Shown here: in pieces, positions 1 to 64,000 of the stretch
How the letters are laid out: every line of letters begins with the position of its first letter
Numbering within the stretch: position 1 is the stretch's first letter
DNA from: Panopea generosa
Lineage: Eukaryota; Mollusca; Bivalvia; Adapedonta; Hiatellidae
Direction: 5' to 3'
DNA: 64,000 nt
NCBI GenBank assembly: GCA_029582155.1
Contig: CM055909.1
Span: forward strand, 22,341,347 to 22,405,346
Notes under the pieces: generated by a model
Told to the model about the DNA's origin: nothing
Database searches by the model: none
What the model saw: only the letters and a program-made list of their open reading frames with translations
Position numbers and translations under genes: made by a program

Positions 1-340
1 ATCCTGAAATAAGTTTATCAATAAATGTAAATGTTTCATGTGCACGTAAAATGTTAATTACATCCATGTATTATTTTTCATCAAAATTTATTAACCTTTA
101 TGTATTTAACACGTGTTATTGCAAGTATTTGTATAAAGCATGAAGCCGCGAAGATTCCACCTGAAAACATATTGCAATTTTCTAAATTAAATGCGATTTA
201 TTATAGTGACAAATAAACGGTCATGGCGATACGAGTACGCACACATATGTATTGTACAATATCGGTTTCGACACATTGGACCAATTAGTTGACGATCAAA
301 GTAATACCAATGTTAAAATGTATCTCTATGTAATCCTTAC

Positions 341-1723
341 CTTAACAACTAATTCTTCTTTCGATCCTTTTCGTTTAATGATCGAAACTGTAAACGATTG
401 TACGTTCGTATTTGTAGTCAGTTGAATAGATTTGATTGGTGTAGGGGTCATGAACCAGAATTTGAGTGTTATGATCTTTTCGTCCCTTTCGAATGGCTTA
501 CTGCGGGGGTTGGGTCTCAGATTTTCAACATCATCCGGAATATCGTTGTTCTCTGTTCGGATATTCGTTGATGGCATAAACAGTGGGTTGTCCATACCTT
601 CCATCATATTACATGTAGTGGTGGTTACACCTTTTAAAAAAAGAGCACGACTTTTAATTAAGAGATCGATACTTATATGCACTGTGTCGACATGTTGTGA
701 TACTAGTCATGGCCATTACAAAGAAAGATTTCGTGTTATTAAGTGATAACTGAAAAAGATATATTGTGGGCCATTATTTCAGACAATGTTGGTAATTTAG
801 CATTGGACTCATACAAATAGTATTAATTCCTTTTCAGATGTCATTAATTGAAAGACAGACTGGAGGAGTAAATGTTTACCGGTTGTAGTTGATGGAACAT
901 ACGACGTACTACTTGTACTTGGTACGTAAGCAGTACTGCTGCTGGTGCTTGGTACGTAAGAAGTACTGCTGCTGGTGCTTGGTACATATGTCGTACTACT
1001 ACCGGTGCTTGGTGCATATTGTGTCGTAGTACTGGTCGGAACATATACCGTACTACTACTTGTACTTGGTACATAAGCGGTACTGCTGCTGGTGCTTGGT
1101 GCGTAAGCAGTACTGCTGCTGGAGCTTGGCACATATGTCGTACTACTGCTGGTGCTTGGTGCATATTGTGTCGTAGTACTGGTCGGAGCATATACCGTAC
1201 TACTACTTGTACTTGGTGCGTAAGCAGTACTGCTGCTAGTGCTTGGTACATATGCAGTACTACTGCTGGTGCTTGGTGCGTAAGCAGTACTGGTGCTGGT
1301 GCTTGGTACATATGACGTACTACTGCTCGTACTTGGTGCATATTGTGTCGCAGTACTGGTTGGAACATATGCCGTACTACTACTTGTACTTGGAACGTAA
1401 GCAGTACTACTGCTGGTGCTTGGTGCGTAGGCAGTACTGCTGCTGGTGCTTGGTACATATGCCGTACTACTGCTCGTACTTGGTGCATATTGTGTCGTAG
1501 TACTGGTCGGAACATATGCCGTACTACTACTTGTACTTGGTACGTAAGCAGTCGATGTGCTTGATGTTCCATAGGGTGTTGTTTCCGTGAGAATTTCGAA
1601 ACAAGCAATGATGGACACCTTTACTTTCATTGGTTGACTATCATCGGATCTCTTAATTTCAATAATGATATCCACTGCCTCAGGTATACCCGGGAAGTTA
1701 ACAGCTTCTTTGGGGTTTGCATC
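341..1723 (-). CDS. Array unit 1: discoidin-like module plus Ser/Thr/Tyr/Pro decapeptide linker (reference unit)
   Basis: Exon A is 880-1723 and exon B is 341-630. Exon A opens after a TTATTTCAG acceptor. It encodes about 46 residues of beta-strand-like sequence ending in SIIACFE (the closing half of the module), then about 22 decapeptides of the type STSSSTAYVP/STSSSTAYAP, and ends at a GTAAAC donor. Exon B opens after TTTTAAAAG, starts GVTTTTCNMMEGMDNPLF, contains ENLRPNPRS and a strand-rich part with NVQSFTVSII, and ends at AAG|GTAAGG. Exon B then continues into exon A of the next unit, where its Cys has a partner in the ACFE motif. By comparison with single-copy modules upstream, the B+A pair is one discoidin-like domain of about 135 residues, and the repeat tract is a likely O-glycosylated extracellular linker. 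Signal peptide and membrane segments are not in this part. Family assignment is inferred from motif layout; splice structure is well supported. Confidence 0.85.
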
Positions 1724-2060
1724 CTGAAATAAGTTTATCAATAAATGTAAATGTTTCATGTGCACGTAAAATGTTAATTACATCCATGTATTATTTTTCA
1801 TCAAAATTTATTAACCTTTATGTATTTAACACGTGTTATTGCAAGTATTTGTATAAAGCATGAAGCCGCGAAGATTCCACCTGAAAACATATTGCAATTT
1901 TCTAAATTAAATGCGATTTATTATAGTGACAAATAAACGGTCATGGCGATACGAGTACGCACACATATGTATTGTACAATATCGGTTTCGACACATTGGA
2001 CCAATTAGTTGACGATCAAAGTAATACCAATGTTAAAATGTATCTCTATGTAATCCTTAC

Positions 2061-3443
2061 CTTAACAACTAATTCTTCTTTCGATCCTTTTCGTTTAATG
2101 ATCGAAACTGTAAACGATTGTACGTTCGTATTTGTAGTCAGTTGAATAGATTTGATTGGTGTAGGGGTCATGAACCAGAATTTGAGTGTTATGATCTTTT
2201 CGTCCCTTTCGAATGGCTTACTGCGGGGGTTGGGTCTCAGATTTTCAACATCATCCGGAATATCGTTGTTCTCTGTTCGGATATTCGTTGATGGCATAAA
2301 CAGTGGGTTGTCCATACCTTCCATCATATTACATGTAGTGGTGGTTACACCTTTTAAAAAAAGAGCACGACTTTTAATTAAGAGATCGATACTTATATGC
2401 ACTGTGTCGACATGTTGTGATACTAGTCATGGCCATTACAAAGAAAGATTTCGTGTTATTAAGTGATAACTGAAAAAGATATATTGTAAGCCATTATTTC
2501 AGACAATGTTGGTAATTTAGCATTGGACTCATACAAATAGTATTAATTCCTTTTCAGATGTCATTAATTGAAAGACAGACTGGAGGAGTAAATGTTTACC
2601 GGTTGTAGTTGATGGAACATACGACGTACTACTTGTACTTGGTACGTAAGCAGTACTGCTGCTGGTGCTTGGTACGTAAGAAGTACTGCTGCTGGTGCTT
2701 GGTACATATGTCGTACTACTACCGGTGCTTGGTGCATATTGTGTCGTAGTACTGGTCGGAACATATACCGTACTACTACTTGTACTTGGTACATAAGCGG
2801 TACTGCTGCTGGTGCTTGGTGCGTAAGCAGTACTGCTGCTGGAGCTTGGCACATATGTCGTACTACTGCTGGTGCTTGGTGCATATTGTGTCGTAGTACT
2901 GGTCGGAGCATATACCGTACTACTACTTGTACTTGGTGCGTAAGCAGTACTGCTGCTAGTGCTGGGTACATATGCAGTACTACTGCTGGTGCTTGGTGCG
3001 TAAGCAGTACTGGTGCTGGTGCTTGGTACATATGACGTACTACTGCTCGTACTTGGTGCATATTGTGTCGCAGTACTGGTTGGAACATATGCCGTACTAC
3101 TACTTGTACTTGGAACGTAAGCAGTACTACTGCTGGTGCTTGGTGCGTAGGCAGTACTGCTGCTGGTGCTTGGTACATATGCCGTACTACTGCTCGTACT
3201 TGGTGCATATTGTGTCGTAGTACTGGTCGGAACATATGCCGTACTACTACTTGTACTTGGTACGTAAGCAGTCGATGTGCTTGATGTTCCATAGGGTGTT
3301 GTTTCCGTGAGAATTTCGAAACAAGCAATGATGGACACCTTTACTTTCATTGGTTGACTATCATCGGATCTCTTAATTTCAATAATGATATCCACTGCCT
3401 CAGGTATACCCGGGAAGTTAACAGCTTCTTTGGGGTTTGCATC
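2061..3443 (-). CDS. Array unit 2
   Basis: Exon A 2600-3443, exon B 2061-2350. The protein is identical to unit 1. Marker differences: AA instead of GG near 2488 (intron), and a T-to-G change near 2964 that is silent in the Ser/Thr/Pro reading frame (Pro CCA to CCC). Confidence 0.85.
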
Positions 3444-3780
3444 CTGAAATAAGTTTATCAATAAATGTAAATGTTTCATGTGCACGTAAAATGTTAATTA
3501 CATCCATGTATTATTTTTCATCAAAATTTATTAACCTTTATGTATTTAACACGTGTTATTGCAAGTATTTGTATAAAGCATGAAGCCGCGAAGATTCCAC
3601 CTGAAAACATATTGCAATTTTCTAAATTAAATGCGATTTATTATAGTGACAAATAAACGGTCATGGCGATACGAGTACGCACACATATGTATTGTACAAT
3701 ATCGGTTTCGACACATTGGACCAATTAGTTGACGATCAAAGTAATACCAATGTTAAAATGTATCTCTATGTAATCCTTAC

Positions 3781-5163
3781 CTTAACAACTAATTCTTCTT
3801 TCGATCCTTTTCGTTTAATGATCGAAACTGTAAACGATTGTACGTTCGTATTTGTAGTCAGTTGAATAGATTTGATTGGTGTAGGGGTCATGAACCAGAA
3901 TTTGAGTGTTATGATCTTTTCGTCCCTTTCGAATGGCTTACTGCGGGGGTTGGGTCTCAGATTTTCAACATCATCCGGAATATCGTTGTTCTCTGTTCGG
4001 ATATTCGTTGATGGCATAAACAGTGGGTTGTCCATACCTTCCATCATATTACATGTAGTGGTGGTTACACCTTTTAAAAAAAGAGCACGACTTTTAATTA
4101 AGAGATCGATACTTATATGCACTGTGTCGACATGTTGTGATACTAGTCATGGCCATTACAAAGAAAGATTTCGTGTTATTAAGTGATAACTGAAAAAGAT
4201 ATATTGTGGGCCATTATTTCAGACAATGTTGGTAATTTAGCATTGGACTCATACAAATAGTATTAATTCCTTTTCAGATGTCATTAATTGAAAGACAGAC
4301 TGGAGGAGTAAATGTTTACCGGTTGTAGTTGATGGAACATACGACGTACTACTTGTACTTGGTACGTAAGCAGTACTGCTGCTGGTGCTTGGTACGTAAG
4401 AAGTACTGCTGCTGGTGCTTGGTACATATGTCGTACTACTACCGGTGCTTGGTGCATATTGTGTCGTAGTACTGGTCGGAACATATACCGTACTACTACT
4501 TGTACTTGGTACATAAGCGGTACTGCTGCTGGTGCTTGGTGCGTAAGCAGTACTGCTGCTGGAGCTTGGCACATATGTCGTACTACTGCTGGTGCTTGGT
4601 GCATATTGTGTCGTAGTACTGGTCGGAGCATATACCGTACTACTACTTGTACTTGGTGCGTAAGCAGTACTGCTGCTAGTGCTTGGTACATATGCAGTAC
4701 TACTGCTGGTGCTTGGTGCGTAAGCAGTACTGGTGCTGGTGCTTGGTACATATGACGTACTACTGCTCGTACTTGGTGCATATTGTGTCGCAGTACTGGT
4801 TGGAACATATGCCGTACTACTACTTGTACTTGGAACGTAAGCAGTACTACTGCTGGTGCTTGGTGCGTAGGCAGTACTGCTGCTGGTGCTTGGTACATAT
4901 GCCGTACTACTGCTCGTACTTGGTGCATATTGTGTCGTAGTACTGGTCGGAACATATGCCGTACTACTACTTGTACTTGGTACGTAAGCAGTCGATGTGC
5001 TTGATGTTCCATAGGGTGTTGTTTCCGTGAGAATTTCGAAACAAGCAATGATGGACACCTTTACTTTCATTGGTTGACTATCATCGGATCTCTTAATTTC
5101 AATAATGATATCCACTGCCTCAGGTATACCCGGGAAGTTAACAGCTTCTTTGGGGTTTGCATC
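3781..5163 (-). CDS. Array unit 3
   Basis: Exon A 4320-5163, exon B 3781-4070. Both exons read identically to unit 1, with the GG intron marker and the Asp form of the globular segment. Confidence 0.85.
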
Positions 5164-5500
5164 CTGAAATAAGTTTATCAATAAATGTAAATGTTTCATG
5201 TGCACGTAAAATGTTAATTACATCCATGTATTATTTTTCATCAAAATTTATTAACCTTTATGTATTTAACACGTGTTATTGCAAGTATTTGTATAAAGCA
5301 TGAAGCCGCGAAGATTCCACCTGAAAACATATTGCAATTTTCTAAATTAAATGCGATTTATTATAGTGACAAATAAACGGTCATGGCGATACGAGTACGC
5401 ACACATATGTATTGTACAATATCGGTTTCGACACATTGGACCAATTAGTTGACGATCAAAGTAATACCAATGTTAAAATGTATCTCTATGTAATCCTTAC

Positions 5501-6883
5501 CTTAACAACTAATTCTTCTTTCGATCCTTTTCGTTTAATGATCGAAACTGTAAACGATTGTACGTTCGTATTTGTAGTCAGTTGAATAGATTTGATTGGT
5601 GTAGGGGTCATGAACCAGAATTTGAGTGTTATGATCTTTTCGTCCCTTTCGAATGGCTTACTGCGGGGGTTGGGTCTCAGATTTTCAACATCATCCGGAA
5701 TATCGTTGTTCTCTGTTCGGATATTCGTTGATGGCATAAACAGTGGGTTGTCCATACCTTCCATCATATTACATGTAGTGGTGGTTACACCTTTTAAAAA
5801 AAGAGCACGACTTTTAATTAAGAGATCGATACTTATATGCACTGTGTCGACATGTTGTGATACTAGTCATGGCCATTACAAAGAAAGATTTCGTGTTATT
5901 AAGTGATAACTGAAAAAGATATATTGTGGGCCATTATTTCAGACAATGTTGGTAATTTAGCATTGGACTCATACAAATAGTATTAATTCCTTTTCAGATG
6001 TCATTAATTGAAAGACAGACTGGAGGAGTAAATGTTTACCGGTTGTAGTTGATGGAACATACGACGTACTACTTGTACTTGGTACGTAAGCAGTACTGCT
6101 GCTGGTGCTTGGTACGTAAGAAGTACTGCTGCTGGTGCTTGGTACATATGTCGTACTACTACCGGTGCTTGGTGCATATTGTGTCGTAGTACTGGTCGGA
6201 ACATATACCGTACTACTACTTGTACTTGGTACATAAGCGGTACTGCTGCTGGTGCTTGGTGCGTAAGCAGTACTGCTGCTGGAGCTTGGCACATATGTCG
6301 TACTACTGCTGGTGCTTGGTGCATATTGTGTCGTAGTACTGGTCGGAGCATATACCGTACTACTACTTGTACTTGGTGCGTAAGCAGTACTGCTGCTAGT
6401 GCTTGGTACATATGCAGTACTACTGCTGGTGCTTGGTGCGTAAGCAGTACTGGTGCTGGTGCTTGGTACATATGACGTACTACTGCTCGTACTTGGTGCA
6501 TATTGTGTCGCAGTACTGGTTGGAACATATGCCGTACTACTACTTGTACTTGGAACGTAAGCAGTACTACTGCTGGTGCTTGGTGCGTAGGCAGTACTGC
6601 TGCTGGTGCTTGGTACATATGCCGTACTACTGCTCGTACTTGGTGCATATTGTGTCGTAGTACTGGTCGGAACATATGCCGTACTACTACTTGTACTTGG
6701 TACGTAAGCAGTCGATGTGCTTGATGTTCCATAGGGTGTTGTTTCCGTGAGAATTTCGAAACAAGCAATGATGGACACCTTTACTTTCATTGGTTGACTA
6801 TCATCGGATCTCTTAATTTCAATAATGATATCCACTGCCTCAGGTATACCCGGGAAGTTAACAGCTTCTTTGGGGTTTGCATC
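5501..6883 (-). CDS. Array unit 4
   Basis: Exon A 6040-6883, exon B 5501-5790. Both exons read identically to unit 1. Confidence 0.85.
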
Positions 6884-7220
6884 CTGAAATAAGTTTATCA
6901 ATAAATGTAAATGTTTCATGTGCACGTAAAATGTTAATTACATCCATGTATTATTTTTCATCAAAATTTATTAACCTTTATGTATTTAACACGTGTTATT
7001 GCAAGTATTTGTATAAAGCATGAAGCCGCGAAGATTCCACCTGAAAACATATTGCAATTTTCTAAATTAAATGCGATTTATTATAGTGACAAATAAACGG
7101 TCATGGCGATACGAGTACGCACACATATGTATTGTACAATATCGGTTTCGACACATTGGACCAATTAGTTGACGATCAAAGTAATACCAATGTTAAAATG
7201 TATCTCTATGTAATCCTTAC

Positions 7221-8603
7221 CTTAACAACTAATTCTTCTTTCGATCCTTTTCGTTTAATGATCGAAACTGTAAACGATTGTACGTTCGTATTTGTAGTCA
7301 GTTGAATAGATTTGATTGGTGTAGGGGTCATGAACCAGAATTTGAGTGTTATGATCTTTTCGTCCCTTTCGAATGGCTTACTGCGGGGGTTGGGTCTCAG
7401 ATTTTCAACATCATCCGGAATATCGTTGTTCTCTGTTCGGATATTCGTTGATGGCATAAACAGTGGGTTGTCCATACCTTCCATCATATTACATGTAGTG
7501 GTGGTTACACCTTTTAAAAAAAGAGCACGACTTTTAATTAAGAGATCGATACTTATATGCACTGTGTCGACATGTTGTGATACTAGTCATGGCCATTACA
7601 AAGAAAGATTTCGTGTTATTAAGTGATAACTGAAAAAGATATATTGTGGGCCATTATTTCAGACAATGTTGGTAATTTAGCATTGGACTCATACAAATAG
7701 TATTAATTCCTTTTCAGATGTCATTAATTGAAAGACAGACTGGAGGAGTAAATGTTTACCGGTTGTAGTTGATGGAACATACGACGTACTACTTGTACTT
7801 GGTACGTAAGCAGTACTGCTGCTGGTGCTTGGTACGTAAGAAGTACTGCTGCTGGTGCTTGGTACATATGTCGTACTACTACCGGTGCTTGGTGCATATT
7901 GTGTCGTAGTACTGGTCGGAACATATACCGTACTACTACTTGTACTTGGTACATAAGCGGTACTGCTGCTGGTGCTTGGTGCGTAAGCAGTACTGCTGCT
8001 GGAGCTTGGCACATATGTCGTACTACTGCTGGTGCTTGGTGCATATTGTGTCGTAGTACTGGTCGGAGCATATACCGTACTACTACTTGTACTTGGTGCG
8101 TAAGCAGTACTGCTGCTAGTGCTGGGTACATATGCAGTACTACTGCTGGTGCTTGGTGCGTAAGCAGTACTGGTGCTGGTGCTTGGTACATATGACGTAC
8201 TACTGCTCGTACTTGGTGCATATTGTGTCGCAGTACTGGTTGGAACATATGCCGTACTACTACTTGTACTTGGAACGTAAGCAGTACTACTGCTGGTGCT
8301 TGGTGCGTAGGCAGTACTGCTGCTGGTGCTTGGTACATATGCCGTACTACTGCTCGTACTTGGTGCATATTGTGTCGTAGTACTGGTCGGAACATATGCC
8401 GTACTACTACTTGTACTTGGTACGTAAGCAGTCGATGTGCTTGATGTTCCATAGGGTGTTGTTTCCGTGAGAATTTCGAAACAAGCAATGATGGACACCT
8501 TTACTTTCATTGGTTGACTATCATCGGATCTCTTAATTTCAATAATGATATCCACTGCCTCAGGTATACCCGGGAAGTTAACAGCTTCTTTGGGGTTTGC
8601 ATC
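7221..8603 (-). CDS. Array unit 5
   Basis: Exon A 7760-8603, exon B 7221-7510. It shares the silent Pro-codon variant of unit 2 (near 8124) but has the GG rather than AA intron marker, so it is a recombinant combination relative to unit 2. Confidence 0.85.
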
Positions 8604-8940
8604 CTGAAATAAGTTTATCAATAAATGTAAATGTTTCATGTGCACGTAAAATGTTAATTACATCCATGTATTATTTTTCATCAAAATTTATTAACCTTTA
8701 TGTATTTAACACGTGTTATTGCAAGTATTTGTATAAAGCATGAAGCCGCGAAGATTCCACCTGAAAACATATTGCAATTTTCTAAATTAAATGCGATTTA
8801 TTATAGTGACAAATAAACGGTCATGGCGATACGAGTACGCACACATATGTATTGTACAATATCGGTTTCGACACATTGGACCAATTAGTTGACGATCAAA
8901 GTAATACCAATGTTAAAATGTATCTCTATGTAATCCTTAC

Positions 8941-10323
8941 CTTAACAACTAATTCTTCTTTCGATCCTTTTCGTTTAATGATCGAAACTGTAAACGATTG
9001 TACGTTCGTATTTGTAGTCAGTTGAATAGATTTGATTGGTGTAGGGGTCATGAACCAGAATTTGAGTGTTATGATCTTTTCGTCCCTTTCGAATGGCTTA
9101 CTGCGGGGGTTGGGTCTCAGATTTTCAACATCATCCGGAATATCGTTGTTCTCTGTTCGGATATTCGTTGATGGCATAAACAGTGGGTTGTCCATACCTT
9201 CCATCATATTACATGTAGTGGTGGTTACACCTTTTAAAAAAAGAGCACGACTTTTAATTAAGAGATCGATACTTATATGCACTGTGTCGACATGTTGTGA
9301 TACTAGTCATGGCCATTACAAAGAAAGATTTCGTGTTATTAAGTGATAACTGAAAAAGATATATTGTAAGCCATTATTTCAGACAATGTTGGTAATTTAG
9401 CATTGGACTCATACAAATAGTATTAATTCCTTTTCAGATGTCATTAATTGAAAGACAGACTGGAGGAGTAAATGTTTACCGGTTGTAGTTGATGGAACAT
9501 ACGACGTACTACTTGTACTTGGTACGTAAGCAGTACTGCTGCTGGTGCTTGGTACGTAAGAAGTACTGCTGCTGGTGCTTGGTACATATGTCGTACTACT
9601 ACCGGTGCTTGGTGCATATTGTGTCGTAGTACTGGTCGGAACATATACCGTACTACTACTTGTACTTGGTACATAAGCGGTACTGCTGCTGGTGCTTGGT
9701 GCGTAAGCAGTACTGCTGCTGGAGCTTGGCACATATGTCGTACTACTGCTGGTGCTTGGTGCATATTGTGTCGTAGTACTGGTCGGAGCATATACCGTAC
9801 TACTACTTGTACTTGGTGCGTAAGCAGTACTGCTGCTAGTGCTTGGTACATATGCAGTACTACTGCTGGTGCTTGGTGCGTAAGCAGTACTGGTGCTGGT
9901 GCTTGGTACATATGACGTACTACTGCTCGTACTTGGTGCATATTGTGTCGCAGTACTGGTTGGAACATATGCCGTACTACTACTTGTACTTGGAACGTAA
10001 GCAGTACTACTGCTGGTGCTTGGTGCGTAGGCAGTACTGCTGCTGGTGCTTGGTACATATGCCGTACTACTGCTCGTACTTGGTGCATATTGTGTCGTAG
10101 TACTGGTCGGAACATATGCCGTACTACTACTTGTACTTGGTACGTAAGCAGTCGATGTGCTTGATGTTCCATAGGGTGTTGTTTCCGTGAGAATTTCGAA
10201 ACAAGCAATGATGGACACCTTTACTTTCATTGGTTGACTATCATCGGATCTCTTAATTTCAATAATGATATCCACTGCCTCAGGTATACCCGGGAAGTTA
10301 ACAGCTTCTTTGGGGTTTGCATC
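8941..10323 (-). CDS. Array unit 6
   Basis: Exon A 9480-10323, exon B 8941-9230. It has the AA intron marker (near 9368) without the silent Pro-codon change seen in unit 2. Confidence 0.85.
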
Positions 10324-10660
10324 CTGAAATAAGTTTATCAATAAATGTAAATGTTTCATGTGCACGTAAAATGTTAATTACATCCATGTATTATTTTTCA
10401 TCAAAATTTATTAACCTTTATGTATTTAACACGTGTTATTGCAAGTATTTGTATAAAGCATGAAGCCGCGAAGATTCCACCTGAAAACATATTGCAATTT
10501 TCTAAATTAAATGCGATTTATTATAGTGACAAATAAACGGTCATGGCGATACGAGTACGCACACATATGTATTGTACAATATCGGTTTCGACACATTGGA
10601 CCAATTAGTTGACGATCAAAGTAATACCAATGTTAAAATGTATCTCTATGTAATCCTTAC

Positions 10661-12043
10661 CTTAACAACTAATTCTTCTTTCGATCCTTTTCGTTTAATG
10701 ATCGAAACTGTAAACGATTGTACGTTCGTATTTGTAGTCAGTTGAATAGATTTGATTGGTGTAGGGGTCATGAACCAGAATTTGAGTGTTATGATCTTTT
10801 CGTCCCTTTCGAATGGCTTACTGCGGGGGTTGGGTCTCAGATTTTCAACATCATCCGGAATATCGTTGTTCTCTGTTCGGATATTCGTTGATGGCATAAA
10901 CAGTGGGTTGTCCATACCTTCCATCATATTACATGTAGTGGTGGTTACACCTTTTAAAAAAAGAGCACGACTTTTAATTAAGAGATCGATACTTATATGC
11001 ACTGTGTCGACATGTTGTGATACTAGTCATGGCCATTACAAAGAAAGATTTCGTGTTATTAAGTGATAACTGAAAAAGATATATTGTGGGCCATTATTTC
11101 AGACAATGTTGGTAATTTAGCATTGGACTCATACAAATAGTATTAATTCCTTTTCAGATGTCATTAATTGAAAGACAGACTGGAGGAGTAAATGTTTACC
11201 GGTTGTAGTTGATGGAACATACGACGTACTACTTGTACTTGGTACGTAAGCAGTACTGCTGCTGGTGCTTGGTACGTAAGAAGTACTGCTGCTGGTGCTT
11301 GGTACATATGTCGTACTACTACCGGTGCTTGGTGCATATTGTGTCGTAGTACTGGTCGGAACATATACCGTACTACTACTTGTACTTGGTACATAAGCGG
11401 TACTGCTGCTGGTGCTTGGTGCGTAAGCAGTACTGCTGCTGGAGCTTGGCACATATGTCGTACTACTGCTGGTGCTTGGTGCATATTGTGTCGTAGTACT
11501 GGTCGGAGCATATACCGTACTACTACTTGTACTTGGTGCGTAAGCAGTACTGCTGCTAGTGCTTGGTACATATGCAGTACTACTGCTGGTGCTTGGTGCG
11601 TAAGCAGTACTGGTGCTGGTGCTTGGTACATATGACGTACTACTGCTCGTACTTGGTGCATATTGTGTCGCAGTACTGGTTGGAACATATGCCGTACTAC
11701 TACTTGTACTTGGAACGTAAGCAGTACTACTGCTGGTGCTTGGTGCGTAGGCAGTACTGCTGCTGGTGCTTGGTACATATGCCGTACTACTGCTCGTACT
11801 TGGTGCATATTGTGTCGTAGTACTGGTCGGAACATATGCCGTACTACTACTTGTACTTGGTACGTAAGCAGTCGATGTGCTTGATGTTCCATAGGGTGTT
11901 GTTTCCGTGAGAATTTCGAAACAAGCAATGATGGACACCTTTACTTTCATTGGTTGACTATTATCGGATCTCTTAATTTCAATAATGATATCCACTGCCT
12001 CAGGTATACCCGGGAAGTTAACAGCTTCTTTGGGGTTTGCATC
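10661..12043 (-). CDS. Array unit 7 (Asn variant)
   Basis: Exon A 11200-12043, exon B 10661-10950. A C-to-T change near 11962 turns the second Asp of the RSDDSQP motif into Asn (RSDNSQP), the only recurrent amino-acid difference among complete units. Confidence 0.85.
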
Positions 12044-12380
12044 CTGAAATAAGTTTATCAATAAATGTAAATGTTTCATGTGCACGTAAAATGTTAATTA
12101 CATCCATGTATTATTTTTCATCAAAATTTATTAACCTTTATGTATTTAACACGTGTTATTGCAAGTATTTGTATAAAGCATGAAGCCGCGAAGATTCCAC
12201 CTGAAAACATATTGCAATTTTCTAAATTAAATGCGATTTATTATAGTGACAAATAAACGGTCATGGCGATACGAGTACGCACACATATGTATTGTACAAT
12301 ATCGGTTTCGACACATTGGACCAATTAGTTGACGATCAAAGTAATACCAATGTTAAAATGTATCTCTATGTAATCCTTAC

Positions 12381-13763
12381 CTTAACAACTAATTCTTCTT
12401 TCGATCCTTTTCGTTTAATGATCGAAACTGTAAACGATTGTACGTTCGTATTTGTAGTCAGTTGAATAGATTTGATTGGTGTAGGGGTCATGAACCAGAA
12501 TTTGAGTGTTATGATCTTTTCGTCCCTTTCGAATGGCTTACTGCGGGGGTTGGGTCTCAGATTTTCAACATCATCCGGAATATCGTTGTTCTCTGTTCGG
12601 ATATTCGTTGATGGCATAAACAGTGGGTTGTCCATACCTTCCATCATATTACATGTAGTGGTGGTTACACCTTTTAAAAAAAGAGCACGACTTTTAATTA
12701 AGAGATCGATACTTATATGCACTGTGTCGACATGTTGTGATACTAGTCATGGCCATTACAAAGAAAGATTTCGTGTTATTAAGTGATAACTGAAAAAGAT
12801 ATATTGTAAGCCATTATTTCAGACAATGTTGGTAATTTAGCATTGGACTCATACAAATAGTATTAATTCCTTTTCAGATGTCATTAATTGAAAGACAGAC
12901 TGGAGGAGTAAATGTTTACCGGTTGTAGTTGATGGAACATACGACGTACTACTTGTACTTGGTACGTAAGCAGTACTGCTGCTGGTGCTTGGTACGTAAG
13001 AAGTACTGCTGCTGGTGCTTGGTACATATGTCGTACTACTACCGGTGCTTGGTGCATATTGTGTCGTAGTACTGGTCGGAACATATACCGTACTACTACT
13101 TGTACTTGGTACATAAGCGGTACTGCTGCTGGTGCTTGGTGCGTAAGCAGTACTGCTGCTGGAGCTTGGCACATATGTCGTACTACTGCTGGTGCTTGGT
13201 GCATATTGTGTCGTAGTACTGGTCGGAGCATATACCGTACTACTACTTGTACTTGGTGCGTAAGCAGTACTGCTGCTAGTGCTTGGTACATATGCAGTAC
13301 TACTGCTGGTGCTTGGTGCGTAAGCAGTACTGGTGCTGGTGCTTGGTACATATGACGTACTACTGCTCGTACTTGGTGCATATTGTGTCGCAGTACTGGT
13401 TGGAACATATGCCGTACTACTACTTGTACTTGGAACGTAAGCAGTACTACTGCTGGTGCTTGGTGCGTAGGCAGTACTGCTGCTGGTGCTTGGTACATAT
13501 GCCGTACTACTGCTCGTACTTGGTGCATATTGTGTCGTAGTACTGGTCGGAACATATGCCGTACTACTACTTGTACTTGGTACGTAAGCAGTCGATGTGC
13601 TTGATGTTCCATAGGGTGTTGTTTCCGTGAGAATTTCGAAACAAGCAATGATGGACACCTTTACTTTCATTGGTTGACTATCATCGGATCTCTTAATTTC
13701 AATAATGATATCCACTGCCTCAGGTATACCCGGGAAGTTAACAGCTTCTTTGGGGTTTGCATC
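12381..13763 (-). CDS. Array unit 8
   Basis: Exon A 12920-13763, exon B 12381-12670. Asp form, with the AA intron marker near 12808. Confidence 0.85.
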
Positions 13764-14100
13764 CTGAAATAAGTTTATCAATAAATGTAAATGTTTCATG
13801 TGCACGTAAAATGTTAATTACATCCATGTATTATTTTTCATCAAAATTTATTAACCTTTATGTATTTAACACGTGTTATTGCAAGTATTTGTATAAAGCA
13901 TGAAGCCGCGAAGATTCCACCTGAAAACATATTGCAATTTTCTAAATTAAATGCGATTTATTATAGTGACAAATAAACGGTCATGGCGATACGAGTACGC
14001 ACACATATGTATTCTACAATATCGGTTTCGACACATTGGACCAATTAGTTGACGATCAAAGTAATACCAATGTTAAAATGTATCTCTATGTAATCCTTAC

Positions 14101-15483
14101 CTTAACAACTAATTCTTCTTTCGATCCTTTTCGTTTAATGATCGAAACTGTAAACGATTGTACGTTCGTATTTGTAGTCAGTTGAATAGATTTGATTGGT
14201 GTAGGGGTCATGAACCAGAATTTGAGTGTTATGATCTTTTCGTCCCTTTCGAATGGCTTACTGCGGGGGTTGGGTCTCAGATTTTCAACATCATCCGGAA
14301 TATCGTTGTTCTCTGTTCGGATATTCGTTGATGGCATAAACAGTGGGTTGTCCATACCTTCCATCATATTACATGTAGTGGTGGTTACACCTTTTAAAAA
14401 AAGAGCACGACTTTTAATTAAGAGATCGATACTTATATGCACTGTGTCGACATGTTGTGATACTAGTCATGGCCATTACAAAGAAAGATTTCGTGTTATT
14501 AAGTGATAACTGAAAAAGATATATTGTGGGCCATTATTTCAGACAATGTTGGTAATTTAGCATTGGACTCATACAAATAGTATTAATTCCTTTTCAGATG
14601 TCATTAATTGAAAGACAGACTGGAGGAGTAAATGTTTACCGGTTGTAGTTGATGGAACATACGACGTACTACTTGTACTTGGTACGTAAGCAGTACTGCT
14701 GCTGGTGCTTGGTACGTAAGAAGTACTGCTGCTGGTGCTTGGTACATATGTCGTACTACTACCGGTGCTTGGTGCATATTGTGTCGTAGTACTGGTCGGA
14801 ACATATACCGTACTACTACTTGTACTTGGTACATAAGCGGTACTGCTGCTGGTGCTTGGTGCGTAAGCAGTACTGCTGCTGGAGCTTGGCACATATGTCG
14901 TACTACTGCTGGTGCTTGGTGCATATTGTGTCGTAGTACTGGTCGGAGCATATACCGTACTACTACTTGTACTTGGTGCGTAAGCAGTACTGCTGCTAGT
15001 GCTTGGTACATATGCAGTACTACTGCTGGTGCTTGGTGCGTAAGCAGTACTGGTGCTGGTGCTTGGTACATATGACGTACTACTGCTCGTACTTGGTGCA
15101 TATTGTGTCGCAGTACTGGTTGGAACATATGCCGTACTACTACTTGTACTTGGAACGTAAGCAGTACTACTGCTGGTGCTTGGTGCGTAGGCAGTACTGC
15201 TGCTGGTGCTTGGTACATATGCCGTACTACTGCTCGTACTTGGTGCATATTGTGTCGTAGTACTGGTCGGAACATATGCCGTACTACTACTTGTACTTGG
15301 TACGTAAGCAGTCGATGTGCTTGATGTTCCATAGGGTGTTGTTTCCGTGAGAATTTCGAAACAAGCAATGATGGACACCTTTACTTTCATTGGTTGACTA
15401 TTATCGGATCTCTTAATTTCAATAATGATATCCACTGCCTCAGGTATACCCGGGAAGTTAACAGCTTCTTTGGGGTTTGCATC
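14101..15483 (-). CDS. Array unit 9 (Asn variant)
   Basis: Exon A 14640-15483, exon B 14101-14390. Asn form. The intron below exon B carries a G-to-C marker near 14014 that recurs at the same unit position near 19174, 20895 and 22616. Confidence 0.85.
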
Positions 15484-15821
15484 CTGAAATAAGTTTATCA
15501 ATAAATGTAAATGTTTCATGTGCACGTAAAATGTTAATTACATCCATGTATTATTTTTCATCAAAATTTATTAACCTTTATGTATTTAACACGTGTTATT
15601 GCAAGTATTTGTATAAAGCATGAAGCCGCGAAGATTCCACCTGAAAACATATTGCAATTTTCTAAATTAAATGCGATTTATTATAGTGACAAATAAACGG
15701 TCATGGCGATACGAGTACGCACACATATGTATTGCTACAATATCGGTTTCGACACATTGGACCAATTAGTTGACGATCAAAGTAATACCAATGTTAAAAT
15801 GTATCTCTATGTAATCCTTAC

Positions 15822-17204
15822 CTTAACAACTAATTCTTCTTTCGATCCTTTTCGTTTAATGATCGAAACTGTAAACGATTGTACGTTCGTATTTGTAGTC
15901 AGTTGAATAGATTTGATTGGTGTAGGGGTCATGAACCAGAATTTGAGTGTTATGATCTTTTCGTCCCTTTCGAATGGCTTACTGCGGGGGTTGGGTCTCA
16001 GATTTTCAACATCATCCGGAATATCGTTGTTCTCTGTTCGGATATTCGTTGATGGCATAAACAGTGGGTTGTCCATACCTTCCATCATATTACATGTAGT
16101 GGTGGTTACACCTTTTAAAAAAAGAGCACGACTTTTAATTAAGAGATCGATACTTATATGCACTGTGTCGACATGTTGTGATACTAGTCATGGCCATTAC
16201 AAAGAAAGATTTCGTGTTATTAAGTGATAACTGAAAAAGATATATTGTGGGCCATTATTTCAGACAATGTTGGTAATTTAGCATTGGACTCATACAAATA
16301 GTATTAATTCCTTTTCAGATGTCATTAATTGAAAGACAGACTGGAGGAGTAAATGTTTACCGGTTGTAGTTGATGGAACATACGACGTACTACTTGTACT
16401 TGGTACGTAAGCAGTACTGCTGCTGGTGCTTGGTACGTAAGAAGTACTGCTGCTGGTGCTTGGTACATATGTCGTACTACTACCGGTGCTTGGTGCATAT
16501 TGTGTCGTAGTACTGGTCGGAACATATACCGTACTACTACTTGTACTTGGTACATAAGCGGTACTGCTGCTGGTGCTTGGTGCGTAAGCAGTACTGCTGC
16601 TGGAGCTTGGCACATATGTCGTACTACTGCTGGTGCTTGGTGCATATTGTGTCGTAGTACTGGTCGGAGCATATACCGTACTACTACTTGTACTTGGTGC
16701 GTAAGCAGTACTGCTGCTAGTGCTTGGTACATATGCAGTACTACTGCTGGTGCTTGGTGCGTAAGCAGTACTGGTGCTGGTGCTTGGTACATATGACGTA
16801 CTACTGCTCGTACTTGGTGCATATTGTGTCGCAGTACTGGTTGGAACATATGCCGTACTACTACTTGTACTTGGAACGTAAGCAGTACTACTGCTGGTGC
16901 TTGGTGCGTAGGCAGTACTGCTGCTGGTGCTTGGTACATATGCCGTACTACTGCTCGTACTTGGTGCATATTGTGTCGTAGTACTGGTCGGAACATATGC
17001 CGTACTACTACTTGTACTTGGTACGTAAGCAGTCGATGTGCTTGATGTTCCATAGGGTGTTGTTTCCGTGAGAATTTCGAAACAAGCAATGATGGACACC
17101 TTTACTTTCATTGGTTGACTATTATCGGATCTCTTAATTTCAATAATGATATCCACTGCCTCAGGTATACCCGGGAAGTTAACAGCTTCTTTGGGGTTTG
17201 CATC
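15822..17204 (-). CDS. Array unit 10 (Asn variant)
   Basis: Exon A 16361-17204, exon B 15822-16111. Asn form. A single C inserted near 15735 lies in the intron below exon B and shifts the spacing of the array by one base without touching coding sequence. Confidence 0.85.
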
Positions 17205-17541
17205 CTGAAATAAGTTTATCAATAAATGTAAATGTTTCATGTGCACGTAAAATGTTAATTACATCCATGTATTATTTTTCATCAAAATTTATTAACCTTT
17301 ATGTATTTAACACGTGTTATTGCAAGTATTTGTATAAAGCATGAAGCCGCGAAGATTCCACCTGAAAACATATTGCAATTTTCTAAATTAAATGCGATTT
17401 ATTATAGTGACAAATAAACGGTCATGGCGATACGAGTACGCACACATATGTATTGTACAATATCGGTTTCGACACATTGGACCAATTAATTGACGATCAA
17501 AGTAATACCAATGTTAAAATGTATCTCTATGTAATCCTTAC

Positions 17542-18925
17542 CTTAACAACTAATTCTTCTTTCGATCCTTTTCGTTTAATGATCGAAACTGTAAACGATT
17601 GTACGTTCGTATTTGTAGTCAGTTGAATAGATTTGATTGGTGTAGGGGTCATGAACCAGAATTTGAGTGTTATGATCTTTTCGTCCCTTTCGAATGGCTT
17701 ACTGCGGGGGTTGGGTCTCAGATTTTCAACATCATCCGGAATATCGTTGTTCTCTGTTCGGATATTCCGTTGATGGCATAAACAGTGGGTTGTCCATACC
17801 TTCCATCATATTACATGTAGTGGTGGTTACACCTTTTAAAAAAAGAGCACGACTTTTAATTAAGAGATCGATACTTATATGCACTGTGTCGACATGTTGT
17901 GATACTAGTCATGGCCATTACAAAGAAAGATTTCGTGTTATTAAGTGATAACTGAAAAAGATATATTGTGGGCCATTATTTCAGACAATGTTGGTAATTT
18001 AGCATTGGACTCATACAAATAGTATTAATTCCTTTTCAGATGTCATTAATTGAAAGACAGACTGGAGGAGTAAATGTTTACCGGTTGTAGTTGATGGAAC
18101 ATACGACGTACTACTTGTACTTGGTACGTAAGCAGTACTGCTGCTGGTGCTTGGTACGTAAGAAGTACTGCTGCTGGTGCTTGGTACATATGTCGTACTA
18201 CTACCGGTGCTTGGTGCATATTGTGTCGTAGTACTGGTCGGAACATATACCGTACTACTACTTGTACTTGGTACATAAGCGGTACTGCTGCTGGTGCTTG
18301 GTGCGTAAGCAGTACTGCTGCTGGAGCTTGGCACATATGTCGTACTACTGCTGGTGCTTGGTGCATATTGTGTCGTAGTACTGGTCGGAGCATATACCGT
18401 ACTACTACTTGTACTTGGTGCGTAAGCAGTACTGCTGCTAGTGCTTGGTACATATGCAGTACTACTGCTGGTGCTTGGTGCGTAAGCAGTACTGGTGCTG
18501 GTGCTTGGTACATATGACGTACTACTGCTCGTACTTGGTGCATATTGTGTCGCAGTACTGGTTGGAACATATGCCGTACTACTACTTGTACTTGGAACGT
18601 AAGCAGTACTACTGCTGGTGCTTGGTGCGTAGGCAGTACTGCTGCTGGTGCTTGGTACATATGCCGTACTACTGCTCGTACTTGGTGCATATTGTGTCGT
18701 AGTACTGGTCGGAACATATGCCGTACTACTACTTGTACTTGGTACGTAAGCAGTCGATGTGCTTGATGTTCCATAGGGTGTTGTTTCCGTGAGAATTTCG
18801 AAACAAGCAATGATGGACACCTTTACTTTCATTGGTTGACTATTATCGGATCTCTTAATTTCAATAATGATATCCACTGCCTCAGGTATACCCGGGAAGT
18901 TAACAGCTTCTTTGGGGTTTGCATC
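17542..18925 (-). CDS. Array unit 11: exon B frameshifted by a 1-bp insertion
   Basis: Exon A 18082-18925 is intact (Asn form). Exon B 17542-17832 is 291 bp instead of 290: an extra C sits in the GATATTCC run near 17767. Read in the normal frame, translation departs just after the MPST motif and meets a TGA about a dozen codons later. If real, this truncates the giant protein here or requires skipping of the unit; exon A plus exon B of one unit could be skipped together without breaking phase. A one-base assembly or polishing error in a repetitive array is an equally good explanation. Confidence 0.75.
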
Positions 18926-19262
18926 CTGAAATAAGTTTATCAATAAATGTAAATGTTTCATGTGCACGTAAAATGTTAATTACATCCATGTATTATTTTT
19001 CATCAAAATTTATTAACCTTTATGTATTTAACACGTGTTATTGCAAGTATTTGTATAAAGCATGAAGCCGCGAAGATTCCACCTGAAAACATATTGCAAT
19101 TTTCTAAATTAAATGCGATTTATTATAGTGACAAATAAACGGTCATGGCGATACGAGTACGCACACATATGTATTCTACAATATCGGTTTCGACACATTG
19201 GACCAATTAGTTGACGATCAAAGTAATACCAATGTTAAAATGTATCTCTATGTAATCCTTAC

Positions 19263-20645
19263 CTTAACAACTAATTCTTCTTTCGATCCTTTTCGTTTAA
19301 TGATCGAAACTGTAAACGATTGTACGTTCGTATTTGTAGTCAGTTGAATAGATTTGATTGGTGTAGGGGTCATGAACCAGAATTTGAGTGTTATGATCTT
19401 TTCGTCCCTTTCGAATGGCTTACTGCGGGGGTTGGGTCTCAGATTTTCAACATCATCCGGAATATCGTTGTTCTCTGTTCGGATATTCGTTGATGGCATA
19501 AACAGTGGGTTGTCCATACCTTCCATCATATTACATGTAGTGGTGGTTACACCTTTTAAAAAAAGAGCACGACTTTTAATTAAGAGATCGATACTTATAT
19601 GCACTGTGTCGACATGTTGTGATACTAGTCATGGCCATTACAAAGAAAGATTTCGTGTTATTAAGTGATAACTGAAAAAGATATATTGTGGGCCATTATT
19701 TCAGACAATGTTGGTAATTTAGCATTGGACTCATACAAATAGTATTAATTCCTTTTCAGATGTCATTAATTGAAAGACAGACTGGAGGAGTAAATGTTTA
19801 CCGGTTGTAGTTGATGGAACATACGACGTACTACTTGTACTTGGTACGTAAGCAGTACTGCTGCTGGTGCTTGGTACGTAAGAAGTACTGCTGCTGGTGC
19901 TTGGTACATATGTCGTACTACTACCGGTGCTTGGTGCATATTGGGTCGTAGTACTGGTCGGAACATATACCGTACTACTACTTGTACTTGGTACATAAGC
20001 GGTACTGCTGCTGGTGCTTGGTGCGTAAGCAGTACTGCTGCTGGAGCTTGGCACATATGTCGTACTACTGCTGGTGCTTGGTGCATATTGTGTCGTAGTA
20101 CTGGTCGGAGCATATACCGTACTACTACTTGTACTTGGTGCGTAAGCAGTACTGCTGCTAGTGCTTGGTACATATGCAGTACTACTGCTGGTGCTTGGTG
20201 CGTAAGCAGTACTGGTGCTGGTGCTTGGTACATATGACGTACTACTGCTCGTACTTGGTGCATATTGTGTCGCAGTACTGGTTGGAACATATGCCGTACT
20301 ACTACTTGTACTTGGAACGTAAGCAGTACTACTGCTGGTGCTTGGTGCGTAGGCAGTACTGCTGCTGGTGCTTGGTACATATGCCGTACTACTGCTCGTA
20401 CTTGGTGCATATTGTGTCGTAGTACTGGTCGGAACATATGCCGTACTACTACTTGTACTTGGTACGTAAGCAGTCGATGTGCTTGATGTTCCATAGGGTG
20501 TTGTTTCCGTGAGAATTTCGAAACAAGCAATGATGGACACCTTTACTTTCATTGGTTGACTATCATCGGATCTCTTAATTTCAATAATGATATCCACTGC
20601 CTCAGGTATACCCGGGAAGTTAACAGCTTCTTTGGGGTTTGCATC
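19263..20645 (-). CDS. Array unit 12
   Basis: Exon A 19802-20645, exon B 19263-19552. Asp form. A T-to-G change near 19944 is silent in the repeat frame (Thr ACA to ACC) although it would change residues in the overlapping frames. Confidence 0.85.
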
Positions 20646-20982
20646 CTGAAATAAGTTTATCAATAAATGTAAATGTTTCATGTGCACGTAAAATGTTAAT
20701 TACATCCATGTATTATTTTTCATCAAAATTTATTAACCTTTATGTATTTAACACGTGTTATTGCAAGTATTTGTATAAAGCATGAAGCCGCGAAGATTCC
20801 ACCTGAAAACATATTGCAATTTTCTAAATTAAATGCGATTTATTATAGTGACAAATAAACGGTCATGGCGATACGAGTACGCACACATATGTATTCTACA
20901 ATATCGGTTTCGACACATTGGACCAATTAGTTGACGATCAAAGTAATACCAATGTTAAAATGTATCTCTATGTAATCCTTAC

Positions 20983-22365
20983 CTTAACAACTAATTCTTC
21001 TTTCGATCCTTTTCGTTTAATGATCGAAACTGTAAACGATTGTACGTTCGTATTTGTAGTCAGTTGAATAGATTTGATTGGTGTAGGGGTCATGAACCAG
21101 AATTTGAGTGTTATGATCTTTTCGTCCCTTTCGAATGGCTTACTGCGGGGGTTGGGTCTCAGATTTTCAACATCATCCGGAATATCGTTGTTCTCTGTTC
21201 GGATATTCGTTGATGGCATAAACAGTGGGTTGTCCATACCTTCCATCATATTACATGTAGTGGTGGTTACACCTTTTAAAAAAAGAGCACGACTTTTAAT
21301 TAAGAGATCGATACTTATATGCACTGTGTCGACATGTTGTGATACTAGTCATGGCCATTACAAAGAAAGATTTCGTGTTATTAAGTGATAACTGAAAAAG
21401 ATATATTGTGGGCCATTATTTCAGACAATGTTGGTAATTTAGCATTGGACTCATACAAATAGTATTAATTCCTTTTCAGATGTCATTAATTGAAAGACAG
21501 ACTGGAGGAGTAAATGTTTACCGGTTGTAGTTGATGGAACATACGACGTACTACTTGTACTTGGTACGTAAGCAGTACTGCTGCTGGTGCTTGGTACGTA
21601 AGAAGTACTGCTGCTGGTGCTTGGTACATATGTCGTACTACTACCGGTGCTTGGTGCATATTGTGTCGTAGTACTGGTCGGAACATATACCGTACTACTA
21701 CTTGTACTTGGTACATAAGCGGTACTGCTGCTGGTGCTTGGTGCGTAAGCAGTACTGCTGCTGGAGCTTGGCACATATGTCGTACTACTGCTGGTGCTTG
21801 GTGCATATTGTGTCGTAGTACTGGTCGGAGCATATACCGTACTACTACTTGTACTTGGTGCGTAAGCAGTACTGCTGCTAGTGCTTGGTACATATGCAGT
21901 ACTACTGCTGGTGCTTGGTGCGTAAGCAGTACTGGTGCTGGTGCTTGGTACATATGACGTACTACTGCTCGTACTTGGTGCATATTGTGTCGCAGTACTG
22001 GTTGGAACATATGCCGTACTACTACTTGTACTTGGAACGTAAGCAGTACTACTGCTGGTGCTTGGTGCGTAGGCAGTACTGCTGCTGGTGCTTGGTACAT
22101 ATGCCGTACTACTGCTCGTACTTGGTGCATATTGTGTCGTAGTACTGGTCGGAACATATGCCGTACTACTACTTGTACTTGGTACGTAAGCAGTCGATGT
22201 GCTTGATGTTCCATAGGGTGTTGTTTCCGTGAGAATTTCGAAACAAGCAATGATGGACACCTTTACTTTCATTGGTTGACTATTATCGGATCTCTTAATT
22301 TCAATAATGATATCCACTGCCTCAGGTATACCCGGGAAGTTAACAGCTTCTTTGGGGTTTGCATC
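20983..22365 (-). CDS. Array unit 13 (Asn variant)
   Basis: Exon A 21522-22365, exon B 20983-21272. Asn form. This is the last unit with a complete exon A toward the upstream (high-coordinate) edge of the array. Confidence 0.85.
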
Positions 22366-22702
22366 CTGAAATAAGTTTATCAATAAATGTAAATGTTTCA
22401 TGTGCACGTAAAATGTTAATTACATCCATGTATTATTTTTCATCAAAATTTATTAACCTTTATGTATTTAACACGTGTTTTTGCAAGTATTTGTATAAAG
22501 CATGAAGCCGCGAAGATTCCACCTGAAAACATATTGCAATTTTCTAAATTAAATGCGATTTATTATAGTGACAAATAAACGGTCATGGCGATACGAGTAC
22601 GCACACATATGTATTCTACAATATCGGTTTCGACACATTGGACCAATTAGTTGACGATCAAAGTAATACCAATGTTAAAACGTATCTCTATGTAATCCTT
22701 AC

Positions 22703-22992
22703 CTTAACAACTAATTCTTCTTTCGATCCTTTTCGTTTAATGATCGAAACTGTAAACGATTGTACGTTCGTATTTGTAGTCAGTTGAATAGATTTGATTG
22801 GTGTAGGGGTCATGAACCAGAATTTGAGTGTTATGATCTTTTCGTCCCTTTCGAATGGCTTACTGCGGGGGTTGGGTCTCAGATTTTCAACATCATCCGG
22901 AATATTGTTGTTCTCTGTTCGGATATTCCTTGATGGCATAAAGAGTGGGTTGTCCATACCTTCCATCATATTACATGTAGTGGTGGTTACAC
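22703..22992 (-). CDS. Array unit 14: exon B only, most diverged copy
   Basis: Exon B keeps its acceptor (now TATTTTAAAAG) and donor and is open throughout. It has more changes than any other copy: Thr to Arg after MPS, Asp to Asn in the ENND motif, and several substitutions in the flanking intron. Its own exon A is missing: just above it the intron sequence (ending near 23200) jumps directly into Ser/Thr-repeat DNA without a donor site. The exon can still receive a phase-1 splice from the exon at about 25100 or from the linker exon at 29978-30028. Confidence 0.75.
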
Positions 22993-23199
22993 CTTTTAAA
23001 ATAAGAGCACGAATTTTAATTAAGATATCGATACTTATATGCACTGTGTCGACATGTTGTGATACTAGTCATGGCCATTACAAAGAAAGATTTCGTGTTA
23101 TTAAGTGATATCTGAAAAAAATATATTGTGGGCCATTATTTCAGACAATGTTGGTAATTTAGCATTGGACTCATACAAATAGTATTAATTCCTTTTCAG

Positions 23200-24985
23200 A
23201 TGGTGCTTGGTGTGTAGGCAGTACTGCTGCTGGTGCTTGGTACATATGCCGTACTACTGCTCGTACTTGGTGCATATTGTGTCGCATTACTGGTTGGAAC
23301 ATATGCCGTACTACTACTTGTACTTGGAACGTAAGCAGTACTACTGCTGGTGCTTGGTGCGTAGGCAGTACTGCTGCTGGTGCTTGGTACATATGCCGTA
23401 CTACTGCTCGTACTTGGTGCATATTGTGTCGTAGTACTGGTCGGAGCATATACCGTACTACTACTTGTACTTGGTGCGTAAGCAGTACTGCTGCTAGTGC
23501 TTGGTACATATGACGTACTACTGCTCGTACTTGGTGCATATTGTGTCGCAGTATTGGTTGGAACATATGCCGTGCTACTACTTGTACTTGGAACGTAAGC
23601 AGTACTACTGCTGGTGCTTGGTGCGTATGCAGTACTACTGCTGGTGCTTGGTACATATGCCATACTACTGCTCGTACTTGTTGCATATTGTGTTGTAGTA
23701 CTGGTTGGAACATATACCGTACTACTACTTGTACTTGGTACATAAGCGGTACTGCTGCTGGTGCTTGGTGCGTAAGCAGTACTGCTGCAGGAGCCTGGCA
23801 CATATGTCGTACTACTGCTGGTGCTTGGTGCATATTGTGTCGTACTACTGATGGTGCTTGGTGCATATTGTGTCGTAGTACTGGTCGGAGCATATACCGT
23901 ATTACTACTTGTACTTGGTGCGTAAGCAGTACTGCTGCTCGTGCCTGATACATATGGCGTTATATTGATCGTACTAGATACATTTGTCGTTCTACTGCTA
24001 GTACTTAGTAGGTTAACTATACTGCTTTTGGTCGTAGTAAGTACGACCTACTGCTGTTTGTGCTTGGTACATATGACGTACTTCTGCTCGTACTTTGCGC
24101 ATTTTGTGTCGTAGTACTGGTAAAATATAAGACGTACTACTACTTGTGTTTGGTACGTAAGAAGTACTGCTGGTGGTGTTTGATACTTAAGAAGTACTGT
24201 TGCTGGTGCTTGATCCGTAAGCAGCAGTACTGCTGCTGGTGCTTGATACTTATGAAGTACTGCTGTTGGTGCTTGGTACTAAAGTTGTACGACTGCTGCT
24301 GGTGCTTGATACGTCAGAAATACTGCTGCTGGTGCTTAATCCGTAAGCAGTACTGCTGCCGGTGCTTGAAACGAATGAAGTACTGCTAATGGTGCTTGGT
24401 ACGAAAGCTGTACGACTGCTGCTGGTGCTTGATACGTAAGAAGTACTGCTGCTGGTGTTTGATACGTAAGCAGTACTACTGCTGCTGGTGCTTGATACGT
24501 AAGAAGTACTGCTGGTGATGCTTGATACGTAAGCAGTACTGCTGCTGGTGCTTGATACGTAAGAATTACTGCTGTTGGTGCTTGGTACGTAAGCAGTAAT
24601 GTTGCTGCTTTTGCTTGATACGCAAGCAGTACTGCTGCTGGTGCTTTATACGTAAGCAGTACTGCGTAATAAGTACTGCTGCTGGTGCTTGATACATAAG
24701 CAGTACTGCTGCTGGTGTTTGGTACGTAAGCAGTACTGCTGCTCGCGATTGGTACATATTTCGTACAACTGCTGGTGCTTGGTGTATATTGTGTCATAGT
24801 ACTGCTTGTAGTTGGTGCGTAAGCAGGACTGCTGTTTGTGCTTGATACATATGTCGTATTACTACTTGTGGTTGGTGCATATTGTGCCATAGTATTGTTC
24901 GGAACATATACTGTATTTGTGCTTGTACTTGGTGCGTAAGAAATACTGCTGCTCTGCTTGGTGTATATCTTGTCGTAGAACTTGT
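23200..24985 (-). pseudogene. Degenerating Ser/Thr/Pro repeat tract at the upstream edge of the array
   Basis: This is 30-bp repeat DNA of the array type, progressively more diverged toward higher coordinates. From about 24000 down to 23200 the Ser/Thr/Tyr/Pro frame is open (with two TTQYAPST blocks and a PGSCSS interruption) and ends at a TGA near 23198, immediately at the junction with array-unit intron. From 24060 to 24985 the reading frame changes several times because of 1-2 bp indels (for example within the unit near 24950 and around 24665). No clear donor was found. I read it as a decayed or truncated exon A; it could also be an alternative terminal exon using the TGA. Confidence 0.6.
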
Positions 24986-25084
24986 CGGATATGTATAAGT
25001 CAATATTGGAAAAAATATATAATATAACTAATTCTTAGTCAGATTTCATTAATTGAAAAAAAGTATGGAGTTTAACTATTTACC

Positions 25085-25617
25085 CGGTGTAGTGGATGGC
25101 ACATACGACGTGGTGCTGATCGTACTTGGTGAAAATTGTGTCGCAGTACTACTGCTTGTGCTTGGTGCATATGCTGTACTGCTGCTTGTGCTTGGTACAT
25201 ATGCTGTACTAGTACTCGTGCTTGGTGCATATGCTGTACTGCTGCTCGTGCTTGGTACATATGCTGAACTGCTGCTCGTGCTTGATACATACGCTGTACT
25301 GCTGCTCGTGCTTGGTACGTATGCTGTACTGCTGCTCGTGCTTGGTACATACGCTGTACTGCTGCTCGTGCTTGGTGCATACTCTGTACTGCTGCTCGTG
25401 CTTGGTGCATACACTGTACTGCTGCTTGTGCTTGGTGCATATTCTGTACTGCTGCTCGTGTTTGGTACGTAAGCTGTACTGCTGCTTGTGCTTGGTGCAT
25501 AAGCTGTGTTGCTGCTCGTGCTTGGTACATATGCTGTGCTGCTGCGCGTGCTTGTTACAATGCTGAACTGCTGCTCGTGCTTGGAACATATGCTGTTCTG
25601 CTGCTTGTTCTTGGGAT
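25085..25617 (-). pseudogene. Ser/Thr/Pro decapeptide exon with an internal frameshift
   Basis: About 17 decapeptides (STSSSTAYVP type) end in PSTTPG at a phase-1 CCGG|GTAAAT donor, the same ending as array exon A. An acceptor-like TTTAG lies near 25621. From that acceptor the phase-1 frame starts correctly (PRTSSRTAYVPSTSSSS) but meets TAA after about 23 residues, because the unit near 25555 is 29 bp, one base short. Beyond it the Ser/Thr frame is open to the donor. Its DNA unit resembles the 34.8-36.8 kb tract more than the array. It is either a broken exon, or an intact exon spoiled by one sequencing error. Confidence 0.6.
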
Positions 25618-26049
25618 GCTAGCTAAATTAAATTGAATTGTTAGATTCTTCTGACATATAGCGATGTCTAACTATATAGACATGTGGCAGTTGATATGCA
25701 TTAGGAACTCCGATATAAATTACAAAATATTGACCGAAATGCCGTAAATGTACACACTATACTAGCACGGTCTTACTACGTACGGACTACATAGGGGTAC
25801 TGGAATGTGCTGACCAAGGTATTACTAATCCGTTTTATAGGCCATAAAGTGTATTCTATTACCTCAAACTACGGTGTCACAAGTAATTTTACAGTATAGT
25901 GACGAGCCTCTGTTCCATTGCTGAAACAAACACATAGCTTCAGAAAAACTTTACCGATTATATTTACGACAGACTAATACCAAAGTTTGGATGGCATTTT
26001 CTTTAATATCCCTTGAAACCGATGTCTGTTTATAATAATGGTGGTATCA

Positions 26050-26052
26050 ACA

Positions 26053-26100
<48 letters not shown>

Positions 26101-26165
26101 TATTTATTTATTGATTGAATGTTTAGGGTCATTTCTATGCCATCAAAGGCTTACAGACGATGGTA
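26050..26165 (-). repeat. (TTGA)n microsatellite joined to a SINE tail fragment
   Basis: A run of GATT repeats from about 26052 to 26116 continues into sequence matching, in reverse complement, the 3' end of the SINE family seen at 32779 and 39699 (the segment reading CTGTAAGCCTTTGATGGCAT before the ATCAATCAATC tail). Confidence 0.7.
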
Positions 26166-27399
26166 TCAAAAGAAACTGATAAAAATGATGCGCATATATC
26201 ACTCATTTCTTATTTTTGTTCTGAATTTAAACTATAACAAATCGAAAAAACTTTTGTTGTTTTTTACTAACTTAATAGCTTAATCAAAATTGTTTTAAAT
26301 AATAAGAACATACTTTCGAAAATAAAGCAAAGGACGAGAACATATTTATTTTTTAAAATATCTATTTTGTTTCATTGTATTTGCTTTAAATGGAAAAAAA
26401 GAAAACCGTTTTAATTGACATAATTATCTATAATAGATCTAGGATTTATTCCAACACTATTTTCCAACGAAATTGCCTATAAAATAAAAACAAATGCTTT
26501 TATATGAATTTGATTAGTAATATCAATTTGGTTTTCACTGCAATTGCACCATTGATCTGAGTATAAAAAAATATATTGTATTTCTTCGATTCTTTTATTT
26601 ATTTAACAACTATGAATTCAATTAAAAGAATTATACGAGGTGCATGAACGTAAATTGCTACAAAGTGTTGGGCTGGATTTTGGGGAACTTGCAGGTAGAA
26701 TGAATATCAAATATGGTTTGTTTATCGCACCTTCTTTAACTGCACGCTTATGGTGATTTTAATCTTGTCAGCAGATTATCATAACTTATAAAATGAGACA
26801 ACCGTTTCTTGAAGAATTTATCAAAATTACATGTTTCACTGATTAAAAAGCAATATATCGGTTATAAATACACTGTTTTATTAAGGTTTTATTAGTTGTT
26901 TAATCAAATATATGAATTATATTATAGTTTGTTTTATAGACAGTGCACTTATTATGCAATTATTCATCAATACAATAATTAACAATAGTAATAAATAATT
27001 ATAATACTGCTTTTATTGTTTGCTTACTCAACAACATGCTCAATTAAATGTGTTTTTATTTCGGTCCATATTTGGCAATGCGCGCAATACGATGAAAACT
27101 TAGATTTATTTAAATAGTAAATAATAAATTCTGGCAGTGTCTCCAATTAATAGTATCTCCTTTTTAAGAGATTAAGACTGCGTATATAAATTATACAAAA
27201 CATAGTATATCACGCTGAGACTTTTTAATATTTTGTCGCAATTGATCAAACTATTTCAAGTTAGTTATTTGTATGTTTATTTTATGGGTTAAATACGGTT
27301 ATAACCCCGGCCGGCTCATACCAAATACTTGAAAATGGTACAAGAAGCATCCTTGCATGACGCTTGGCATTTTGGGGTAAGATTTGGGTCTGGTCGGAC

Positions 27400-27671
27400 C
27401 TGTGACCTGATACGACGTATTGCTATAACGCTGTGATCTGATTACGGCGTATTGCTATAACGCTGTGACCAGATGATGGCGTATTTATATAACGTTTTAA
27501 CCTGATATGGCATATTGTTGTAACGCTTTGACCTGACATGACGTATTGCAATAACGCTGTGACCTGATGACAGCGTATTGCTATAACTCTGTCACCTGAT
27601 GACTGTGTATTTGCCTCACCGCGGTAATCTGATGACGACATATTGCTTAAACGCTGTGACCAAATGACGTG
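27400..27671. repeat. Minisatellite, unit about 32 bp, about 8 copies
   Basis: Imperfect repeats of a unit containing GACGTATTGCTATAACGCTG followed by TGACCTGAT. The longest open frame here is a by-product of the repeat. Confidence 0.85.
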
Positions 27672-28428
27672 ATTTGAAACATTAAACCAAACCATCATTG
27701 TAGATGAAGATCTGTAGATTGACAATTTAATTTAATATAATTAGGTCAACGCAATCTCAATTTAAGTTAAGGCTTTCTGCGATTACTGTATTATTTAAAT
27801 ACTACGTCCCTCTACATAGTTACGCCCCTTTTTCCAACGGCAGCAAGATTTTTACATTCATAAAAAGGTCCTATGTAATTTGGTTTTGAAATATTTCTAA
27901 AATGATTAATTGTGGTTGTGATTTATTGCTATTGACGAGTAGAGCAAAAGCTGGAATAGCATATACTTCAATAAAACATCGGACTTTTTTTTTTTAAAAA
28001 AACAAAAACAAAACTTGAGTGCCACTTTACCCACTTTAAAAACCACACACTCTGGTAAACTTACCAGTTATTGTGTCCTTTTTATGTTGGTATACATTCC
28101 TGCTATGAAAAAAAATACATTAAAACAATTCTATACGGAATTTTTTTTACCATGGACATCCCAGACCTTATTTTTTTTTAACAAAGAACAGAATTCAACT
28201 GCTGTGTAGTGTATCAATAAATCTAAAGTAAAAACAAAGCCTGTAAGTTGAATATAGTAATGCATCGGCCATGACGTGTAACGTTGAATATGATTCGATT
28301 AATTTATCGGTTTCATATCTTAACATACCTGTGAAGGTTTCTGTAAACAGCGTTGTTGAAGATGAACTATATACGGAAGTACCTAGAACATATGAAAATT
28401 TAACACATCAGCTGTATATTTGTATAGA

Positions 28429-28600
28429 TACTAGTCGGACCCATCGTAACGCCTGACTTTTAACCCAGGAGTCTTGGTTCGAATCTCCGCCCGGTCACTG
28501 TCTGCGTAATAATTTATATACGATATTGCGTTTCGTTGTCGTTAGTCTCTCACCGCCGATTCAGGCAGGAAAGTTTTAAATTACTTGCAATGATGCCACT
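28429..28600 (+). mobile_element. Partial tRNA-derived SINE
   Basis: Contains the B-box-like GGTTCGAATCTCCGCCCGG and the downstream body (CTCACCGCCGATTCAGG, then AAAGTTTTAAATTACTTGC) shared with the copies at 32779, 39699, 43669 and 57468. The 3' tail is missing. Confidence 0.75.
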
Positions 28601-28999
28601 TTAAAAGCACCGATAACCTTAATATCATATTATACTCAGAAACTAATTAATATCGGTGGCAAACGCCTGCATTGCATTACATAATGTAGGTATAGTTATT
28701 TTCCTAATGCAGTTATATTTGTTGTGATATAAACCTTAGGCAACACTCGTTGTTAAGAATGTTCAGAATCCCATAAATACAACATTTAATCAATTTGCAT
28801 TTAATGAACATCGATTATTGAACAGTGTTAATAACAATTAACTTATAACATTAAACTCTTTTATTGATCTATTGTAAAGAGAGAATGTACATATGTATTA
28901 CGTTTCTTCTCTGTATGATTTTATAAACCGCCTAGTTCCAGGCAATACATATGCATATGTTATGCCAATAAACTATTATATTGAATTGAGTTGAGTGTT

Positions 29000-29415
29000 A
29001 ACTGTAATATAGTAGGGCGCTAACCAATATCAGTAATAACCTAATATAATCAAATGATAACTCCTATTAACAATAACCTAATATAACCAAATGCTTATCA
29101 CTATCAGTAATAACTTTATATAATAATATGCAATTCACTATCAGTATTAACCTGATATAATCAAATGATAATCACTATAAGTTAATAACCTTTCTATAAT
29201 TAAATGTTAATCACTATCAGTAATAACCTAATGTAATTAAATGCTTATCACTATCAGTAATATCCTATATAATAAAATGCAAATCACTATCAGTAATAAC
29301 CTAATATAATGAAATACAAATCACTTTCAGTAATAATCTTATATAATAAAATGCAAATCACTAAGTTACAACCTTATATAATCAAATGCTAATTACTATC
29401 AGTAATAACCCCAGC
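29000..29415. repeat. Minisatellite, unit about 40 bp, about 10 copies
   Basis: Degenerate repeats of CACTATCAGTAATAACC followed by TAATATAATCAAATG. Unit length varies by a few bases. Confidence 0.85.
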
Positions 29416-29977
29416 CGCTAATTATTGTTTGTGCTAACCTAAATTAAGCCGCTAAACTTTGTACAGTCTTCCAATAGCTATAAGTGTAATACTTTATACC
29501 TCCCACTTTGAAATACTGAGGATCATTTGTCCCTATATGATGAGAGATTATGGGCAAATGGGATATTTAAAAAGTGTGACAAAACGCCAAATTGGCCAGT
29601 AATGAAAAGCGTACATAAATATGGTAGGACGCTCATTACTGTTTGTGCTTACTTCAATCATATTAGATTCCTATTTATAACCATGCATATATTAATAAAA
29701 CATAGTGTCACAAACGTTAACATAGTCGAATGCTTTTAAGTTGGCAAACTGTCTATGTTGTTGTTTGGTGAGGTTCTCGAGTTTCTAAGAAATGCAAATG
29801 GGAAGATTACTTAAACTGTTTCATTTAACATTAAATTTATTTTCATTACATTTACACAAATTCTTTAGGGAGCAAACATACATATGTCAAAAATAAAAAG
29901 GTTATAATTAGAACTTTAGTTTATCAAATTTTAGTAAGAAACTAAGTGTAACAAAACGTATAATGTAAAGTTCGCAC

Positions 29978-30028
29978 CTGTTGTACTCGATACGCCGGGT
30001 GTTGTAGATTCACTTGGAGTCGTGGTAC
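29978..30028 (-). CDS. Short Thr/Ser/Pro linker exon after module V
   Basis: A 51-bp exon, symmetric phase 1-1, reading GTTTPSESTTPGVSSTTG between an ATTGCAG acceptor and a GTGCGA donor. It matches in size, phase and composition the linker exons at 48194 and 40910. The donor is less typical than the others. It probably splices to the 25.1 kb repeat exon or straight to array exon B, all of which accept phase 1. Confidence 0.7.
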
Positions 30029-30279
30029 CTGCAATGATTTTGTTTTTCATTTTGAAACCAATCAAAAGTACCTTAAATCAGCCATTAGTGAGTAAATCTA
30101 TGACCAAATTAGAAAGAATCTAAAAATTATGAAAATATCACGTATACCTATCTAAAAGGTCTAAATGGCCAGACAGGGTCATTGAGTGCATATAAAACTC
30201 AATAAAAATATAGTTTGAGAAACGAATCGTTAATACCATTTTAGCTCTTTTGCGGTTAAACTCAAAGCTTATAAAACCG

Positions 30280-30410
30280 AGATCGCTTCCTGAGTAGAAC
30301 CAGTACTGAGTGTTGTTGGTTTAGAGGCATCAGATCTGAGTTGAGAATCGAACCAACAATCTCCTGCATGGGCGGCCGAAACTCTATTCATTACCCTACC
30401 GCCCTGATTT
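30280..30410 (-). mobile_element. tRNA-derived SINE-like fragment
   Basis: Contains AGAGGCATC and GAGAATCGAACCAACAATCTC, ending in a CTACCGCCC boundary. The same order of motifs (AGAGGCATC, GAGATTGAACCCGCAACCTC, CTACCGCCC) is present at 39170-39300, which defines a dispersed family. Confidence 0.6.
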
Positions 30411-30767
30411 ATGGGACACAAGCATTTATGTAGGCACAACCCATCATGCGAAAGAGGCGGCTTCCGCAGATAAGTCGCATAAAAATGCAGTCATAAATAA
30501 TTCTAGTTTCTTTATATGACATTATTGATGTATCTGGAACGTTTTGAGAGCACTGTCATGTTGAATTGAGAATTTAAAAAAAAATGTTACATATGAATAT
30601 GAATATAGTATATTGCAATTATACTTTTACTTCGTCAACTGTTCACACACCATGCAGAAATATCTCTTTGATGATAGTTCATTTCCTTTTTTACTGGTAT
30701 TAAGATACAGTAGATGTCAACAAACCGTAACATTAATAAGTTAATCTTTAATTAAGGTATTTCTATC

Positions 30768-30907
30768 CCAGAGCACTTGTATAATGGAAATGCACGAGGT
30801 GGCCACAGTGGATGCCGCTGTAAAATCCCTTGTCCCTATAGCTGTCCCCGCCCACATTCTCCGCCCGTAGACCATCATTATTTGGAACCGATACAAAATC
30901 GAAGAAG
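30768..30907 (-). other. Unassigned minus-strand open segment
   Basis: An open stretch contains PNNDGLRAENVGGDSYRDKG and ends at a stop codon. I do not recognise it. It does not resemble the discoidin-like modules convincingly, its splice borders are not clear, and it adjoins a minisatellite. It could be a fragment of a mobile element. Confidence 0.25.
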
Positions 30908-30921
30908 AGACAAGAGAATAG

Positions 30922-32184
30922 AATACATGTAAACACTCTATACATACAGCTGTGTGTCATTGCTTGATAAATGTAAACACTATATAACATACAGCTGTGT
31001 GTCATTGACTAAAACATGTAAACACTCTATAACATGCCGCTATGTGTCATAGACTGATACAAGTCATGTAAACACTCTATAACATACGGCTGTGTGTCAT
31101 TGACTTATACATGTAGACACTCCATAACATACAGCTGTGTGTCATTGACTTATACATGTAAACACTCTATAACCCCCGGCTGTGTGTCATTGACTTATAC
31201 TTGTAAACACTCTATAACATACAGCTGTGTGTCATTGACTTATATATGTAAACACTCTATAGCATACGGCTGTGTGTCATTGCCTAATGCATGTAAACAC
31301 TCTATAACATACGGCTGTGTGTCATTGACTTATGCATGTAAACACTTTATAACCCCCGGCTGTGTGTCATTGACTTATACATGTAAACACTCTATAACAT
31401 ACGGCTGTGTGTCATTGACTTATGCATGTAAACACTGTATAACCCCCGGCTGTGTGTCATTGACTTATACATGTAAACACTCTATAACATACGGCTTTGT
31501 GTCATTGCCTAATGCATGTAAACACTCTATAACATACGGCTGTGTGTCATTGACTAATGCATGTAAACACTCTATAACATACGGCTGTGTGTCATTGCCT
31601 AATACATGTAAACACTATAACATACGGCTGTGTGTCATTGACTAATACATGTAAACACTCTATAACATACAGCTGTGTGTCATTGACTTATACATGTAAA
31701 CGCTCTATAACATACGGCTGTGTGTCATTGACTTATACATGTAAACACTTTATAACATACGGCTGTGTGTCATTGACTAATGTATGTAAACACTCTATAA
31801 CATACAGCTGTGTGTCATTGACTTATACATGTAAACACTCTATAACATACAGCTGTGTGTCATTGACTTATACATGTAAACACTCTATAACATACGGCTG
31901 TGTGTCATTGACTTATACATGTAAACACTTTATAACATACGGCTGTGTGTCATTGACTAATGTATGTAAACACTCTATAACATACAGCTGTGTGTCATTG
32001 ACTTAAACATGTAAACACTCTATAACATACGGCCGTGTGTCATTGCCTAATGCATGTAAAAACTCTATAACATACGACTGTGTGCCATTGACTAATACAT
32101 GTAAACATTCTTTAACATGCGGCTATATGTCATAGACTGATACAAGTCATGTAAAAACTCTATAACATACGGCTGTGTGTCATT
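30922..32184. repeat. 45-bp minisatellite, about 28 copies
   Basis: Tandem units of the form ACATACGGCTGTGTGTCATT followed by GACTTATACATGTAAACACTCTATA. The unit is a multiple of three and lacks stop codons in one plus-strand frame, so two long plus-strand frames (31094-31645 and 31587-32006) are open by construction. Variants (CAGC/CGGC, CCCCC/CATAC, TTATAC/TAATGC) are arranged in short higher-order patterns. Confidence 0.95.
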
Positions 32185-32345
32185 ACTATGGCGTATATAT
32201 AAACATATTTTTTACACAATACTAGCAATAACTTCTGATGTGAAAATAACAGATGTAATGCAAACGTTAATCAAATAATGAGATGTATGTATTTAAATAA
32301 AAGCGTTGAAATCATTTGATATGCATGTACATTGATATTATTTAC

Positions 32346-32484
32346 CTCTCTCAAAACAGCCTTCGATTTCCACAGTGATTTCCATGAATTTATTATTGTT
32401 CTCTCGTACGACCGTTATGGTGATTTTTGATACTTGTTCTTTCGGTAATAATGGTAGCTTTGCCTTTTCATTTGGTTGGAACAT
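32346..32484 (-). CDS. Module V, part 3: closing half of a discoidin-like domain
   Basis: A 139-bp exon from TTTCTAG to a G|GTAAAT donor, phase 0 in and phase 1 out. It encodes 46 residues: a leading MFQPNEKAKLPLL segment, then strand-like ITITVVREN and ITVEIEGCFER. The closing V/IEGCFE matches VELYGCE, VVACFEE, VTACFHP and IIACFE in the sister exons. This is where canonical F5/8C domains end in a hydrophobic strand followed by Gly-Cys. Confidence 0.8.
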
Positions 32485-33528
32485 CTAGAAATATCAAACT
32501 TAAATATCACGTACGTTCTCTATATTGGGGGGCCAATTTCAGTGAAATAATTGCATGCAGTTGTTTGTACGTTCATGAACTGCCATTGCTTTTGTCTTGA
32601 ACCCATCATAATGTGCAATGCGACCTCAAACATTAAGAATTGATCATTTGAAATGATATTATGAAACGCAACTAGGTTTATCCCAAACCGCTAGCAATAG
32701 TTAGTCTTACATTTGAAACATTGTGTCACTATTGAGCGTGTTTAAGCCATACGTAGCTGTTCGTTCCATTATGATGAAGCCGGGCCCGATTAGCTCAGGC
32801 GGTAACGCGTCTGACTTTCAATCCAGGGGTCGTGAGTTCGAATACCCCGCCCGGCAACAGTCTCCGTGATGATTGATATACGACATTGTGTCTCATTATC
32901 ATTCGTCTCTCACCACTGATTCAAGTGGGAAAGTTATCAGTTACTTGCGGAGATGGTGTGTGCTCGAGTACTGATTAATCCACGGAAACAGTGGTTAGGT
33001 TAACTGATCGCCTGTTAGCCCTCGATGACATAAAATGACGCTAAATATTCAATCAATCAATCAATCATTATGATGATGATGATAATTTCAATTATCGTCG
33101 CCACCGGTTTCCAATATGGTATATGCTAGTTTTAAACTATACTGAATTAGCTGTAACAGTTTATAATACCAAACAATGTAATGTTTATTTGTCTGCAATT
33201 AAAGAAATGCCATTCGTTACAGACTTTTATCTTAATGTAAAAGTAGGGAATCCCTTTCCGCCCCATAATTCATAGAATTATAATGCGTTTACCAAATTAT
33301 GAAGTGTTCCAACATCCAGTTAAGTAACTGACCAATCCGCGTGCCTATATGTCACTGCTTTGTTACGGTCCCTACCAGGGAGAGCAAGTGTTGATTCAAC
33401 AGTATACATTTTGTTACCTTTAAAGACAAACACTCTTTACGAAAAAATAATGACAATTATTTTAAATTTTTTTATGACATATGATGGTGATTACATAAAG
33501 GTGATAGTAACTGATGTTTCACACATAC
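32485..33528. other. Intron containing a full-length SINE
   Basis: The SINE at 32779-33067 is the only recognisable feature; the rest is AT-rich. Confidence 0.6.
32779..33067 (+). mobile_element. Full-length tRNA-derived SINE
   Basis: The 5' part is tRNA-like: an A-box-like GATTAGCTCAGGCGGTAACG, an anticodon-arm-like segment, and a B-box-like GAGTTCGAATACCCCGCCCG. The body continues with CAACAGTCTCCGTGATGATT and TCTCACCACTGATTCAAGTG. It ends in GACGCTAAATATTC and an (AATC)n tail. Other copies lie at 39699 (+), 43669 (-), 57468 (+) and 28429 (+, partial). Confidence 0.85.
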
Positions 33529-33706
33529 CTTTCCATCATCTACACGAGTGATTTTCCCATTTGGACCTTCGATTTGTACTGAGTAAAACTTGACGTTCTT
33601 ATTGGAAGGAAGTCTCACAGAGGTTAGTACAACGTTTCCCTTAGTATTGACAGTGACTTTCACGATAATCGAGTCGGCAACTAAAGGTGCATCCTTATCA
33701 CCAGGT
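33529..33706 (-). CDS. Module V, part 2: middle of a discoidin-like domain
   Basis: A 178-bp exon from TTTTCCAG to AAG|GTATGT, phase 2 in and phase 0 out. It begins by completing an Arg codon to give RPGDKDAPLVADS, then IIVKVTVNTKGNVVLTSVRL, NVKFYSVQIEG and VDDGK. The RP/RPG start, the P-S-V-x-L-P strand and the F-x-V-x-I strand align with the same positions in modules I-IV and array exon B. In module V (as in module I) an intron separates part 1 from part 2; elsewhere they share one exon. Confidence 0.82.
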
Positions 33707-34788
33707 CTGGAAAAGTAAACATAACAGTAATAGTTTATCTGGAAGATATTGCTGTAGTTAAAACTCCAGCGTATTAAAAGCATGTTCAAACAAACTGAAG
33801 GAAAATAAGCATATCGCAGATTTTTCTTATTTTTTCTATATTACCCCCCACCCCTCACACGTTTGTTAGAATTTTATTTAATGTGGTTGTTGATTTTCAA
33901 AATGGCCAGCTTTAGGTATATTGACGGAAACGTTTGACAATCAGCAACGACACTAAAATGCAAAGATGACATGTATATCGAGACTTCACAAAACTAGGTC
34001 GTTAGTTGTAGAAAAAAGTATAGTCGAAGGTTTTCATTAAGACATTAAAATAACCATAACTCGGACAAAAATCATTGAGTTGAAATGTAAATAGATTATG
34101 TAAAGCTATGCAAAGCTATGTAAAGCTTTACTTCGTGCAGATGCTTTCGAGCAAGCTCAGTGTATTAAGCTTAATGGTTAACAAAAAATCACGCAACTAA
34201 GATTCTCTTTTACTTCCTTAAAAGAGCTGTAAGTCGGCCGGAAGTCATCGAACCAGAATGGCCGAAAGTCATTGAACAGGAATGCAAAAGAGAAAAAAAC
34301 CTAACCCTAACCAAACATTTTCTACAAGGATAGAGAGTAGCGTAAGAGTGGCTAATATACAAACAGCTGTATTATTTACCTGCCAGTCATGGTACAGTGT
34401 CATAAAATATACCATACATATCGTGTACTTCGAATAATGTATAGAATTATTAAAAAATAACTGACCAGAGCCATCTTGTGAATTTTATATAGAAGTTGAA
34501 GTTTTAATATTGTGCACAATCCAAAAGGAAAACCGTTAGTCAATTATCGTGCCATACATTTATTATATATTACTTAAACAGTTTTCTGCCAAAACGGTAA
34601 ATCATTTTATCAAATGAAAGGCTTCGTTCAGTTCGTTTAAATGTTTGTTGACGTCAGCTAGCACATATTTTCCTGGATATCGCTGAACTTCAAATAAGCA
34701 CACAATACGCGACATTTATTTTTTAGAACCAGGTAGTAAACAAGTTAATACGTGCTGAAAGCAGCCCAGTTACTTTCATCTGTCTTAC
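33707..34788. other. Intron, no recognised feature
   Basis: AT-rich sequence with a small TATGTAAAGC repeat around 34100. No exon or mobile element was recognised on either strand. Confidence 0.5.
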
Positions 34789-36826
34789 CTTACGCTTCCA
34801 GATGCACTTGAATCGTCGATTTCTAAATCATCCTCAGGTATGTATGCCGGACTCTCCATACCGTCAATTAACAGACATGGTACATATTCTGTAGTGCTGC
34901 TCGTGCTTGGTATATACACTGTACTGCTGCTTGTGCTTGGTGCATATGCTGTACTGCTGCTCGTGCTTGGTACGTATGTTGTACTGCTACTTGTACTTGG
35001 TACATACGCTGTACTGCTGCTTGTGCTTGGTGCATAAACTGTACTGCTGCTTGTGCTTGGTGCATATACTGTACTGCTGCTTGTGCTTGGAGCATATACT
35101 GTACTGCTACTTGTACTTGGTACATACGCTGTACTGCTGCTTGTGCTTGGTGCATATACTGTACTGCTGCTTGTGCTTGGTGCATATACTGTACTACTAC
35201 TTGTACTGGGTACGTATGCAGTGGTGCTACTTGTACTTGGTACATACGCTGTAGTGCTGCTTGTGCTTGGTGCGTATGCTGTACTGCTGCTTGTGCTTGG
35301 TACATATGCTGTGCTGCTACTCGTGCTTGGAGCATACTCTGTACTGCTGCTCGTGCTTGGTGCATACGCTGTACTGCTACTCGTGCTTGGTGCATACGCT
35401 GTACTGCTGCTCGTGCTTGGTGCATACGCTGTACTGCTGCTTGTGCTAGGTGCATATGCTGTACTGCTACTTGTGCTTGGTGCATATGCTGTACTGCTGC
35501 TCGTGCTTGGTGCATATGTTGTACTACTACTTGTACTGGGTACGTATGTAGTGGTGCTACTTGTACTTGGTACATACGCTGTACTGCTGCTTGTGCTTGG
35601 TGCATATACTGTGCTGCTGCTCGTGCTTGGAGCATAAATCGTACTGCTGCTTGTGCTTGGTGCATACGCTGTACTGCTGCTAGTGCTTGGTGCATATACT
35701 GTACTGCTGCTCGTGCTTGGTACGTACGCTGTACTGCTGCTAGTGCTTGGTGCATATGCTGTACTGCTGCTTGTGCTTGGTGCATATGCTGTGCTGCTAC
35801 TCGTGCTTGGAGCATACACTGTACTGCTGATTGTGCTTGGTGCATACGCTGTACTGCTGCTCGTGCTTGGTGTATACGCTGTACTGCTGCTCGTGCTTGG
35901 TACGTATGTTGTACTGCTGCTCGAACTTGGTACAAACGCTGTACTGCTGATTGTACTTGGTGCATATGCTGTACTGCTGCTCGTGCTTGGTACGTATGCT
36001 GTACTGCTGCTCGTGATTGGTACATACGCTGTACTACTGCTCGTGCTTGGTGCGTATGTTGTACTGCTAATCGTACTTGGTACATATGCTGTACTGCTGC
36101 TTGTGCTTGGTACGTACGCTGTACTGCTGCTCGTGCTTGGTGCATATGCTGTACTGCTGCTCGTGCTTGGTGCATATGCTGTACTGCTGCTCGTGCTTGG
36201 TGCATAAACTGTGCTGCTACTCGTGCTTGGTGCGTATGCTGTACTACTGCTCGTGCTTGGTGCATAAACTGTACTGCTACTCGTGCTTGGAGCATACACT
36301 GTACTGCTGCTTGTGCTTGGTGCATACTCTGTACTGCTCGTGCTTGGTGCATATTCTGTACTGCTGCTCGTACTTGGTACGTATGTTGTACTGCTGCTCG
36401 TGCTTGGTACATACGCTGTACTACTGCTTGTACTTGGTGCATATGCTGTACTGCTGCTCGTGCTTGGTACGTATGCTGTACTGCTGCTCGTGCTTGGTAC
36501 ATACGATGTACTGCTGCTCGTGCTTGGTGCGTATGTTGTACTGCTGCTCGTACTTGGTACATATGCTGTACTGCTGCTTGTGCTTGGTACGTACGCTGTA
36601 CTGCTGCTCGTGCTTGGTGCGTATGCTGTGCTGCTGCTTGTGCTTGGTGCATACACTGTACTGCTGCTCGTGCTTGGTGCATATGCTGTACTGCTGCTTG
36701 TGCTTGGTGCATATGCTGTACTGCTGCTCGTGCTTGGTACATATGATGTACTGCTGCTTGTGCTTGGTGCATATACTGTACTGCTGCTTGTGCTTGTTAC
36801 ATAGGATGTGGTGCTACTACTTACTG
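34789..36826 (-). CDS. Giant Ser/Thr/Tyr/Pro decapeptide exon fused to the start of module V
   Basis: A 2,038-bp exon from TTTTTCAG to GTAAG|GTAAGA, phase 1 in and phase 2 out, open for about 679 residues. After AVSSSTTSYV it is an almost unbroken run of about 63 decapeptides (STSSST[A/V/T/E]Y[A/V]P). One 27-bp unit near 36345 keeps the frame. It ends with Cys in YVPCLLIDGMESPAYIPEDD followed by DDSSASGSVR, which is the Cys-x(n)-GM opening of a discoidin-like module, continued in the next exon. The repeat has no Cys and almost no charge apart from occasional Glu; every unit supplies one Tyr and several Ser/Thr. It is a mucin-like, probably O-glycosylated extended linker. Overlapping frames on both strands are also open because the unit is 30 bp long. 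Confidence 0.88.
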
Positions 36827-37152
36827 CTGAAAAATAAATAGTTTTTCGACTGTCATGTTTTATAGTACTGATTTTGGATAATGTAGAAATACATTTGATA
36901 TTTAAACTTGTTGTGGTCCCTGCTGGTTTACAGGTATTTTGCTGGCGTATGATGTCATAGAAATTGCAGCGCCATTAGACAATGTGGCTGTTATGACAAC
37001 ACAATTGGTAAAATTTACTGTCTGTTCGCCAGTAAATCTGAATGTTGCGAGAACTCCCATATAATGCAAGGTAAATTTGTTAAACTTCGCATGTGGATAG
37101 AGGATAATAAGGAGATAATGCACATCGTTCTGTTTTTAGTAGAAAACAAGTA

Positions 37153-37312
37153 CGGTTGCTATGGGAACAAAATTGGTAAACTACGGATACAACCTGGATC
37201 CTACGATGATCAATATTAAATAAATGTTTTTGTTGTTGGCGGTTTTGTGACAGGATCCAGAATGTATATGAAATTTTACATATTTTGTTGCCATAGCAAC
37301 CATGACAATTGG
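37153..37312. mobile_element. Palindromic repeat element (MITE-like)
   Basis: Arms GGTTGCTATGGGAACAAA (37154-) and its near-complement TTTGTTGCCATAGCAACC (37284-), each followed by a matching AATTGGT/ACAATTGG segment, face each other about 105 bp apart. A GC-richer GACGGACG motif follows at 37430-37470 and may belong to the same element. Confidence 0.6.
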
Positions 37313-37564
37313 TATTCGACTGAACAAGTAAAATGACCTTAATCATATTTTCTGATATATTTGTCTCTAACCCCATGCAAAGTTTCACAAATCTAGCTTG
37401 GATTCTTTTTTAGAAATTATTTTCGAACGGACGGACGCTTGACGCCGGACGGACTGACGACGGAGTGTAAGCCTATAGCCTTCCCCGGTGAAAACGGTAG
37501 TGGGTTAAGTACCGTCAAGTTATCAGATCATCGTGAATGAAGCGCTGCAAAGTGCACCATGTGC

Positions 37565-37895
37565 ATATGGGAACATTAGAACATTTTCATGATTTCTGCA
37601 AAGTTTGGGTGACATTGGGAACTGTTTGATGATGCTATAACAGTTTAAAGATGCGTAGTGATACACTGCAACAAATTGGCAGAATTGTCAAAAATAAAGG
37701 GGTGTCATCAAACCATCGAAATTATGAAAAGGCAACCTGGTCAACCCCATGCTTTTCTCTGCATAGTTGGACCAACAGAGGACTATCTATAGGAATAAGT
37801 CACTTTTAGAACCATTGGTAATGTATTCAGTGTTCCGGAAGAGCATGTCTCTATATGTAGAACAGTATAAAATTAATTGGTATGTGAGACGTAAA
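37565..37895 (+). repeat. Dispersed repeat, copy 1 (pair with 61690-62010)
   Basis: Shares long collinear similarity with 61690-62010 in the same orientation, including GTGATACACTGCAACA, GCCAGAATTGTCAAAA or its one-base variant, GCATGTCTCTA and AAAATTAATTGGT. No coding potential or terminal repeats recognised. Confidence 0.75.
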
Positions 37896-37936
37896 GTCTG
37901 GAGTGGTGAACATTTTGTTTTAGTAATATAACTTAC

Positions 37937-38054
37937 CTTCTTCAAAACATGCAACGACACTGATACGGATTTTGTACGGGTTGGTACCAAACAGTTCAAA
38001 GTCTATTTCAACAACGTTGTCGTTTATTTCAACAATGTCATAAGTTGAAAATTT
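37937..38054 (-). CDS. Module IV, part 3
   Basis: A 118-bp exon, phase 0 in and phase 1 out, between CTTTCAG and a G|GTAAGT donor. It reads KFSTYDIVEINDNVVEID then IRISVVACFEEG. The shortest of the part-3 exons, with the ACFE closing motif almost identical to that of the array units. Confidence 0.82.
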
Positions 38055-38751
38055 CTGAAAGTCAACAAATTTAATATAAGAAAAACATTCACAATAACGG
38101 GTTCCGTGATAATATTTGTAGAAATATTTTATCAAACAAATACCGAAATATAGAACAGTCTATCGTTCTAGTCCCTTCGGTTAAAAATCTTTATGTGAGA
38201 AAGTTTGCCAGTTACATGTGGACAAATGGTGGTTCTTCTCAGATTCATTTTGAGGACTTATAAATTTGATAAGCTGTTTGTTAGCAAAGCTTATTTAAAA
38301 CGTCACCAGTAAGTATTTATTCGTATTTTCAGTGTTTTATTAAGTAACACCTCTGTACTGAGGTTTTTACGAAACTTTTCCGGTGTTCTTATATATGTGC
38401 TGAAAACGGTAAAAAAACGATTCCTTTACCAGACTTTTCAGCATATACAGTTTTGTAATCATACTATATCCATAAAAAGATGCATTATCGTTATATCGTT
38501 ATTGATATCACACTAAATTGTAATCCATCCAATCATTGCGTCCTCCGTGGCCGAGTGGTCTAAGGCGCCGTCTCAAGATAATTTAGTCCTGTAGCTCGCT
38601 CCAAAAAATTTACGTGAGAAAGTTTTCCTGTTACATAAGGAAGGACGGTGGTTCTACTCAGGTTGGTTCAATTACACCTGAAATATGTTGAAAATGGCGT
38701 TAAACCCCATTCAAGAAATGTAATTATCCAATCTTGATGTAATACGCTAAC
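38055..38751. other. Intron with SINE fragments
   Basis: Contains a tRNA-Leu/Ser-like SINE (38540-38713), whose end lies only about 40 bp from the module IV exon, and a body fragment of the same family near 38190-38260. Confidence 0.6.
38540..38713 (+). mobile_element. tRNA(Leu/Ser)-like SINE
   Basis: Begins CCTCCGTGGCCGAGTGGTCT (a Leu/Ser-type A-box). The body ACGTGAGAAAGTTTTCCTGT, then GGACGGTGGTTCTACTCAGG, ends with GAAAATGGCGTTAAACC. Body fragments recur near 38190-38260 (+) and, reversed, near 52760-52860. Confidence 0.7.
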
Positions 38752-39059
38752 CTTTCCGCCTTGTACTGGTTTCAGTGGCCGGTCATTTTGTCCTCTAACA
38801 GAAACTCTAAAGTTGTCCACATTTTGAGGTAAAACAAAACTGACTGTTTCCACGAAGACATTTGGCAGAATGATTTTGATGACAGGGTCGTTCTTGGCAA
38901 TGATCAAGGGTGTGTCGCTGTCAGGTCTTATGTTATTGATGTTCTTCATCGCCATCTTGTCGTCAATAAAGATGGCGTTTGAAGGAATAACTAATGCATC
39001 GTCCATTCCTTCAACCGCATAACATGTTGTAGACCAAGGGGTGCTCGTTTCTGACGTTT
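38752..39059 (-). CDS. Module IV, parts 1+2: opening of a discoidin-like domain
   Basis: A 308-bp exon, phase 1 in and phase 0 out, from CCTTCCAG to AAG|GTTAGC. A short Thr/Ser stretch (ETSETSTPWSTT) leads to CYAVEGMDDALVIPS, then NNIRPDSDTPL, VIKIILP, VETVSFVLPQNVDNFRVSV and PVQGGK. This is the closest single-copy relative of array exon B (CNMMEGMDNPLFMPS, ENLRP, SFTVSI). It is therefore a good candidate for the type of module from which the array unit was amplified. Confidence 0.85.
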
Positions 39060-39169
39060 CTGGAAGGTTTCCAGCAATATATAAATTATTGTTGAATGTG
39101 TTTATTAGATAATACTAATTCATTTCAGCACGATCGCAAAGAAAGCTCAGAACGTACATGAACCACTCT

Positions 39170-39300
39170 CGAATCCGCCTCCTGCATAGATCCATTACTG
39201 AAATTTGTTTGAAGAGGCATCGGGTCGAGGTGGAGATTGAACCCGCAACCTCTGGCGTGAGCGTGAGCCAACACTATATCAACTACACTACCGCCCAGTT
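39170..39300 (-). mobile_element. tRNA-derived SINE-like fragment
   Basis: Second copy of the family at 30280-30410: AGAGGCATCGGGTCGAGGTG, GAGATTGAACCCGCAACCTC, and a CACTACCGCCCAG boundary. Confidence 0.6.
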
Positions 39301-39698
39301 TGTATTTAATAATTTGTCACCAGGGAAGAAAATGTAATAATAATATTAATGAAAACGGAGTATTTGTGTGATGTTTTCTTTAGTAGAACTACGTGGATCA
39401 AATGATGAAAAAAATATTTGACGGAATTTTAACGTGTCGTCTATTTCTTAAACCGCATAACATAATGTGAATTCTCGGTGTTCATTTCTGACCTTTCTTA
39501 AGATCATAACTCACAATAAACAGAGAAACAAACTTAATAAGCTTTGCTTTCGTATTGATCTCTTTTCTCTTCGTTATAAACTTATAAAGACAATATTTCA
39601 TTTTACTTTAGAGAAGGTAATTGTGAATAGTATTCTGTCGTAGTTTCCTGGTTGTTGTTCATACCTTATACTATGAAATATGGGTTTCGTTTCAATAA

Positions 39699-39994
39699 GC
39701 CGGGCCCGATTAGCTCAGTCGGTTACGCGTCTGACTATCAGTTCAGGGGTCGTGAGTTCGAATACCCACCTGGCAACAGTCTCCGTGAGAATTGATATAC
39801 GACATTGTGTTTCATTATCATTCTTTTCTCACCGCTGATTCAAGTGGTGCAGTTATCAGTTATTTGTAGAGATTGAGTGTGCTTGAGTACGGGTTAACCT
39901 TTCAGGATCCCAGGAAACGGTCGTTAGGTTAATTGATGTCTGTTAGCTCTTGATAGCATAAACATGATGTTAAATATTCAATCAATCAATAAAT
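39699..39994 (+). mobile_element. Full-length tRNA-derived SINE
   Basis: Same family and orientation as 32779-33067, with A-box GATTAGCTCAGTCGGTTACG, B-box GAGTTCGAATACC and (AATC)n tail. Confidence 0.85.
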
Positions 39995-40097
39995 CGTTTC
40001 AATAAACTGTGTAAATCAATTCATAAGTGATATACATGTAGTATTCATACGCGGGGAAACGAATATCATTTTGCAAAGAAATCAAAACAACACAGTC

Positions 40098-40100
<3 letters not shown>

Positions 40101-40133
<33 letters not shown>
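40101..40133. repeat. (TTA)n microsatellite
   Basis: About eleven uninterrupted TTA units. Confidence 0.95.
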
Positions 40134-40134
<1 letters not shown>

Positions 40135-40909
40135 TAAATCAATATGTCATTTTCATCAAGATTCAATATTCTTTTTTTTTTTCAGTAATATAAACATATA
40201 CTGTTTCTCATTTAAACATACAAATTCAAATGATAAATGAAACACTTGACTCTTCATCAACTATCAAGCCGCCTGTTCCATCATTGTTATTATATCCGTA
40301 TACCTATATCGCCGATCTTCGCAGTAAAACTGCCTATTTTTATCAGATATCAAAAAACTTATATTGTATATTGCCTCTATAGTGTAAAATTATTTAATTT
40401 TCTAAATACTAAATCACGCCCCGTGCAAAGTCACAAATTGGACAATATCGGGCTATGCTAAAATATTGATTAATAAAACGGAAAATGCCGACCTGTGCAT
40501 TTACGATTATTTTCATAAATAGGATAAGCTACAAGGAGGGAGTCGACCATTATCTTCAAATTTGACCTTCCTCTTTGATATTTGATAATCGTTTAATCAT
40601 TTACTGAATAGGAAGTTATAGGTAATGCATATTTAAGTCGGTGAGAGGAACAGTAAAAAAGCACGACGCCTATTTTATCCATCTGCGTCTATAACATTTA
40701 AATGAATTGCTACAGTAGAACGGGAACGATTCATCAAAACTTTTCAGAATAACTTGTTTTGATCGTAAACTGTACCCAACAGCTAATCATGACCGTTAAT
40801 TGGTATGCGCTCGTGAGTTATGAAAGAAAAACTCATCTTTATAATTAAATTCAATTATGAATGACGACACGAATTTAAATCTATGAAAGTCCATCAATGT
40901 TGTACTTAC

Positions 40910-40966
40910 CACTTGTAAATTCTGGAGTTGTAAATGAAGCTGACGTTTGATAAGGAGTTGTCGTTG
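40910..40966 (-). CDS. Short Thr/Ser/Pro linker exon after module III
   Basis: A 57-bp symmetric phase 1-1 exon, reading ATTTPYQTSASFTTPEFTSG, between a CTTTCAG acceptor and a G|GTAAGT donor. It joins module III to module IV without expansion of a repeat, so it likely shows the unexpanded linker state. Confidence 0.82.
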
Positions 40967-41385
40967 CTGAAAGCAGAAAATGGCTATAGATTATTAAATG
41001 TAAAGTTTTTAATTATTGATATTCTAAATATGTATTTTGTCATTAGAAAATGCACCCCTTTAATTATTTTGTATTGGAAAAAGCCTTCCGTGATATTCAC
41101 GCTATGGTTTGAAGCGTTACTGAGTTTATATATTGAAATTGAGAAGGAGTATAGGAAAATTCCGGCTTAAGATGTTTAGAAAAATTGGCCCCTATTATGT
41201 AGCTTTTAAGGTTCAGTCAGTACATTTCTAGAGTTTGCTGGTGCTCTTTTGATGATTGAAATAAATGATTAAAACAAAAGGGTCAGAATAATAGACAGAA
41301 AGAAGCTGTATTTTCTTTGGTATTGGGTTAACTACTGCAAACGCCGTGTAAATCTGAAACTGAATACGTAGTAAACTGCTCTAAC
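40967..41385. other. Intron, no recognised feature
   Basis: AT-rich. The plus-strand open frame spanning 40934-41170 overlaps the linker exon antisense and looks fortuitous. Confidence 0.5.
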
Positions 41386-41527
41386 CTATAACTCCTATCT
41401 CGCATCCATACAGTTCAACCTGGATGTAGATATCAGTACCGGCAGTTATCCGAAGTCGCATGGCTGTCACTTTTACAGGCTCGATCTTGAAATCAGTTTT
41501 CGTATTGTCATCTGTGACTTTGAATAC
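41386..41527 (-). CDS. Module III, part 3: clearest discoidin-like closing half
   Basis: A 142-bp exon, phase 0 in and phase 1 out, from ATCACAG to a G|GTTAGA donor. It reads VFKVTDDNTKTDFKIEPVKV then MRLRITAGTDIYIQVELYGC. The arrangement of a Thr/Phe segment, a conserved V-x-A-x-R-L-R-I strand and a final I-x-V-E-L-Y-G-C is the classic ending of F5/8 type C domains. It is the main basis for the family call of all the modules in this gene. Confidence 0.87.
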
Positions 41528-41804
41528 CTGTGATTAAAATACGTTTAGGCACTTAAGCAATCTGTTATAAACAAACTTTGCATTACAAGATATCATATAA
41601 AGATTGCTTCTTGATACCATGGCCCCACCTGATTTACATCACATATTGTACAAATGATTATTGCAAACGTTGCATGATGTGTATGATTAATGAAAATGAG
41701 TTTATGAGTGTTAAATGGAAATATATAAACTCTGAGGGCAGTGTGTGGCTTTTTCACTTTATCAAAAATGACATAAGACGCACTAGCTGAATATACAATA
41801 CAAT

Positions 41805-41950
41805 CTGTCTTAAGCAGCCAGACAAGGGAATGAGTAAAAGTGGCATTTTAAGACACGTTTTTGCTTAATATAGATTAATTCACACTGAAAGCATAGAAAT
41901 TGGAAATAGAAAATATGGTTGCTTGAGACAAGATGCTGATTAATAGAGGT
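41805..41950 (-). repeat. Dispersed repeat, inverted relative to 60895-61055
   Basis: CTGTCTTAAGCAGCCAGACA through TATGGTTGCTTGAGACA is matched in reverse complement by 60895-61055. Both copies have CTGTCTTAA-like ends, suggesting a small non-autonomous element. Confidence 0.7.
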
Positions 41951-42693
41951 GACCGCTTACGCAGGTTTAGTTGTACAGAGATCATTCGCTTTCAAAAGTC
42001 TCGATACGGATTTGTAATGTAGAACTTGTGTATTTTAAGCCCTCTGTTCATCAATATGCCAACACTGCGTTCGTCAATTGAAGCACATTCAGCTTATAAA
42101 TAATCTAGTAATTATATTAAAAGAAATGTCTGCTTATTATTTAACAATTGTTCTTTGCTACAAAATATGTGAATCTTTAACTTTACTTATATTTAACATT
42201 TACGATAGTTACAAGTCATTTTAAATTAAAATAACTTAATGTATTTACTTTGAAATAGAGATAAACAACACGTCTCAGATTCTGCTACAACACTACCTTT
42301 TCCAAAGAAGTGTTCCAGTTAAATACTAAATCTGAGCGCGTTTGTTTACCTCGTTACTGTGTTTTTCTAGAATGTTCTACTTGTAATTGTTCATCACAAA
42401 TGGTTTAATTAATAGCAATCTCTGAAGTAGGTGAAATATCTGACAATATTATTTGGTCTCCGGGCAGTATGTAAATATATTATGAATGCTTATACTTGAC
42501 TTGTATATCTTTTATAAATTTTTCATCCCCGTGATTAACTTAAAACCTGTGTCACATACTTATCTAATAATCCGTGACTTTGACATCGCAATGTTTACTT
42601 GTTTTAAGTTTACGTAAACATTGCATTCTCCATGTCAAACCAATACAATAATATCGATAATCATGTTTCTACGTTCTTGTTCTATATACTCGT

Positions 42694-42696
<3 letters not shown>

Positions 42697-42742
<46 letters not shown>
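42697..42742. repeat. (GT)n microsatellite
   Basis: Uninterrupted GT run of about 23 units. Confidence 0.95.
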
Positions 42743-42744
<2 letters not shown>

Positions 42745-43072
42745 TACTTATTTGTGAATAACCAAGTCATAAATGTACAGATCAGACTAGGCGAGCGCGC
42801 CTAGCTATAATGCAAACCATAGACACAATATCAAGGCCTATGCCATACCAATAAATTTTATGTCGACCATGACTTATATACTATGGATTTACATGCAACA
42901 CACCTGGACTGGACGGACAATTTACATACATGAACTTATAGCTTTATATGAGTAGGATCCAATTAGAATTCATGACTACTCACATGCTATATAAAGGACA
43001 GATTTATAAACCCTTTGGATCATAGAGATACTGTGAATTTATATATATTTTTGGTATCTTTGAAATATATAG

Positions 43073-43126
43073 AGGGAGAAAGAGAGAGAGAGAGAGAGAG
43101 AGAGTGAGAGAGAGAGAGAGAGAGAC
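43073..43126. repeat. (AG)n microsatellite
   Basis: GA-rich run, almost pure AG dinucleotides with one GTG interruption. Confidence 0.95.
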
Positions 43127-43668
43127 TACGTGATCAATATCTGTATGCTTATACACATGTTTTTACAAATTAAACTATACATTGAACACAGTGCCTTATT
43201 TTCAAATATGTATTTCTAATAATCGCCATGAGATGCAATACTTCTTGTAACATATTACCAGTTGAAAGAGAGGGACCATCCTTATATGTTTCCTAAATGA
43301 TTAATCTCTCACCGCTGATGTCGCATGCTCTAAAAAACAGCTTGGCTCAGTTGCTCAAAACTGGATAGCTTAACCATAGGTTAGGTGAACTATTTTGTTC
43401 TAACTGATTACGTTTCATTTTGGATGCATTGTTACAAACAGAATGACATGATTTTTTAATTTATAAAACAATAATAATCTACTATGATATTGAATTCAAG
43501 ATGCAAGGATTTGTAATTTGTTTTGCTTAACTCCGGGATAAACTAGCCAAGCGTTGATCAACCCTGCCCTGAGTGAAAAAATGTGCAGGTAACTTGGGAA
43601 ACGACAGTCGTTCTATTGGTGGAGGAGACCTTAAATATATATGCATGGGTCCTCCTCCTGTATTACAT

Positions 43669-43942
43669 TGAATTGAATATTTATCGTCATCTTTACGCCA
43701 TCCTAGGCTAACAGACGATCAGTTAACCTAACCACGTTTCTTGGGATACTGAAAGGTAATCGATTCAAACCCCATTCCAACTGATAACTTTTCCACTTGA
43801 TTCAGCGGTGGGAGACGAATAATAATGAGACATAATGTCATATATAAATCATCACGGAGACAGTTGCCGGGCGGTGATTCGAACTCACGACCCCCGGATT
43901 GATAGTCAGACGCGTTACCGACTGAGCTAGTCGGGAACGGCC
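43669..43942 (-). mobile_element. Full-length tRNA-derived SINE (reverse orientation)
   Basis: In reverse complement it has the tRNA-like head (GACTAGCTCAGTCGGTAACG), the B-box GAGTTCGAATCACCGCCCG, and the body and tail of the 32779 family. Confidence 0.85.
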
Positions 43943-44019
43943 ATATAATGTATTGAAATGACATTAAAACCCATTAAAAATATAACCGTGACTTTGGACT
44001 ACTAGTTTTATGCCTTTAC

Positions 44020-44282
44020 CATTGGTCTGTCGTTCTCGTCATACTCAGTTTCCCATGGTCCATTTAAAGGTTTGTATTCCAGCAAGAACTGCATCCTTCC
44101 ACTTCTGACCGTCAGCTGCTTCACCAGCATCTCGGCGGAGAATGTCACGGTGATAAATGGGGTGTTATCTCCAGCCTTTGGTGTCCACGGGGCGTCACCA
44201 AACGTCCCGTCACCAGACGTGGGCTTCTCTGAACTATATTCTATGGATTTAGCTTCACCCATTAACTTGTCCATGCAAACCT
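44020..44282 (-). CDS. Module III, parts 1+2: clearest discoidin-like opening half
   Basis: A 263-bp exon, phase 1 in and phase 0 out, from TTTGTCAG to ATG|GTAAAG. It reads VCMDKLMGEAKSIEYSSEKP, then APWTPKAGDNTPFITVTFSA, LVKQLTVRSGRMQFLLEY and GPWETEYDENDRPM. The Cys, the L-M-G motif, Ser-Ser, the Trp before a Pro, the F-I-x-V-x-F strand and the F-x-L-E-Y strand followed by Gly-x-Trp are F5/8C hallmarks. With 41386-41527 it makes a complete domain of about 135 residues bounded by two Cys. Known family members bind phospholipid, glycans or matrix; the ligand here is unknown. Confidence 0.87.
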
Positions 44283-44715
44283 CTGACAAAAATAATTTGC
44301 ATAATTTGATATTTTAGGAAATATTATTAAACTTTTCAGGAATCATATCATACAATTTAGGGGAAATGTTTTATATTTCATATTATGCTTTATCTAAAGA
44401 AAACTACAATGACTAATATACCGGTAAATTAGTGTTAGTTTATTAAATCGGAGTAGACTGCATGTAAATAATTATTGAATACAATCGAAGATATGCTTGT
44501 TTTAAAATGCGAAGAATGGGTCCCATTCCATTTCAAAACATCGTAGTAATAAACATGTTTGACATACTGTTTAAACCAGCCCTTATCATTCTCAATTATT
44601 TTATTTTATCTTTTTAAGTATCATTATTGGTGACCTTTGGACTGGCTAAATTTTCAATTTTGTGTGGTCTGTAGTTTAATTATTAACATGATTTTACATT
44701 TGGAATGTAACATAC
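44283..44715. other. Intron, no recognised feature
   Basis: AT-rich sequence between the repeat linker exon and module III. Nothing recognised. Confidence 0.5.
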
Positions 44716-45408
44716 TTGGAGTTGTGGATGGTACATAACTTGTCGAACTGCTCGAAGACGGTACATAACTTGTCGAACTGCTCGAAGACGGTACATAACT
44801 TGTCGAACTGCTCGAAGACGGTACATAACTCGTTGAACTGCTTGTTGGTGGAACATAACTTGTCGAACTGCTTGTTGATGGAACATAACTTGTTGAACTG
44901 CTTGTAGATGGAACATAACTCGTTGAACTGCTTGTTGATGGAATATAACTTGTCGAGCTGCTTGTGACCGGTGCATAACTGGTTGAACTGCTCGTAGACG
45001 GTACATAACTGGTTGAACTGCTTGTAGATGGAATATAACTTGTCGAACTGCTCGTAGACGGTGTGTAACTGGTTGAACTGCTCGTAGAAGGTACATAACT
45101 GGTTGAACTGCTTGTAGATGGAACATAACTTGTCGAACTGCTCGTAGAAGGTACATAACTGGTTGAACTGCTCGTAGACGGTGCATAGCTGGTTGAACTG
45201 CTCGTAGACGGTACATAGCTGGTTGAACTGCTTGTAGATGGAACGTAACTTGTCGAACTGCTCGTAGAAGGTACATAACTGGTTGAACTGCTCGTAGACG
45301 GAGCATAACTAGTTGAACTGCTTGTAGATGGAACATAACTAGTCGAACTTGTTGATGGTATATATAATGTTGAGCTTTCTGTTGTTGACGCGTATGGAGG
45401 TGTTGTAA
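44716..45408 (-). CDS. Ser/Thr/Tyr/Pro decapeptide linker exon between modules II and III
   Basis: A 693-bp symmetric phase 1-1 exon, from AATTGCAG to CCAA|GTATGT, open for about 230 residues. It starts VTTPPYASTTESSTLYIPS, continues with about 20 units of STSSSTSYVP (with YAP and YIP variants) and ends PSTTPS. The unit is 30 bp, but its DNA (ACATAACTGGTTGAACTGCT core) differs from the array and the 35-kb tract. It therefore seems to have expanded on its own from a similar linker. Likely role: extended, O-glycosylatable spacer. Confidence 0.87.
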
Positions 45409-46734
45409 CTGCAATTATCCAAATGAACTGCTATAGTACATTATCTTAGAAAGTATTATTTCTCGAACATTCACGAGATGATGTACCATGTTTTCGTGTT
45501 AGGCCGGTATATTGGTTTACCAAGAAACCAAAAATTGTGTAAGCAGTTTCGTTTGAATATTGTTGAAAATGAAATACATTTTATATTTTGTTGTCTTAAA
45601 TTTGATCATGTACATGAGCATTTGAACACAAATATTAATGATTTAGATTTATATAGTACAGATCATTCATATGTTGGTAAAACAGACATAGTATTGCAAA
45701 ATAGAGTGCAAAAAATCTCTCGGAAAGGTCATAGAAAGCGCACTTAAAACCAACAGATTTAAACACTTTATTTTCTTTGCATTGATTTATAAATGCTGTC
45801 ATTTATCTTATTTTGTTGTTGTTGTTTTGGTTTTCTTTTTTTGAATTCGATGTTAAATAATGTCGTGTAAGTTACTTTATATATGTGTTGACGTAATTGT
45901 AATCTTGATAAAATAGTGACTGATTAGCCTAATAAGGCTGGGTATTTCTTAACATTTATCAACGTATTTGCTAACGTAGTTAATCTGACATGTATTGTAC
46001 ATGTCACTTTAATAAATAAATTATGATATGAATGTATGTGTGTATGAATATTGAGATAAAATGGTGTTGATGTTACTTGTACATATATGTAGGTTTTGAC
46101 GCCATTTTAAACGTAATTCAGATTATTTATGGATGCATCCTGTTTAATAAATGCAAGAATAAATCTGAATGAACCTGAGTATACCAATCATTTTGCCAAA
46201 CGCTCTCACATGTTATATAGGTTATAATAAATTAATTACTAGAATATCTCCCTGTCCGCCCCCTAATTTTCAAGCCACCCCGACTTTTTTATTTTTTCTT
46301 TAATTAAAATAAAATCAAAAATTTTAAAAATAAAAAAAAAATAAAAAAACAATCCTCCCGCCCTCCCCGTTTTTGAGAAAAATTTGGATGATAATCTAGC
46401 AATTAATTTATAATGGCCTTAACCGAGCAGGACTCGAACCCAGTACTTCAGTGGTTTGATGTAATTGTGACTTATAATAGACATAACTTTAAAGCACTCT
46501 GGCAGGAAGAATGATCTACATTTCAAACATTCTGTGTAAGATGTATGTAATATTTACGCTTGGAAACAACAGTTACAATATTTAAAAACACGTTATTCCC
46601 ATTATAATGATTATATTTATTCGCCACATTGGTGCAGAAAGGTACCAAGTGCCTTCTTATTTTATTTAAACTTGATACCCTACGGCACCAATGGAACGAA
46701 AAATAGTTTTCATCCAATTTGTGTAACATGTTAC
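45409..46734. other. Intron with a LINE-derived fragment
   Basis: Mostly the LINE-like fragment (45478-46030). An A-rich stretch lies at 46310-46350, and a tRNA-like GAGCAGGACTCGAACCC remnant near 46424-46450. Confidence 0.55.
45478..46030 (+). mobile_element. 3' fragment of a non-LTR retrotransposon
   Basis: An open plus-strand stretch includes KLCKQFRLNIVENEIHFIFC followed by KFDHVHEH. This resembles the Cys/His-containing tail (C-x2-C, E-x-E-x-H, C) found after reverse transcriptase in several invertebrate LINE families; here one Cys of the usual C-x2-C is replaced by Phe. It is followed by an AT-rich 3' region ending near TTAATAAATAAATTATGA. No reverse transcriptase core is present. Confidence 0.5.
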
Positions 46735-46894
46735 CTGAAGGATGGAAACAAGCGGTAACCACCAATCCACAAACACGTGGATTTTTCCCAGAAGCTGGGA
46801 TGAGCTTAATTTTGATTTTCTGCGCTGGTTTTCCTGCTGCATTGGAGAATTCTACATCCGAATCAACGGAGGGGTCGCTTATGACCCTCATTGG
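46735..46894 (-). CDS. Module II, part 3
   Basis: A 160-bp exon, phase 0 in and phase 1 out, from ATTTACAG to a G|GTAACA donor. It reads PMRVISDPSVDSDVEFSNAA, then KIKIKLIPASG and CGLVVTACFHPSG. The VTACF closing motif fits the other part-3 exons; an extra Cys (RVCGLVV) is peculiar to this copy. Confidence 0.83.
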
Positions 46895-47575
46895 CTGTAA
46901 ATATAAAAACTATATTGAGATCAATTGAAATCATATTAAAAATTATAGATTACCGGAACAACACATGACTTGATTAACATGATTTTGGCAGTCGGACGGA
47001 CCTAGAATGTTACACTGACCGGACTTCTATATTATACCGAGTATATCAGTATATTATACAAAATAATAAATTGAGGCATAAGACAAATAGGAAATGCTTC
47101 CACACGGTAGTCGCATTAAGGATGCTGTAAAAATTATTCTAATTTCTGTCAATTTCGAAATGCCATTTTTTGTCAATCTGTTGAACCAAACCTATTGGAA
47201 CCAAATGTCAAGTGTGAAAATATCAACCGATCAGTATGACAACGATAAACGCATCCCCTTATTTTACAATTTTTTTCTAAAATGTTGATTTGCTCGATAA
47301 CGAATCGACAATGACACGTGCCATCATCGTCCGAGATTAAGATAAATATAACACAAGAAAAGATGGGAAATGATAGGTGCGGCATACAAAATAAATGATA
47401 AAATGTTTTGAAATAAGCTTAAAATGAAGAAAGCTTTTGTGATTATTGATGCAGCATGCCGCACCCATATTAATTTTTGGTGCATCAATGCCGCACCATG
47501 CCGCGCCATTGTCTATGCTCGTGTAATAAACTAGTTAACTGAATATAATTTAAACTTTACCATAATCTAACTCAC
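46895..47575. other. Intron, no recognised feature
   Basis: AT-rich. Nothing recognised apart from two GCGGCA/TGCCGCAC segments of opposite polarity around 47380-47510 that could form a hairpin. Confidence 0.5.
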
Positions 47576-47844
47576 CGGAGTGAAAGAACTTGGTAAATAC
47601 TCTACTTCCACCATGCTGACCCCTCTTACTGTCAGCATGATACTGGTGACAAGTGCGTCACCTTCACTTAATATTGTCAATGTTAGGGAATCAATGTCAT
47701 CAGACGCATTTGGATTTGGTTGCCAACAGGATGTTGGGTCATCTGTTTGTAATAGAGCATCTTCCGGTTCGGTTCCCGGTCTTGAAGAAGACGCATCAAT
47801 TCTGACGAACGGTGAATCTCCGTCGAGCATCTTTTCTTTGCATT
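47576..47844 (-). CDS. Module II, parts 1+2
   Basis: A 269-bp exon, phase 1 in and phase 0 out, from TTTTTTTCCAG to CCG|GTGAGT. It reads ECKEKMLDGDSPFVRIDASS, then DPTSCWQPNPNAS, LTLTILSEGDALVTSIMLTV and VSMVEVEYLPSS. It has the Cys near the start, the Ala-Ser-Ser and C-W-x-P positions and the V-E-V-E-Y strand expected of a discoidin-like domain. It pairs with 46735-46894. Confidence 0.84.
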
Positions 47845-48193
47845 CTGGAAAAAAATATCGAGTTGTGTTACAGTTATTGTTTGCAATATGTGTGTGAGAA
47901 CAGGTCCACACATTTAAGAGATAATTGCTAGGTTAGCCAAGGTCATTATAATTCCTACAGGATATCGTTTTAGATAAAATATTCCTTTAATTTCAATATA
48001 TTGGTGGCAGATGACAGACTATTTTAGGCCTAGTTTATGATTTGTAAACCAACTGATGAATTCATTAAAATAACATCCACACTGCCGACTCAGTGATGTA
48101 AAATTAAAAAAGGATTTTCCAACCTTTGATTAGAATTTAATGTTAATATAAACGCATCAATTATCGAAACACTAAATGTTTATACATACATAC
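47845..48193. other. Intron, no recognised feature
   Basis: About 350 bp of AT-rich sequence without recognisable elements. Confidence 0.5.
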
Positions 48194-48241
48194 CTGTAGG
48201 TGTGGTTCCCGACGTAACTGGTGGAGTAGACACTATTTCAA
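48194..48241 (-). CDS. Short Thr/Ser/Pro linker exon after module I
   Basis: A 48-bp symmetric phase 1-1 exon, reading VEIVSTPPVTSGTTPT between an ATTTCAG acceptor and a G|GTATGT donor. It supplies the spacer between modules I and II in the same way as the exons at 40910 and 29978. Confidence 0.82.
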
Positions 48242-49084
48242 CTGAAATTTATAATTGAAACAATAAATGTTCTATTTCTCTCGTCTTTTATTTCATATAT
48301 AAAGCATTAATTTCTTCAACAACGTATATGAACTCAATTAATAGGAAATCCATGCATTGATTGAAACAATATTTTAATCGAGAACTGTGCATAGTATATT
48401 AAATAGCATTTGCAATTCATAAAATGACAAAAACAAACCATACAAATTAGGAATTAGAAAAAGCCTAAGCAGTTTGTATGAATATAGTTCTCACTGAGGT
48501 TACATCATTGAAATTAAAATGTAACATCATCGAATTGTGCCAATATGTACACATAAATATAGATATAGACAGAGTTTTCACATTAATAAAGGCCTACCGC
48601 ATTCAATATAGCAATGTCAGCATATGTTTAACAAACTGACAATATACAATTACAAATATTATACACTAAGTTATTTTAAATTCAGTTGAAATATTTACAT
48701 ATATTCATTTTTATGATTTTATTTTAAAGTAAATATATAAGTAAGTTACATACAATTATATCTGCTATTTCATTTTACACCAGAATATACCTTTGATTTC
48801 ATTTAAGTATAGGCATTTTTATACAATAACTTTTATAGTCAAAAGTGTTTCCCAATATTGCTGGATTATTATATGTTATTAATTTCCAAAACTTATTTTC
48901 TTCGTTTAAATGCATGCATCCCCTATTTTGCTATATTATGTTACCACTATACTATTATTTATTTTAATCTAATCGAATCAGTCTTTAAATTAGTAATGTT
49001 ATCTCTTCCGGATTAAGTCTAAATGAACACACTTTGTCCTAACGTTTTAATTACCATGCCATCTACAACTTTTGTTTTGCCTAC
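48242..49084. other. Intron, no recognised feature
   Basis: Strongly AT-rich, no exon or mobile element recognised. Confidence 0.5.
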
Positions 49085-49214
49085 CTTCTACACAGGCTGA
49101 AATGTCGACTTCGACATAAAATGGTCTGGTTGCCTTTACTTTTGACGTAAGAGTCACAATGATTTCATTTGCAGTCAGCCCAGTCAGATCAACGACATCA
49201 GTAGGTGCAAATGA
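49085..49214 (-). CDS. Module I, part 3
   Basis: A 130-bp exon, phase 0 in and phase 1 out, from AATTTCAG to a G|GTAGGC donor. It reads SFAPTDVVDLTGLTANEIIV, then PFYVEVDISACVE. The closing DISAC is equivalent to VELYGC and VVACF in the other modules. Confidence 0.83.
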
Positions 49215-49836
49215 CTGAAATTCATAATGTTCTTATTGATTTGTTTTTGTTTTGATTTGTTGGTTTGGGTACATAATCAATATATCGATAAATGATATAC
49301 ATATTAATAGACAACAATTTATTATAAAGATGACATATACTTTTATTTATGGTTTGCCCATGGTTTTCATGCTTACCTGCGTGCTGTTATTTAAGAATGG
49401 GACAACCGCCAGTCATTGCACAGATGTAGAAACAATGTAATGTCCTGCCCTTTTACATTATTGTGATGATATTTAATAACTATGGGAGATGGTTGCTATA
49501 TCATGATTGCAAGAAAGAACCGATGATGCATCGCAAGAAGCTGCCAATTGAGTATGCTCTGCAGTTTTACATATTTTTATATCTATACTGATAATGAAGA
49601 GTAAAATTTGAATCATTTCAAATTATTGGAAAGCCCAAACACCCAAATTGTTACATTCATTTGTTTTTATTTTGGCAACACAATTACTATAACTAACAAA
49701 CATAATTTCTGAAAGTGTGTAACCATGTGCTTTGTATTTTTTATTGCCGATGTACTAGCGTTTAGTAAAGCATTTTAGATAATGGAAAAATGAAACATTG
49801 GGTATTTAGAGATGTGACACTAATTGGAACACTCAC
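49215..49836. other. Intron, no recognised feature
   Basis: AT-rich. The plus-strand open frame at 49252-49440 has no recognisable domain. Confidence 0.5.
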
Positions 49837-49968
49837 AGCACCATCGTAAACAGGTGTAGGATTATTTTTCCCAGGTTCCAAAATATCCACAGTGAACCTT
49901 GCAACATTATCATATGTCGGGAGCCATACGGATTCCAGAGGTGTGTTCTTTGGCAGATCGAACGTCAT
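49837..49968 (-). CDS. Module I, part 2
   Basis: A 132-bp exon, phase 0 on both sides, from ATATTTAAG to GCT|GTGAGT. It reads MTFDLPKNTPLESVWLPTYD, then NVARFTVDILEPG and PVYDGA. The P-L-E-S-V-x-L-P and N-V-x-x-F-x-V-x-I strands match array exon B (SIQLTTNTNVQSFTVSI). Confidence 0.83.
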
Positions 49969-51133
49969 CTTAAATATGAATTAAAGTGGTTTTTAAATAT
50001 TTGATGCTATTCATATTTAAATGACAGTCATGTTTTAGTTTTTTTGTCGTTGGTGGCCACAGGCTGTAAACATGATACCGGCCCTTCTCTGAAAACAAAA
50101 TAGAGAGAAATAAGGCATAGCAACACAATATGCATTACCTAAGATGAACCTTTTTACGATCAACAGGAAAATGTACTCATATAGATATGTAGAAATTACA
50201 GTTGAGTATTTCGATAAGTCTGTAGTTCTCCCGATGGGGTCCGTTAACTAGCAATGTTGGGAAAGTCAAATTTGAGCACGTTGATTTGTCAGTTGCCCAA
50301 ACTGAACGTTTAAATGACGTCCCAGTTAAGTAAGTGTTCAATTGTCATGAATTGAGAGACAGGCAGAGAGTTACCTGCTTTTTGATTGGGGCTTATAAAC
50401 CTAATTCGGGAGATATCAGGTTCTGGGATAGACTAGTATTTTGGCAGATACAGAGTGTAAGATAATAACAGAAGTTAAGGTAAATATGCTCTGCAAATGT
50501 CACATGTGAGTGGGAAGCAGAAATGGTGAACACAGGTAGTGTTAAAATAAACCAGATTGTCTTTGATGAACGTGTTATTGGAAAAAGTCGTGCAAAACTG
50601 ATTTGAAAATACTTATTTAATAGATGCATTTTACGATTACATACATATTTGCTGGCCAATATGTGGCAGGAACATTCTCATTGGATTTCAATATATTAAG
50701 GAATTACCTATTTCCGTGATTGAAAAATATAGGTTTCTAATCACAGATGTAATTCATAGACCTATCTGACCTTTTTAAAATATGAACCTAAATCAAATAA
50801 ATAGTTCCGGAAAGTGTCTTAATTAGACCCGAACTACCGGCTCTAAAATAAATAAAATTAGAATTAAATCCCACTCTCATGTTTTTGAAAATGTATAGAA
50901 AATGTTAAATCGTTCTTCGCTAAAAAGCCTGGATGCGCCATATATTTCTTCGACATGCATGCATTATAGATGCATTTACGCAAAAATATCTATCATTCAT
51001 TGGCTAATTTTAAGTTTTAACGATCTTAAATAACGACCTTATTCGATTCTAGACACTTTAATGCGGGACAAACATAGCGCATACATTATGACAAATGTAC
51101 ATCCTTTTTTCACGAAAATATTACAATGTTTAC
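49969..51133. other. Intron with a dispersed repeat copy
   Basis: Contains copy 1 of the 50190-50440 / 56890-57095 repeat pair; the remainder is AT-rich. Confidence 0.55.
50190..50440 (+). repeat. Dispersed repeat, copy 1 (pair with 56890-57095)
   Basis: Collinear with 56890-57095 in the same orientation: CTCCCGAT(G/T)(G/T)GGTCCGTTAA, GCACGTTGATT, TGTCAGTT- and ATTCGGGAGATATC-like blocks. No terminal repeats or coding potential seen. Confidence 0.7.
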
Positions 51134-51303
51134 CTTTAACGTATTTTTGTAGGATTTCAACGGATCTCCACCAGGTCTGACATTTTCTTTATTCGGTCTT
51201 GCTTCTGGATCGTCCACTGAAATGTCCTTGTTCTGGATAGCGTATGGAGTAGACATGACATCGATAAAAAGACAGGGTGTAGTACCAGTTGTTGGAATAG
51301 CAG
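51134..51303 (-). CDS. Module I, part 1: first discoidin-like module after the LDLa series
   Basis: A 170-bp exon, phase 1 in and phase 0 out, from TTTTTTCGATAG to AAG|GTAAAC. A short TAIPTTGTTP linker leads to CLFIDVMSTPYAI, then ENVRPGGDPLKSYKNTLK. The Cys, the two-residue-spaced Met and the N-V-R-P motif align with array exon B (CNMMEGM, ENLRP). Unlike modules II-IV an intron follows directly, so this module is split over three exons. Confidence 0.83.
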
Positions 51304-52570
51304 CTATCGAAAAAAAGGTAAGAAATATTTGAAATATCGTGTCATTGTTCCATGCAACTTTGTCGGTCGTTTTCCAGTATATTGTGCTGTTTGGACGATT
51401 TTTGTTGCTGTTGTTTTTTTTTGTGTCGATGGATGGGTGTGCTTATTGCATGAATATTTTATTATTTTTACATTAATTGTGAAGCAATTCCGATTAAGAG
51501 TTTGCACAATTAGATCAGTAATTTGGTTCTGTCAAAGATCAAATAAACGACCTTCGATCCAATATCACAAATGTTTCAAAATTGATATTAGTCGCACAAA
51601 TAACCGACAACCGACAATTGTTTAGTCTTTTTAGATGCTTCTTTATTCTTTCATTGGTTTAACTTATTTTACTCTGTGCTTTCAATGACTTCTTTTATCA
51701 GATTTTATTCTGAATACACAGCATTGAGGTTGGTATTGATACAGTTATTTCTATATTCTGGTCCTATATGCATAAATCATCTGAACTTCCGTATAAACGC
51801 AAACCATCATTTCATTTACCATTTACTTCATTATTTTGGTTTGAATATATAACGGTCATTGATATACATAAGCCTTGACTGGTAGAACATGTTAAATGCA
51901 ATAACAATCGATCATATATATATAAACTATGGCAAAACCTTATCAAAACTTCATCTTGTATCCATATTCAAGTTGAGTAGGAGTTACGGTGGTCTAGTGG
52001 TCACCATGTTTGGTCCAAAACCCAAAGGTTGCCGGATCGATTTCCTGTTGGGTTTTGTCCGGAGTTTTTTCAAACGCATTCTCATATCATCTTATTCGGA
52101 CATGGTACTGTGAAAGCTTGCAGTTCTTTAAAATGAATTCAAAGGTCCGTTTGCTGGGAGAGTCTTACTCAGCGCACGTAAAAGATCACTGAACATGTTA
52201 ATCAGTGATTCACATGCCCATAAACCCGTGCATGTAATCCTCATATGAGGGTGTTGCATTATGTGTATAAATATATATATATATATATTAAGATAGGTAT
52301 GTTTTATGAATATTGGACATGTTTTGTTAATAATGAAATACTGCATTTAGAGGAAAGTTCTAGAACTGGTCGGCCGGTGTCCGTATAATGTGACTGGGCG
52401 GGGTATCATACTATGTGTCTGTGGCATGATACTTCAGTGTGACAGCGCTTAGAATACTGTCTCAAGTAGACACCGTTGCGATATGACTGAAAAATTGTTG
52501 AAAGCGACGCTAAATACCATACAACAACAGCAACAACAACATAATAATGAAATAAAGAACTCGTCATTAC
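51304..52570. other. Intron largely occupied by a SINE-like element
   Basis: Contains the composite SINE-like element 51979-52542 and otherwise AT-rich DNA. The plus-strand open frames at 51329-51625 and 51889-52113 show no protein family features. Confidence 0.55.
51979..52542 (+). mobile_element. SINE-like element ending in (CAA)n
   Basis: The head resembles a tRNA gene (GGTGGTCTAGTGGTCACCATG, later GGTTGCCGGATCGATTTCC as a B-box). The body runs through TCAGTGATTCACATGCCC and CCTCATATGAGGGTGTTGCA. The 3' end GAAAGCGACGCTAAATACCA abuts an (AACAAC) tail. A short (AT)n run at 52266-52288 interrupts it. Only about 30 bp separate its tail from the LDLa-6 exon. Confidence 0.6.
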
Positions 52571-52699
52571 TTGTGGGTGTTGTAACAACTCCGCATCCGG
52601 ATTCATCACTGCCGTCTTTACAATCGGCTTCACCGTTACAACGGTAAGTAGTATCCACGCACCTGCCGTTGTCACACGTAAACTGTCCTTTACTGCATT
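52571..52699 (-). CDS. LDL-receptor class A repeat 6
   Basis: A 129-bp symmetric phase 1-1 exon from CATTCCAG to CAA|GTAATG. It reads [20 protein letters not shown], then [16 protein letters not shown] and a VVTTPT linker. Six cysteines and the acidic D-x-S-D-E cage are present. The first acidic cage position (usually Asp after the fourth Cys) is Asn, which may weaken Ca2+ binding. It is the last LDLa; the trailing Thr/Pro residues start the transition to the module/linker part. Confidence 0.92.
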
Positions 52700-54246
52700 C
52701 TGGAATGGTTTAAAAGTTTTTCAAGACATGGTAGGCAATGTACGGCATATATAGTTTAGTTGGTGGGGGAGGATCTCAGAATGAGCCATGGAAGAACCAC
52801 CGTCCTAATGCAAGTAACCGGCGTAGTTTTTGCTTCAGTGTAGTCTGGGACCCAGGTCCATTAAATGAGTTTACTATTCCTTAAATTTAGTGATGTTTTG
52901 TGTGGGAATGAATTTCACAACCATGAATCAAGAACAGGTTTACAAAACTAGGCCGACGGAAGTTTCTAAAATTGCGGAAATCCAAGTATCATAGCGGTTT
53001 TGATATATGTATTCTAAAAATTATTTCCGAAAATAATATCTACTGAAACGATAAAACAACGCCTGATGAATTTCAGAACCACTTTATAAAAATATTGTAA
53101 ACGATATTAACAGTTTAAAAAAATCTATGTAAAAGTATTTAATTAATGATTTTGTCAATGATAAAGATCACATTGACAAATTCATTAATTGAATACCTTT
53201 ACACATATATTTCAAAATTGCAAATATCGCTTATAATAGTTTGATAATGTGATTCTGAAACTCACACGGTGTTTCTTTATCCGTTCAGCATATACATGTA
53301 GCAAATATTAAATTGAAATACACATGTCTGTATGCATACTCTGAACTTCATTTTGTTTTTATATTTGAAATGAGGACAACTCCGGTAAATAGTTTAACGG
53401 CATCCTATTTGCATATGTATGGTGTAACCTCACCATTGATTTTTGTTCCTTATTCTGTAATAAATAATAAAAGTTTGACGGCTTGTCATTCATAGAGAGA
53501 CCCAACTGAAAGAAGTAAAACCTACATGTAACTGTTTATCAACCCCTGCACTATCAAAATATGATGAGAAAAGTATGTGTCATTCTGCTCACTGTGTACA
53601 CTGTTGACAAAGTGAAAGTAGACTTCCGAAATCATGTATTTATACCCCAATTTCCAAGGATTTATTTTTTGTCTAAATTCACAATTCAAACATGACAATC
53701 CTATCAAAATGTTCAAAATACATAAAAAATGCCATTCAAATAAAAACATGAGCATTACAATAAGGAAACTGCATTTTTAAAGAAGAAGAAACGAGGATTA
53801 TTTATAACCACCATTATGCGACTACCCAACGGAAGCACTTCCTTTTTCCAAGATGGTACTGTGCCTATAACAAGACATGTAAAACTTATTTTGATTTCTT
53901 CATATAAAGTTATTCCTAGAAAAAAAACATGTCCACTTTTGAAAAGTTGTTTACTCTACTAGCTTGACCCCACACGTGACATGTACATATAAGACATGTT
54001 ATAAAAAGCTATTGCATAGAAGTTTCAGAAATTTATACCTTTGGGTGAATATATCCATATGTCATACTAGTACATTCATTAAATATCTATGTTTTTTATG
54101 ACGAATGTTTTGCTGAACATATTTGAAATATAGTATGTATAAACCCAAATACGTGTTTATATTGGCAATGTACACATGCGCAACATTGATTTTAACGTTG
54201 ACCTGTGTCCATTTTTTTGTACAAAAATGTAAAAGCCAAGTCTTAC
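52700..54246. other. Intron with a SINE body fragment
   Basis: A reversed fragment of the tRNA-Leu/Ser-like SINE lies near 52760-52860 (AGAACCACCGTCCTAATGCA). The rest is AT-rich; no exon recognised. Confidence 0.55.
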
Positions 54247-54363
54247 TACAGCCTTGCTCGTCGGATCCGTCGGCACAATCAACAACCCCGTCACACTGGT
54301 GGTAGCTGTCCAGACACTCACAACTGCCGCATGTAAATAAGCCCCGCCCATCACACGTGCAGT
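54247..54363 (-). CDS. LDL-receptor class A repeat 5 with two extra cysteines
   Basis: A 117-bp symmetric phase 1-1 exon from CTTTCAG to GTA|GTAAGA. It reads NCTCDGRGLFTCGSCECLDS, then CDGVVDCADGSDEQGC. The Ca2+ cage is intact. There are eight rather than six cysteines: a C-T-C start and a C-G-S-C-E-C cluster, so one extra disulfide or an intermolecular bond is possible. Confidence 0.9.
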
Positions 54364-54486
54364 CTGAAAGGGAATAGATGCATTTCATGAAACTATGTAT
54401 CAAGACTAACTTAATTAAAAGTGTATTTATGTCTGATTTCTTATCATTTCACTTTTATCATTAATATGAAAGAAATGTTTACTCAC

Positions 54487-54606
54487 TGCAACCGACTTCG
54501 TCACTTCCGTCTCCGCAGTCGTCATGGCGATCACATCGGAGGGTATATGGTACGCATGCGCCATTCTCACAGCGGAATGTTCTTACTTCAGAACACTCGG
54601 TAATTA
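54487..54606 (-). CDS. LDL-receptor class A repeat 4
   Basis: A 120-bp symmetric phase 1-1 exon from TTTGCAG to GCA|GTGAGT. It reads [20 protein letters not shown], then [16 protein letters not shown]. Canonical six-cysteine pattern with intact acidic cage. Confidence 0.93.
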
Positions 54607-55132
54607 CTGCAAATACAGTGTACATTAAATTTCTTTTGTTTGCTCTAATATATGTGTTTTTCTATCATTTAGAATGTACTGTTGCATGTCTCGGGAATAA
54701 CGCTTTGCTGAAAACTTTACCGTTAACTCATTAAATGCAATTAAGTAATTAAAAGCTAGTTAAACCATATATTTGCTGTTTATTGTGTATTTTCATAGTT
54801 TTGTATAATGTAAATCATGTACAGATGTTACTTTGAAACACCAATAATGAGGAATATTTATCAGACGCGACACTACAAGGGAGATCACGAGCCTATGATA
54901 ATGTATTCGGTCAAATATATACAACAGCCCTATCATCAAAAACAGCATACTCGTCACTACTCTACAATAAACCAGATAAATTAAACTTAAATGATATATT
55001 GTCACGACTGAGCTTGAATTGTTTGTCTATATCCACCCACAGTTCTCAATCTGAAATCACAAATTCGTTCCTGTTTACGACAAGTATATCTATAAGGATT
55101 ATTAGGAATGCGGATCTACGTCTTGTACTAAC
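54607..55132. other. Intron, no recognised feature
   Basis: AT-rich. Open frames here lack domain signatures. Confidence 0.5.
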
Positions 55133-55255
55133 CGGGACAGTTCTCTTCATCAGACGAATCCATTGGACCACAATCAAATTCACCATCACATTTAAAATGA
55201 AGTGGTATACACGTGCCCGACCCACACGTGAACTCGTCCTCGTCACACGTTGGCT
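55133..55255 (-). CDS. LDL-receptor class A repeat 3
   Basis: A 123-bp symmetric phase 1-1 exon from TATTTAG to CCCG|GTTAGT. It reads [18 protein letters not shown], then [19 protein letters not shown] two-residue insertion lies between the fifth Cys and the S-D-E motif, compared with the other repeats. Confidence 0.92.
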
Positions 55256-56005
55256 CTAAATATATACATAAAATAATGATACAATGAATTTCAAGTTAAC
55301 TGAAACACTGACTGTATTCTAAGATCACGTATTATTGTTGTTTTAATTCGAAACGTCGTACCATACAAGCGCGTAATAGTATAAGTGGTAAACTTTATGA
55401 CGCAGAATTGTTTGCGATTATCGCAGATCTTGAATATCGGCCAAAGGTATTAAAAATTACCATGAATAATAACTAAAAAAACTCCTACTAATATATCTTA
55501 AGGAACACATCTGTCGCTATTGGGATATGACAGTTACACTTTTTATTTTAGTTTATTTATGTAATACCTCATTTACAGATAATACATAAATATATAAACA
55601 TATTTTTAATTGAAAGAAATACGTTCTCAAACATTTCTACACGCATACACAAGTCTAATTTGTTATTTCGCTAATGTTTGACTAATTCAGAGAAAAAATT
55701 GGTTCATTTTATTTGACAATAAACGTAAACATCAGCTTAAATGAAATACGTTTATATGTCAATTATAAAGGTATTTGTTACCAACCACGTGACGTTGTTA
55801 TTACATGAATACTTAATAAAACAAATAACATTAAAAATAATAGAATGTAGACATAGTATATGTAATAACGATAAATGTATGTCAAGTTTGAACGAAAATA
55901 GTCGATATATTGCATAGCCAAATGGGGTTAACAAAGCATAACTAATACATTCCTCCTGCTAAGAATTTATAGTTTTTAGATTTAATCTATGAAATAGAAA
56001 CTTAC
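55256..56005. other. Intron, no recognised feature
   Basis: AT-rich, nothing recognised on either strand. Confidence 0.5.
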
Positions 56006-56119
56006 CACAGAATTCTTCGTCAGTCATATCCAGGCAGTCATAGTACCCATCGCAGACAACGTCATGTGACACACACTTACCAGATCCACACCTAAATTCA
56101 TTTGGTCCACATGTCACCC
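56006..56119 (-). CDS. LDL-receptor class A repeat 2
   Basis: A 114-bp symmetric phase 1-1 exon from TATATACAG to TGTG|GTAAGT. It reads [20 protein letters not shown], then [16 protein letters not shown]. Thr replaces the usual Ser in the S-D-E motif. Confidence 0.92.
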
Positions 56120-57112
56120 CTGTATATAAGAACGGATATATTTCCAAGCATTTCAAAGGACACGTATGGCAAATATATTTTATGGATTTTAGTATGAATG
56201 TATTTAATTAGTTGTATTACATAGAATAAACATCATATGAAAATACGCATGTATATATAACATACGCAAATGAATTGAATTGCAGTTTATTTACCATAAA
56301 TAAAGAGAATATGTCAGGAAGAAACGCTATCAATGTCTTAAAAAATAAAATAATTATTAAGATGATTGACAGCATCTCATTACCCATAATTAATCAAATC
56401 CGAATGGTTTAGTGTTTGACAATTAAAGTGGTATACGAAATCCCCATTCTAAAAATAGACCACTTAAAATTGCACGAGGACATTCGCACCGTCATTCGGA
56501 CTCTTTATAAGATGAGACAATTTTAGTATCATGTCTAAACCTATGGTTCAATTTAAGCGGAATATCTATTCTAGTATAACCTAGACGCGTAGCCCTTTTC
56601 AATACATTATTTTGGCATTTTTAAAAGATATCCTTTGAGCAATACGGAGTCAGTGAATATGTATAGGCAAGATATATTGGAAAAATATTTAAAGATGCCA
56701 ATTCTATTTTTGTTTTTTAAATCCTGATATATTCCTTTTAATTTGTGGGTATTTATTAAAAGTACATTTTCCTAAGAAAATATTATCAAAGCTTATTCGG
56801 GTTATAATATTCACGCATTATTGACTTCATCCCACATAATATTTATTCTGAAATTAGACATAAACTAACAGTTCAAAATAGGAACATTTAGTCTGTGGAA
56901 TGAACCCAGCTCTCCCGATTTGGTCCGTTAAATAGCAGCAGATTTGGGCACGTTGATTGGTCAGTTACTTCAGAGAAAGTTTGAATGACGTTTAGTAAGG
57001 TTTCAATTGCTATGAATTGTGGAACAGGCCTGCCTTTTTCTTTGGGTTAATAATATGATTCGGGAGATATCCGGTTCTATATATAGACTAAGTAACAAAA
57101 CACTTTACTTAC
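56120..57112. other. Intron with a dispersed repeat copy
   Basis: The segment 56890-57095 is the second copy of the 50190-50440 repeat and abuts the LDLa-1 exon. The rest is AT-rich. Confidence 0.55.
56890..57095 (+). repeat. Dispersed repeat, copy 2 (pair with 50190-50440)
   Basis: Includes GCTCTCCCGATTTGGTCCGT, GGGCACGTTGATTGGTCAGT and GATTCGGGAGATATCCGGTT, all matched in order in the other copy. Confidence 0.7.
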
Positions 57113-57273
57113 CAGCACAGTCTGCTTCGTCACTTCCGTCATGGCAATCTGAATACCCGTCACAAACGTATTTCGAATCAACACAATCTCCATTGGTACA
57201 CACAAACTCGCCTTCAGCGCACACGCCGGTGCAGTTATGTCCCGAGCACACAAACTTTCCGCTGGTGCATGTG
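57113..57273 (-). CDS. End of VWC-like segment plus LDL-receptor class A repeat 1
   Basis: A 161-bp exon, phase 2 in and phase 1 out, from GTTCACAG to GCTG|GTAAGT. The first third, [15 protein letters not shown], closes the C-rich VWC/TIL-type unit begun in the preceding exon. It is followed by [17 protein letters not shown] and [16 protein letters not shown], a canonical LDLa repeat. A VWD/TIL unit running directly into LDLa repeats is the order seen in SCO-spondin. Confidence 0.92.
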
Positions 57274-57908
57274 CTGTGAACAATGATTAAACTATTAATT
57301 AAAATAAATGTACTAGGAGCGGCGATTTGTGGTATTGGATTGAATTATTCCACAGAGCAAAAAATATAAATATTTAATAAAATCAAATATAAAGTTAATA
57401 TATTTCTTTTCAACGTCATCATTGTTTTAAAAGAAGTCAGATGTTCTGGAAATCTTTACACTTTTACTAACCTCGTTAACGCGCCTGTCTATCAATCCAG
57501 GGGTCGTGAGTTCGAATCCCCGCCCGGCTGTAATCTCCGCGAAGATTTATATATGACATTGTGTCTCATGACTATTCGTTTCTCACCGCTGATATAAGTT
57601 GAAAAGTTATCAGTTACTTGCGGAGATGGGTTGTGCATAAATACTTGTTAACCTTCGAAGATCCCAGGAAATTATGGTAAGGTTAACTGATCGTTTGTTC
57701 GCCCTCGATGGCACATAAATAACGCTAAATATCAATCAATCAATCTATCGAAATCTGACCACTACTTAGTTATTACCCGTAAAGTAGCGAAACAAAACCG
57801 TTTATGTCATACAAATCACTACAAATCATTGTTCAACAGAAGGTGTAGCATTATAAGGATAAAGGTCGAGACATCAAATCTGCAAACAGTTTTAAGACCA
57901 TTACTGAC
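57274..57908. other. Intron with a SINE
   Basis: Contains the 5'-truncated SINE 57468-57748; otherwise AT-rich. Confidence 0.55.
57468..57748 (+). mobile_element. 5'-truncated tRNA-derived SINE
   Basis: Starts inside the tRNA-like head (TTAACGCGCCTGTCTATCAA), with B-box GAGTTCGAATCCCCGCCCGG and the body and ATCAATCAATC tail of the 32779 family. Confidence 0.82.
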
Positions 57909-58002
57909 CAGTTCATACAGTTACTGATTATCGATGCACCAGTTGGATATTTCACACCATCCTTCATACACGGGCAGTCCGTAGCGGGTATACACGAATC
58001 GT
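57909..58002 (-). CDS. TIL/VWC-like connecting exon
   Basis: A 94-bp exon, phase 1 in and phase 2 out, from ATTTTTAG to CTG|GTCAGT. It reads DDSCIPATDCPCMKDGVKYP then GASIISNCMNC. The C-I-P-x4-C-P-C, Y-x-x-G and C-x-x-C pattern is the standard continuation of a TIL domain into a VWC-like segment in mucins, von Willebrand factor and SCO-spondin. Confidence 0.9.
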
Positions 58003-58290
58003 CTAAAAATGAAAACATCTTATGTCTTATATGATTGCAAACTCAAAGTTCATCTCAATGAACGCCATTACTAAGTACCGTTGCTTTTGTTTTTAAATAT
58101 AGAATATAACTAGTTTCGCACTTCGATAATGTAAGTGGTAAAGTATACAGAATGAAACCACTTTGAATACTTCCATTAAACGCTTGTAGTTTAGATACTC
58201 TATATGTCTTATTATTTCATTAGTTTAAACTTATTTATTTTACTTCGATTGTGAAACAAGTTCTTACAATTTGGACAAATTACGCTTGAA

Positions 58291-58432
58291 GTCTTCCTGG
58301 ATATAACCAGTACAAAGCATATGCGGAAAAAGTGTCTTGCGTTAGGACACCACAAATAGCCGTAGCGGAGGATCGAACCCACGACCCACCGATCATGGGT
58401 TCGGTGCTCTACTACTGGACCACGCGCTCCAC
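58291..58432 (-). mobile_element. tRNA-derived SINE (reverse)
   Basis: In reverse complement: GGAGCGCGTGGTCCAGTAGT (A-box-like), GTGGGTCGTGGGTTCGATCC (B-box-like), then CACTTTTTCCGCATATGC and CCAGGAAGACTTC. A forward copy of the same family lies at 63104-63260. Confidence 0.7.
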
Positions 58433-59509
58433 TTTTATTTCATTATGATCATGTATGTATAAATCGCATTAAATATCGTGAAACAACGGATTTGAATGGC
58501 ACTTAATTCAATGTTCTAGTATATGAATACAGAATATTTTATTTGTCTTTAGCATACATGACCGCCATCATCAACATATCGAAACAAATAAACAAATCAT
58601 GCGCTAAAAAAATATATTTGAAACAACAAAGTAAACATACGTATATAAACATAAATCTATATACTTTATATACATTGTATGGTTAAACTGAGAAAGAAAA
58701 CATCTAGCTAGTACGTGTCCATTGTAATGATATAGGCTATATTTAGAACAGGTAGTGTGGAATTGTAACGTTTTACGATCTTTATACATTTTAGTTATTT
58801 GATTAAAGAATAAATCATTTTGAAGTTTATTTCATCAAATTCCATTAAGTTTTAAGAAAGTTAAAATAATTAAACGGGTTTATTTGTCATAAAAATAATT
58901 TAAGTTTACATTTGGCTTAATAGCGTAAAATCCGCATCGTTAGACTATCGTACGATACATGAAAGTTCATTGTTTCATAATTTGCACGAAATCCACTAAG
59001 GTATATTTTGACTGTGTTATGGGGAAGATTTCCAGTATAGCAAAAACATCTTTGGATTTGGCGTGACGAGCAGGATTGAGCATGTTACTGTTTCAGTATA
59101 TAACGGCAGATGGGTATGTGAATTTTATATCATGCTGTATTTAAATGTCTGATAGATATATTTTGACATAATCAGATCTAAGTAAAGTGGTATAAATTGT
59201 TCATATCCATTCAGACGATAATGTCTGTAATTTAATTTCACATTTGCGATATTGAAAGGCGTTTTGTTAGAATATAAGCCGAGGAATCTGAGAACGTATT
59301 TTGAGCTGTTGATATCGTGTTAACGATGAAGTATTGAAATTCACCATGTAATAATTGATTTATATGTGTAATTAAATATTCTGATATTCACAAATAGAAG
59401 AATAGATACATAATTGGTCTGTAATTGTTTTTATTATAAATGAGAAGTTATGTAGAGATATGATTGCTATTTTGAGATTGACGGAAGGTCATATATGAGA
59501 TGTTGTTTA

Positions 59510-59665
59510 AAACTACCACGAAACTGCAGATAGTAAGAATTGAATGGACTGTAATCATATATTGATAAATCTACCATGAAACTGTAAGATGGTAAGAATT
59601 GAATGCACTGTTATAATATGTTGATAAATCTACCATGAAATTGATAGATGGTAAGTAATAGAGGC
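59510..59665. repeat. Short tandem repeat, unit about 65-70 bp
   Basis: Repeats of TAAATCTACCATGAAACTG, then GATGGTAAGAATTGAATG, present about 2.5 times. Confidence 0.7.
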
Positions 59666-60478
59666 CAAGTCATAACGTATTGAGTAACTAGTAAATCTGA
59701 GTTTATATATTATATTGTAGCCGTTTTTAGACGTAAGCGAGACATGTGCCCGCTACGTTAACGACGTTAAGACATGACAGGAAGTCAGTCAGCTGGTGGT
59801 AGTACCGTCATAAGAACAGCAACCGACATAATCGTTATATGGACGACTTGTCGATCCTGGCGTCGGAGTACGGTCGAAAGTTGGTACGAGGCGACGTAAA
59901 GCCAGAAACTCATTATAGAGTTCTCGGGAAGATAACCCAGTTTATATAGCCATCGCCACAAGAGACGAATGATGCTAAATCTTCGATAATCCGGAAGCGG
60001 TACTAGTATCTTAAATACCATATAAGTGCATTTTTAAAAACAGTTTTAACATTCAAATGATATAAGCAGTTTGGATTGCGATATAGATTATGGAACGTGT
60101 AGGAGATAGAACTGTGCTTAATAACCAAAACAGTGTTATATTATACATATAGATATATTGTGATATGTTGGCAAGGCAAAGACAGTTGAACCAAATATAT
60201 TAACTTCTAATTCTAAAACATACTCCACTCATACAATATATGACACCCTAGTTAAAGAAATAGTTAATCAAATGTCTAAGCCAGGTTTCAAATTGCTGTA
60301 AATAGTATACGCTTATAATTTTAAGTATACAGCATTACCACATTAGTTTCATACGAAGTATTACAACGATATACTAAGTATACATTCAATTTCGTACGTT
60401 CAATATCGTATTGAACAGGATGAAAATCCCACATCCATTCCCGAATCTCATAAGAAACACACCAGAATGCCAAATGTC

Positions 60479-60508
60479 AGTGTTGTACGAATCCGACCGA
60501 ACAAAACT
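60479..60508 (-). pseudogene. Relic of the 3' end of the TIL exon
   Basis: This 30-bp stretch matches about 22 of 30 bases of the last part of the neighbouring exon (around 60550-60580), including the shared ATCCGACCG core, in the same orientation. It suggests an old partial tandem duplication. Confidence 0.35.
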
Positions 60509-60548
60509 ACAGCGAAAACATACAAAATAAAGCTAAATGTTTTAATAC

Positions 60549-60698
60549 CGTGCTGCACGTATCCGACCGGACAGAAACAGCCTTCCACACAGGTGGCGCT
60601 GTCACAGTAAGGTTCTGGTTCGTCACCGATATTCCTGCATGTCTGCGGACAAGGTGAGCCACAGGCAGTGTACACCATACCATTGTCACACTGCATTG
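60549..60698 (-). CDS. TIL (trypsin-inhibitor-like, Cys-rich) domain
   Basis: A 150-bp exon, phase 1 in and phase 1 out, from TTTCTTATAG to CACG|GTATTA. It reads MQCDNGMVYTACGSPCPQTC, then PYCDSATCVEGCFCPVGYVQ. The C-x3-G-M-V-Y-x-x-C-G-S-x-C-P-x-T-C and C-V-E-G-C-F-C-P-x-G motifs are textbook TIL, the domain after VWD-C8 in gel-forming mucins, zonadhesin, otogelin and SCO-spondin. Confidence 0.94.
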
Positions 60699-61260
60699 CT
60701 ATAAGAAAAATAAATAATTAATAAATATATCATATATAACAAAGCAGAACTTCAAGAAGTTCAACTTGTGTTGCGTTACAGTGAGCCACCATTGAATCTC
60801 GATAATACACTATTTTTTAGCATGCGCCAAGTGAACGATGGTCTAAAATCTGAGGTTTGCCAATTGCCACATGCTTTGTTTTAAATAGTATTGAGGTGAA
60901 GCCACCTGTCTTAAGTAACCATACTTTCTATTTTCCATTTCAATACTTTCAGTGTAAATTAGCCTGTATTAAGCAACGATCTGTCTTAAAAGGCCACATT
61001 TGATATTTCCCTTGACTGGCTGTTTAAGACAGGTTTGACTGTTTTTCAAACCAAGTGTGCCTTACAATGTATATATTTACATTGAGCATTTTTGCATTAA
61101 TGAGATGAATTATATATATGTTAGCTTATATATTACATATATTGTTAAAAAAAACTCGACATGCATTGGTTTTTTTATAAATATAAAACGTTGACATTTT
61201 GAGATATTAAAACAAACCAAACTAAAATTCATACTAGTATTATTTTAAATTATCACATAC
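60699..61260. other. Intron with a dispersed repeat copy
   Basis: The segment 60895-61055 is the inverted partner of 41805-41950; otherwise AT-rich. Confidence 0.55.
60895..61055 (+). repeat. Dispersed repeat, inverted relative to 41805-41950
   Basis: Contains CCACCTGTCTTAAGTAACCA, TTTCAGTGTAAATTAGCCTG and GGCTGTTTAAGACAGGTTTG, each found in reverse complement and reverse order in the partner copy. Confidence 0.7.
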
Positions 61261-61370
61261 GACAAAGTCTTTGGTGTCTCCATCTTACTGGTACGCCGAT
61301 GTCATTACACTTCTCAGCAAACATTGCTATGGCGGTACACAGACACTCGCAGTCACCGCCCATGTCGCAT
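61261..61370 (-). CDS. C8 domain, second half
   Basis: A 110-bp exon, phase 2 in and phase 1 out, from CTTATATAG to TTTGTC|GTATGT. It reads CDMGGDCECLCTAIAMFAEK, then CNDIGVPVRWRHQRLC. The C-x-x-G-G-D-C-E-C-x-C-T-A-I-A and C-x-x-x-G-V-x-V-x-W-R pattern is characteristic of the C8 module that accompanies VWD domains. It joins the preceding exon through an Arg codon split by the intron. Confidence 0.94.
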
Positions 61371-61417
61371 CTATATAAGAAGTATAACAAATTCAGTTAA
61401 CCATCTTCTTTATATCA

Positions 61418-61458
61418 ATTTGCAGGCATTTACAGGCACTAACCCAGTCGCATAATAT
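61418..61458 (-). pseudogene. C8 exon relic 1
   Basis: Reads CDWVSACKCLQI on the minus strand, aligning with CDKSGDCECLQT of relic 2 and CDMGGDCECLCT of the real exon. It is too short and diverged to code. Confidence 0.5.
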
Positions 61459-61481
61459 ATATATATATATTAGCTAGCTTA

Positions 61482-61540
61482 CATGTAACAGTTTATAGCA
61501 GTTTGCAGGCATTCACAGTCACCGCTTTTGTCGCATATAT
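61482..61540 (-). pseudogene. C8 exon relic 2
   Basis: Reads CDKSGDCECLQTAINCYM followed by TAA, clearly a copy of the first half of the C8 exon at 61261-61370 (CDMGGDCECLCTAIAMFAEK), with a similar TATAT-rich acceptor region before it. Truncated by the stop. Confidence 0.7.
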
Positions 61541-61689
61541 AAGCAGTATATGTCTCACTAACCAAGTACCTCCCTTAGTGACGGTAGCAAGATTATTGCA
61601 ACCAAGAAATTAGAGCTGTGTAACTCGGCTGGGCATTATTTTTGTAGAAAATGCTTAAAATTGTCATGCTTTTTTTACATAATATTATG

Positions 61690-62010
61690 AGAAAATTGGA
61701 GCATTTTCAAGAGTTCTGATAAGTTTGGAGATGACTTTGGGAACATTTTGATGAAGGTATGATAATTTAAAAATGTGAAGTGATACACTGCAACACAATG
61801 CCAGAATTGTCAAAAGTAAACGGATGTCATTAAACCACCGAAACTGTGGAAAGAGAATTTGACTCCATTGTTTGGACCAACAGATGATAATCTAATGGAA
61901 ACAAGACACTTTTAGACCCATAGTCAATGTGTTCATTGTTCCAGAAATGCATGTCTCTAAATGTAGAATAGTACAAAATTAATTGGTGTGAGAGATGTAT
62001 AGCGAACTCA
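61690..62010 (+). repeat. Dispersed repeat, copy 2 (pair with 37565-37895)
   Basis: Shares GTGATACACTGCAACA, CAGAATTGTCAAAA, GACACTTTTAGACCCAT-like, GCATGTCTCTAAATGTAGAA and AAAATTAATTGGTGTGAGA with the other copy, in the same order. Confidence 0.75.
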
Positions 62011-62081
62011 GTTGACCAGTTTGTGTGTTATATTTATAACAGTACACATGTATACAAAGGTGACGCTGTCAAATTTTGCAG

Positions 62082-62137
62082 GTTATAGCTTATAGCACTT
62101 CGCAACCATTCACAATCATCATCCATGTCGCATATAC
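62082..62137 (-). pseudogene. C8 exon relic 3
   Basis: Reads CDMDDDCEWLRSAISYNL, another copy of the beginning of the C8 exon (C-D-M and D-C-E retained; the fourth Cys is Trp). It abuts the MITE-like element. Confidence 0.65.
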
Positions 62138-62138
62138 A

Positions 62139-62340
62139 GTAGAACTTCGTTGGCTCCTATACGGATGGCTGGAACAAAATTTATAGCTCGAGAAACTTAT
62201 CTGGTGCCGACCGAATTCCGATTTCGCTGTATGTACATGTGCTTGTATGGTATGATTTTGAAACATACTTGGCTCGAACAATTCTTAACAAGAACTATCT
62301 TGTCCCGTCCCACGGGGTTCGAGTCATCGATGTTCTACTG
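62139..62340. mobile_element. Element with short terminal inverted repeats (MITE-like)
   Basis: Begins CAGTAGAACTTCGTTGGCTC and ends GGGTTCGAGTCATCGATGTT CTACTG, so the outermost bases CAGTAGAAC and GTTCTACTG are inverted. The interior GGCTCGAACAATTC is also complementary to the ends' theme of GTTCGAG. No transposase. Confidence 0.6.
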
Positions 62341-62711
62341 TTCAAGTATTGTAGTCTTCCCAGTTGACCAACGTGTACGCTATATCTACAGTCACGTCTT
62401 ATGAGTAGTATAGTAAGCCTAGTTACCGTTAGTGTATGCCTTTGTGTCTCATTATTTTGACAAATTAATGTCGAAATTAAGATACTTTGAAAATGCAAAT
62501 TTTATCAAAATAGTAAAATTTATAAATGGGGGCCTTTATCATTAATAAAGGTCTGTTTGTTATTGTTGTTTTTGCAAAATGCTATACCCGAAACAGTGTA
62601 TTGTTTTTTTCTGGTATTTTAATGAAAATGAATAAGTCTTGAATTAATAAAGAATTATTTTGAAACGGTACATAATGCCGCTTGTTAATATTATAAAGGT
62701 GATATGCTGAC

Positions 62712-62851
62712 CTGCATGCATCGAACAGACAATCCTGATAATAATATTCTTCCATCCAATCGTCCATCTTGTCACGGCATGCTCTGAACGTATCACCGGT
62801 TTTAATCAGTGCGCATGATGAAAACGCCCAACTCTGTCTGTGCTCGACACC
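62712..62851 (-). CDS. C8 domain, first half (first exon visible in the window)
   Basis: A 140-bp exon, phase 0 in and phase 2 out, from GTATTACAG to GCAG|GTCAGC. It reads GVEHRQSWAFSSCALIKTGD, then FRACRDKMDDWMEEYYYQDC and LFDAC. The C-A-L-I-x-x-G-x-x-F-x-x-C and Y-x-x-D-C-L-F-D-A-C spacing is typical C8. In this family a VWD domain precedes C8; it is expected further upstream, outside the window, as nothing like it is visible between 62852 and 64000. Confidence 0.92.
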
Positions 62852-63103
62852 CTGTAATACCATATCATTAAATTATATAAGGAAGGTTAGTTTTTAGCTA
62901 ATTGCGTTACTCTCTTTAAGTAAAACAATGATTCTCATTCATTTTATGTATTCATTCAGAAATATGCACATGTTTGTTATTTTTGATAATGCTATTCATC
63001 TAAATGTCACGATAAAGTTGTTCTTGCAGAACTAATATTAGTTCACAAAGAACTTATACACAAATAATAACTTTTCATAAATAATTCAATATTAAAACAG
63101 AAA

Positions 63104-63260
63104 GTGAAGCACGTGATCAAGTGGTAGTCCATCGAATGCATAATCGGAGGTTCATGGGTACGATCTACCCCACTATGTGTGGTGTGACTGAGCAAAACAC
63201 TTTTTCACGCATATTCTTAGTACTGGTCCTACCCAGGAAGACTCCGAACGTGACTTGTAT
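63104..63260 (+). mobile_element. tRNA-derived SINE
   Basis: Head CACGTGATCAAGTGGTAGTC, B-box-like GGTTCATGGGTACGATCTAC, then CACTTTTTCACGCATATTCT and CCCAGGAAGACTCCG; the same family as 58291-58432. Confidence 0.7.
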
Positions 63261-63529
63261 CAGTTGTAATAACTTGTTTTTTAAAATAAATATGTTCAAA
63301 CGTATTGAAACAGTGTATCTCTGTAGTATATATCATGCTCTGTATATGGAATGCAGTAGTTGCAGAAAAAATGTTATCATACAATGTGCGTGCATCACCA
63401 TATATATCATGTGATTTAAAAAGCGAAGGTAGAACGTGTTTGTCGGTGTAAGCTCAAAGCTGAAAGAGATTAACTAAAATGTATAAGTATGTAAGTAACA
63501 GATGTAAGAAATAAGGTATTTATTTTATA

Positions 63530-63830
63530 CTAAGAGCAAGATATAATTAGTGTTGTTGGGTTTCTTGTTGGTTTTCTTTTACAATAATTGCAATTTTTAT
63601 ATCGCTTATAATTAGTGTTGTTTGGGTTTCTTTTACAAGCATTGCAATATTTATATCGCTTGTTATTAGTGTTGTTGGATTTCTTTTACAATCATTGCAA
63701 TTTTTTCATCGGTTGTAATTAGTGTTGTTGGGTTTCTTGTTGGTTTTCTTTTACAATCATCGCAATTTTGATATTGTTTATAATTAGTGTTGTTAGGTTT
63801 CTTTTACAACAATTACAATGTTATATAAAT
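63530..63830. repeat. Tandem repeat, unit about 45-70 bp, about 5 copies
   Basis: Units of ATAATTAGTGTTGTTGGGTT, then TCTTTTACAATCATTGCAAT; some copies lack the internal TTGTTGGTTTTC segment. Confidence 0.85.
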
Positions 63831-64000
63831 GTTAGTGTACCGGTGTAGCATAAACGTATCAAAGCACACACTTTTATAAGCGGCATTCCAATATAAACAC
63901 AGACTGACTAAAGTAGGTCATGCAATAAACCAATCTACCAGGTAATATAAACATTTAACCCAAAATAAAATTGATGACGATTGCTTGCTTCCAATATATT

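Follow-up and report, generated by a model that had tools for sequence, protein, structure and literature searches.

The window, a 64,000-nucleotide stretch of Panopea generosa contig CM055909.1, holds a minus-strand, head-to-tail array of 13 complete units of 1,720-1,721 bp (22992-631), followed by a partial fourteenth (630-1). The array is part of a larger gene and probably represents a two-exon block, coding for one module and its linker, that was amplified within a large secreted mucin-like gene and homogenised by exchange or conversion. Its direction of transcription is from high to low coordinates. With the 5' 30 bases of exon A as an anchor, 14 copies are found from 22992 down to 630, at a step of 1720 bp (1721 at two spacings). 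The window start cuts the array inside the fourteenth unit, and the array runs on past position 1. The 13 near-identical 1,720-bp units claimed in the sequence-only reading, which had given no strand, are thereby borne out. The array and its units are the following.

1..22992, minus strand: tandem array of 1,720-bp cassettes, 13 complete and a partial fourteenth
21273..22992, minus strand: U1, first transcribed and most diverged (exon A 22992-22703, exon B 22365-21522)
19553..21272, minus strand: U2 (exon A 21272-20983, exon B 20645-19802)
17833..19552, minus strand: U3 (exon A 19552-19263, exon B 18925-18082)
16112..17832, minus strand: U4, 1721 bp, with a frame-breaking 1-base insertion in exon A (exon A 17832-17542, exon B 17204-16361)
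14391..16111, minus strand: U5, 1721 bp, with a 1-base insertion in intron 1 (exon A 16111-15822, exon B 15483-14640)
12671..14390, minus strand: U6 (exon A 14390-14101, exon B 13763-12920)
10951..12670, minus strand: U7 (exon A 12670-12381, exon B 12043-11200)
9231..10950, minus strand: U8 (exon A 10950-10661, exon B 10323-9480)
7511..9230, minus strand: U9 (exon A 9230-8941, exon B 8603-7760)
5791..7510, minus strand: U10, identical to U11 and U13 (exon A 7510-7221, exon B 6883-6040)
4071..5790, minus strand: U11 (exon A 5790-5501, exon B 5163-4320)
2351..4070, minus strand: U12 (exon A 4070-3781, exon B 3443-2600)
631..2350, minus strand: U13 (exon A 2350-2061, exon B 1723-880)
1..630, minus strand: U14, partial (exon A 630-341, intron 1 and only the start of exon B)

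The unit is composed of exon A (290 nt), an intron of 337 nt, exon B (844 nt) and a second intron of 249 nt. AG and GT flank all 27 array exons in the window (13 pairs of A and B plus exon A of U14). The acceptor of exon A reads AAAAG at its 3' end, which is weaker than CAG. The unit is entered and left in phase 1 and carries 290 + 844 = 1,134 coding nt, so that any whole copy number stays in frame, as had been claimed; the repeat unit is likewise, introns included, the multi-exon cassette of domain and mucin linker that had been described. The earlier figures of about 377 residues and about 22 decapeptides per unit were close to the computed 378 residues and 23 decapeptide-like repeats (pattern count). 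The linker of each unit has 230 residues, 140 of them Ser or Thr (61%) and 23 Pro, with no D, E, K, R, H, N or C. Because the block is in frame, the copy number would set the number of modules and the length of the O-glycosylated rod in steps of 378 residues. The array is presumably transcribed and spliced, and its protein O-glycosylated and secreted; the module would be closed by a disulfide between its two cysteines, and the chain would bind in a multivalent manner.

The larger gene comprises C8 and TIL domains, six LDLa open reading frames, five divergent modules (M1 to M5) and long Thr/Ser linkers, which are listed here in the order of transcription.

61259..61396, minus strand: C8 domain, C-terminal half (E 1.7e-9)
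60448..60717, minus strand: TIL domain (E 4e-10)
52449..57344, minus strand: LDL-receptor class A repeats, six open reading frames over the Pfam cut-off, one with two stretches
49085..51303, minus strand: M1, three exons
46735..47844, minus strand: M2, two exons, exon A 66-76% identical to P0001-P0004
44657..45430, minus strand: linker between M2 and M3, a stop-free open frame of 258 residues with 22 YxP-type repeats
41386..44282, minus strand: M3, two exons, with an F5/8 type C match below the cut-off
37937..39059, minus strand: M4, two exons, phases 1/0 and 0/1
34788..36974, minus strand: longest linker, a stop-free open frame of 729 residues with 65 YxP-type repeats, S+T 57%
32346..34877, minus strand: M5, three exons, the first part fused to the long linker exon
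25084..25622, minus strand: linker exon preceding the array, phase 1 to phase 1
22993..25083, minus strand: intron of 2,091 bp between this linker exon and U1
23191..24980, minus strand: linker relic inside the 2,091-bp intron, Thr/Ser decapeptide DNA with frame changes

The N-terminal half of C8 scores under the cut-off at 62582-62872 (E 6.5e-4). A VWD domain had no match in the scanned pieces, which cover part of the gene's 5' side within the window; this domain, which stands with C8 and TIL in the N-terminal assembly units of gel-forming mucins, may lie beyond 64000, where the gene runs off the window. The 3' end of the gene, the place of the C-terminal cystine knot or dimerisation domain in gel-forming mucins, is beyond the window start. 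A long Pro/Thr/Ser domain, a trait of gel-forming mucins, is present, and three linker frames other than that of the array have 54-62% Ser and Thr. Matches of the linkers to the Pfam families Extensin_1, Epiplasmin and CotJA were rejected as compositional (low complexity). The non-array exons as placed have AG and GT at both ends in 11 of 13 cases; the M1b donor and the M5a acceptor read as splice sites 2-3 bases from the placed coordinates. The six modules of the gene align, with their first and last Cys invariant. Scans of the window with Rfam (gathering thresholds) and for tRNA were empty.

The window probably covers, on the minus strand, the central part of a large gene for a secreted mucin-like protein, in which C8/TIL and LDLa come first and Cys-bounded modules then take turns with Ser/Thr/Pro linkers. 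A single module with its linker, bounded by phase-1 introns, would have been amplified recently in tandem by unequal exchange to at least 13 copies, and exchange between units or gene conversion would keep them alike. The 13 complete units differ on average by 3.4/1720 in pairwise comparison (99.80% identity). There are 14 variable alignment columns (four in exon A, five in intron 1, three in exon B and two in intron 2), counted with the last dozen visible columns of U14 masked, where the cut end aligns poorly. Of the ten pairs that the shared variable columns form, five show all four combinations, a number that falls to three when the linked columns 1584/1585 are treated as one; the remaining five pairs do not show all four. 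The variants are shuffled among the units, a pattern expected from exchange or gene conversion. Of the traits of an LPA-type multi-exon coding VNTR, symmetric phases, codon-multiple length, near-identical units including introns, and shuffled variants are present.

The module itself had been called discoidin-like, a label that the profile searches do not sustain. The array module and four other modules gave no match to PF00754 (F5/8 type C), and only M3 resembles this family, below the curated cut-off (E 0.003, profile positions 23-114, 18.1 bits against 28.2). The spliced 905-residue query, scored on residues 1-145, returned 91 candidates, none at E <= 0.01, and a homologue search with only exon A, a 95-residue query whose final four residues are read from the intron, returned no candidate. 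With a profile built from the six modules, four short proteins came up at E <= 0.01; on inspection they are relatives of M2 exon A and were rejected as homologues of the array module. Pattern scans for relatives of P0003 gave 8 matches in viral contigs and 53 in genome contigs of bacteria and archaea, none of which was confirmed. The PDB sequence searches, among them those with the array module and the profiles, had no significant hit (best E 1.2, 0.34, none and 0.72). The discoidin family is marked by an eight-strand galactose-binding-like fold; the predicted structures of two exon-A halves, which are half domains, were poor (pLDDT 48.5 and 56.5), and the better of the two, when used for a fold search, matched nothing at E <= 0.001.

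It is quite conceivable, if still tentative, that the array module is a true discoidin binding glycans or lipid and that the array forms a lectin chain. This reading is compatible with the amplified block, and both may hold. The M3 match points to it, as do a weak alignment of the array-type modules to M2/M3 (hhalign probability 20.6 despite an E of 0.0011) and the first and last Cys, placed as in the F5/8 type C family. On the other hand, the score of M3 falls short of the cut-off, the other five modules are without a match, a second profile comparison was negative, and both the PDB searches and the half-domain models noted above weigh against it. Rather unlikely is a hypervariable two-exon coding cassette array of an uncatalogued extracellular module in an animal mucin-like gene, in which the unit number varies widely from one individual to another, the units are homogenised by conversion, broken frames are tolerated since entire units or linker exons can drop out in phase 1, and the product is a size-variable, multivalent secreted polymer.

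An assembly artefact, in which near-identical copies were expanded or concatenated by the assembler and the true unit number is lower or quite different, is improbable. The identity of U10, U11 and U13 means that their number is not secured by sequence alone; nine of the 13 complete units carry no difference of their own, and the single-base insertions in U4 and U5 resemble consensus errors. However, the combinations of variants differ by unit, the haplotype strings lack (by eye) the repeated multi-unit block expected of two concatenated haplotypes, and five substitutions are private to U1 at the edge, two of which change residues (T22R and D30N). These observations support the reality of several units rather than an exact count.

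The spliced frame is stop-free in 12 of the 13 complete units as assembled. In U4, an extra G in exon A leads to 28 stops in the spliced frame. The linker exon preceding the array measures 539 nt between its phase-1 sites, which is not a multiple of three and leaves it one base out of frame; its acceptor-side frame, as assembled, hits a stop at about 25557. With the frame broken in both places, the sequence as assembled does not encode a complete read-through protein, unless the breaks are errors of the assembly or splicing leaves these exons out. Around the start of the 2,091-bp intron, from 25200 downwards, 183 nt align at 74.9% identity with the end of exon B and the start of intron 2 of the unit. 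The stretch 23191-24980 was rejected as an expressed linker: it has stops in all three frames, changes frame and has lost the donor site.

A dead or decaying array, in a gene truncated upstream or within the array and with units alike from duplication and gene conversion rather than selection, would agree with these two breaks, with the decayed linker relic in the intron directly before the array and with substitution densities in exons (6/1134) and introns (6/586) that do not differ detectably (Fisher p 0.36), as the earlier claim of equal conservation had it; but it is doubtful, since the other 12 complete units and the 729- and 258-residue linker frames are stop-free, the pre-array linker exon, with phase 1 on both sides, could be skipped in frame, and the copies are too young for a test of selection.

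The amplified block of module and linker has parallels in known genes. The kringles of LPA are joined by short glycosylated Ser/Thr/Pro-rich linkers, and their repeat number affects human cardiovascular risk. The array resembles LPA KIV-2 as a two-exon tandem unit with introns and one domain per unit, whose copy number alters the protein. It differs in its unrelated module, 1.72-kb unit and 230-residue mucin linker, against the kringle, the unit of about 5.6 kb and the short linker of LPA. Copy-number polymorphism is demonstrated for LPA, whereas the Panopea generosa array is read from one assembly and its unit number may differ between individuals. KIV-2 has two exons per kringle and highly homologous copies, with up to 40 repeats per allele, according to the relevant part of PMC11201333. 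The MUC16 repeat is given in an excerpt of PMC3431878 as five exons and 156 aa with a SEA domain, at 1,900 bp per single repeat. An excerpt of PMC10829539 terms the 2,340 nt coding for five MUC16 repeats 'an exon', so that PMC3431878 and its source are the basis for the count of five exons. The array shares with MUC16 a multi-exon mucin repeat made of a folded domain and a Ser/Thr-rich stretch, but MUC16 has SEA domains, five exons and partly conserved repeats, in contrast to the two exons and 99.8% identical units found here.

The SID segments of DMBT1 are short, and the repeats of human MUC5AC/5B lie within one large exon. The folded domain of DMBT1 is SRCR and that of MUC5AC/MUC5B and chicken MUC2 is CysD, both unlike the array module, although in these mucins domain and PTS stretches alternate in the same way. 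DMBT1 is described, in the part of PMC4851238 used here, as a secreted epithelial protein of tandem SRCR domains with SID segments between them, whose alleles vary in SRCR number, estimated at 7-20 between people. MUC5AC and MUC5B have near-identical, small, Cys-rich CysD domains alternating with PTS repeats (excerpt of PMC9712336), and chicken MUC2 has ten 69-residue repeats with two interspersed CysD domains in exons 32-45 (excerpt of PMC3549977). Polymorphic mucins are reported from Schistosoma (PMC2576457). In a limited search of the open-licence literature (titles and abstract starts), no mollusc or bivalve gene of this layout was recognised, nor was one in the same kind of search on multi-exon VNTRs in general. 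The sequence-only reading held that mucin VNTRs elsewhere lie in a single exon and lack a folded domain, against which LPA, MUC16, DMBT1 and MUC5AC/MUC5B speak. Its suggestion of an undescribed arrangement is unsupported, because LPA and MUC16 have multi-exon repeats of domain and linker.

The array is a good new example of a known arrangement and not a new principle. It appears to extend the multi-exon coding repeat of the LPA/MUC16 type to a mucin-like gene whose module goes unrecognised by Pfam and whose units are 99.8% identical, introns included. Such arrays are difficult to assemble, and assembly-based gene models and copy numbers at these loci need the support of long reads. The length of the protein shifts in large steps, and the locus offers a clean case in which to study the growth and homogenisation of a cassette.

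The cassette array on the minus strand is real, striking and well-formed. Words of 16 bases recur across the window 14,135 times at a distance of 1720 bp and 2,690 times at 1721 bp. With the opening 30 bases of exon A as anchor, 14 copies of the unit are placed on the minus strand from 22992 down to 630, spaced by 1720 bp with two exceptions at 1721. Thirteen copies are complete (U1 to U13, in transcription order) and the units share 99.8% identity, which bears out the sequence-only reading of thirteen near-identical segments of about 1,720 bp. The last copy (U14) is cut by the window start and, therefore, the array is longer than its visible part.

Each unit comprises, in the consensus, exon A (290 nt), intron 1 (337 nt), exon B (844 nt) and intron 2 (249 nt), the two exons contributing 290 + 844 = 1134 nt, or 378 residues. 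Exon A begins in phase 1 and ends in phase 0; exon B begins in phase 0 and ends in phase 1. A typical unit has the splice sites AAAAG/GTGTAA, GTTAAG/GTAAGG, TTTCAG/GATGCA and CAACCG/GTAAAC, and AG precedes and GT follows every one of the 27 array exons visible in the window. Residues 1-148 contain the module, which has two cysteines. The final 230 residues form the linker, with 140 Ser plus Thr and 23 Pro, and are devoid of charged residues, Asn, His and Cys. The reading frame is open in 12 of the 13 complete units, the exception being U4, whose exon A carries one additional G that leads, as assembled, to 28 stops in the spliced frame.

The linker DNA is itself repetitive, with self-identities of 63% at a lag of 30 bp, 79% at 147, 71% at 177 and 83% at 324 (26% for the shuffled linker, tested at lag 147). 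Compared with these values, the 99.8% at the 1720-bp level indicates that the longest repeat level is the youngest. Fourteen columns vary among the units (12 substitutions and two single-base insertions), U14's last dozen visible columns being masked in this count and U14 being excluded from the pairwise and four-combination counts. The mean pairwise difference between the complete units is 3.4 per 1720, or 2.7 when U1 is removed. Private differences comprise five substitutions in U1, one in U2, two differences in U4 and one in U5; the remaining nine units have none. Of the substitutions, six lie in exons (three of these change a residue) and six in introns (Fisher p 0.36); hence the exons show no sign of selection, an expected result for copies so young. 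Of the ten pairs formed by the five informative columns, five contain all four combinations (column 379 with 711, 1584 and 1585, and column 1109 with 1584 and 1585), the full set being absent from the other five. Columns 1584 and 1585 are always linked, so that at most three of these pairs are independent. This pattern is most simply read as exchange between units, though recurrent mutation could also have generated such pairs, as could a chimeric assembly.

The array is preceded in the gene by a further linker exon:

25622-25084, minus strand: linker exon before the array, sites TTTAG/CTAGCA and CACCGG/GTAAAT

The sequence from 25200 on matches the end of unit exon B and the start of intron 2, with 74.9% identity over 183 nt. 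The linker exon measures 539 nt between two phase-1 sites and is out of frame as assembled: the acceptor-side frame is closed by a stop near 25557, with the subsequent decapeptides in a different frame. Skipping of the exon would preserve the frame. In this single assembly, the frame breaks in the exon and in U4 may be real or consensus errors. The intron between this exon and U1 has 2,091 bp, about 1.8 kb of which is decayed linker, with stops in all frames (4, 10 and 30 of 596 codons). This duplicate linker (23191-24980), in the intron immediately before the array, has lost its donor site and is perhaps the scar of an earlier exchange.

Further upstream on the minus strand lie the divergent modules M5, M4, M3, M2 and M1 of the same gene, each with the first and last Cys and phase 1 at the exit. 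These modules are 19-26% identical to the array module, and the alignment of all six has three invariant columns, C5, P38 and C136 (array module numbering). AG and GT flank 11 of the 13 exons placed outside the array; the two remaining sites, the donor of M1b and the acceptor of M5a (single exons of M1 and M5), were identified by a separate reading of the sequence. Long decapeptide-type linkers occur in stop-free frames between M4 and M5 (729 residues) and between M2 and M3 (258 residues). Beyond the modules, LDL-receptor class A repeats score above the cut-off in six ORFs, which are followed by a TIL domain (E 4e-10) and by a C8 domain divided over two exons (E 1.7e-9 and 6.5e-4, the latter below the cut-off). 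In von Willebrand factor and gel-forming mucins, VWD domains are found together with C8 and TIL; VWD itself was not found here in the scanned pieces, which cover part of the 5' portion of the gene. The gene runs past the window end at 64000. Three similar short stretches, approximately CDMDDDCEWLRSAI, CDKSGDCECLQTAI and CDMGGDCECLCTAI, stand in a row at 61240-62160 (minus). The last one (61259-61396, minus) is the scored C-terminal half of C8, and the other two have the look of C8 exons that were duplicated or are relics. A 45-bp tandem repeat (30923-32184, about 28 copies, 88% matches) directly follows the last exon of M5, and several further minisatellites (shortest units 32-59 bp) are located between the identified exons or near the window end (27400-27670, 29019-29410, 59508-59655 and 63565-63803).

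The module had been described as discoidin-like. Such likeness is found in M3 alone of the six modules, which resembles F5/8 type C below the cut-off (E 0.003, 18.1 bits vs 28.2), and the array module has no match in Pfam even at E 10. A profile of the array module, M1, M4 and M5, compared with M2 and M3, reached E 0.0011 at a probability of only 20.6, and gave nothing against the M2 family. Against the PDB, neither the six-module profile (best match 4a3z, an alpha-N-acetylglucosaminidase family protein, E 1.2) nor the array module alone (best E 0.72) gave a significant match. In the protein collection, exon A of M2 (47576-47842, minus) has relatives 66-76% identical, from the sources lgn, ena and jgi and one of them on a 3-Mb contig, so M2 at least is conserved elsewhere; no relatives of the array module were found there. 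The discoidin-like nature of the array module is thus a lead that may go either way.

Since the cassette is phase-symmetric, the frame is kept when in-register unequal exchange inserts or deletes complete units, and exchange would also spread variants between units. For the working of the gene from transcription onward, we infer that each unit would supply a module and a rod that is uncharged, rich in Ser and Thr, and would receive O-glycans along the secretory path. The secreted chain so produced would be long and carry many equal modules; a VWD-type assembly at its N-terminal side may hold it in polymers, and it may bind through multivalency.

Published accounts of several genes run against the expectation that a mucin repeat is confined to a single exon and has no folded domain. 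In LPA KIV-2, each kringle takes up two exons (about 5.6 kb) and an allele carries as many as 40 repeats (PMC11201333; also PMC12123407). MUC16 has five exons per repeat of 156 aa with a SEA domain, 1,900 bp (PMC3431878), although a 2,340-nt stretch of five repeats is elsewhere termed an exon (PMC10829539). DMBT1 varies between alleles, with 7-20 SRCR domains (PMC4851238), CysD alternates with PTS in MUC5AC/MUC5B (PMC9712336), and chicken MUC2 has ten repeats and CysD domains over exons 32-45 (PMC3549977). A VNTR review treats LPA and the mucins together (PMC12776774). The present locus works in a similar way to these genes; its module was matched to none of their domains. The array adds another example to an already known class of such genes.
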